Shown here in pieces: positions 1 through 38,558 of a DNA stretch of 38,558 nucleotides. The stretch comes from Bacteroidales bacterium (GTDB lineage Bacteria > Bacteroidota > Bacteroidia > Bacteroidales > Muribaculaceae): NCBI GenBank assembly GCA_020860445.1, contig JAJBUH010000166.1, forward strand, positions 1 to 38,558, in the 5' to 3' direction. A model generated the notes under the pieces. The model did not search any database. It was not told the DNA's origin and worked only from the letters and a program-made list of their open reading frames with translations. The translations under genes were made by a program, and so were the position numbers. Positions within the stretch are counted from its first letter, which is position 1. Each line of letters starts with the position of its first letter.

Positions 1-93
1 ATCCCCCCCGAGACAGCCACCCCAACCCCCCCGACCCCCCCCGCGCCCCCCTCTCCGGGGCCGAGCCCCGCACCTCGCGCCCCCGCCCGGGGG
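1..93. repeat. C-tract cluster with G-quadruplex potential downstream of xylA
   Basis: No gene is visible here. The plus strand carries C runs at 3-9 (7), 20-23 (4), 26-32 (7), 35-42 (8) and 46-51 (6), separated mostly by 2-3 bases. The minus strand, which is the coding strand of the xyl operon, therefore has four G runs of at least 4 with very short loops, a strong G-quadruplex pattern in the DNA and in the xylA 3' transcript. GC-rich inverted repeats follow at about 55-93. A role in transcript ending is inference. The window edge cuts the region. Confidence 0.55.
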
Positions 94-1410
94 TTAGACG
101 TACATGTTGACGATGGCTTCGTAGAGCTCTTGCTTGCCTGATGTCTGCTTGGGCTCGCCTACGGTCTTGGCGTAGTCGACCACGTCGGTGAGGGTGAGTT
201 TGCCTTCTTCAAACTCCTTGCCCTTGCCAGAATCGAACGAAGCGTAGCGCTCCTCGACCATCTTCTTGTAGGGGCTCTTCTCGAGGATGGCAGCGGCGCT
301 GAGCAGAGCGCGAGCCATGGCATCCATGCCAGCGATGTGGGCGATGAAGACGTCCTCGAGGTCGGTGCTGTTGCGGCGAGTCTTGGCGTCGAAGTTGGTG
401 CCGCCATTGCCGAGACCATCGTTGCGGATGATCTGCATCATAGCCTGGGTCAGCTCATAGTTGTCGATGGGGAACTGGTCAGTGTCCCAGCCATTCTGAT
501 AGTCGCCACGGTTGGCGTCGATGCTGCCGAGCATGTGGTTGTCAACCGCCACGCAGAGCTCGTGCTCAAAGGTGTGGCCAGCCAGAGTAGCGTGGTTAAC
601 CTCGATGTTGAGCTTGAAGTCCTTGTCGAGGTCGTGAGCCTTGAGGAAACCGATTACGGTCTCGCTGTCGACATCGTACTGGTGCTTTGAGGGCTCCATG
701 GGCTTGGGCTCGATCAGGAAAGTGCCAGTGAAACCTTGGCTGCGAGCATAGTCGCGAGCCAGGCGCAGCATCTGAGCCAGATGCTCCTTCTCACGCTTCT
801 GGTCGGTGTTGAGCAGGCTCATATAGCCTTCGCGACCGCCCCAGAACACATAGTTGCTTCCGCCGAGAGCCACAGTGGCGTCGATGGCATTCTTGATTTG
901 CACGGCAGCGCGAGCCACAACGTCGAAGTCGGGGTTGGTAGCGGCTCCATTCATGTAGCGCTTGTTGCCGAACACGTTGGCAGTGCCCCAGAGGTTCTTG
1001 ATACCGGTCTTGGCTTGCTTCTCCTTGATGTAAGCCACGATCTCGCGCATGCGAGCCTCGTATTCCTCGATTGTGCCGCCTTCGTCGACGAGGTCGACAT
1101 CGTGGAAGCAGAAGTATTCGATGCCCATCTTCTCCATGAACTCGAATCCGGCGTCAGCCTTGTCCTTGGCGCGCTGCAGTGGGTCAGCAGCTGCGTTCCA
1201 GGGGAAGGTCTTTGTGCCACCGCCGAACTGGTCGCCGCCCTCAGCGCAGAGGGTGTGCCACCAAGCCATGGCGAATTTGAACCAGTCTTTCATCTTTTTG
1301 CCGAGCACCACGCGGTCGGCGTCATAGTAGCGGTAAGCCAGAGGGTTGTAGCTGTCAGTGCCCTCAAATTTGATTTTCCCAATGCCAGGGAAGTACTCTT
1401 TTTGTGACAT
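94..1410 (-). CDS. xylA: xylose isomerase
   Basis: Cytoplasmic enzyme that interconverts D-xylose and D-xylulose, the first step of isomerase-type xylose use. The 438-residue product has the normal family length. Visible active-site elements are His103 in FCFHDVD, Glu234 in FLIEPKP, the metal ligands Glu270 and His273 in [12 protein letters not shown], Asp298 in SIDAN, and the later DTDQFP segment. I start at the ATG giving MSQKEYF. An upstream in-frame ATG at 1500 would add 30 residues encoded by the repeat-containing spacer and is unlikely. It is the last gene of the minus-strand xyl operon, 148 bp after xylB, and a G-rich tract follows its stop. Identity is very secure. Confidence 0.97.
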
Positions 1411-1455
1411 GATAAATATGTTGGTTTTTAGGTTTTGGTTTTTGATTTTATTGCA

Positions 1456-1470
1456 CGCTGCGAAGCAGCG
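1456..1470. repeat. short GAA-loop hairpin
   Basis: A 6-bp perfect stem CGCTGC/GCAGCG closes a GAA loop and is followed by CGCCAC. Similar stem-GAA-stem units next to a GTGGC or GCCAC block occur at 26210-26224 and, with a larger loop, at 9140-9158. It lies in the xylB-xylA spacer. Function unknown. Confidence 0.45.
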
Positions 1471-1495
1471 CGCCACAGAACCGGGTATCGACCCA

Positions 1496-1586
1496 GCCAT
1501 ATCGGCGCCAGCCTATTGGCCAGAGGCCATATCGGCGATAGCCATATCGGCCAAGGGCCTATTGGCCCAGGGCCATATTGAGGTAT
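1496..1586. repeat. 15-bp tandem repeat spanning the xylB stop codon
   Basis: Six degenerate units start at 1496, 1511, 1526, 1541, 1557 and 1572. They alternate between GCCATATCGGC and GCCTATTGGCC cores, each core itself nearly palindromic. The last two units lie inside the 3' end of xylB, whose stop (1559-1561) is in the fifth. The array therefore runs from the coding end of xylB into the xylB-xylA spacer. Confidence 0.85.
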
Positions 1587-3046
1587 CTCTTCCAGCGGGC
1601 GTAGGCCTCGAGGTAGGGGGTGCGGTCAGCGGCGGGATGGATCTCCTCGATTACCTTGAGGGTGCCGAATGCTTCATTGTTGTCTTTGTAGATGCCAGCT
1701 CCCATGCCTGCGCCCTTGGCTGCGCCTACAGCGCCGTCGGTATCGACGAGCTGGATGGTAGCGCCAGAAACGCTGGCGAGGGTATCGCGGAAGATGGGGC
1801 TGAGGAACATATTGGCGTGGCCAGCATGGATAGTTTCAATCTTCATGCCGATGCTCTCCATAATCTCCATGCCGTAGTAGAATGAGAACACGATGCCCTC
1901 CTGAGCGGCGCGCAGCAGATGGTGGCGATTGTGGATGTTGAAGTTGATGCCGTGGAATGAGCAACCGATTTGGCGATTCTCAAGCACGCGCTCTGCGCCG
2001 TTGCCGAAAGGCAGGATCGACACGCCAGCGCTGCCAATAGGGGCCTGGGCGGCGAGTTCGTTCATCTCAGCATAGCTGATGCCCTCGGGAGCCACGTTGC
2101 GCTTCATCCACGAGTTGAGGATGCCAGTGCCGCTGATGCAGGTCATTACGCCGATGCGGGTAAGGTCGGCGCTGTGGTTGACATGAGCGAAATTGTTAAC
2201 GCGCGAGCGAGGGTCATAGTCGACAGTGCCGTTGATGCCGTACACCACGCCCGATGTGCCAGCCGTTGAGGCTACCTCGCCGGGATTGAACACGTTGAGC
2301 GACAACGCATTGTTGGGTTGGTCGCCGGCGCGGTAGGTCACCGGAGTGCCCGGCTCGAGGCCCAGCTCCTTGGCAGCCTCGGGGGTGAGGCGACCTTGCT
2401 CACAGAATGTGGTCTTGACTTCGGGCAGGATTGAGCGGTCATAGCCGAAATAATCCATCAGGAAACCAGCAGGGGCATTCTCCTTGAAATCCCATAGCAT
2501 ATACTCAGACAGGCCCTCGGGATTGGTGCACAGTTCGCCAGTGAGGCGCCAAGCGATGTAGTCGCCGGGCAACATAATCTTGTCAATCTTATCAAACAGG
2601 GCTGGTTCGTGCTCCTTGACCCAAGCGAGCTTGGTAGCGGTGAAGTTGCCCGGCTGGTTGAGCAAGTGGCTGAGGCATTTCTCTTCGCCGATTTCGCGCA
2701 GAGCCTTCTCGCCGTAGGGCACACCGCGAGAGTCGCACCAGATGATGGCATCGCGCAGCACTCGGCCCTCCTTGTCGACGGCTACCAAGCCGTGCATCTG
2801 ATAGCTGATGCCGATGGCCTTGATGTCGGCGGGATTGACGTGCGATTTCTCGAGTATCGACTTGGTAGCCATCTTGAGGTATAGCCACCAGTTGTCGGGA
2901 TTTTGTTCGGCCCAGCCGTCCTTGAGGGCTTTGATTGGGGCCTCGGTCTTGGGGTAGAAGTCAGAGGCAACGCAAGCGCCAGTCTCGGCATCTACCAGAG
3001 CAGCCTTGACCGAAGAGCTGCCTATGTCGTAACCTAATAGATACAT
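1559..3046 (-). CDS. xylB: xylulokinase
   Basis: FGGY-family sugar kinase that phosphorylates D-xylulose to xylulose 5-phosphate for the pentose phosphate pathway. The 495-residue product has both actin-like halves. The N-terminal phosphate-binding segment YDIGSSSVKAALVD is at residues 5-18, and the glycine-rich GEVASTAGTSGVVYG segment lies near the middle. Its place directly before xylA supports xylulose as substrate rather than another polyol. The ATG at 3046 is the only sensible start. The last residues (NMALGQ) and the stop are written by a 15-bp tandem repeat that continues into the spacer. It is transcribed with the GH43 gene upstream, from which a 142-bp repeat-filled spacer separates it. 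Confidence 0.96.
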   Translation of the reverse strand: MYLLGYDIGSSSVKAALVDAETGACVASDFYPKTEAPIKALKDGWAEQNPDNWWLYLKMATKSILEKSHVNPADIKAIGISYQMHGLVAVDKEGRVLRDAIIWCDSRGVPYGEKALREIGEEKCLSHLLNQPGNFTATKLAWVKEHEPALFDKIDKIMLPGDYIAWRLTGELCTNPEGLSEYMLWDFKENAPAGFLMDYFGYDRSILPEVKTTFCEQGRLTPEAAKELGLEPGTPVTYRAGDQPNNALSLNVFNPGEVASTAGTSGVVYGINGTVDYDPRSRVNNFAHVNHSADLTRIGVMTCISGTGILNSWMKRNVAPEGISYAEMNELAAQAPIGSAGVSILPFGNGAERVLENRQIGCSFHGINFNIHNRHHLLRAAQEGIVFSFYYGMEIMESIGMKIETIHAGHANMFLSPIFRDTLASVSGATIQLVDTDGAVGAAKGAGMGAGIYKDNNEAFGTLKVIEEIHPAADRTPYLEAYARWKRYLNMALGQ

Positions 3047-3054
3047 ATACTAAG

Positions 3055-3150
3055 AATGAAAAATTAAAAATTAAAAATGAAGAATGAAGAATGAAAAGTG
3101 AAAAATGAAGAATGAATAATGAAAAATGAATAATGAATAATGAGAATTGA
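3055..3150. repeat. 7-bp-period repeat tract (ATGAAAA type), left arm of an inverted repeat
   Basis: The xylB-GH43 spacer is almost entirely degenerate heptamers of the form ATGAAAA, ATGAAGA and ATGAATA. The stretch 3090-3116 is the exact reverse complement of 3181-3207, a 27-bp perfect inverted repeat with a 64-nt loop. The right arm runs into the 3' end of the GH43 gene. No promoter or gene is seen. Confidence 0.85.
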
Positions 3151-3188
3151 ACCCGGATTTGGTGTATTCAATGAGTATTTTTCATTCT

Positions 3189-4175
3189 TCATTTTTCACT
3201 TTTCATTTTCCCCTCGATGGTGAGGATGCGGCCATCGGAGTCGAACTCCAGCTCGGTGACTTTGAGCGAGCGCAGCCAGGTCTTGCCGCCGGAGGGGATG
3301 CAGTCGTGGAAGAAGATGTAGTGCTTGCCGCGATACTCGACGATGGCGAGGTGGGTGGTCCAGCCCTCGACAGGGGTCATTATCTGGCCTTGGTAGGTGA
3401 ATGGGCCGTAGGGATTGTCGCCGATAGCGTAGCAAAGCAGATGAGTGTCGCCAGTTGAGTAGCAGAAATAATATTTGCCTTGGTATTTGATCATCCATGA
3501 GGCCTCAAAGAATCGACGCTCGGCATCGCCAGCCTTGAGCGGTTCGCCAGTGGCAGGGTCGAGGATGATGACAGGCCTGGGCTCTTCGGCAAGCTGCAGC
3601 ATATCCTTGCTGAGCTTGACCACGCGGCCCGGCAGAGCCGGAGCCTCGTCAGGCTCGAGATGAGGCTCTTCAATCATCTTGTTGTCGCGATAGCGTTGGA
3701 GCTGGCCGCCCCACAGGCCCCCAAAATACATGTAATAATCGTCGCCATCCTTGAATACAGCCGGGTCAATCGAGTAGCTGCCGCGCATTGGGTCGGGCAG
3801 GGGGATGAACGGCCCAGCGGGATTGTCGGCGATAGCTACGCCGATGCGGAAGATGTCGTTTTTGTCCTTCAGCGGGAAATACATGTAGTATTTGCCGTCT
3901 TTCTCGGCCACGTCGCAATCCCACAGCTGGCGCCCAGCCCATGGGATATCGTCGATATCGAGCACTTTGCCATGGTCAATCACCTCGCCGTGCATAGGGT
4001 CGTCGGTCGAGAACACATGGTAGTCGCGCATGCGGAAGTGGTTGCCATCGTCTTTAAAGACGGCACCCGTCTCAATGTCGTGTGAGGGATAGATGAAGAT
4101 GCGGTCCTGAAACACATGCACAGCAGGGTCGGCCATGAAATCGTCAGGTACAAGATAGCGCATTTCTTTTTCCAT
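3189..4175 (-). CDS. glycoside hydrolase family 43 (beta-xylosidase or arabinofuranosidase)
   Basis: Five-bladed beta-propeller hydrolase of 328 residues, expected to act on xylo-oligosaccharides or arabinose side chains. GH43 catalytic elements are visible: the general-base Asp in ADPAVHVF (Asp16), the second Asp in SIDPAVFKDGDDYYMYFGG, and the acid Glu in RFFEASWMIKYQGKYYF. No signal peptide is seen, so it is probably cytoplasmic and works on imported oligosaccharides. It lies between the GH10 xylanase gene and xylB in one operon. The protein ends in KMKSEK because its stop lies inside a heptamer repeat tract. Start at the ATG at 4175; an internal Met5 is a possible alternative. The choice between xylosidase and arabinofuranosidase cannot be made from sequence alone. 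Confidence 0.9.
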   Translation of the reverse strand: MEKEMRYLVPDDFMADPAVHVFQDRIFIYPSHDIETGAVFKDDGNHFRMRDYHVFSTDDPMHGEVIDHGKVLDIDDIPWAGRQLWDCDVAEKDGKYYMYFPLKDKNDIFRIGVAIADNPAGPFIPLPDPMRGSYSIDPAVFKDGDDYYMYFGGLWGGQLQRYRDNKMIEEPHLEPDEAPALPGRVVKLSKDMLQLAEEPRPVIILDPATGEPLKAGDAERRFFEASWMIKYQGKYYFCYSTGDTHLLCYAIGDNPYGPFTYQGQIMTPVEGWTTHLAIVEYRGKHYIFFHDCIPSGGKTWLRSLKVTELEFDSDGRILTIEGKMKSEK

Positions 4176-4261
4176 AGATAAAAAGTTGATGATCTAAAAT
4201 ATGACTTGTTGGAAACCTCAAAGTTTAATTTGTGCAATTATTTTGGTGTCGGATTTCTCCG

Positions 4262-5401
4262 TTAGTTTTTGATTTGATTTTTGAGTCGCTCGACCAGAAA
4301 ATCCTTCATCTGGTATTGGCGGTCAAAGAGCAGTGGGTATTCGCGGCGCCCGGCCATAGGCCAGTCATTCTTCCACGAGTCGCCGTCGGTGACCCCCCAG
4401 GCGTTGACGCGGCTCACCACGTCGCTGTGGGCTACGATGATGTCCCACACCTGTCCCATGCGTTGATTCCACTCAGCGGCCACCTCGGTTGGCAAAGCCT
4501 CGGGGTAGGGGTTTAGTTGAGCCTCGAAATCGACAGTCTCGCTGATGTTGGCTGACTGGTGTATGGTGGGCAGGGCGCTCATGTCCCACTCGGTTACCAT
4601 CACCTGGCAGCCAGTGGCTCCAAATTTCTCAAGCGACTGCTCAAAGCGGGCAAAGTCGGGGTAGTCCATGCCCATGTGGCCCTGCATGCCTATGGCATCG
4701 ATGCGCAGTCCGCGCTCTTTCAGGTCGTTGACAATAGCCACGTAGCGATCGGCCTTGGCCTCAGAATCCATGCCGTAATCGTTGATGTATAGCTCGGCAT
4801 CGGGGTCGGCCTGATGGGCGAGCTCGAAAGCGTAGGGGATGTATTCCTCGCCAAGGATTTCGTAGAATGGGCTGCGGCGATAAGAGCCGTCGCCCTCGAT
4901 AGCCTCGTTGACCACATCCCAGCCCTGTACGCGGCCCTTGTAACGGCCCACCACATCGGCGATGTAGGTGGCCATGCGAGCCTTGAGGGTGTCGGCGCTG
5001 ACATAGCGGCCCTGGGCATCGTAGGCGAACCATGGAGCCAGCTGGCTATGCCACACCAAGCAGTGACCAACGATAAACATTCCGTTGCGCTCGCCCCAGT
5101 CGACAAATGCATCGGCTGGCTCCCAATCATATACCCCCTGCGCGGGATTGATCTTCTCCGACTTCATCACGTTCTCAGCCACGATGGTATTGAATTGGGC
5201 CTTGACCAGAGCGGCGCCGAGCGAATCGCCACCCGAGATGAGACGGTCGTTGACAGCGCAGCCAATCAAGAAATTGTCGGCATACGCCTCCTTGAGAGTT
5301 GGGAGAGCCTCGGTGGCCTCGGCTCGCGAGCAAGAGGCCACCACCCCCATAACTGCTGCCGCAGCGGCAGCCACCAATATATAGAAATTAGAAACCTTCA
5401 T
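4262..5401 (-). CDS. endo-1,4-beta-xylanase, GH10, lipoprotein
   Basis: GH10 endoxylanase that cleaves internal xylan bonds. The 379-residue protein begins with a hydrophobic signal (residues 6-22) and a lipobox VASC with Cys24, so it should be membrane-anchored. The typical GH10 segment GHCLVWHSQ is at 112-120. The acid/base Glu166 is in WDVVNEA and the nucleophile Glu271 in VMVTEWD (the family usually shows TELD here). It is one catalytic domain with no carbohydrate-binding module. It is the second gene of the xyl operon, after the symporter, with GH43 following after 86 bp. Together these match the compact GH10-GH43-symporter xylan loci known from Prevotella and Bacteroides. No SusC/SusD pair is present in the window. 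Confidence 0.96.
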   Translation of the reverse strand: MKVSNFYILVAAAAAAVMGVVASCSRAEATEALPTLKEAYADNFLIGCAVNDRLISGGDSLGAALVKAQFNTIVAENVMKSEKINPAQGVYDWEPADAFVDWGERNGMFIVGHCLVWHSQLAPWFAYDAQGRYVSADTLKARMATYIADVVGRYKGRVQGWDVVNEAIEGDGSYRRSPFYEILGEEYIPYAFELAHQADPDAELYINDYGMDSEAKADRYVAIVNDLKERGLRIDAIGMQGHMGMDYPDFARFEQSLEKFGATGCQVMVTEWDMSALPTIHQSANISETVDFEAQLNPYPEALPTEVAAEWNQRMGQVWDIIVAHSDVVSRVNAWGVTDGDSWKNDWPMAGRREYPLLFDRQYQMKDFLVERLKNQIKN

Positions 5402-5428
5402 GAAATGAAAAATGAAAAATGAAAAATA
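5402..5428. repeat. short ATGAAAA heptamer tract
   Basis: Three to four copies of the 7-bp unit ATGAAAA sit directly before the GH10 start codon (upstream in the minus-strand sense). It is the same repeat type as at 3055-3150, 9200-9224, 9287-9319 and 35206-35310. Confidence 0.75.
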
Positions 5429-5453
5429 CTATGCGTCAGCCTAACTTATCACT

Positions 5454-5497
5454 TATAGTTTATACCTTATCCTTATATAGTTTATACTTTATCCTTA
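5454..5497. repeat. 22-bp tandem duplication overlapping the symporter stop codon
   Basis: Two adjoining 22-bp units, 5454-5475 and 5476-5497, differ at one base (C/T). The symporter stop codon (5495-5497) lies in the second unit. The reverse complement, extended to about 5441, matches the ATAAGGT-type tracts at 26157-26187 and 33697-33729, so this is a dispersed family. Confidence 0.8.
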
Positions 5498-6958
5498 ACT
5501 CTTGTGGCGCTTCTCGATTTCGCGATTGATGCGATCGATGACTTCATCGGTGAGCTCATAGCGCGAGATGAACCACATAGCCAGAGCGAGGAGCATAGCC
5601 GGTATCACAGCCACGAGCCAGAGGATACCCTCCTGGGCCATAGCGGTCTGTTGAAGCAGCTCGCGGTTGAATCCTACCCATGCCAGCACTGCGCCCGGCA
5701 CCACGCCGCCAAGAGCCATACCGGCCTTGTAGAAAATGCCGGTCAGAGCGTTGACGATGCCCGAAATGCGTCGACCGGTGGTGTATTCGCCGTAGCTGAT
5801 TACCTCAGGTACCAGAGCCCACATATAACCTGTAGCTACGATCACGCCAGTCGATTTGATGAACTGGGCTATAAATACCAGCCACATCTGGGCTGAGAAT
5901 GGTCCCACCTCGGTGGCGCTCAGATTGCCCATCTTTGACACGCCATACAGGATGGCCATGCCCACAATGGCGATGCAGAGGAAGGAATAGAACATGCCCT
6001 TCTTGCCAATCCGCTGCTTGATCATCGGTATCATCGGCATGAAGATGAAGGCTGGCACTGAGCCCAGGCCCATGAATATCGACAACTCGGCATCGGTGCC
6101 GTTGAGGTTGTATTGCATATAGTAGGCGCCGGCGGCATTGCCCACGCTCATCATCGCAAAGGCAGTGATGAAGAAGAATGCCAGCACTCTCAGCGGACGA
6201 TTATGCACAAACTCCATCCACAAGTCTGAGACTTTGACATTGGCTGTCTCCTTCTTGTCCATCACCACGCGCTCGCGGCATTGGCTGAAGCAGAACACCA
6301 ACATGGCCAGTCCCACCAGGCCGTAGATAGTCATCGTGGTGAGCCAAGCTGACGGCTGGGTCGACATGGCTCCCTCCTCACTCGGGTTAAACAGGCGCAA
6401 CACGATTGGAATGCCCATGCCCACGGCCAGACCGCCAAGATTTGCCATAAACATGCGGGTGCTGGTGAGGATGGTGATTTCCTGGGTGTCGCGTGTCATC
6501 GAAGCGTTGAGGGCGCCGTAAGGCACATTCACCACCGTGTAACACATCGACAGGCCCACATAAGTAATAAAGGCGTAGAGGAGCGAACCCGAGAAACCGG
6601 TCCAGAAGCAGAGGATGGCAAAGCCAGTGAGAGGCACGCCAGCCAGAATCAGGTAGCTGCGGTATTTGCCCCAGCGAGGGTCATGCTTGTCGACATAGGT
6701 GCCTACCAGCGGATCCCAAATCACATCGACGATGCGCACAATCAGGAACATCACTGCTGCTACGCCCGGGTCGAGGCCATACACATTAGTATAGAAGAAC
6801 AGCAAGTACATGCTCACTGTCTGGTATATAAGATTTTGAGCCAAGTCGCCAGCGCCAAAGCCTATGCGCTGCAGCCAAGACAGCTTGTAGAAGCCGCTGG
6901 CCGTCGTGGTCCGGGTGGTCGATTGAGCAGTGCTCACTGCAATGCGTTCAGTATCCAT
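5495..6958 (-). CDS. GPH-family sugar:cation symporter (xyloside/xylo-oligosaccharide type)
   Basis: Twelve-helix inner-membrane transporter of the glycoside-pentoside-hexuronide family. The diagnostic segment DPLVGTYVDKHDPRWGKY follows helix 2. It probably imports xylose or xylo-oligosaccharides with a cation. I take the ATG at 6958 (487 residues, MDTERIAVS). The frame stays open to 7021, but the codon there is TTG, not ATG. It is the first gene of the operon and is followed by the GH10 gene after 93 bp of repeats. Substrate is inferred only from the neighbours. No HTCS or AraC-type regulator is in the window, so how the operon senses xylan is not visible. Confidence 0.9.
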   Translation of the reverse strand: MDTERIAVSTAQSTTRTTTASGFYKLSWLQRIGFGAGDLAQNLIYQTVSMYLLFFYTNVYGLDPGVAAVMFLIVRIVDVIWDPLVGTYVDKHDPRWGKYRSYLILAGVPLTGFAILCFWTGFSGSLLYAFITYVGLSMCYTVVNVPYGALNASMTRDTQEITILTSTRMFMANLGGLAVGMGIPIVLRLFNPSEEGAMSTQPSAWLTTMTIYGLVGLAMLVFCFSQCRERVVMDKKETANVKVSDLWMEFVHNRPLRVLAFFFITAFAMMSVGNAAGAYYMQYNLNGTDAELSIFMGLGSVPAFIFMPMIPMIKQRIGKKGMFYSFLCIAIVGMAILYGVSKMGNLSATEVGPFSAQMWLVFIAQFIKSTGVIVATGYMWALVPEVISYGEYTTGRRISGIVNALTGIFYKAGMALGGVVPGAVLAWVGFNRELLQQTAMAQEGILWLVAVIPAMLLALAMWFISRYELTDEVIDRINREIEKRHKS

Positions 6959-7054
6959 GGTGTAGGATTTGGAACTTTGTTGGGTTGAGGCAGAGTTATG
7001 GGTTAGGTTTACGGGTGCCAATACTGGGGCTCAGGGGCCTCAGATTTGACACCA

Positions 7055-7062
7055 CAAAGTTA
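7055..7062 (-). promoter_or_regulatory. probable -7 element of the xylan operon
   Basis: The minus strand reads TAACTTTG, an exact match to the Bacteroidota TAnnTTTG -7 consensus, about 97 bp before the symporter ATG. No clear TTTG -33 element is seen at the usual distance, so activation by a regulator would be needed if this is the real promoter. Confidence 0.45.
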
Positions 7063-7276
7063 CGACATTTTATGCAGAAAAGACTTATCTTATGTTACAC
7101 AAGTTTTATTAAAAAGTCTGACAAGGGGTGCAAAATGTAATATTTATACCCTTAAATGTTACATCGATGGTTTTTAACACACAGTTACCCCTATTTTGCT
7201 CAACATTACCCCTCGGTCGGGTGTTTCTTATTATGAAATTCGAACAATACTCATAACCCTTAAACATCTATATACA

Positions 7277-7867
7277 ATGTCAGCATCAGAAAAATCAATC
7301 CGTGGCACTCGCACCGAAAAAAACATTCTCGCTGCCTACCTGAGCGAGTCTTCGGCCTATACGCGCTACACCTTCTTTGCCCAGCAGGCTGTGAAGGAGA
7401 GCTATTATCCGGTACAGGAGATCTTCAACGCCACGGCTCAGAACGAGCTTCATCACGCCAAGGTATTCTTCAGAATGCTGCAAGGCGGACAAGTAGAGGT
7501 GCCTATCGAGACTGATGCCGGAGTGATCGGCGACACGGCCTACAACCTGGGCATCGCTGTCGAAGAAGAACAGACTGAGGGAGTGGACCAATACACCGCA
7601 GCAGCCGCTGTGGCTACCGAGGAGGGCTTCCCCGAGATTGCCTCGCATTTCACGGCCATCGCCTCGATCGAGGCGCGCCACAAAAAGCGCTTCCAGAAGT
7701 ATCTGGACATGGTCAAGAATGGCACTCTGTGGAAACGCGCCGAGCCAGTGACCTGGCAGTGCCTCGTATGCGGATATCAGTACGTAGGCACCGAGCCGCC
7801 AAAGGTGTGCCCGGCCTGCGACCATCCCTACCAGCATTACATCGCCCTGGGCGATGATCTAATCTAA
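7277..7867 (+). CDS. rbr: rubrerythrin
   Basis: Cytoplasmic peroxide reductase of anaerobes that uses a diiron site plus a rubredoxin iron to detoxify hydrogen peroxide. The 196-residue protein has a ferritin-like four-helix domain (Glu24 in SESSAYTRY, the NELHHAK helix at 56-62, and a second Glu/His helix SIEARHKKRF). A C-terminal rubredoxin domain follows, with CLVCGY and CPACDHP. Length and order match classical rubrerythrin. I start at the ATG at 7277; the upstream open frame begins with TTG and adds no conserved sequence. It is a single-gene unit divergent from the xyl operon and ends at a strong hairpin. Confidence 0.97.
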   Translation: MSASEKSIRGTRTEKNILAAYLSESSAYTRYTFFAQQAVKESYYPVQEIFNATAQNELHHAKVFFRMLQGGQVEVPIETDAGVIGDTAYNLGIAVEEEQTEGVDQYTAAAAVATEEGFPEIASHFTAIASIEARHKKRFQKYLDMVKNGTLWKRAEPVTWQCLVCGYQYVGTEPPKVCPACDHPYQHYIALGDDLI

Positions 7868-7893
7868 TAAGTATAGAAACACGCATCCATAAT

Positions 7894-7922
7894 AAAAGCC
7901 GCCACGCGAAGTGACGGCTTTT
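7894..7922 (+). terminator. rubrerythrin terminator
   Basis: The stem AAAAGCCG/CGGCTTTT continues, after one mismatch, into CAC/GTG around a GCGAA loop and ends in TTTT. It lies 26 bp after the rbr stop. Confidence 0.85.
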
Positions 7923-7927
7923 CTTGT

Positions 7928-8053
7928 GAATGCACAATTCACAATTCACAATTCACAATGCACAATTCACAATTCACAATTCACAATTCACAATGCGCTG
8001 GACGTGAATTGTGAATTGTGCATTGTGAATTGTCAATTATGAATTGTCAATGG
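7928..8053. repeat. CACAATT heptamer tract with a 30-bp perfect inverted repeat
   Basis: About nine tandem heptamers of CACAATT type are followed, after a short non-repeat core, by the same heptamers inverted. The segments 7948-7977 and 8004-8033 are exact reverse complements over 30 bp, including the variant ATGC unit, with a 26-nt loop. The tract fills the space between the convergent rbr and ilvC genes and stops one base before the ilvC stop codon. Confidence 0.92.
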
Positions 8054-8054
8054 C

Positions 8055-9098
8055 TTATGCGTTTTCGGGACGCAGCTGGCGCACGGTGATGGCGGCCTGC
8101 CACAGCTCGCTCTCGCGCAGATTCTTCAGCTCCTCTTCGAGTTTCTCGCGATAGTCGGGCTGAGAGTTGCGGTCAATCGAGATTTGAGCCTCCTTGCCGC
8201 TCTTCACGCTGTCGTAGAGCTGCTGCATCACGGGCTTGATGGCATCGTGGAATGGGGTCATCCAGTCGAGAGCGCCGCGCTGAGCGGTGGTCGAGCAGTT
8301 GGCGTACATCCAGTCCATGCCGTTCTTGGCTACCAGTGGCATCAGGCTCTGGGTGAGCTCCTCGACTGTCTCGTTGAATGCCTCTGAGGGGGTGTGGCCG
8401 TTTTCGCGCAGCACCTCGTACTGAGCCAGGAAGAGGCCCTGGATTGCGCCCATCAGCGAACCGCGTTCGCCGGTGAGGTCGCTGGTAGCCTCGCGCTGGA
8501 ATGTGGTCTCGAACAGATAGCCCGAGCCGATGCCGATGCCGAGAGCGAGAGTGCGCTCAAGGGCACGGCCGGTATAGTCTTGGTAAACGGCGAACGATGA
8601 GTTGATGCCGCGACCCTCGAGGTAGAGCGAGCGCACGGTTGCGCCCGAGCCCTTGGGGGCTACCATGATCACGTCGATGTCGGCTGGAGGCACCACGCCG
8701 GTGCGGTCGCTCCAGGTGATAGCGAAGCCGTGTGAGAAATACAGAGCCTTGCCGGCTGTGAGATGCTTCTTGATGGTGGGCCATTGGCTGATCACGGCTG
8801 CGTCGCTGAGCAGGCACATGATGATGGTGCCGCGCTCGCAAGCCTCCTCGATTGAGAAGAGGGTCTCGCCGGGCACCCAGCCGTCGGCTACTGCCTTGTC
8901 ATAGGTTTTGCCCTGACGCTGGCCAACGATTACGTTGAAGCCGTTGTCGCGGAGGTTGAGGCTCTGGCCTGGGCCTTGCACTCCGTAACCGATTACAGCG
9001 AGGGTTTCGTCCTTGAGTACCTCAAGGGCTTTGGAGAGGGGGAATTCTTGGCAGGTTACTACTGTCTCTTCGACACCGCCGAAATTAAGCTTTGCCAT
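8055..9098 (-). CDS. ilvC: ketol-acid reductoisomerase
   Basis: NADPH- and Mg-dependent enzyme that isomerises and reduces 2-acetolactate or 2-aceto-2-hydroxybutyrate to dihydroxy acids for valine, leucine and isoleucine synthesis. The 347-residue protein begins with the nucleotide-binding segment IGYGVQGPGQSLNLRD at 36-51. The C-terminal knotted helical domain carries Asp/Glu metal ligands (segments around LTGERGSLMGAIQG and EELTQSL). The Rossmann variant and length are those of Bacteroidota. It is the last gene of the ilv cluster, separated from the thioesterase gene by 204 bp of duplicated repeat, so it may be partly uncoupled from the genes upstream. Confidence 0.96.
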   Translation of the reverse strand: MAKLNFGGVEETVVTCQEFPLSKALEVLKDETLAVIGYGVQGPGQSLNLRDNGFNVIVGQRQGKTYDKAVADGWVPGETLFSIEEACERGTIIMCLLSDAAVISQWPTIKKHLTAGKALYFSHGFAITWSDRTGVVPPADIDVIMVAPKGSGATVRSLYLEGRGINSSFAVYQDYTGRALERTLALGIGIGSGYLFETTFQREATSDLTGERGSLMGAIQGLFLAQYEVLRENGHTPSEAFNETVEELTQSLMPLVAKNGMDWMYANCSTTAQRGALDWMTPFHDAIKPVMQQLYDSVKSGKEAQISIDRNSQPDYREKLEEELKNLRESELWQAAITVRQLRPENA

Positions 9099-9139
9099 AA
9101 TATTTATTATTTGGTCTTTTGGTGATTGATCTATTTATC

Positions 9140-9286
9140 CTCGCCGCCGAACGGCGAGGCACCGTGGCGGGTGGGGATAGCCACGCCTGCTGGGCTATTT
9201 TTCATTCTTCATTCTTCATTTTATAACTCGCCGCCGAACGGCGAGGCACCGTGGCGGGAGGGGATAGCCACGCCTGCTGGGCTATT
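9140..9286. repeat. 60-bp direct repeat pair, tandem
   Basis: Copies at 9140-9199 and 9227-9286 differ at a single base. Each contains a 7-bp inverted repeat CTCGCCG/CGGCGAG and a CGTGGC/GCCACG pair, and each is followed by ATGAAAA-type heptamers in reverse. The duplicated unit is therefore 87 bp: element plus heptamer tail. It fills the thioesterase-ilvC spacer. Confidence 0.93.
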
Positions 9287-9319
9287 CTTCATTTTTCATT
9301 CTTCATTTTTCATTTTCCA
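9287..9319. repeat. heptamer tract overlapping the thioesterase 3' end
   Basis: Reverse ATGAAAA heptamers run through the stop codon (9303-9305) of the thioesterase gene, so its last codons are read from the repeat (C-terminus MENEK). Confidence 0.8.
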
Positions 9320-10049
9320 TTACTCGCATCGAGGCTGCTACCGCCCTGGTGCCGTCAGATTTGACAATCTCGCAGCGGGCCTCGGGGCCATCCTCGCTCA
9401 CCTTGACAGCCACGGTGTCGGCATAATGGCACTCTTGATGGAAGGCCATGTCGAAATGCGTGATCCGATGAGTGTCGAAGAATTGCATCGACCATTGGTT
9501 GAGGATTACGCGCACATATTGCACTGTGTTGACATGGCGGTTAAAGTCGATGTCGGTGTAGCGGAATGTGTACTCGGTCTCCTTAGGGTCGGTGAGCGGG
9601 GGCAGCTTGCGCGGTTTTGGCACTGGGCAGCGGCGATCAGAGATGAGGAAGCGCGACAGGTCGAGCACTGTCAGGTCGGCTGCGGTGCGCTGCTCCATGT
9701 CGATAGCTATCCACATCGAGCGTATATGGCCGATGGCATGGCCCTCGGCATCGCACAGCTCAAAGCAGCGGTCGCTGTATAGGCGGTTCAGGCCCTCGAT
9801 CCAGGTGGTGAGGCTGTAGCGCTCGTTGATCTTGGGATAGCGCTGCATCTCAACCGAGATGCGAGCCAGCACCCAACCGATGCCATGCTCCTTGAGGGCA
9901 TCGTAGCCGATGCCGAGTATATTGGCATGCTCGGTGGCCGCCTCGATGCAGCGGGCTATGATCAGGGTCATAGGCATCAGCCCCTGAGCATCGGTCTCGC
10001 CAGCGGTCAGGAAATAGTGAGCGGTATGGTGGTCAGGGAGTTCAACCAT
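9303..10049 (-). CDS. acyl-ACP thioesterase (FatA/FatB type)
   Basis: Double-hotdog thioesterase of 248 residues, expected to release fatty acids from acyl carrier protein in the cytoplasm. Family signs are an N-terminal hotdog with the segment GIGWVLARISVEMQRYP and the second hotdog segment DIDFNRHVNTVQYVR, containing the Asn-His active-site pair. A thioesterase between ilvN and ilvC is the usual Bacteroides arrangement and may link branched-chain precursors with branched fatty acids; that link is inference. Its start overlaps the ilvN stop by 8 nt, indicating translational coupling. The C-terminus MENEK and the stop come from a heptamer repeat. Confidence 0.9.
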   Translation of the reverse strand: MVELPDHHTAHYFLTAGETDAQGLMPMTLIIARCIEAATEHANILGIGYDALKEHGIGWVLARISVEMQRYPKINERYSLTTWIEGLNRLYSDRCFELCDAEGHAIGHIRSMWIAIDMEQRTAADLTVLDLSRFLISDRRCPVPKPRKLPPLTDPKETEYTFRYTDIDFNRHVNTVQYVRVILNQWSMQFFDTHRITHFDMAFHQECHYADTVAVKVSEDGPEARCEIVKSDGTRAVAASMRVMENEK

Positions 10050-10611
10050 TTGATTCGGGATTTAAGAGGGTTGCCTGTTGGCGCAGCATCTGCTCCTCGA
10101 GGTACATGTTGAGTTTCTCGACGGGCGACTTGGTGACGCATACGCGGCCCGAGCGCACAAACTGGCGCACGCCGTAGGGCTTGAGTTGCTCGAGCAGGGC
10201 CTCGGTCTCCCAAGGCTGTCCAGCCTTCTCCAGCACCGTAAATTCGGGAGTGATGTCGAGTATGCGGGCACCGTGATGGCGGATTAGACTCTCGAGATAT
10301 TGCTCGCGCAGCAAGGCGGCAGTGTCGACCTTGTAGAGGGCAATCTCTTGATAGATAATGTCATCGTCGGTGTATAGGAATGCCTTGAGCACATCGATGC
10401 GCTTCTCGATCTGCTTCACCACCTTCTCCATGGTCTCGCGGTCGCTCCACACAGTGATGGTGAGGCGGTGGATACCCTCGATGGTGGTGCGCGATGCCGA
10501 GACGTCCTCGATGTTGAGGCAGCGGCGCGTGAATATGATTGACACCTGGTTGAGCAAGCCTACGCAATGCTCTGAGTACACGGTGAGCGTGAATAATTGT
10601 TGAGCGGGCAT
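10042..10611 (-). CDS. ilvN: acetolactate synthase small (regulatory) subunit
   Basis: Regulatory subunit of acetohydroxyacid synthase, giving valine feedback control and full activity to IlvB. The 189-residue protein opens with an ACT domain (TLTVYSEHCVGLLNQVS, then RRCLNIEDVSAS), followed by the C-terminal small-subunit domain. Its ATG lies 6 bp after the ilvB stop and its end overlaps the thioesterase gene, so it is in the middle of a tightly packed operon. It appears intact even though the neighbouring ilvB frame is broken. Confidence 0.93.
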   Translation of the reverse strand: MPAQQLFTLTVYSEHCVGLLNQVSIIFTRRCLNIEDVSASRTTIEGIHRLTITVWSDRETMEKVVKQIEKRIDVLKAFLYTDDDIIYQEIALYKVDTAALLREQYLESLIRHHGARILDITPEFTVLEKAGQPWETEALLEQLKPYGVRQFVRSGRVCVTKSPVEKLNMYLEEQMLRQQATLLNPESNG

Positions 10612-10617
10612 AGCAGC

Positions 10618-12328
10618 TTAGTCTTCTGGATAGGTGAATTTTTCGGTTTTGTTGAGCAGAATCTCCTCGACGCTGGCTCCGATGGGAATCATCGGGAACA
10701 CATTGTCCATCTCCTCGATGGCGACAACCAACAGGTAGGGGCCATCGTGGCTGAGCATGCGACTGATGGCTGCGGGCAGGAATGCGCGCTCCTCAACTCG
10801 TTCGCCGGGTATGCCGTATGCCTTGGCCACGGCCACAAAGTCGGGATTGAGCAGGGGGGGTCTGAGAGTAGCGGCCGTTGAAGAACAGCTCTTGCCACTG
10901 CCTGACATTGCCGAGGTAACTGTTGTCGAGCACCACCATCTTGACGGCTGTGCCGTACTGCATGATTGTGCCCAGCTCCTCGATAGTCATCTGGAAACCG
11001 CCATCGCCGCCAAAGTAGACAACAGTGCGCTCTGGCGCGCCCATCTTGGCGCCGATGGCAGCCGGCAGACCGAATCCCATGGTGCCGCTGCCGCCCGAGG
11101 TGATGATGCTGCGAGGCATGGTGTAGCGGAAATAACGCGCTCCCATCATCTGGTTTTGGCCTACGTCGGTGACAAGCACCGCCTGGTTGTTGGTAGCCTC
11201 GGCCAGACTGGCGGCGACTTCGCCCATGGTGATTTTGCCATCGTGGCATAGCTCGGCGCGCATCACGGTGTCGCGCTCTACCTGGTTGCAACGGTCAAAC
11301 TGTTCGTTCCACTTGGTATGCTTGGCTGGTTCGATCAGCGGGGTGAGGGCAAGCAGGGCATCGCGGGCGTCGCCGTGGATGGTGGCATCGACACGGACAT
11401 TGCGGTTGAACTCTGACGAGTCGATATCTATATGTATAATGGTGGCGTTGGGCGCATAACGGTCGATGTCGCATGTCACGCGGTCGTCAAATCGCATGCC
11501 CACGGCCAGGATTACATCAGCCTTATTAGTCTGGAAGTTAGGACCGATGTTGCCATGCATGCCAAGCATGCCCTTGTTGAGGGGATGGTCCGACGGTATT
11601 GTCGAGAGGCCGAGCAGGGTGGTAGCCACTGGTATGTCAGCCTTTTGGGCCAGCGCCAGCAGTTCTTTTTCGGCTCCAGATATCATCACGCCGTGGCCAG
11701 CCAGAATCATGGGACGCTGAGCGGCGTTGATGATATGGGCGGCGTGCACTATGTCGGCCGGCGATATCTTGGGGCGCGGATTGTAACTGCGGATAAAGCG
11801 CAGCTTCTCATGCTTCCATTCCAGTTCGCCAGTCTGGGCATCCTTGGCGATGTCGAGCACCACGGGGCCCGGGCGACCGGTCGAGGCGATATAGAATGCT
11901 CGGGCCACGGCTGCCGGGATGTCGGCGGCGCGCCGCACCTGCAGAGCCCACTTGGTGATGGGTTGGGTGATGCCCACCACATCAGTCTCCTGGAATGCGT
12001 CGCTGCCGAGAAATTTAGAGTTTACTTGGCCCGAGATTACCACCACGGGAGTGCTGTCCATCATGGCGTCGCTCAGGCCGGTGATTACATTGGCTACGCC
12101 GGGCCCTGAGGTCACGATCACCACGCCGGGGCGGTTGGTGATGCGAGCGTAACCCTCGGCAGCATGGATTGCTCCCTGCTCGTGGCGCACCAGTATATGG
12201 CGCAGCTGCGAGGTGTAGTCGTAGAGTTTGTCGTAGACGGGCATAATGGCGCCCCCGGGGTATCCAAACACCAGGTCAACGCCTTCTGCTATGAGTGAGC
12301 GCACCAGCGCTTCTGCTCCTGTTATCAT
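10618..12328 (-). pseudogene. ilvB: acetolactate synthase large subunit, frameshifted
   Basis: ThDP-dependent catalytic subunit that joins pyruvate with pyruvate or 2-oxobutyrate. The first part reads well from MITGAEALVRSL (ATG at 12328) through the catalytic Glu segment VRHEQGAIHAAEGYAR and the ThDP-binding region GGDGGFQMTIEELGT to FFNGRYSQTP. The frame then shifts at a run of seven G at 10854-10860 on the plus strand (seven C in the mRNA). With six C the frame continues as TPLLNPDFVAVAKAYGIP to the normal C-terminus TEKFTYPED, for about 569 residues. As written, the product ends in a foreign tail at 10793. A sequencing or assembly error in the homopolymer is the simplest explanation; a real inactivating or variable tract is possible. 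Everything else in the gene looks functional. Confidence 0.93.
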
Positions 12329-12359
12329 TGATTTTTTTATATTAGTCGAGAATATATGG

Positions 12360-12440
12360 CTCGGCCACACAGAGGCCGAGAACGGTAGCCCCCATACTGA
12401 TGGGCCGGCTGATTACTCATTACTTATTACTCATTACTTA
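12360..12440. repeat. hairpin plus 14-bp (2 x 7) repeat in the ilvD-ilvB spacer
   Basis: A 7-bp perfect stem CTCGGCC/GGCCGAG with a 7-nt loop spans 12360-12380. The units ACTCATT and ACTTATT alternate at about 12412-12440, another 7-bp-period tract. No gene is seen. Confidence 0.6.
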
Positions 12441-12449
12441 ACAGCCCCC

Positions 12450-14273
12450 TTATTTGCGCACGCCGCCACGGTCCGCTGAGGTGACCATTTGGGCGTAAGA
12501 GCGCAGGGCCTTGGAGATCTGGCGCTGGCGTTGGCGCGGGGTGAAGGCCTCTGAGCCTCGGGCTTCCTCCTCGGCGCGGCGCTCGGCGAGCTGCTCGTCG
12601 GTGAGGCGCACGTTGATGGTGCGGGCTGGGATGTCGATGTCGATGATGTCGCCGTCGCGCACCAGTCCGATTGGGCCTCCGGCAGCCGCCTCGGGCGAGG
12701 CGTGGCCAATCGAAAGGCCGGACGTGCCGCCTGAGAATCGTCCATCGGTCACCAAGGCGCAAACCTTGCCCAGGTGCTTTGACTTGAGGTAGCTGGTGGG
12801 GTAGAGCATCTCTTGCATGCCGGGACCTCCCTTGGGACCCTCATAAGTGATGACCACCACATCGCCGGGCTTGATCTTGTCTCCGAGGATGGCATCGACA
12901 GTATCCTCTTGGCTTTCAAATACTCGGGCCGGGCCTGAGAATTTGAAGATCGACGGGTCTACGCCAGCGGTCTTGACCACGCAGCCATCGGGGGCAATGT
13001 TGCCGCGCAGCACGGCCAGGCCGCCATCCTTGACGTAGGCGTGCTCGGCATCGCGGATGCAGCCGGTGGCGCGGTCGGCGTCGAGGGTGGGGTATTCGTG
13101 GATCTGCGAGCCCATCTTGGTGGTGCGCACGCCGCCGGGGGCGCAGCGCCACAGCCTCTCGGCTTGCGGACCGAAGTCGCGGCCCTCGATGGCATACTCC
13201 TCGACCATCTCCTTGAGCGTGAGGCCATCGACACGCTTAGCCGAACCGTCGATCAGGCCAGCGTCCAACAGCTGCTTGAGAATTGACGGGATGCCGCCAG
13301 CGCGGTTGACGTCTTGTATATGATAGTGGTGGTTGGGGGCAACCTTGCATAGCACGCCAATGTGGCGCGACAGCTCGTCGATGTCGGCCATGGTGAAATC
13401 GGCTCCCGCCTCGTTGGCTACTGCCAACAGGTGCAGCACGGTGTTGGTGCTGCCCCCCATGGCTATGTCGAGCGACATGGCGTTGAGCATGGCTTGGCGG
13501 GTAGCTATCGAGCGGGGCAGCACGCTCTCGTCGCCATCATTATAATATGCGTAGGCATTCTTCACGATCTGGCGAGCGGCGCGGCGGAACAGCTCGATGC
13601 GCTGGGCGTGGGTGGCCACGATGGTGCCATTGCCGGGCAAGGCCAGGCCGATGGCCTCGGTGAGAGAGTTCATCGAGTTGGCGGTGAACATGCCCGAGCA
13701 AGAGCCGCAGGTAGGGCAGCCCTTCTCCTCGAGGTCGGTGATTTGCTCATCGGCCACGCCGGGGTCGGCGCTCTCGATCATGATGTCGATGAGGTCGACA
13801 TCCTTGCCAGCCACGTGGCCGGCCTCCATGGGTCCGCCGCTGACGAATATTGTGGGTATGTTGAGACGCATAGCGGCCATGAGCATTCCCGGGGTGACCT
13901 TGTCGCAGTTGCTGATGCACACCATAGCGTCGGCCTTGTGGGCGTTGACCATGTACTCGACCGAATCGGCGATTAGGTCGCGCGAGGGCAACGAGTAGAG
14001 CATGCCGTCGTGGCCCATGGCGATGCCGTCGTCGATGGCGATGGTGTTGAACTCAGCGGCAAAGCATCCGCGCTTTTCGATTTCCTCCTTTACAATCTGG
14101 CCAATTTCATGCAGATGGGTATGGCCGGGCACGAACTGTGTGAATGAGTTGACGATGGCAATCACGGGCTTGCCCAGTTGCTCGGGCTTCATGCCGTTGG
14201 CGCGCCACAGGGCACGGGCACCGGCCATACGGCGCCCCTCAGTGCTTATTTTGCTCCTTAGTGGAATGCTCAT
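12450..14273 (-). CDS. ilvD: dihydroxy-acid dehydratase
   Basis: Iron-sulfur enzyme that dehydrates dihydroxy acids to the 2-keto acids of valine and isoleucine. The 607-residue protein shows the cluster cysteines in [11 protein letters not shown] and [18 protein letters not shown], and the C-terminal signature [22 protein letters not shown]. Length is normal. It is the first gene of the ilv operon, with a near-ideal promoter about 50 bp upstream. The ilvB gene follows after a 121-bp spacer containing a hairpin and repeats. No leader peptide rich in branched-chain residues is visible in the short leader. Confidence 0.97.
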
Positions 14274-14323
14274 AATTTGCGATTATAAATTATGTTTTAA
14301 AGCCTATTTACCTATTGTGGCTG

Positions 14324-14355
14324 CAAAATTAAACATTTTTCCACCTTTAACCAAA
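14324..14355 (-). promoter_or_regulatory. ilv operon promoter
   Basis: On the minus strand TTTG (14352-14355), a 20-bp spacer and TAATTTTG (14324-14331) match the Bacteroidota -33/-7 consensus. The predicted transcript start is about 45 nt before the ilvD ATG. Confidence 0.75.
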
Positions 14356-14423
14356 TAATTTTTCAATATTTCGACCATTGGCGAAAAAATTCGCTGAAAA
14401 AGACCGAAAAACCATATAAAGAT

Positions 14424-14453
14424 AGAGGCGCGCCCCCGTGGGGACGCGCCTCT
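14424..14453 (-). terminator. terminator after the outer-membrane protein gene
   Basis: A 9-bp perfect stem AGAGGCGCG/CGCGCCTCT continues into CCCC/GGGG across one mismatch. On the minus strand it is followed by only a weak T tract (ATCTTTATAT). It separates the OMP gene from the ilv promoter. Confidence 0.6.
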
Positions 14454-14480
14454 GGCGTATATTGGTTTTGTTAAGGTGGA

Positions 14481-14999
14481 TCAGAAGTTGTATGCCACGC
14501 CCAGGCTGATGTTGGCGGGATTGATCGAGAATCCGGTGGCGTTGTTGTCGCCCTTGTAGTGGCTGTATGAGAAGAATGTCATCTTGGCCAGCAGCTGCCA
14601 GTTGTCGGTGACCATGTAGCTGATACCCGGGCGCACGAGCACTCCCAGACCGCTCACTCCGTCAAAGTCCTTGACTTTGGTGTAGCTGTAGTACACTTCG
14701 GCCTCGCCAAAGGCGCTGAATGCTCCGCTGTGGTAGAATGAATAGCGGATGTACGGGCCGATGTCGACGGTGTTGACATGCGAGCCACCCGACTTAGCGT
14801 ACTGCTCGTTGAGCTCGACGCCTACGGCGAATGCGTCGCTGATGGTGTACCCGATGGTGGGTGCGAAACTGAATGTGGTATAGCGAGGCGAGTTGGTCTG
14901 CTTTTCGGTGCTGACACCGAGTGTGCCCCCTACGAACACTTGTGCGTTGCAAGCTATCGCGGCGATAGCGCAGATGAGGGCGAGTAATGTCTTTTTCAT
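14481..14999 (-). CDS. small outer-membrane beta-barrel protein
   Basis: Protein of 172 residues with a clear Sec signal (MKKTLLALICAIAAIACNA, probable cleavage before QVFVGG). A series of alternating hydrophobic strands follows, ending in an aromatic C-terminus (SLGVAYNF), as expected for an eight-stranded OmpA/OmpW-like barrel. The family cannot be named more exactly, and the function is unknown (perhaps a small porin or adhesin). It is a single gene, divergent from thrS. A candidate promoter at 15166-15173 would give it a leader of about 160 nt that contains a nested hairpin. Confidence 0.8.
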   Translation of the reverse strand: MKKTLLALICAIAAIACNAQVFVGGTLGVSTEKQTNSPRYTTFSFAPTIGYTISDAFAVGVELNEQYAKSGGSHVNTVDIGPYIRYSFYHSGAFSAFGEAEVYYSYTKVKDFDGVSGLGVLVRPGISYMVTDNWQLLAKMTFFSYSHYKGDNNATGFSINPANISLGVAYNF

Positions 15000-15057
15000 A
15001 AATAAATAGAAGTTAAAAAGTTATGATATGTTACCTTAGAAAATACACCTAAAGGCT

Positions 15058-15100
15058 GCCGGGGAGACTGGCCCGCAAGGGCACCCGCTCCGTATCCGGC
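15058..15100 (-). ncRNA. nested hairpin element in the OMP leader
   Basis: Three nested perfect stems are visible: GCCGG (15058-15062) with CCGGC (15096-15100), GGAG (15063-15066) with CTCC (15088-15091), and GCCC/GGGC (15071-15074 / 15079-15082). The innermost loop reads UUGC on the minus strand and GCAA on the plus. If the OMP promoter is at 15166, the element lies in its 5' untranslated region. It has no U tract, so it is not an ordinary terminator. No known class was recognised. Confidence 0.4.
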
Positions 15101-15165
15101 GGTCATAATTAAAACACTTAAAATCGCACAATGGCTCATGCAATCCAATAAAATTATTTATGGCG

Positions 15166-15173
15166 CAAAAATA
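15166..15173 (-). promoter_or_regulatory. candidate -7 element for the OMP gene
   Basis: The minus strand reads TATTTTTG, matching TAnnTTTG. There is no good -33 element. It is back to back with the thrS promoter. Confidence 0.35.
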
Positions 15174-15185
15174 GTGGGGCGGCGA

Positions 15186-15218
15186 TTGCGATTATTCCAG
15201 AAAAAATTCGTACCTTTG
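15186..15218 (+). promoter_or_regulatory. promoter of the thrS-infC-rpmI-rplT operon
   Basis: TACCTTTG at 15211-15218 matches the -7 consensus exactly. TTG at 15186-15188 lies 22 bp upstream as a possible -33 element. The predicted leader is about 55 nt. Confidence 0.6.
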
Positions 15219-15234
15219 CGGGAAATTTGTTTGG

Positions 15235-15255
15235 TTGCCACGTTGTAGGTGGCAA
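15235..15255 (+). promoter_or_regulatory. thrS leader hairpin
   Basis: A perfect 7-bp stem TTGCCAC/GTGGCAA with the loop GTTGTAG lies between the promoter and the thrS ATG. Only a short non-uniform T-containing stretch follows, so a regulatory site is more likely than a terminator. Control of thrS or the r-protein operon by this stem is inference. Confidence 0.45.
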
Positions 15256-15280
15256 TTTGTGGTAAAACTATAACTAACCA

Positions 15281-17218
15281 ATGATTAACGTTACATTTCC
15301 TGACCGTACGGTCAAACAGTTTGAGGAGGGCGTGACCCCCCTGCAAATCGCAGAGAACATCAGCGCCGGTCTGGCGCGCGACGTACTCGCTGCCACAGTA
15401 AATGAGGAAGAGTGGGACCTGTCCCGCCCTATCCGTGAGGATGCCGAAGTGAAATTCTTCAAGTGGGACGACCCTGAGGGCAAGCACGCCTTCTGGCACA
15501 GCTCGGCCCACCTGCTTGCCGAGGCTCTCCAGGAATTGTACCCTGGGGTGAAATTCGGCATTGGCCCGGCCATCGAGAATGGTTTCTACTACGACATCGA
15601 TCCCGGCGAGCATCAGATTACAGCCGCCGACTTCCCCAAGATTGAAAAGAAGATGCTCGAGCTCGCCCAAGAGAAGCAAGAAATCAAGCGAGCCGACATC
15701 AGCAAGGCCGATGCCCTCAAGCTATTCGGCGACCGAGGCGAGCAATACAAATGCGAGCTGATCTCAGAGCTTGAAGACGGCCATATCACAACATATACCC
15801 AGGGCTCGTTCACCGACCTGTGCCGCGGCCCGCACATCCCCAACACAGCCCCCATCAAGGCTGTCAAGGTGACCTCGCTTGCCGGCGCTTACTGGCGCGG
15901 CGATGAGAAGCGCAACCAGCTGCTGCGCGTCTACGGCATCACCTTCCCCAAGAAGAAGATGCTCGACGAGTATCTGGTGCTGCTCGAAGAGGCCAAGAAG
16001 CGCGACCACCGCAAGCTGGGCAAGGAGATGGAGCTCTTCGCCTTCTCGCAGAATGTCGGCGCCGGCCTGCCCCTGTGGCTGCCCAAGGGCACTGCCCTGC
16101 GTGACCGACTGGAGCAATTCCTGCGCAAGATACAGAAGCAGTACGGCTATCTGCAAGTGATCACCCCGCATATCGGCAACAAGATGCTGTATGTGACCTC
16201 GGGCCACTACGCCAAATACGGCAAGGATTCGTTCCAGCCCATCCACACCCCCGAGGAGGGCGAGGAGTACCTGCTCAAGCCGATGAACTGCCCCCACCAC
16301 TGCGAGATATTCAAGGCATTCCCCCGCAGCTATCGCGAGCTGCCTCTGCGCCTGGCCGAGTTTGGCACAGTATACCGCTATGAGCAGAGCGGCGAGTTGC
16401 ACGGCCTGACCCGCGTGCGCGGCTTTACGCAGGACGATGCCCACATCTTCTGCGCCCCCGAGCAGATCAAGGATGAGTTCCTCAAGGTAATGGACATCAT
16501 CTTCTACATCTTCAAGGCCCTCAAATTTGACAACTTCGAGGCCCAAATCTCGCTGCGCGACCCCAAGAACAAGGAGAAATACATCGGCAGCGATGAGAAT
16601 TGGCACCTCGCCGAATCGGCCATCATAGAGGCTTGCGAGGAGAAAGGCCTCAAGGCTCGCAAAGAGCTGGGCGAAGCCGCCTTCTACGGTCCCAAGCTCG
16701 ACTTCATGGTCAAGGATGCCATCGGTCGCCGCTGGCAGCTCGGCACCATCCAGGTCGACTACAACCTGCCCGAGCGATTCCAGCTCGAATACACCGGAGC
16801 CGACAACCAGAAGCATCGCCCGGTGATGATACACCGCGCCCCCTTCGGCTCGATGGAGCGATTTGTGGCTGTGCTGCTTGAGCACACCGCCGGCAAATTC
16901 CCACTGTGGCTGGCCCCCGACCAAGCCGTGGTGCTCCCCATCAGCGAGAAATACAACGACTACGCCTACCAGGTAGCCAAGGAGCTCAACGCCGCCGACG
17001 TGCGCACCATCGTCGACGACCGCAATGAGAAGATTGGCAAGAAAATCCGCGACAATGAGCTCAAACGCATACCTTATTTGCTCATCGTGGGCGAAAAAGA
17101 AGCGGAAAATGGTGAAGTTTCTGTAAGAAAACAGGGCGAAGGTGATAAAGGTATCGTAAAAATTGCTACCTTTGCAGAAAATTTGACTCAAGAGGTCAAC
17201 AATATGATTAATCAATAA
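15281..17218 (+). CDS. thrS: threonyl-tRNA synthetase
   Basis: Charges tRNA-Thr. The 645-residue protein has the full class II architecture: an N-terminal TGS domain (1-62), an editing domain with the metal-binding [11 protein letters not shown] segment, a catalytic core with the zinc-binding [10 protein letters not shown] and the motif 2 region [13 protein letters not shown], motif 3 at [11 protein letters not shown], and a C-terminal anticodon-binding domain. It heads the operon thrS-infC-rpmI-rplT, the common bacterial order. infC starts 10 bp after its stop. A long open frame on the opposite strand is only a codon-bias shadow. Confidence 0.98.
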
Positions 17219-17227
17219 CCCCACTGA

Positions 17228-17821
17228 ATGGAGAAAAAGCCCTACAACCCCGGTCCGCGCCCGCCGCGACCACAGCAGCCCCAGCGCCGCCCACAACCCA
17301 ACTCTAACAAAGACCCCAATGCTATCAACGAGCATATACGCGCCAAAGAGGTGCGTCTCGTGGGCGACAATGTAGAGCCAGGCATATATTCCATTCACGA
17401 TGCCCTGAAGAAGGCCGAAGAGCTGGAACTCGACTTGGTGGAAATCTCGGCAACGGCCAACCCGCCGGTGTGCAAGATTCTCGACTACCAGAAATACCTG
17501 TACCAACAAAAAAAGAAGCTCAAGGAGCAGAAAGCCAAGTCGGTCAAGGTAGTCATCAAGGAGATCCGCTTCGGCCCCCAGACAGATGAGCACGACTACA
17601 ACTTCAAGCTCAAGCACGCCATGGGATTCCTGCAGGAGGGCTCGAAGGTCAAAGCCTACGTGTTCTTCAAAGGCCGCTCAATCCTCTTCAAGGAGCAAGG
17701 CGAGGTGCTGCTATTGCGCTTTGCCAACGACCTGGAGGAATACGGCAAGGTCGAGCAGATGCCCGTGCTCGAGGGCAAGCGCATGATCATCATGCTCTCG
17801 CCTAAGAAGAAGCAGTCGTAA
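17228..17821 (+). CDS. infC: translation initiation factor IF-3
   Basis: Keeps 30S subunits free and proofreads initiator tRNA. The 197-residue protein has a Bacteroidota-type proline/glutamine-rich N-terminal extension (about 1-28), the N-domain from [14 protein letters not shown], a lysine-rich linker helix ([16 protein letters not shown]) and the C-domain starting [18 protein letters not shown]. The start is ATG. The rare AUU start used for autoregulation in Escherichia coli is not used here, so any feedback must work differently. It is followed by rpmI after 63 bp. Confidence 0.97.
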
Positions 17822-17884
17822 CTCCATCCCCCGGAAAGATCGCATACACGATTATATAAACACGAATAACAAACAACAAACAAA

Positions 17885-18082
17885 ATGCCCAAGATTAAGA
17901 CTAACGCCGGTGCCAAAAAGAGGTTCGCCCTTACCGGCTCAGGAAAGATCAAGAGAAAGCACGCTTACCACAGCCACATTCTCACCAAGAAGACAAAGAA
18001 GCAAAAACGCAACCTCACCCACTCGGGCCTCGTGTCGAGTGCTGATACCAAGAGCGTACGCTCTCTGCTCGGTATGCGTTAA
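17885..18082 (+). CDS. rpmI: 50S ribosomal protein L35
   Basis: Basic 65-residue large-subunit protein beginning [20 protein letters not shown], with the conserved [14 protein letters not shown] segment. Length and position between infC and rplT are standard. The next gene, rplT, starts only after 126 bp. Confidence 0.97.
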
Positions 18083-18208
18083 TCACCGCTTGGTAGATCT
18101 TTAACACCGACTTCGTGATTTTATAATTCATTTATTAACCGAACGGCCAGCCCTAAAGAGCCGCCCCGACACCCGGGAGGCCGCTGCCGATCACAACAAG
18201 CAACTAAA
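18083..18208 (+). promoter_or_regulatory. structured rpmI-rplT spacer, possible r-protein control region
   Basis: This 126-bp spacer is long for genes that are usually close. It contains a GC-rich inverted repeat CGGCC/GGCCG around 18143-18183 with further CCGGG-type pairings inside, ending about 25 nt before the rplT ATG. L20 is a known autoregulator in other bacteria. That it binds here is inference. Confidence 0.3.
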
Positions 18209-18559
18209 ATGCCAAGATCAGTCAATCACGTTGCGTCGCGCGAGCGTCGTAAGAAAATTCTGAAACTCACCCGCGGCTACTTCGGATGCCGCCGAAACGT
18301 GTGGACCGTAGCCAAGAACACTTGGGAGAAAGGTCTCACCTACGCTTATCGCGACCGCAAGGACAAGAAGCACAACTTCCGCGCACTGTGGATTCAGCGT
18401 ATCAACGCTGCCGCACGCCAGGATGGCCTCAACTATTCTCAGCTCATGGGCCTTATCCACAAGGCTGGCATCGAGATGAACCGCAAGGTCCTCGCCGACC
18501 TCGCCCTCAACAATCCCGAGGCTTTCAAGGCAGTGGTGGCTAAAGTGAAGAACGCTTGA
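18209..18559 (+). CDS. rplT: 50S ribosomal protein L20
   Basis: Assembly-initiating large-subunit protein that binds 23S rRNA. The 116-residue product has the typical start [19 protein letters not shown] and the long basic helix [16 protein letters not shown]. The C-terminal domain includes [19 protein letters not shown]. Length is standard. rpsU follows after 68 bp. Confidence 0.98.
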
Positions 18560-18627
18560 TTTTGCAGTCTACACGCCACACAATAGTCAACAAGATTCAG
18601 TAACACCTAACACCAGGATCAAAGCAA

Positions 18628-18819
18628 ATGATTATCGTACAAGTTAAAGAAGGTGAGAATATCGAAAGAGCATTGAAGAAATTCAAGCGCAAATTCGAAA
18701 AGACTGGCATCATCAAAGAGCTTCGCGCTCGCCAGGCCTTCCAGAAGCCCTCAGTCACCAACCGCAAGAAGATGATGAAGGCTATCTACGTGCAGAAGCT
18801 CCGCAACGTGGAAGAGTAA
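18628..18819 (+). CDS. rpsU: 30S ribosomal protein S21
   Basis: Small basic 63-residue protein starting MIIVQVKEGENIERALKKFK, with FEKTGIIKELRARQAFQKPS. In Bacteroidota, S21 is tied to the unusual 30S platform that hides the anti-Shine-Dalgarno sequence, in keeping with the lack of SD sites before most genes here. It ends the r-protein transcript, with a strong terminator 57 bp downstream. Confidence 0.97.
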   Translation: MIIVQVKEGENIERALKKFKRKFEKTGIIKELRARQAFQKPSVTNRKKMMKAIYVQKLRNVEE

Positions 18820-18875
18820 CCCCCAAGACAACCCTCCTCGCCCCGGTCATGTATGGGATCGGAGGCGGATACATC

Positions 18876-18918
18876 AATGACAAAGACCCCCAGGGAGGGG
18901 CCTTTGTCATTTTTTTTG
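18876..18918 (+). terminator. rpsU operon terminator
   Basis: A 10-bp perfect stem AATGACAAAG/CTTTGTCATT is followed by a run of T. The segment just upstream (GTCATGTAT at 18846-18854) can pair with ATAC (18869-18872) and ATGAC (18877-18881), the latter being part of the terminator's left arm, so two alternative structures are possible. Confidence 0.92.
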
Positions 18919-18937
18919 CGTTTTTTTGATGAAAATA

Positions 18938-18969
18938 TTTGGAGAATTGAGGATTTTGGCTTAACTTTG
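18938..18969 (+). promoter_or_regulatory. xerC-hpf promoter
   Basis: TTTG (18938-18941), a 20-bp spacer and TAACTTTG (18962-18969) form an ideal Bacteroidota promoter 33 bp before the recombinase ATG. Confidence 0.75.
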
Positions 18970-19002
18970 GTTGTTACTTAACAAACACCTCGAATCACGC
19001 GT

Positions 19003-19917
19003 ATGCTTATCGATGATTTCATACAATATCTGCGGTGCGAGCTGGCCCTGTCAGCCCTCACTGCTAAGGCGTATGAGAGCGACTTGCGCCAATGGGAGCA
19101 CTTCGCCACCGGCGGTGGCAAGCGCCCTCTGGTGGTGGAGGATACCACCACCGCTGACTTGCGCCAATGGGTGGCGCAGCTCAGCATCGATGGCGTATCG
19201 GCTCGGTCGATCAAGCGCAAGGCTTCGGCCCTGGCTGCCTTTTTCCGCTTCATGATGAAGCGGCACGGTATGGCGCAGAATCCGGCGGCTGACCTGCAGC
19301 TGGCGCGGCCGCGCAAGGTGCTGCCGGTGGTGGTCAGTCCGGCGCAGATGCAGGGGGTGCTCGCCGATGCTCCTGCCGAGGATGACTTCATGGCGGTGCG
19401 CAACCATCTGATCGTGGATATGCTCTACCAGACTGGGGTGCGTGCCTCTGAGCTCGCCACCCTCGAGGATGCCAATGTTAATCTCTCGGCTCGCACCATC
19501 AGGGTGCTGGGCAAGCGCAACAAGGAGCGCGTCATCCCCTTTGGCGAGGGACTCGCCGCATCGATTGAACAGTATCGCGAGCTGAGGGATGCGGTGGCGG
19601 CTCCGCTCCAGGGCAAGGGTTTCTTTGTGGGGCGACATGGGCGTGACATCGATTATCAGACTGTGCGTACTGCGGTGCATGAGGCACTTGACGGCAGGGT
19701 GACTGCCCAGAAGCGCAGCCCCCACGTGTTGCGCCACACCTTTGCCACCGACATGCTCAATGGGGGCGCCGACCTCAACTCGGTCAAGCAGCTGCTTGGC
19801 CACCAATCTTTGGAAACTACACAGATATACACTCATATATCTCTGAGCGAACTAAAACAAAATTACGAACTCGCACACCCGCGTGCACTTAAAAAAGGAG
19901 GACATTATGGAAGTTAG
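19003..19917 (+). CDS. xerC: tyrosine recombinase, XerC/XerD type
   Basis: Site-specific recombinase of 304 residues, probably for chromosome dimer resolution. A SAM-like core-binding N-domain (about 1-90) precedes the catalytic domain. Visible catalytic residues are Arg in YQTGVRASELATL, the HxxR in HVLRHTFATDML, His in LLGHQSLETTQIY, and the nucleophile Tyr in QIYTHIS. Its position between rpsU and hpf is the normal Bacteroidales arrangement, so it is a housekeeping Xer rather than an integrase of a mobile element. It overlaps hpf by 11 nt. Confidence 0.92.
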   Translation: MLIDDFIQYLRCELALSALTAKAYESDLRQWEHFATGGGKRPLVVEDTTTADLRQWVAQLSIDGVSARSIKRKASALAAFFRFMMKRHGMAQNPAADLQLARPRKVLPVVVSPAQMQGVLADAPAEDDFMAVRNHLIVDMLYQTGVRASELATLEDANVNLSARTIRVLGKRNKERVIPFGEGLAASIEQYRELRDAVAAPLQGKGFFVGRHGRDIDYQTVRTAVHEALDGRVTAQKRSPHVLRHTFATDMLNGGADLNSVKQLLGHQSLETTQIYTHISLSELKQNYELAHPRALKKGGHYGS

Positions 19918-20206
19918 AATCCAAGCCATCCATTTTGATGCAAGTGAAAAGCTCGTCGCCTTCATCAACAAGAAGGCTGACCGCTTGGCTCGCCACAACA
20001 CCGCTATCTCGGTGGTGGACGTCACTCTCAAGGTTGTCAAGCCTGAGACTGCCATGAACAAGGAAGCTATAATCAAGGTAAGCAACCCAGCCCACGAGGA
20101 CCTCGTGGCCTCGAAAGTGGCCGATACCTTCGAGGAGGCCGTAGACCTCGCCATCGAAGCCATCGACAAGCAACTCGCCAAAAAGAAAGACCAACAGCGC
20201 AAATAA
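19907..20206 (+). CDS. hpf: ribosome hibernation promoting factor (short HPF/RaiA)
   Basis: Ribosome-binding protein of 99 residues that inactivates ribosomes in stationary phase. It has the S30AE beta-alpha-beta-beta-beta-alpha fold pattern: MEVRIQAIHFDASEKL, then VVDVTLKVVKPETAMNK, then DTFEEAVDLAIEAIDKQL. I start at the ATG at 19907, which is preceded by a strong AGGAGG ribosome-binding site, rare in this window. That site probably allows reinitiation inside the end of xerC, which it overlaps by 11 nt. A perfect hairpin terminator follows. Confidence 0.93.
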   Translation: MEVRIQAIHFDASEKLVAFINKKADRLARHNTAISVVDVTLKVVKPETAMNKEAIIKVSNPAHEDLVASKVADTFEEAVDLAIEAIDKQLAKKKDQQRK

Positions 20207-20234
20207 TCCAGCCAGAGAAAAATTCTCCCCTCAT

Positions 20235-20265
20235 AATCAGCCCGCTCTGCGGGCTGATTTCTTTT
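20235..20265 (+). terminator. hpf terminator
   Basis: An 11-bp perfect stem AATCAGCCCGC/GCGGGCTGATT with a TCT loop, followed by TCTTTT. It marks the boundary between the conserved core and the AT-richer accessory segment. Confidence 0.92.
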
Positions 20266-20290
20266 CCTTATATTGACTTTATAATTTTAA

Positions 20291-20339
20291 TCAAGATGAT
20301 AAGAAATCTAAGGATTTTTTTGTAAATTTGCATGTTGAT
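20291..20339 (+). repeat. duplicated promoter module, copy 1
   Basis: A 49-bp sequence, about 46 positions identical to copy 2 at 21847-21894. It includes a run of T and the -7 element TAAATTTG at 20323-20330. Similarity resumes faintly to the GATTATG at the first ATG downstream (20355). Confidence 0.92.
20323..20330 (+). promoter_or_regulatory. -7 element in module copy 1
   Basis: TAAATTTG matches TAnnTTTG. No TTTG lies 20 bp upstream, so the conserved upstream half of the module may bind a regulator or an alternative sigma factor. The transcript would start near 20337. Confidence 0.55.
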
Positions 20340-20354
20340 TAAAGAGATGCGATT

Positions 20355-20396
20355 ATGGACAATAAATTAACTGATAGAGTAGAATCTAAAGAGTAG
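20355..20396 (+). other. 13-codon mini-ORF after module copy 1
   Basis: The ATG at 20355 occupies the same place relative to the module as the start codon of the AAA/PD-(D/E)XK gene after copy 2 (shared GATTATG). It encodes only 13 residues (MDNKLTDRVESKE) before TAG. It could be a leader peptide or the stub of a lost gene. Confidence 0.3.
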
Positions 20397-20400
20397 TAGA

Positions 20401-20658
20401 ATGAAACGAATAGAGAAAGATATTATAGAATACTTGGTGTGTTGTATCAGCGAATTTGGAAATGTACACAAAATCGCTATGCACCAAGCTTATGAATACT
20501 TGAGTAAATTTGGTGGTTTGGATTTCTTGCGCAAATTTTACAATGTAGAGCACACATTCTCTGTAGAAGATGCTATAGAAGACATAACCATGATATGTCA
20601 TAGAAACGGAGGTGAATTTGATGAAAGTGCTTTACCATGGAAGCAATGTCTCGATTGA
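20401..20658 (+). CDS. DUF3791-family protein, putative antitoxin-like partner
   Basis: Small 85-residue helical protein. The segments HQAYEYLSKFGGLDFLRKFY and VEHTFSVEDAIEDITMICHR, ending in a NGG-type tail, resemble the DUF3791 family common in gut Bacteroidota and Firmicutes. Such genes typically precede a DUF3990 gene, as here: the two frames overlap by 38 nt. A toxin-antitoxin-like role is inference from that pairing and not established by the sequence. The last 15 or so residues overlap the DUF3990 start. Base composition is AT-rich compared with the housekeeping genes upstream. Confidence 0.7.
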   Translation: MKRIEKDIIEYLVCCISEFGNVHKIAMHQAYEYLSKFGGLDFLRKFYNVEHTFSVEDAIEDITMICHRNGGEFDESALPWKQCLD

Positions 20659-20833
20659 GAGAATAGATTTATCTAAATCTCACGTTGCTAAAGATTTTGG
20701 ATGTGGTTTTTATTTGACCGAGGATAAAAAGCAAGCTCTCGATCAAGCTAAGAATACTGTGTCTCGTAATCAGTGGGGCGAACCTACGGTAACAGCTTTT
20801 TTGTTTGATGAGAATCTTCTCACCAATAAATAA
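20621..20833 (+). pseudogene. truncated DUF3990-family gene (ADP-ribosyltransferase-like fold)
   Basis: The reading frame encodes MKVLYHGSNVSIERIDLSKS, followed by KDFGCGFYLTEDKKQALDQA and WGEPTVTAFLFDENLL, the recognisable N-terminal half of DUF3990. This family has been related to ADP-ribosyltransferases, and the YHGS and GFYLT blocks would be the His and Tyr of an H-Y-E type site. The frame ends after about 70 residues, roughly half the family length from memory. Reading on past the stop in any frame gives nothing convincing, so the gene is probably a remnant. A separate 19-codon fragment (20866-20925, GYEYGGTIIEKGAKVVIRN) in the spacer may be other debris. Confidence 0.6.
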
Positions 20834-20936
20834 AAAATAATATTAAGAACTACCATTAAAGATAAGGTTATGAATATGGTGGTACCATTATCGAGAAAGG
20901 AGCTAAAGTGGTCATAAGGAACTAAAAACTAACTAT

Positions 20937-21764
20937 ATGGAAAAAGTGAGAAAGAAATTGATGATTGCGGTTGGGATGGTCTTGGCTGGGACGATGGCTC
21001 AAGGGGCTGAGGCTGGAAGGATGTGGGTGTTTGAGACACCCATCGAAGGCATGTATGAGGTCGAAGACCAGGAGACTGGCGAGGTAGAGGCAGGCGAGAA
21101 GTATGAAGCAGTGTTAAGCTACACTGAGAGTGTGGTCAATGAGGTGACAACCAGTGGTGTCACACAGGTGACTACGGTGTATGAATATGCCGAGAATCCC
21201 ATCAACGATTATCTCAAGGAGATTGGATATCTCACCAGATTTGAGGGAGAGAAGGAATATTGGGGCTCTGGTGGCGCATGGTATCAAGTTATGGATGATG
21301 AGAAGTTTCTCATCGTGGATTTTTCTCTATCCGAGGGCGATACCGTCACCTTTGGATGGGATGAATATACGGTGACCAAGGTAGATTATATCGAGGTTAA
21401 GGGGCGCCAATATAAGCGACTGGAGATATCATCGGTTTATGGCGACAATAGTTATCTCCAGGATATTTGGGTCGAGGGGATCGGCTCGCAGCGCTCGCTC
21501 TACATGGTGCAGTGGCCAGTGCCGACCTATGCCTTGTTTCCCGTAGCCGGCTCGACCCAGCTTATGGAGGTTTGGGAGGATGGCGAACTCATCTTTGAAT
21601 ACGCCGACTTTGAGACCGACAACATTGTCCTTGGTGTCAATAGCGTATCCATCGACTCAGAGACCTCTGATTCTTCAATCTATGATTTGCAAGGCCGTCG
21701 CCTCACCGGCATTCCATCCCATGGCCTGTATATCCAGAATGGCAAAACCTATGTGGCCCAGTGA
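20937..21764 (+). CDS. secreted protein with Bacteroidales C-terminal tail
   Basis: Product of 275 residues with a Sec signal (KLMIAVGMVLAGTMAQGAEA). A beta-rich acidic body follows, with repeated Tyr/Trp and Glu, and then a C-terminal block IYDLQGRRLTG followed by GLYIQNGKTYVAQ. That tail is widespread in secreted Bacteroidales proteins and resembles a shortened type IX secretion sorting tail. The body was not recognised. Surface or secreted location is likely; function unknown. No convincing promoter is seen in the 103-bp spacer before it, so it may be read through from the module at 20291. A strong terminator follows. Confidence 0.75.
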   Translation: MEKVRKKLMIAVGMVLAGTMAQGAEAGRMWVFETPIEGMYEVEDQETGEVEAGEKYEAVLSYTESVVNEVTTSGVTQVTTVYEYAENPINDYLKEIGYLTRFEGEKEYWGSGGAWYQVMDDEKFLIVDFSLSEGDTVTFGWDEYTVTKVDYIEVKGRQYKRLEISSVYGDNSYLQDIWVEGIGSQRSLYMVQWPVPTYALFPVAGSTQLMEVWEDGELIFEYADFETDNIVLGVNSVSIDSETSDSSIYDLQGRRLTGIPSHGLYIQNGKTYVAQ

Positions 21765-21796
21765 ATAACTGCGCCTAAGGATTGAGACAACGCATA

Positions 21797-21846
21797 ATTC
21801 CCACGGATTGCCACTCACAATCCGTGGGAATCTTTGTATTTTCTTT
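21797..21846 (+). terminator. terminator after the secreted-protein gene
   Basis: A 14-bp perfect stem ATTCCCACGGATTG/CAATCCGTGGGAAT with a 7-nt loop, followed by a T-rich tail. It ends exactly where module copy 2 begins. Confidence 0.9.
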
Positions 21847-21894
21847 TCAAGATGATATGAAATCTAAGGATTTTTTGTAAATTTGCATGTGGAT
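21847..21894 (+). repeat. duplicated promoter module, copy 2
   Basis: A 48-bp near-copy of 20291-20339. The differences are one A/T, one fewer T in the T run, and one T/G. It ends about 15 bp before the next start codon and contains TAAATTTG at 21878-21885. Confidence 0.92.
21878..21885 (+). promoter_or_regulatory. -7 element in module copy 2
   Basis: TAAATTTG, giving a predicted transcript start around 21892 and a leader of only about 18 nt before the ATG at 21910. The -33 position lacks the usual TTTG, as in copy 1. Confidence 0.55.
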
Positions 21895-21909
21895 AAATAG
21901 ACAAGGATT

Positions 21910-23544
21910 ATGTTTGAATTTGATGATATGCCGGTGCAATATCCTATCGGTGAACATAATTTTAGAGATTTGCGTGAGCGAGGCTGCCTGTATGTTGATA
22001 AGACACAATATGTAGCCAGGCTACTTGTGCAAGGCAAATTCATATTTCTATCTCGGCCTCGCAGATTTGGCAAGAGCCTGTTGCTGTCTACCATTGAAAG
22101 TTATTTTAAGGGGGAAAAAGAGCTTTTCGAGGGTACATGGATTGGCGAAAGAGAAAAGAATTGGAAAAAATATCCTGTGTTGCATTTTGATATGAGTGGA
22201 TGCAGTGGTAAAAATGCTGATACTATAGAAAAGTTCTTGAACGACAGGATTGCCCGATATGAAACCAGCTATGGAGTGCCTAATAAAGAACACCTTGACG
22301 ACGTGGGCTCTCGATTTAATTCATTAATCCTCAATATTTACGCTGCTACGGGATGTAGAGTGGTCGTTCTGATTGATGAATATGACAAGGGTATTCTGGA
22401 AACATTGGATGAACCAGAGAATAAAAAGATGAATGATGTGTTGCGAGCTTTCTACTCCCAGCCAAAAGCCGCTACAGAAGCCGTGCAGTTCTGCATGGTC
22501 ACAGGGGTAGCGAGATTTGGAAGTTATACCTTATTCTCGGGCCCCAATAACTACTATGATATTTCAATGAATACTCTGTATGCTTCGATTTGTGGCATTA
22601 CGCAATCAGAACTGCTGGGTAACTTCAGTGATGGAATTAAGCTCCTTTCGGAAAAGCGTAAAGAGACTCAAGAAGACACCATAGAGGCATTGCGACAGAA
22701 ATATGATAGTTATCGCTTTACTGAATCTGAGGAAAAAGTATATAATCCATTCAGTGTGCTTTGCGCCTTCGCAGAACAAAGGATGGATAATTTCTGGATT
22801 AAATCAGGAATCAGTAAGGTGTTCGTAAAGTATCTCTCTCAATCTGAATTTGATCTGATCGAACTCCAAAACCTATGGGTGACTCGAGATCGAATGGAGA
22901 AGAAATATTCAAAGGAAGACTCTATTCCATTGCTTTTTCAGACCGGCTACCTCACCATAAAAGATGTAGAGGATTCTAAGCTCTATCGCCTTGGCATCCC
23001 CAATGGGGAAGTGCGCAGCGCCTTAGTAGATCAATTGATCCCCCTCTATACAGGCATCCCTGAGAATGATTTCCCCCTCCGCCTAAAGAGATTACAAGAC
23101 AAGGTAAAGGACGGGGATGTGACTGGGTGGATTGAGGACGTGCGATCCATTATTAGTCGAATTCCTTATAGGCTTTTCGGCCCTACAGATAGCAATAAAG
23201 AGAAAGAAGATGAGAGGCAGGACGCTAAGGCCAAGGCTATAGCCAATTATGAGCGCACATATCATCTATTGGTGCATATCATATTCCAGATGCTCGATTT
23301 AGAGGCCCAAAGCGAAATCGAGATTGCCGGTGGAAGAATCGATATGGTGATGAAAACAAAGAAATTCATCTATGTAATAGAGTTTAAGCTTGATGGAACG
23401 ACCTCAGAAGCCTTGGCTCAGATTGACGAAAAGGGATATCTCATCCCTTGGAGAGCTGATGGACGCAAGGTGTACAAGATAGGAATTGTTTTTTCATCTA
23501 AAGATCATAATATAAAAGATTACGAGTATTTACCTAAAGACTAG
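21910..23544 (+). CDS. AAA-ATPase-like / PD-(D/E)XK nuclease-fold protein (DUF1703 type)
   Basis: Two-domain protein of 544 residues. The N-terminal AAA-ATPase-like domain begins YPIGEHNFRDLRERGCLYVDK. It has a Walker A-like RPRRFGKSLLLST (49-61), a Walker B-like VVLIDEYDKGILE (about 152-164), and the family block VTGVARFGSYTLFSGPNN. The C-terminal PD-(D/E)XK fold (about 474-500) shows GGRIDMV and YVIEFKLDG. Gut Bacteroidales carry many paralogues of this family. Their role is unproven; mobile-element maintenance, DNA repair or defence have all been considered. Transcription probably starts from module copy 2. Codon and base use is AT-richer than in neighbouring core genes, consistent with an accessory origin. 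Confidence 0.9.
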   Translation: MFEFDDMPVQYPIGEHNFRDLRERGCLYVDKTQYVARLLVQGKFIFLSRPRRFGKSLLLSTIESYFKGEKELFEGTWIGEREKNWKKYPVLHFDMSGCSGKNADTIEKFLNDRIARYETSYGVPNKEHLDDVGSRFNSLILNIYAATGCRVVVLIDEYDKGILETLDEPENKKMNDVLRAFYSQPKAATEAVQFCMVTGVARFGSYTLFSGPNNYYDISMNTLYASICGITQSELLGNFSDGIKLLSEKRKETQEDTIEALRQKYDSYRFTESEEKVYNPFSVLCAFAEQRMDNFWIKSGISKVFVKYLSQSEFDLIELQNLWVTRDRMEKKYSKEDSIPLLFQTGYLTIKDVEDSKLYRLGIPNGEVRSALVDQLIPLYTGIPENDFPLRLKRLQDKVKDGDVTGWIEDVRSIISRIPYRLFGPTDSNKEKEDERQDAKAKAIANYERTYHLLVHIIFQMLDLEAQSEIEIAGGRIDMVMKTKKFIYVIEFKLDGTTSEALAQIDEKGYLIPWRADGRKVYKIGIVFSSKDHNIKDYEYLPKD

Positions 23545-23545
23545 T

Positions 23546-23583
23546 AAAATGCCCTCCAAGTCTTTGGCCTGGAGGGCGTTTTA
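23546..23583. terminator. bidirectional terminator between convergent genes
   Basis: AAAA, a stem GCCCTCCA/TGGAGGGC with an 11-nt loop, then TTTT. It has A and T tracts on opposite sides, so it can serve the AAA/PD-(D/E)XK gene (plus) and the hydrolase gene (minus). Confidence 0.88.
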
Positions 23584-23596
23584 TGGGGGGAGGGGG

Positions 23597-24676
23597 TTAG
23601 TTGGAGTACATGGGGGTGAAGGGCTGGACTTTCTCCATTTGGGCGGTGATGTCGCCTACGGCTTCGGGGTGGGCTGTGGTGTCCCAATAGAGGACAGAGG
23701 CGCCGGGGTTGAGGTCGCACTTTGAGAGGTCGACATAGACAAGGCCTAAGTTGGTGACCACGTCAAAATAATAGAGGCGGTCGCGCAGGTTGGAGAAGCT
23801 GCGCCATTGCGTAGAGCTGACATTCGGGTCGCTATCGACAGTGTAGAGGTAGGGTACCGATACGTTGGCCAGGATCGAGCGCACAATAGCTAAGGCAACA
23901 TTGCGGTCAGAGACATGCTGCACATTGTGGTCGAAGAAATAGCCGCGCACAAAGCGGTCGGGACTCTTGACAGTGCCCGGGAGCATGTTGGCTCCGCCAA
24001 CTTTTTGCCAATAGTCGTTGATGGCATTCATCTGCGGCCAGGTGGGGTCGTTGGTCAGCACCGGCATGTCAAATCCCTGATAGATGTTGAGCTGGCCATC
24101 ATGAAACTCAAGCAGGGCCGTGTCGCCCGACGGGTCAGTCACGCCCCAGTGGAGGGTCGAGACAGTGCCGCCATCAAAGGTTGCTCCAGTGATATGGAAA
24201 TCCTGGGCCTTGACCAGGTCGATGACCTCTTGAGTGGTGGCGCACTGGTCAAGCATCCATGCCACGAATACTGCGAGCGACATGTAGGGCTTGTCGGCCT
24301 GCCGCTCGCTGTTGTAGACGGTGCCCTTGCAGAATAGGCCGTTGATGGAGAGGCCCTTCTCGTTTAATCCCTCGGTGATGCCGCTGTTGTAGCTCACGGC
24401 ATAGACCGAGCCGTATTTTGATGTCCATTCAATACACTTGCCCTTGTCGTTGCTTTTCTTCTTCATGCCGCGAGGGTAGACAAAGAGGTTGGTGGGGATG
24501 GGGGTCTTCCAGTCGAGCGAACGCCCCACGATGTGCAGGGCATTGGGGGTCTGAGGCGTGTTGGGCACCTCGGTCTCAGTGGTGTCGCCCTCGTACACCA
24601 CTCGCGAACAGGCATCAGCCTTTTGTATGGCGAAAAATCCGGCGATAGCCAAAGCCAATACGAGCAATCGTTTCAT
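23597..24676 (-). CDS. choloylglycine hydrolase family protein (bile salt hydrolase-like)
   Basis: Ntn-hydrolase of 359 residues that cleaves linear amides, most likely conjugated bile salts, in the periplasm. A signal peptide (1-22, ending ADA) is cut just before Cys23, leaving the catalytic Cys at the N-terminus (CSRVVY). Other active-site positions match the bile salt hydrolase pattern: Arg52 and Asp55 in GRSLDW, Asn105 in EGLNEKGL, Asn209 in LTNDPTW, and Arg241 in SPDRFVR. The overall layout resembles Bacteroides bile salt hydrolases. A penicillin V acylase or N-acyl amino acid substrate cannot be excluded. It is a single gene. No clear -7 element is seen in the 216-bp divergent spacer. 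Confidence 0.88.
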   Translation of the reverse strand: MKRLLVLALAIAGFFAIQKADACSRVVYEGDTTETEVPNTPQTPNALHIVGRSLDWKTPIPTNLFVYPRGMKKKSNDKGKCIEWTSKYGSVYAVSYNSGITEGLNEKGLSINGLFCKGTVYNSERQADKPYMSLAVFVAWMLDQCATTQEVIDLVKAQDFHITGATFDGGTVSTLHWGVTDPSGDTALLEFHDGQLNIYQGFDMPVLTNDPTWPQMNAINDYWQKVGGANMLPGTVKSPDRFVRGYFFDHNVQHVSDRNVALAIVRSILANVSVPYLYTVDSDPNVSSTQWRSFSNLRDRLYYFDVVTNLGLVYVDLSKCDLNPGASVLYWDTTAHPEAVGDITAQMEKVQPFTPMYSN

Positions 24677-24791
24677 AGTGAGATGTGTTTGTGATTAATA
24701 AGAAACGCGTTTTAAAGAAGAACGTTTATGGGGGCTGGTAGGTTCGTTGTGAAGTCTCTCCGAGGCTCAAAGCTTAATTTTAAATTGAACC

Positions 24792-24820
24792 CTTACTTGC
24801 TTACTTGCTTAATCTTGCTT
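24792..24820 (+). repeat. CTTACTTG direct repeats before the PepSY-like gene
   Basis: Two exact CTTACTTG units (24792-24799, 24800-24807) and a third degenerate one (CTTAATCTTG) lie about 75-100 bp before the start codon, in the spacer between the divergent hydrolase and PepSY-like genes. A regulator site is possible. Nothing else is recognised in this 216-bp spacer. Confidence 0.35.
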
Positions 24821-24892
24821 AAAAGAGAAACATTATTAAAGGCTCCATTGTTAATATTACAAATGCAACGAAACCAATACAAAACATTTACG

Positions 24893-25348
24893 ATGAAAAA
24901 ATTATTCGCAATGGCTCTTGTGGCCGTAATGGCTCTCTTTGGAGCCAATCGAGTAGCGGCTGACCAGTGGATCAGTCCAGAAGAAGTACCCGCCACACTG
25001 AAGACTTTCGTAACTCAGAATTTCGGTAAGGATGTGACGATTGTGAAGGCCAGCAAGGATCGCAAGGCTGGAGCGTTTGAATACGATGTTACGCTGTCAA
25101 ACGGCGTTGAGATAGACTATGGAGTAGATCAGCAGTGGACTGAAATCGACGGCGAAGACGCCGGAGTTGACATCCCTGCGGCCATAGTGGGCGAAACCAT
25201 AGTCAGCGACATAAATGTAAGGTACCCTGGTGCCAAAGTGCGCAAGATCGAACGCAAATACCGAGGCTACGAAGTTACGCTCAATAATGGGCGCGAATTG
25301 AAGTACGACAAAAACGGTAAGCTTACGAGAGACAAGCGCGATGATTAA
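24893..25348 (+). CDS. periplasmic PepSY-like domain protein
   Basis: Product of 151 residues with a Sec signal (MKKLFAMALVAVMALFGANRVAA). Two PepSY-like/BLIP-like units follow: WISPEEVPATLKTFVTQNFG to DVTLSNGVEIDYG, and DIPAAIVGETIVSDINVRYP to YEVTLNNGRELKYDKNGKL. Proteins of this type are common in Bacteroidales and often respond to envelope stress or two-component systems; the exact role is unknown. I start at the ATG at 24893; the longer open frame adds only spacer sequence. Its TAA overlaps the TAA of the convergent solute-binding gene by a shared TTAA. Confidence 0.82.
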   Translation: MKKLFAMALVAVMALFGANRVAADQWISPEEVPATLKTFVTQNFGKDVTIVKASKDRKAGAFEYDVTLSNGVEIDYGVDQQWTEIDGEDAGVDIPAAIVGETIVSDINVRYPGAKVRKIERKYRGYEVTLNNGRELKYDKNGKLTRDKRDD

Positions 25349-26148
25349 TCATCGGTTGCTCCCGAGCGTAGAATCCAGGCGTTGAGGCTGTCCCTCAGCG
25401 CCTGGTTGCGCTTGTTGACGGCCCAGGATTGGAATTGGGTGAATGATACTGGGGTGGAAATGTCAATATTGGGATAATCGGGAGCCAACTCTTGGGCTAT
25501 GCGCTCGTTGATGACAGCCTGCTTAACCACGCCAGTGGCGACAAGCATGAAGAGATGCTCGGCCGAACAGTCGGGAACCGCCTCGATGATAATCGAATCG
25601 CCAATCTCGCGCGACAGATTGCGGATGCGCGAAGCGATAGGCGAATTGGCCGTAATCCACACCGTGTCGCCTCCGAGCTGAATCTGCGACTGTATCGGCC
25701 CGCGCCCCGACGAGTCGGCGCGTTGCACCAGAATCTCGCGATCGAGATAGACCGGCTCAGTGGTTAGGAAATACTCCTTGAGGCGAGCAGTGACGGGGAT
25801 GGCGGCCACAACCACATCGTATAGGCCGCTGTCGAGATATTCCATGGCGTGGGCCAGAGGCACAAAGGGATGAAACTTCATAGGCACGCCCTCGCGCTCG
25901 CTGATGCGCCGCAATATCTCATAATCGCGTCCCGACGCGCTGTCGCCCTTGACCGAGTAAATCGAGGGGTTGAGTTGGATGGCAATGTCAAGAGTGTCGC
26001 CATCGGCCTTACTGTATGGGCGCGCAAATGGCGAGTTGACCACCGGATGGGTGCTCTGATACAGCACCACCATAATGGCCACCACTACGAGCAACAGCGC
26101 TCCAAGCGCCCTCAGCTGCGTATATTTCGGTTTTAAAGGCTGTTTCAA
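25345..26148 (-). CDS. membrane-anchored solute-binding-like protein (SBP family 3 / MltF N-domain type)
   Basis: Protein of 267 residues with one N-terminal membrane helix (about 15-30) and a periplasmic type-3 solute-binding fold. It opens with LDIAIQLNPSIYSVKGDSASG and includes YDVVVAAIPVTARLKEYF and the second-lobe segment VWITANSPIASRIRNL. No lytic transglycosylase domain follows, so it is not a full MltF. No ABC transporter genes are nearby; a sensor or envelope role is more likely than transport. The start codon is TTG (26148), and no ATG is available before the membrane helix. It follows the putative porin gene after 165 bp, with a repeat tract between them. Confidence 0.78.
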   Translation of the reverse strand: MKQPLKPKYTQLRALGALLLVVVAIMVVLYQSTHPVVNSPFARPYSKADGDTLDIAIQLNPSIYSVKGDSASGRDYEILRRISEREGVPMKFHPFVPLAHAMEYLDSGLYDVVVAAIPVTARLKEYFLTTEPVYLDREILVQRADSSGRGPIQSQIQLGGDTVWITANSPIASRIRNLSREIGDSIIIEAVPDCSAEHLFMLVATGVVKQAVINERIAQELAPDYPNIDISTPVSFTQFQSWAVNKRNQALRDSLNAWILRSGATDD

Positions 26149-26156
26149 GATAGGGA

Positions 26157-26187
26157 TAAAGTATAAGTTATAAGTGATAAGTTATCG
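26157..26187. repeat. ATAAGTT/ATAAGTG heptamer tract
   Basis: ATAAGTT, ATAAGTG and ATAAGTT units in tandem, related to 5441-5497 (reverse) and 33697-33729. It lies in the porin-SBP spacer, next to the GAA-loop hairpin at 26210. Confidence 0.7.
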
Positions 26188-26209
26188 CTTATGGATTTAT
26201 GGGGACCGC

Positions 26210-26224
26210 CGAGGCGAAGCCTCG
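26210..26224. repeat. GAA-loop hairpin
   Basis: A 6-bp stem CGAGGC/GCCTCG closing GAA, followed by TGGCAC. It is similar to elements at 1456-1470 and 9140-9158. Confidence 0.45.
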
Positions 26225-26313
26225 TGGCACTCAACTGCCTTGCTGGTTTTATGTCCTTATGTCTCTTATGTCCTTAGGGTTTTATGGTATCTTCATGTCG
26301 TCAGGCATGAAGC

Positions 26314-28329
26314 TTAGTTCTGGAAATCTACGGAGAGGCCGAGCTGGAAGCGGCGGGGATTTAGGGGATAGTGGGGGATGGAGAAATAATTGTCGCCGCC
26401 GATCATGCCCTGGTTGACATGCGTCATCATTACGTAGAATCGCGTGCGCCCAAGCTTCATGTTGGCATAAGCCGTCATGAACGGGTAGTTGCCCACCTTC
26501 ATCTCGCGCTGGTTGTAGAATGTAGCCGTTGCCGGCTGATAGCCTGGCGCATAGTAGCTGGTGTAATAGTCGCAATCGATGCCAAACTGCAGATGCAACG
26601 TGGCAATGCGGCATAGAAGATATAGATTGGAATAGACCGCCAGCTTGGGCAAGGGCATAACCGTCTCCTCGGTTGATGTCTGATAGGTAATCTTGTTGTC
26701 CCAGTGCAAGATGCCTACGTGCAGATTCTGGTACAGGTTGGCCGAGAACACTTGCACAGCTCCGGAGTGTTGCTGCGGCAGAGCCGACTCGTTGAAATAG
26801 ATGAGATTCTTGAGCGTCTCAGTGGCTATGTCGATAGTGGTGTTACTCCAAGGGATAGTAATCTGTCCGCCGAGACGCAAGCGCTGCTCCTTGCCGAAAT
26901 TGTTTTGCCAAACAAAATGGTTTGACTTGTATTCTTGCAGCAGATAGGGAGCCGTAGTATTGTTGAGATACCCATAGAGATTGATATCCACAGTGTCGCG
27001 CAGCAATGGGATGCGAGTGTCAATCTCGCCCTTGATCTTGACTTCGCCGATCGCATCACCGAGGATGCCGATTTCGCCGCGAGCCTTGTAATGCAGTATC
27101 GAGCCTTGTTGCTTGGTCAGTTCGCCTCCTACCCAAGCCAGATTCTGGGTCTTGCGATCCAGGATGGTGGTGATATTCGCGGGCAGCGCATCGAGGTTGA
27201 TATCCTCAGGCACAGAGCGGTCGAGAGTGTCGACAGCTTGCTTGAATTTGCGCGTCTCAAAGGTGACGAAAGCGGCGAGGCCGAACTTGGCGTATTTGTT
27301 GAAACCCTCGAGCAGAGCCACGCCCACAGTGTTGGTGAAAGCCGAATAGGAGGTGCGGTCATCGGTCAGGTCAGGGTTGAGGTAGGTATGCTCAAAGAAA
27401 TTACGCATCTCAGTCTTGGAGTTGTCGATAAACGAGTGGCGCGCATTCTTGTACTGCAAGGTCCAGATAAACGATGTCACAGGTATGTACTCGCTATATA
27501 ATACTGAATCGGGATTCTCCTCATCATGGATATCGCGCCAGTAACCCACCTTGTAGCGATTATTGAGGAACAGCTCGCCGCCAACGATGCGAGTGTGGGC
27601 GCTGGTCAGGTTGGTGGGTATTGACTTAGGGCTGATGGTCGACACGCCGCCTTGGAGCACAGCCGGGTCGGTGATGTAGAGGTCGTCGGTGATGCCGCCA
27701 TTCTCCTTGTTGAGCAGGTTGTAGTGGTTCCACGCCCCTTGGAACTCGTATCTGTCGCCGAGATACGACCCGTTGAGGCCCCAAGTCAGGCCCTTGGTGG
27801 CTTGGTATTCGTAGCTGCCCTTTGAGTAGATGTAATCAAGATTGGCGCCAAACTGAGTGCGCTTGTTGAAATTGCCTGAGAATATGGTGGTGAGGCGCTC
27901 TTGGGCGTTGTCGCGACCGCCGCCGGCGTCATAGCTCACCAGGGTCATAGGTATGCGCGTGTTGTAGAAGCGCTGCTTGGCCTGGGTGGGAGTCCAAGCC
28001 ATCTGGGCATCCTGGAGAAAGAAGTTGCTGATCGGGGCTTGCTCCAGGAATAGCATATTCTTGCCCTCGGCTCCGAGATTGCCGGTGCACGCATAAGCAT
28101 AACTCACCTCCGAGGGGATAGCATGCTGGAAATAGTTGTACTCGAGCGTGTCCATAGGCATGGGCTCAATCAAGCCCAGGGGCGCGGTGGCGCGCCAGCA
28201 ATAGGCTTGCTGCACGATTTCGGGCTTTTTCTGCGCCCCCTCGGTGGCTTTTTGGCGCCCTTGCCCCCAAGCGCAGACAGCACACGAGGCAATCAGGATT
28301 AATATGTTGAGAAATGACAGTCGATTCAT
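26314..28329 (-). CDS. putative porin (Bacteroidota putative-porin family)
   Basis: Large outer-membrane barrel of 671 residues. It has a Sec signal (MNRLSFLNILILIASCAVCAWG), a short Gln/Lys-rich linker, and then the many amphipathic strands of the Bacteroidota putative-porin family. The early landmark DTLEYNYFQHAIP and the terminal strand RRFQLGLSVDFQN end in an aromatic-rich motif for BAM insertion. It likely forms a general or solute-selective channel; the substrate is unknown. A -7 element just upstream suggests its own promoter, although it lies downstream of the M16 gene on the same strand. Confidence 0.85.
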   Translation of the reverse strand: MNRLSFLNILILIASCAVCAWGQGRQKATEGAQKKPEIVQQAYCWRATAPLGLIEPMPMDTLEYNYFQHAIPSEVSYAYACTGNLGAEGKNMLFLEQAPISNFFLQDAQMAWTPTQAKQRFYNTRIPMTLVSYDAGGGRDNAQERLTTIFSGNFNKRTQFGANLDYIYSKGSYEYQATKGLTWGLNGSYLGDRYEFQGAWNHYNLLNKENGGITDDLYITDPAVLQGGVSTISPKSIPTNLTSAHTRIVGGELFLNNRYKVGYWRDIHDEENPDSVLYSEYIPVTSFIWTLQYKNARHSFIDNSKTEMRNFFEHTYLNPDLTDDRTSYSAFTNTVGVALLEGFNKYAKFGLAAFVTFETRKFKQAVDTLDRSVPEDINLDALPANITTILDRKTQNLAWVGGELTKQQGSILHYKARGEIGILGDAIGEVKIKGEIDTRIPLLRDTVDINLYGYLNNTTAPYLLQEYKSNHFVWQNNFGKEQRLRLGGQITIPWSNTTIDIATETLKNLIYFNESALPQQHSGAVQVFSANLYQNLHVGILHWDNKITYQTSTEETVMPLPKLAVYSNLYLLCRIATLHLQFGIDCDYYTSYYAPGYQPATATFYNQREMKVGNYPFMTAYANMKLGRTRFYVMMTHVNQGMIGGDNYFSIPHYPLNPRRFQLGLSVDFQN

Positions 28330-28339
28330 AATCTGACTG

Positions 28340-28347
28340 CAAATTTA
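28340..28347 (-). promoter_or_regulatory. -7 element of the putative porin gene
   Basis: The minus strand reads TAAATTTG, 11 bp before the ATG. The leader would be nearly absent and no clear -33 TTTG is seen, so confidence is moderate. Confidence 0.45.
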
Positions 28348-28475
28348 CACATAAATATTGAAATATAGAGAAAAAGAAGTAGCTTACAATAGCCAAAACA
28401 TCATATTTTCGCCAAAAAATAGGGCGTATGTGGAGAAAAATCCCTAATTTTGTGACCGAAAACTCTAATTAATCA

Positions 28476-31370
28476 CTATTCTGCGTCCATGATCAATGCC
28501 ACCCTTACCGGGGCGTTGGTCAGGTCGCGAGCCAGTTGCTGAATCGTCTGCGGTGTGACGCGCTCAAGAGCCTCGCATCGCTGTGCGTAATGATCATCGC
28601 CATAGAGATAGCGATGAGTGAAATAGGCCATCGGATAACTCTGCTGCAGCGTGGCAGAGTATTCATCCTGAAGCATATAGGCGTGGAGAGCTTCGAATAG
28701 CGAGGCATCCACGCCTTTTTCGGCTATGTCCTCAATCGCTTGGCGAGCGGCATCGAGCAGCGATTCCGCCATATCGGAATTTGTGTCAAATGATATGAAG
28801 AGGCTGTGGAAACCATCGACCTCGCCCGAGGCCGAATTGACAGTGGCTCCGTATGTGCCTTGCGCATCGGTGCGCAGGGTCTGGATGTATATCTTTTGCA
28901 ATATTCCGCTCAGCAGGGTGATGGCCAATTCGTCCTCAAGCGTATAGGGTCGATGCAACTCGTAGGCGATGTAGACTTTTGACTTGGCAGCCGGCATGGG
29001 GTAGGAGAAGCGCATAGTCCGCTCGCCCGGCACAGCCAGGCGGTCGATGCGATGGAAAGGCGCCCTCTCGGCATTGCCATCACCCGGGAGCGAGCCGATG
29101 TAACGCTCAATCAGCGGCTCGATGCTGTCGAGGTCGATATTGCCCATGATGATAAAGTCGAACGCGGCCGGATTGGCCATGCGCTGCCGAAACAGCTCAA
29201 GGCTGTGAGTGCACGACAGCGTGTCGAGGTCGCCTTGGTTGACGCGCCTCAGGTAGGGATGCGCCGGGCCGTAGAGGATGGTGCGGATTGAGTCAGAGAA
29301 AACCTTGTCAGGGTCGGCTTGCACGTCCACCAGATGGGCGCGAGCGGTTTTGAGCCAGTTGCGAAATGCGGTAGTATCCTCGCGCGCCGTGGTCATGCGC
29401 AGATACAGCAGCTGCATTAGGGTGTCGAGCTCGCACACTCGGCTCTCACCCACGATCAGCTCGGAATATGGGGCATAATTGGTTTCGATTGAGGCTTGCA
29501 ATCCGTTGAGCTTGCGGTGGAGCTGCAGGGCTGAGAAATCGCCCAAGCCGCCGATGTCGGCCATGACATCGACATACGAACCATCGACAAAACCGCTGTC
29601 GAGCACTGCAGACAGGCCACCGCGCTGCACGGCGCGAATGTCAATCTGGTCGTTGCGCACAGTCTGGCGGCACGCGGTGACGCGAGCGCCATTGCTGAGC
29701 CGGTAGTGGCGAGCATTAAACACAGTGTCACGCTCAACGCTAATGATCTTGCCGGGCACGGGCTCTTGGCTGAGCAGCGGACGCCGATATGTAGTATCGA
29801 CATCGGCCTTCTCGACCGGGATGGCTTGCCACAGGCTATCGATGCGCTGCTTGAATTGCTCCGAGGTCCAGACCGTGGGGTTATCCTTCTCGACCATTAT
29901 GGCGGTGAGATTGTGAGGCTGGATGATGGTGTTGAGGTATTGGTTTATGATGTCGACGGTGATGACGTTGACAAAATCGCGATATAGGGCTTGCTCAACC
30001 TCCATCGATGGCACTGCATTGGTGTTGGTAATCATCTGAGACAAGCGGGCGAAATGGTCGTCATTGTTCTTTTCGTCAAAGGCTGCTGGCAGGGCATCGG
30101 CCAGACTCAGCATAGCCTCGCATGCCATATCGAGTTCGGCTTGGTCGATGCCGAGTTCTGAGGCTCGCTTCGCCTCGCTGATCAGCATCTCCAACGCCTC
30201 GTCGCGGCGTGAGCGGTCGTAGAGCGAGTAGAGGCGGAACACATCTTGATCCTCAACCATGTAGAAACTTGACAAGTCAGCCTTAGCGTTGCTCCAGGGC
30301 GAATCCTCTTGATACAGGCGGTCGAGCATGCGCTGACTGAGTATGCGTTGTGCCATCCAGCCCACGTAGCTCTCAAAGAAATAGCGCATCGATTGGCGAG
30401 CGAGCCCGCGCTCAGGAGTGGGTATGCGGAACCAGAAGTCAATTTGGCTGCCGGGAAATTCGGGGTCAGTAATGACCTCGGTTGTCAGTTGGCGAGGATC
30501 CCAGATTGTGGCCTGGTAGCGTACGGCCTCGTTCTTGGGTTTCTTTTCTTTTTTCCAGAGCTTTTTGATTTGCTTCTCAACCTGCTTGGGATCGACATGG
30601 CCGATGACGAACAGTGTCTGATGCGAGGGGGTGTACCATTTGGCATAGAAATCTCTGAGAGCTTGCGGCTCAAAGGTCTTTAGCACCTCGGGGTCGCCAA
30701 TCGGTGGATGGCAATAGCGGCTGCGGGGATGGAACAGCACCGGAAACATTTTTTCAGACAGGCGCGTGTACATGCCCTGGCCGGTACGCCATTCCTCGAG
30801 GATGATGGGACGCTCGGCCTCGATTGCCTCGTCGGCGAGGGTGAGGTCCATGGCTATGTCCTTGAGTATCATCAAGCAGGTGTCGACCATGGCATCGCCA
30901 TCAATCATATCGGCATTGCGGATGTAGAACATAGTCTGGTCATACGATGTCGAGGCGTTGAAATCATACCCAAACTGCATGCCGTGGCGCTCAAGCGTCT
31001 CGGTCATCCCCTCGCCGGGAAAATTCTTAGACCCATGAAATGCCAGATGCTCTATAAAATGGGCCATGCCTCGCTGGGTACTATCCTCGACTACCGAACC
31101 AATGTTTTCGATCAGATAGAAATTGGCTCGGTAGGCTGGCCGTTGGTTTGGGTAGATGATGTAGAGCAACCCGCACGGCAGATACCCATAAGTCATTTTT
31201 GAATCGTCAGGCACGATTTGCTCCTCATCGTCATTGCCAGAACTAAGGGCCAAAGCGGCTCCGGCATTGAATAGGGTTTGGAACAGCAGGTCGAAAACCA
31301 GAGGATATGCCGAGGCGGGGGCCGTCAGGGCGATGGCCGCAACCAGAGTGATGATATGGAGGCGTTTCAT
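28476..31370 (-). CDS. M16 family zinc metallopeptidase (periplasmic, PqqL-like)
   Basis: Insulinase-type protease of 964 residues. After a Sec signal (MKRLHIITLVAAIALTAPASA), the inverted zinc motif HFIEH is at 104-108 (GMAHFIEHLAFHGSKNFPGEG). The third ligand Glu is in a downstream helix near EAIEAERPIILEEWR. Four M16 half-domains are expected from length, with the C-terminal substrate-contact region FSYPMPAAKSKVYIAYELHR. It probably degrades peptides in the periplasm. The ATG at 31370 overlaps the TGA of the upstream transferase gene (ATGA), so the two are translationally coupled. A longer start at 31421 would lie inside that gene and precede the signal peptide, so I reject it. Confidence 0.93.
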   Translation of the reverse strand: MKRLHIITLVAAIALTAPASAYPLVFDLLFQTLFNAGAALALSSGNDDEEQIVPDDSKMTYGYLPCGLLYIIYPNQRPAYRANFYLIENIGSVVEDSTQRGMAHFIEHLAFHGSKNFPGEGMTETLERHGMQFGYDFNASTSYDQTMFYIRNADMIDGDAMVDTCLMILKDIAMDLTLADEAIEAERPIILEEWRTGQGMYTRLSEKMFPVLFHPRSRYCHPPIGDPEVLKTFEPQALRDFYAKWYTPSHQTLFVIGHVDPKQVEKQIKKLWKKEKKPKNEAVRYQATIWDPRQLTTEVITDPEFPGSQIDFWFRIPTPERGLARQSMRYFFESYVGWMAQRILSQRMLDRLYQEDSPWSNAKADLSSFYMVEDQDVFRLYSLYDRSRRDEALEMLISEAKRASELGIDQAELDMACEAMLSLADALPAAFDEKNNDDHFARLSQMITNTNAVPSMEVEQALYRDFVNVITVDIINQYLNTIIQPHNLTAIMVEKDNPTVWTSEQFKQRIDSLWQAIPVEKADVDTTYRRPLLSQEPVPGKIISVERDTVFNARHYRLSNGARVTACRQTVRNDQIDIRAVQRGGLSAVLDSGFVDGSYVDVMADIGGLGDFSALQLHRKLNGLQASIETNYAPYSELIVGESRVCELDTLMQLLYLRMTTAREDTTAFRNWLKTARAHLVDVQADPDKVFSDSIRTILYGPAHPYLRRVNQGDLDTLSCTHSLELFRQRMANPAAFDFIIMGNIDLDSIEPLIERYIGSLPGDGNAERAPFHRIDRLAVPGERTMRFSYPMPAAKSKVYIAYELHRPYTLEDELAITLLSGILQKIYIQTLRTDAQGTYGATVNSASGEVDGFHSLFISFDTNSDMAESLLDAARQAIEDIAEKGVDASLFEALHAYMLQDEYSATLQQSYPMAYFTHRYLYGDDHYAQRCEALERVTPQTIQQLARDLTNAPVRVALIMDAE

Positions 31371-33010
31371 TGATTGGTGCGATGGAATCGCGACAGCACT
31401 ATTGGCCCGTGGGTGTCGCATGAGTGCTCGAGCAGATGGGTGGTGTCGGCAGCGAAGTCGGGATGCTGCAGAGCCACGGCTTGGAAATCCTCGGGCGAGG
31501 TCAGCAACACAAAGCGCGAGAGGGTGTCGGTGTTGACCTGTTGGATGCGTCGCAGTTTGTCGTTAAGGTAGAAATTTAGGGTATAGTATCCCCTCAGCGA
31601 ATCAGGGGTGTAGGTAAATACCGGACCGTGGTCGCGCGAGGCGAGTTCGACCTTGACCGCTCCCTTAAGGTCGCTCCGAGCGTTGAGAAACATCGGCATG
31701 AATGCCGAACCAGCGGCCAAGAACATCAACAGGGTAGTGATCATCAAGTTGCGTATGGGGAATTTCTTTTCGTGGAACCATAGCCAAGCGCCCAGTAGCG
31801 GTATCAATGCCAAGGGATATCGCCATAGCGGCATGGATTCGACTGGCACATTCTCGATCGGCACCCACTGCAGAATCACGCCGATAATCGGAGCTATCAC
31901 TGCCAAACCAAAGATGATATAGCAATACAGCTTGAGCGACCCTTGGCGCTGCATGTGGCCAATCAGTTCGGCCACGCCGTAGGCCAGGAAGGGATACAAG
32001 GGCAGCAAGTACGCGCTGTGCTTTCCGGCTGGCAGGCAGTAGAATAGAAATATCACCGAGGATACGGTCACGGCAAATGTAGTGGGTTCGCTCCAAGCTT
32101 TGCGGTTTTTGAGGGCTTTGCCCAACACGCCGTTGAAGCATGAGGCTATAAACACCATCAGCAACAGTAATGTCCAGGGGAGCAATCCGATGGCCATCGT
32201 CCATAGGTTATACCACCAAGGGGTAAGGTGCACATCGTAGGTGAATGGTCCGTTGACATGCTGTACATTTTCCTGGAGGGCGAGATTGAGAAATTCTTGT
32301 CCCCCTTGCTGATAGGCTTGCCAGTACCATAGCGAGGGCAGTAAGAACGACAGGATGCACATGACTCCGAGCCATATCAGGGTACGGAAGAAATTGTCGC
32401 CCCTGACCAGACAGAACACTCCCATGGCCAGGCAGGGGAGCAGCGACCCGATAGGACCCTTGGATAGCACTGCGCCGCTTAGCAGCAGAGCAATCCACAA
32501 CAGGCGCGTCAGGCTGCGGCCCGGAGTCTGGACGTGGGTGTCGCGGTATTGTCGCCAGCGATACATCTCAAACAGGGCAATGACCATGAATGCGGTCAGC
32601 AGCATATCGACGCGGCAAGTGACTGCCGCGCGGTAGACCTCAAACGATGTGATTGTCACCACCGACATGATTACGGCCGAACGCCTCCAGGTGACCCTCA
32701 GCGCCCAGCTGTAGCCAGTCATCACCATAGCGATTGCGGCTATGGCCGACGGCAAGCGAGATGTGAATTCGTTGACTACCCCGCCATTGAATAGCCACGA
32801 TGCGATGGCTATGAGCCATGCCAGCAGCGGGGGCTTGTAGGGCATGTCGGCCCCATAAGAAACGGGGAGTATCCAATTGCCAGATTCGAGCATTGACATA
32901 GCTACAATGGCCTCGCGTGGCTCGCCCTTGGCGCTGAACAGGGTTTCGCCCAGCCAAGGCAAGAGCAGCACGATGAGTGCGAAAAGCAGCAGCCAACGCG
33001 TCTGTTTCAT
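31367..33010 (-). CDS. ArnT-like membrane glycosyltransferase (GT39/GT83 family)
   Basis: Polytopic inner-membrane protein of 547 residues with about 12 helices and a C-terminal periplasmic part. It belongs to the lipid-linked sugar transferase superfamily (ArnT, PMT). The first periplasmic loop has GEPREAIVAMSMLESGNW, followed by PYKPPLLAWLIAI. Most relatives have an acidic residue (D-E-P-R) where this one shows GEPR, so the remaining Glu would carry catalysis. The acceptor may be lipid A or another envelope glycan; this is inference. It is joined by ATGA overlaps both to the small membrane protein upstream and to the M16 protease downstream, suggesting coordinated production. Confidence 0.87.
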   Translation of the reverse strand: MKQTRWLLLFALIVLLLPWLGETLFSAKGEPREAIVAMSMLESGNWILPVSYGADMPYKPPLLAWLIAIASWLFNGGVVNEFTSRLPSAIAAIAMVMTGYSWALRVTWRRSAVIMSVVTITSFEVYRAAVTCRVDMLLTAFMVIALFEMYRWRQYRDTHVQTPGRSLTRLLWIALLLSGAVLSKGPIGSLLPCLAMGVFCLVRGDNFFRTLIWLGVMCILSFLLPSLWYWQAYQQGGQEFLNLALQENVQHVNGPFTYDVHLTPWWYNLWTMAIGLLPWTLLLLMVFIASCFNGVLGKALKNRKAWSEPTTFAVTVSSVIFLFYCLPAGKHSAYLLPLYPFLAYGVAELIGHMQRQGSLKLYCYIIFGLAVIAPIIGVILQWVPIENVPVESMPLWRYPLALIPLLGAWLWFHEKKFPIRNLMITTLLMFLAAGSAFMPMFLNARSDLKGAVKVELASRDHGPVFTYTPDSLRGYYTLNFYLNDKLRRIQQVNTDTLSRFVLLTSPEDFQAVALQHPDFAADTTHLLEHSCDTHGPIVLSRFHRTNQ

Positions 33011-33372
33011 TTCTCAGATGATTTATTGATCTGGATTGGAATCATTATTGAAGTGTAGATCTGTATGGCGCCTCCAGCCAGGGTGAATGCGAGCACATCG
33101 CGCATATTGTTGCCCGGAGGGTAGAACAGGAAAAACGCGGCTACGCAGAAGAATACAGCGCTCCAAGCCTCGATGCGGTAGAGGCGGCGCAGGCGCATAT
33201 TCTTGCCTTCGTAGGGGGTGAAGATGCGGCCGATGATGAGCAATAGGGCTCCGGCGCTGTAGAGGATTTTGTAAAGCCATCCGTCTACACCGTTGAAGAG
33301 AGGAATTATAATTCCAGCCACAATCAGCAGCATGCCGATCGTAATCAGGGCGAGCATAATCTTCTGTTTCAT
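33007..33372 (-). CDS. small four-helix membrane protein, unknown function
   Basis: Protein of 121 residues with four predicted membrane helices (about 5-26, 33-50, 70-88, 94-112). It has a basic loop RIFTPYEGKNMRLRRLYRIE between helices 2 and 3, and a charged C-terminus. I do not recognise a named family with certainty. Its stop overlaps the ATG of the ArnT-like gene by 4 nt (ATGA). It begins 33 bp after the FtsB-like gene, so it is part of that operon. Confidence 0.8.
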   Translation of the reverse strand: MKQKIMLALITIGMLLIVAGIIIPLFNGVDGWLYKILYSAGALLLIIGRIFTPYEGKNMRLRRLYRIEAWSAVFFCVAAFFLFYPPGNNMRDVLAFTLAGGAIQIYTSIMIPIQINKSSEK

Positions 33373-33405
33373 AACAATTGGATAACAATTGGGGGTGAGT
33401 ATTGT

Positions 33406-33696
33406 TTAGTCGAAGACGTAGACATCCTCGCCGTCGCGCACCATGTTGTAGCGCTCGCGCACTACCTTCTCCATCAGTTCTGGGTCGGTAGATAGCAGCG
33501 AGTTGAGGTGGCGATAGTAAATCATGGTGTCGGTGGCATGTTTGATCTCAACATTCAGGCTGTCGATTGTGTGGGAGTATTCGACATAGCGGAATATCGA
33601 ATTGTCTTGCACAAACAGGGTATAGACCACAAATGCAATGACCAAGATGCTCATTGCGGATATGTATCGTCGGCACCAACGGAAAAAAGGCTTCAT
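33406..33696 (-). CDS. ftsB: FtsB/DivIC-type septum formation initiator
   Basis: Bitopic division protein of 96 residues: a short cytoplasmic N-terminus (MKPFFRWCRRYIS), one membrane helix (about 14-32), a periplasmic coiled coil (SHTIDSLNVEIKHATDTM), and the conserved FtsB-type end DPELMEKVVRERYNMVRDGE. It scaffolds the divisome with FtsL and FtsQ. I take the ATG at 33696; the longer frame reads through an ATAAGGT repeat tract and has no support. It precedes the small membrane protein in the same direction. Confidence 0.88.
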   Translation of the reverse strand: MKPFFRWCRRYISAMSILVIAFVVYTLFVQDNSIFRYVEYSHTIDSLNVEIKHATDTMIYYRHLNSLLSTDPELMEKVVRERYNMVRDGEDVYVFD

Positions 33697-33729
33697 AATA
33701 AGGATAAGGTATAAGGGATAAGTGATAAC
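33697..33729. repeat. ATAAGGT-type heptamer tract
   Basis: The units GATAAGG, TATAAGG and GATAAGT follow each other directly upstream of the ftsB start. The tract shares a 15-bp core, GGATAAGGTATAA plus flanks, with the reverse strand of 5454-5480. Dispersed family. Confidence 0.7.
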
Positions 33730-33763
33730 GTGGAAGGAGACAAGCGGGGACACGCGTCAGCCT

Positions 33764-33808
33764 ACTTTTGACTTTTGACTTTTGACTTTTTACTTTTTAC
33801 TTTTGACT
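33764..33808. repeat. CTTTTGA heptamer tract overlapping the U32 stop codon
   Basis: Six or so CTTTTGA/CTTTTTA units. The U32 gene stop (33797-33799) lies inside, so its last residues SQK are repeat-encoded. Same unit as 36601-36667. Confidence 0.85.
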
Positions 33809-35047
33809 CGGTACTTCCTCCCACAGGTACATGCGGTCGCTGGGGCGGATTTTGCCGGGCACCTTGATTGAGAAGGCTTCGCCCTTGACAGTCTTGTCTA
33901 CGGGATGGCAGTCGACCTGGATCTCCTCGATTTTGAGGAAGACGGCTCCGGTTGTGGGGCCGGTGATGATTACCTCATCGCCAACCTTGAGTTCGCCAGC
34001 CTCCATCAGGAATTCGGCCACGCCGAGTTTTGAGTAGGTCTTGACTCCCTTGGCGATGTATTTCTTGACACGCGTGGCCGATGAGCCGTATTTTGACGAC
34101 CATTCGCCCAAGCGCTGCCCCAGGTAGTAGCCATCCCAGAATCCTCGGTTGAACACTTTGGAGAGCTGCTCCTCCCAGCCCTTGATCAAGTCGGGCGAAT
34201 ATGTGCCGTCGACTATCGCTTGCAACGCCTCGCTGTAGGCGCGCACTGTCGAGTAGACATACTCGGGCCCGCGGGCGCGGCCCTCGATCTTGAACACCCT
34301 GACGCCGGCATCGACCATGCGATCAAGGAAATGGATGGTTTTCAGATCCTTGGGCGACATGATGTATTGGTTGTCAATCTCGAGCTGTTCGCCGGTTTCG
34401 TTGTCGGTGGCTGTGTAGCTGCGGCGGCAAATCTGGGTGCAAGCCCCACGGTTGGCGCTGCTGTTCATCTGGTGCAGGCTCATATAGCACTTGCCCGACA
34501 CGGCCATGCACAGAGCCCCGTGGCAGAACATCTCGATGCGCACCAGTTCGCCATGGGGTCCGCGTATCTGTTCGTGCTCGATGGCTTGGCAGATGTCTTT
34601 TACTTGGTCCATATTCAGCTCGCGGGCGAGCACGGCCACATCGGCCCATTGCGCATAGAAACGCAGAGCTGGCAGATTGGTGATGTTGCACTGAGTGGAG
34701 ATGTGCACCTCGATGCCTCGGGCGCGAGCGTGGGTTATGGCGGCAATGTCGCTGGCGATAATGGCAGAGATGCCGCTTTGGGCCACCGCGTCGAGGATCT
34801 GGTCGGCGTATTCCAGGTCGGAATCGTATAGCACGGTGTTGAGGGTGAGGTAGCTTTTCACGCCAGCCTCGCGGCAAATCTCGGAGATTTGCCTCAGGTC
34901 GTCGAGCGAGAAATTGGCACTCGACTTTGAGCGCATATTCAGGCCCTGTACGCCAAAGTATATCGCGTCGGCGCCGGCATCGATTGCGGCGTGGAGCGAT
35001 TCATACGAGCCCACTGGGGCCATTATTTCAAAATCAGATCTCTGCAT
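33797..35047 (-). CDS. U32 peptidase-family protein (TrhP/RlhA-like RNA hydroxylation factor)
   Basis: Protein of 416 residues of the U32 family. Members such as TrhP and RlhA are now known to hydroxylate tRNA or 23S rRNA rather than act as classical proteases. It starts MQRSDFEIMAPVGSYESLHAA, with the TIM-barrel segment DAGADAIYFGVQGLNMR. It contains a cysteine cluster typical of an iron-sulfur site: FCHGALCMAVSGKCYMS and RGACTQICRRSY. The C-terminal beta domain (KVGDEVIITGPTTG) is TrhP-like. I start at the ATG at 35047, not the upstream ATG at 35065, because the family begins close to this point. Its stop and last residues lie in a heptamer tract. Confidence 0.9.
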   Translation of the reverse strand: MQRSDFEIMAPVGSYESLHAAIDAGADAIYFGVQGLNMRSKSSANFSLDDLRQISEICREAGVKSYLTLNTVLYDSDLEYADQILDAVAQSGISAIIASDIAAITHARARGIEVHISTQCNITNLPALRFYAQWADVAVLARELNMDQVKDICQAIEHEQIRGPHGELVRIEMFCHGALCMAVSGKCYMSLHQMNSSANRGACTQICRRSYTATDNETGEQLEIDNQYIMSPKDLKTIHFLDRMVDAGVRVFKIEGRARGPEYVYSTVRAYSEALQAIVDGTYSPDLIKGWEEQLSKVFNRGFWDGYYLGQRLGEWSSKYGSSATRVKKYIAKGVKTYSKLGVAEFLMEAGELKVGDEVIITGPTTGAVFLKIEEIQVDCHPVDKTVKGEAFSIKVPGKIRPSDRMYLWEEVPSQK

Positions 35048-35164
35048 AGGGTAAAACGTAAGCACGTAAGGGGCGTAAGCACCTAAATAGGGGGCAGGAT
35101 GCTCTAAATTAATATAAGCGCATCAATAATGGGTAGGGAGTCCTATAAATATAGGTAAGAATCT

Positions 35165-35193
35165 ATACAAAACAACCCCGGGGACCGGGGCTG
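35165..35193 (-). terminator. secG operon terminator
   Basis: On the minus strand a stem CAGCCCCGG/CCGGGGTTG (one wobble-type pair) with a 3-nt loop is followed by TTTTGTAT. It closes the sigma-54 activator-lptE-secG operon, about 110 bp after the secG stop. Confidence 0.85.
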
Positions 35194-35205
35194 TCTGTAG
35201 GGGGT

Positions 35206-35310
35206 AATGAAGAATGAAAAATGAAGAATTAATAATGAAGAATATTTTTCATTTTTCATTATTCATTTTTCATTATTCATTTTTCATTATTCATTTTTCA
35301 TTATTTATTC
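35206..35310. repeat. inverted ATGAAAA heptamer array after secG
   Basis: The left part (35206-35244) is forward ATGAAGA/ATGAAAA units. The right part (35245-35310) is the reverse form with a 14-bp (2 x 7) higher-order period. Together they form a long imperfect hairpin. The array reaches the secG stop codon (35305-35307). Confidence 0.88.
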
Positions 35311-35682
35311 GTTGCCATTGCTGGGAGGAAGCACGGGAGCTTCGCCAGTGGGCACGGTCACCTCGCCGGGGGTGGGGAGGGTGTTGGTGTCATATTGATT
35401 TGCGCCGGGTAGGGGAGCGGTTTGCTCTTGCTGGGTGCGGAGCTGCTCGCTGTTGCCGTTGGGCACAGTGTAGGCCGAAGCGATTGAGAGCACAACCAGG
35501 AGGCCAGCGAGCCACCATGTGCCTTTCTCAAGGAATGAATTGGTCTGGCGCACGCCCATCATAGCCGAAGCGTTGCCGAATTGAGATGAAAGGCCACCGC
35601 CTTTAGATTTTTGGATGAGCACGATGCCAATCAAGAGCACCGCGATAATTACAGAAACGATAATGATAAAAAGATAAAGCAT
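35305..35682 (-). CDS. secG: protein translocase subunit SecG
   Basis: Inner-membrane subunit of the SecYEG channel. The 125-residue product has helix 1 (about 3-22) and the conserved linker QKSKGGGLSSQFG. The phenylalanine-rich segment NSFLEKGTWWLAGLLVVLS forms helix 2. A Bacteroidota-type low-complexity periplasmic tail rich in Asn, Pro and Gly ends SNGNE. It is the last gene of the activator-lptE operon, 29 bp after the TPR-like gene. Confidence 0.94.
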   Translation of the reverse strand: MLYLFIIIVSVIIAVLLIGIVLIQKSKGGGLSSQFGNASAMMGVRQTNSFLEKGTWWLAGLLVVLSIASAYTVPNGNSEQLRTQQEQTAPLPGANQYDTNTLPTPGEVTVPTGEAPVLPPSNGNE

Positions 35683-35711
35683 AGCTTTGTTATGATTTGT
35701 TTATTTGTTTT

Positions 35712-36575
35712 TTATTCTTTTTGGGCTGCCTCCAGGCTCTGTTGGGCCTTTGCGGCTTCGGCTTTGCGCTGCTGAAAGCGCTGATTGAGTATCAGTTTTC
35801 TGAGAAAGCGCAATTGGTCTGCAAAGTAAGCACTTTTTTCTGGATTTTTCAAACTTAAATTACTAATAATTTCAAAGGCACGCTCGTATCGACGCTGTTT
35901 TATGAAAATTTTTGCTAAACTCTCCATTAACAGCGGCTCTTCCTTAGGTTTGCTGGGCTCGACTTCGCTGGATTCGGCCTGATTCTCGTGGGTTTCTGCC
36001 GCTTTGCGGGCCGAGGCCGACTTGGGCTTATGCGCGGCGGGAGCCGGGGCTGGAGTTTCGACCGCCGGCTCTGGCTCGACGATCTCCTCGATGATGGTCT
36101 CTTGGGTTTCTTCGCGTTTCGAGGGGTCAAGTTCGGGAGGCAAAGCCAAGGGATTGGATGGGTCTACCGGCTCGTTGAGCCCTTGGAAATAGTCAGGGGC
36201 GACTGGATTGAAGATCAGGCGCTCGAGCAGGGCATCATCGTTGGGGGTGCCTCGGCCATAGGTGTCAAGAAATTTGTCGATGGTCGATTCGGTCGAGGGC
36301 GCGGCTTGCTCCGGGGCTGGGGGATAGAAGTTGGCCCAGTCGCTTCCCGACAGGTCGGCCAGGTCGGCCATGGCAGCCGGGTCGGCGCATCCGAGCATCA
36401 CGGCTGCTTGCAGGCGCTGGCGCAGCTCGGCGCTGAGGTCGTCGGGTCGTCGGGCCAGCAAGCGAGCAATGGGCACTACGCAAGTGGGGTGGGCCTCAAC
36501 GAGGCTCACTGCCTGCTCAGCGCTCATCTCTTGTGAGCCATTGAGCCATGATAATATGTCGCTATCCCTTTCCAT
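35712..36575 (-). CDS. TPR-like protein with disordered acidic middle, unknown function
   Basis: Product of 287 residues starting MERDSDILSWLNGSQEMSAEQ. An N-terminal helical part is followed by a long proline/glutamate-rich disordered middle (about 110-215). The C-terminal helical-repeat segment (SLAKIFIKQRRYERAFEIIS, then SAYFADQLRFLRKLILNQRF) is tetratricopeptide-like. No signal peptide is seen, so it is probably cytoplasmic. A protein of this kind between lptE and secG recurs in Bacteroidales from memory, but its job is unknown. I start at the ATG at 36575; the longer open frame is a translation of the CTTTTGA repeat (KSKVESQKSKV) and is rejected. Confidence 0.8.
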   Translation of the reverse strand: MERDSDILSWLNGSQEMSAEQAVSLVEAHPTCVVPIARLLARRPDDLSAELRQRLQAAVMLGCADPAAMADLADLSGSDWANFYPPAPEQAAPSTESTIDKFLDTYGRGTPNDDALLERLIFNPVAPDYFQGLNEPVDPSNPLALPPELDPSKREETQETIIEEIVEPEPAVETPAPAPAAHKPKSASARKAAETHENQAESSEVEPSKPKEEPLLMESLAKIFIKQRRYERAFEIISNLSLKNPEKSAYFADQLRFLRKLILNQRFQQRKAEAAKAQQSLEAAQKE

Positions 36576-36600
36576 GGTTTTTATCTTGAGGCCCTTTACC

Positions 36601-36667
36601 TTCTGACTTCTGACTTTTGACTTTTGACTTTTGACTTTTGACTTTTGACTTTCGACTTTTGACTTTC
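36601..36667. repeat. CTTTTGA heptamer array filling the lptE-TPR gene spacer
   Basis: Nine to ten tandem 7-bp units, mostly CTTTTGA with CTTCTGA and CTTTCGA variants, occupy nearly the whole spacer. They abut the lptE stop codon (36668-36670). Confidence 0.92.
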
Positions 36668-37216
36668 CTACCAGTTGCCGAGGGTGGCGTTGAATATTAG
36701 GTCGACGAGTTCGGTGCATATCTGTTGGCACAGTTCGTCCTGCACGTCGGTGAGGAGCTCAGATGCGTCAAAGTCGCGATATGCGCTGAATGTCTGGTCG
36801 GTGCTGTTGGTGTCTTGCAGATTGTCGATGTATTTGAGGCGCACGGTGATGGTGAGGCGCGTCTGCGAAGCGTAGGCGTTGTCAGTCACAGCCTGGGGCG
36901 TGAGCTGGTAGCCGGTGATTTCGCCTTCCATCTGCAGGTCCGACGAGCCGTCGACGATCTGCAGCCTTGTATTGCGGGTGATGTAGTCGAGCAGTTCGTT
37001 CTCAAACATCTGCTGCAGTGGCGGATATACGAGGGCGGCGCGTATCGGGAACTCCGACACGTGGATGGTCTTGTAGACATTGTAGTCGAGGGCGGCGCCG
37101 TTGAACTTGTAGCTGATCGTACACGCCTGAAAACAGCACAGGGCCAGCGCCACCGCGCACAGGCGCAGTGCCGCTATGGCTTTCGCCCCGGTCGATATGC
37201 GGTTAATCCAAGCCAT
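36668..37216 (-). CDS. lptE: LptE-like LPS assembly lipoprotein
   Basis: Outer-membrane lipoprotein that plugs and assembles LptD for lipopolysaccharide export. The 182-residue protein has a hydrophobic signal (about 12-29) and lipobox FQAC with Cys32. It has the Bacteroidota LptE-like layout: CTISYKFNGAALDYNVYKTI, the strand-helix segment ALVYPPLQQMFENELLDYIT, and SSDLQMEGEITGYQLTP. Its ATG overlaps the end of the sigma-54 activator gene by 14 nt, implying coupled translation. Assignment rests on fold pattern and gene order. Confidence 0.87.
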   Translation of the reverse strand: MAWINRISTGAKAIAALRLCAVALALCCFQACTISYKFNGAALDYNVYKTIHVSEFPIRAALVYPPLQQMFENELLDYITRNTRLQIVDGSSDLQMEGEITGYQLTPQAVTDNAYASQTRLTITVRLKYIDNLQDTNSTDQTFSAYRDFDASELLTDVQDELCQQICTELVDLIFNATLGNW

Positions 37217-38426
37217 ACTCTTTGATTTTGCGGTAGAGCGTACGCTCTGATATGTTAAGTTCCTTGGCGGTGAGGGCGCGGCGACCGTCGTTGCGCAGCA
37301 GCGAGCGCCGTATGGCCTCGCGCTCTGAATCCTCGAGGGTGATGGTCATCTCACTTGCGTCGACATCCATCACGTTGGGGTCGCTCTCCTCTTTATGGTC
37401 GACCTTTACCAATGATTTGGGCAGGTCGTCGGGCATGGGGGCATCCACTGGCAGGTGGCGCTTGGGCTTTTCGGCCTGGTGCTCGTCAACTCGCTTGCGC
37501 AGTTCGTCAAGTTCGCGCTGCAGGCGGAATATGAGGTTGAAGAGCATTTCGCGTTCGCGCTCGTAAGTGTTTGAGCGTATGGTTGGCGAATATGCTCCTG
37601 GGTCGATGCGCGGAGCATCGGCTGGCAGATATTTCGAGAGCTCTGAGGCTGGCACCTCCTGGCCGGCGCAGAACAAGGCCGCTTGCTCCACAGCATTCTT
37701 GAGCTGCCTTACGTTGCCCGGCCAGCGGTAGCTGAGCAGCAGGTGGCGCGCGTCTTCTGAGAATGTAATCTGGGGCATGCGGTAGCGCTCGGCAAAGTCA
37801 CTGGCGAATTTGCGGGCGAGCAGGGTGATGTCGCCTCCGCGTTCGCGCAGCGGCGGTATGGTGATTTGCACTGTCGATAGGCGGTAGTATAGGTCCTCGC
37901 GGAATCGGCCATCGGCAACGGCCTGGGCCATGTCGACATTGGTAGCGGCTACGACGCGTATGTTGGTCTTTTGCACGGTCGATGAACCTACCTTGAGAAA
38001 CTCGCCGGTCTCGAGCACGCGCAGCAGGCGTGCTTGGGTAGTGAGGGGTAGCTCGGCCACCTCGTCAAGAAATATGGTGCCGCCGTTGGCCTCTTCAAAG
38101 TAGCCTTTGCGGTCTGAGACAGCTCCGGTGAATGAACCTTTTTCGTGGCCGAAGAGCTCGGAATCGATTGTGCCTTCGGGGATTGCGCCGCAGTTGACGG
38201 CTATGTATTTTGAGTGCTTGCGAGCGCTGAATTGATGTATGATTTGTGGAAAAAATTCTTTGCCGGTGCCGCTTTCGCCCGTGACGAGCACGGCGAGGTC
38301 GATGGGGGCCACGGTGATGGCCCGCTGCACGGCCTCGATCAGCATCGGGGTGTTGCCAATGATGCCAAGGCGCAGCTTGGCTTGCTGCGCCTCTGGTGAT
38401 ATTTGTGTCTGTTGAGTGATTTGCAT
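37203..38426 (-). CDS. sigma-54-dependent transcriptional activator without receiver domain
   Basis: AAA+ enhancer-binding protein of 407 residues. Walker A GESGTGKE is at 50-57, the sigma-54 contact loop GSFTGA (normally GAFTGA) at 97-102, Walker [13 protein letters not shown] at 115-126, and the arginine-finger region [27 protein letters not shown] follows. A linker with a charged coiled segment ([15 protein letters not shown]) leads to a Fis-type helix-turn-helix at the C-terminus ([20 protein letters not shown]). There is no N-terminal sensor or receiver domain; the AAA+ module begins almost at residue 20. It heads the operon with lptE and secG, which suggests envelope control (inference). 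Confidence 0.92.
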
Positions 38427-38448
38427 TCGTAATTACTGAATTATAATG

Positions 38449-38480
38449 CAAATTTACGAATTTTCCCCCAATATACCAAA
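38449..38480 (-). promoter_or_regulatory. promoter of the activator-lptE-secG operon
   Basis: On the minus strand TTTG (38477-38480), a 20-bp spacer and TAAATTTG (38449-38456) match the housekeeping Bacteroidota promoter, not a sigma-54 -24/-12 site. A second TAAATTTG at 38525-38532, in the same local context TGCAAATTTACGAA on the plus strand, may be a tandem promoter. Confidence 0.72.
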
Positions 38481-38558
38481 TTTTCCCTGCTCTATCCGCA
38501 TCGTGAAGATTAAACAAGCAAGTGCAAATTTACGAAAGATTTTGGAAAAACACTTTAA

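Follow-up and report, generated by a model that had tools for sequence, protein, structure and literature searches.

A promoter module occurs twice in the window, by which we mean the whole 38,558-nucleotide stretch of Muribaculaceae DNA analysed here (contig JAJBUH010000166.1). With moderate confidence, we regard this repeat as probably the mark of a PDC-M13 cassette that was inserted behind the promoter of an AAA-ATPase gene and was later broken. The 5' neighbours of the locus are genes for a tyrosine recombinase (Phage_integrase domain), which we take to be of the XerC/D type, and for a ribosome hibernation factor; its 3' neighbour, on the opposite strand, belongs to the choloylglycine hydrolase family. 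The features of the locus are given below; the close relative used for comparison is Muribaculaceae bacterium Zag1 (G012, contig NWBJ01000136.1).

20235..20259, + strand: predicted intrinsic terminator between the hibernation-factor (Ribosomal_S30AE) gene and copy 1 (86-nt region with z -4.75; 11-bp stem)
20291..20339, + strand: copy 1 of the promoter module, at the head of the DUF3791 leader
20323..20330, + strand: -7 element TAAATTTG of copy 1, with an ordinary score in the promoter model
20355..20396, + strand: leader open reading frame of 13 codons (MDNKLTDRVESKE), begun by GATTATG; 14 codons in Zag1
20401..20658, + strand: DUF3791 protein, 85 aa, PDC-M13A (Pfam PF12668, E 9.6e-21; PADLOC PDC-M13A, E 1.3e-25)
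20612..20833, + strand: truncated DUF3990 gene, a PDC-M13B stump of 73 aa (Pfam, PADLOC; full-length relative at L060:10581-11075)
20828..21891, + strand: 1,064-bp segment in place of 512 bp of Zag1 (3' half of DUF3990 plus M13C), within which only the module matches Zag1
20937..21764, + strand: orphan open reading frame, 275 aa, N-terminus signal-peptide-like by eye
21797..21831, + strand: predicted strong intrinsic terminator between the orphan frame and copy 2 (57-nt region with z -7.28; 14-bp stem)
21847..21894, + strand: promoter module, copy 2, immediately 5' of the AAA gene
21878..21885, + strand: -7 element TAAATTTG of copy 2, the sole same-strand TAnnTTTG within 20612-21910
21892..21909, + strand: AAA-gene leader, AAATAGACAAGGATT ahead of the ATG, identical in front of the Zag1 orthologue
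21910..23544, + strand: AAA-ATPase_like and PDDEXK_9 protein (DUF1703-type), 544 aa (Pfam, E 1.1e-60 and 2.6e-19)
21910..22044, + strand: putative recombination tract in the AAA gene; these first 135 nt hold 20 of its 43 differences from Zag1

The original prediction described a module recurring with three differences and holding a -7 element in each copy, and both statements prove accurate at exactly 20291-20339 (49 nt) and 21847-21894 (48 nt), with TAAATTTG at 20323 and 21878; the differences between copy 1 and copy 2 are A/T, one extra T in the T-run of copy 1 and T/G. In a whole-genome search the copy-to-copy match extends over 67 nt at 88% identity (E 1.8e-15), far beyond chance. Other parts of the prediction stood only in part. 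The GATTATG after copy 1 does open a reading frame, but this ends after 13 codons and DUF3791 itself begins at 20401; the DUF3791/DUF3990 pair and the secreted protein do lie between the copies, but DUF3990 is a 73-aa stump. The -33 TTTG, whose lack had been taken as a special sign, is indeed absent from both copies as read from the sequence, but it is equally lacking from 74 of 114 sampled TAnnTTTG sites of the same genome.

Bacteroides promoters carry a -33 TTTG element, and in this respect the two copies differ from them, as do those 74 sites. The sampled part of the genome, about 435 kb, supplied 197 upstream regions with these 114 sites; TTTG stands at -33 in 40 of them, and a control window moved to another position has it in 11 of 114. 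The element is no strict feature of promoters in this genome. In a promoter model made from the sampled sites themselves, 38-39 of the 113 other sites score no higher than both module copies. At 20323 and at 21878 a TAnnTTTG lies close upstream of a start codon, as in housekeeping promoters of the Bacteroidales, and TAAATTTG fits the Bacteroides -7 consensus TAnnTTTG as given in the part of PMC4747536 cited here. Judged by its sequence, the module is an ordinary promoter of the housekeeping type, and both copies would work as promoters.

PDC-M13 is a phage-defence candidate of PADLOC and is found among the abundant systems of rumen genomes according to the portion of PMC13356809 used here, in which flanking promoter repeats are not mentioned; DUF3990 is placed in Pfam's ADP-ribosyltransferase clan (PMC7955679, in the part drawn upon). 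The system consists of three adjacent genes, all of which are carried by Zag1, whereas the window retains the first, a truncated second and no third. Its DUF3990 stump covers positions 2-66 of the 152 of the profile, compared with a protein of 164 aa in Zag1. Of 18 columns that are invariant across 12 aligned sequences, the lost second half held 10, so that DUF3791 and DUF3990 of the window are very probably non-functional as a pair. For the orphan gene, the 397 family genomes contain a single weak relative (E up to 1e-15) and plasmids contain none, and no source for it was found in its own genome, 49 genus genomes, the family genomes or plasmids. The AAA gene, with its N-terminal AAA-ATPase_like and C-terminal PDDEXK_9 domains, belongs to the DUF1703 family. 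Its protein has 74 matches in its own genome (itself included), 25 of which span more than 500 of the 544 residues; some are fragmented or contain stops. Expansions of DUF1703 (AAA-ATPase_like plus PDDEXK_9) are known from Cardinium cCpun, where, in the part of PMC6387759 relied on here, the same two domains likewise occur in many divergent paralogs of one genome. The genome analysed here is instead a member of the Muribaculaceae, and the word 'promoter' does not appear in the main text of that paper.

Comparison with Zag1 delimits the rearrangement. The window aligns with it from 10027 to 20827 at 97% and from 21892 to 28478 at 95%, with the 1,064-bp segment in between. The order of Zag1 is a single module, DUF3791, a complete DUF3990 gene, the gene for a 73-aa protein (M13C) and then the AAA-ATPase/PD-(D/E)XK gene. 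PADLOC assigns the three small genes to PDC-M13; the name of DUF3791 rests on Pfam for Zag1 and on PADLOC for the window orthologue. Copy 2 runs as module sequence through 21891 and joins exactly to the Zag1 AAA leader at 21892. A terminator-like hairpin is predicted 5' of each module copy. No TAnnTTTG is present in Zag1 from the start of DUF3990 to the AAA gene, copy 2 supplies the only one in the corresponding part of the window, and the terminator with its 14-bp stem precedes it; the promoter of the AAA gene would therefore differ between the two genomes. In Zag1 the gene probably belongs to an operon read from the promoter of the cassette; in the window it appears to be read from copy 2. 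The clustering of AAA-gene differences in the first 135 nt, together with the greater divergence of the DUF3990 stump from Zag1 beyond about 20680, shows both genes to be mosaic against Zag1 and points to recombination.

We favour the following course of events, the order of which we infer from these comparisons. A PDC-M13 cassette (DUF3791-DUF3990-M13C, toxin-antitoxin/defence-like) would have been inserted just downstream of the promoter that serves the AAA/PDDEXK gene, leaving this promoter present twice. Copy 2 would be the native promoter of the AAA gene and, together with the leader AAATAGACAAGGATT, would give a picture of the uninterrupted promoter-AAA junction; copy 1 would be the same promoter, captured by the cassette and now reading into it. 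Later recombination, either here or in a source lineage, would have truncated DUF3990, removed M13C and brought the orphan secreted-like gene and its terminator into the gap, making the AAA gene dependent on copy 2. The uninterrupted state is deduced from copy 2 alone because no cassette-free site turned up among 28 other HPF loci (L133-L160, some of these stretches being short and 16 further HPF hits lying outside the sample), near which DUF3791, DUF3990, M13C and the AAA gene are all absent within the stretch examined. As Zag1 has no second copy, that copy would have been lost there, or the two alleles arose differently. Compared pairwise, the three modules differ at 3, 3 and 2 positions, which gives no age order of the copies; two variable sites group copy 2 with Zag1, one unites both copies of the window and one joins copy 1 to Zag1.

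Promoter repeats also occur around other PDC-M13 cassettes. A DUF3990 profile search was positive in 183 of 397 family genomes, and relatives were found on 69 plasmid and 7 phage records. The PDC-M13 sample comprised 108 distinct places among the matches listed; 105 entered the test of immediate flanks (repeat score at least 15) after three with short or N-bearing flanks had been dropped, and 106 had enough flank for a test with wider windows. Controls for the former were 503 genes of 600-1400 bp from two genomes, that of the window (G000) and Zag1, and 30 neighbouring genes, compared with PDC-M13 loci from many genomes. Immediate-flank repeats were found at 9 of 105 units, leaving 96 without, versus 8 of 503 control genes (Fisher P 0.0007, uncorrected for relatedness of loci); none occurred among 4200 mismatched flank pairs or 30 neighbour genes. 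Repeats bearing a promoter flanked 3 of 105 units versus none of 503 controls (P 0.005, likewise uncorrected for relatedness). The window itself counts as a miss in this test because its copy 2 sits 1 kb away. With wider windows (repeat score at least 19) the enrichment was weaker than in immediate flanks: 13 of 106 places, the window included, versus 22 of 400 random positions in the same two genomes, and, for promoter-bearing repeats, 4 of 106, again with the window, versus 3 of 400, these three coming from two sites.

In the three promoter-flanked loci the cassette alone lies between direct repeats of a neighbour's promoter, as it does in the window with an added segment. The copies agree in 38 of 38 nt at L209/L344, with the second before yqeY-serS, and in 24 of 24 nt at L250, with the second before a menD-like gene (a thiamine-pyrophosphate enzyme that we read as MenD); at L244 they are 107 nt long and the second precedes an M24 peptidase gene. 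PADLOC was applied to all three cassette genes of L250 and L244 and to DUF3990 of L344, a locus at which tblastn identified the two small genes (L165). All three loci, like the window, come from a single genus, which contributes 30 of the 105 places. At L209, at L250 and in the window the left repeat extends 5 to 9 nt beyond the -7 TTTG, and at L244 it continues into the start of the next gene. A further unit, L222 (G149:C19), is surrounded by a near-identical repeat of about 245 nt (oriented positions 1506-1751 and 2817-3061) without a TAnnTTTG match. The recurrence passes the strict test of immediate flanks, on few cases, with imperfect controls and with relatedness uncorrected.

Transposons and islands are inserted with flanking duplications of their target, and PDC-M13 cassettes resemble them in adjoining direct repeats. 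They differ in that the repeats vary from 19 to about 250 nt and that three small genes take up the unit, whose median length is 927 bp; repeats of such variable length argue against one transposase that duplicates a target of set size. Nor does the alignment of the two genomes support a general rule of promoter duplication at insertions: 167 kb of it contain 13 length differences of at least 250 bp, that of the window among them, and just one of the other 12 has an overlap of more than 5 nt (27 nt at window positions 3087/5403, in heptamer arrays). The 2.3-kb segment concerned (3088-5402, with frames of 328 and 379 aa) is missing at the aligned place of Zag1 and is flanked by arrays in which a 7-bp unit resembling AATGAAA recurs. 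A second segment of 1.36 kb (5639-6999), within the region of a 508-aa frame, also has no counterpart at the aligned place.

About 435 kb of the genome contain three promoter-bearing repeat pairs, in the window and on contigs C2 and C274. On C2 (L126:1163 and 2860) the repeat agrees in 41 of 41 nt and stands before two adjacent AAA/PDDEXK paralogs; the match to Zag1 ends at C2 6191, more than 3 kb ahead of it. On C274 (L125:3724 and 8457) a 56-nt repeat (96%) encloses IrrE-like, DUF4411, nucleotidyltransferase and HEPN genes, its second copy lying 5' of a GDP-mannose 4,6-dehydratase gene. Flanking repeats exceeded the shuffle threshold at 4 of 28 AAA paralogs of this genome and at none of 18 HPF controls; the four are the C2 pair, two long repeats and one low-complexity run.

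Among the alternatives, replacement by a foreign allele survives best, although we consider it distinctly less probable than insertion of a cassette at this place. The segment up to about 22044, comprising the orphan gene, the terminator, the promoter copy and the 5' end of the AAA gene, would have recombined in from another strain whose AAA gene had kept the same promoter directly in front, and the two copies would be two alleles of one promoter, joined without any duplication at an insertion. The clustered differences at the start of the AAA gene and the divergence of DUF3990 from about 20680 on are in keeping with it, as is the distance between copies 1 and 2, which about equals that of either from the Zag1 copy; on the other hand, no donor was found in the same genome or among 49 genus genomes (its own included, best eight candidates at most per genome in one search), and the promoter repeats around other cassettes are left unexplained. 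Such a replacement could also be the last step of the cassette insertion that we favour. Whether the promoter was copied at entry or brought in later as the allele of another strain, the repeat looks like a trace of cassette traffic and not like a regulatory code. A footprint of cassette insertion by recombination had been one of the original suggestions; it gains some support from the comparison with Zag1 and from the repeats at other PDC-M13 cassettes.

It is unlikely that copy 1 was simply copied forward to a place before the AAA gene after the split from Zag1 and was kept as it restored expression once the operon had been cut. The single module of Zag1 does sit in the place of copy 1, copy 2 supplies a promoter exactly at the operon cut, and the window copies agree against Zag1 at one site; yet copy 2 agrees with Zag1 against copy 1 at two places (the T-run and T/G) and its join to the AAA leader is exact.

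Among the matches listed, the full module was found at this one locus only. The search of the genome and the Muribaculaceae for the 48-mer, proposed originally as a check for a regulon, returned two copies in the genome of the window (4,143,878 bases, 281 contigs), where the next-best matches cover 24 and 32 nt (E 0.005), and one in Zag1, in the place of copy 1, where the best further match is the 21-nt AAA leader contained in the query. Some match at E up to 0.001 was obtained in 48 of 397 family genomes, these two included, and no third genome had a full-length module among the matches listed, with the best two candidates per genome scored; those outside the two genomes span 20 to 54 of the 81 positions in the query and fall for the most part around the -7 box. 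Upstream of 28 further AAA paralogs the 48-mer is absent (the best alignment scores 15, where 48 is the maximum), and 25 of these carry their own TAnnTTTG close to the start. The reading as a regulon signal, in which the roughly 30 bp upstream of the -7 element would be the operator through which accessory genes respond to an activator or a special sigma factor, is thus very improbable: the conservation of these bp between the copies and their lack of a -33 TTTG speak for it, but so few copies, a promoter of ordinary type that shares this lack with most sampled sites, and the missing block before the AAA paralogs led us to reject both the shared signal and the special activator or sigma site. 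This rejection and the local comparison with Zag1 are the well-supported parts of our sequence-based account.

The literature on DUF3990/DUF3791, PDC-M13, AAA/PDDEXK and promoter capture or duplication yielded no title or abstract on promoter repeats around such cassettes. The arrangement suggests how a defence-like cassette may join a gene without silencing it, namely by having the same promoter on each side. A further idea, which we hold to be rather unlikely, is that a process so far unrecognised brings PDC-M13 cassettes, and perhaps toxin-antitoxin genes of other kinds, into genomes by aiming at active promoters close to where transcription starts and making a copy of the promoter; if this were true, the newcomer would gain a working local promoter and the host gene would retain its own. 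Should promoter-bounded cassettes recur, pairs of promoter repeats would serve as a mark by which small accessory cassettes can be found, and pairs of close strains would make the mechanism testable.
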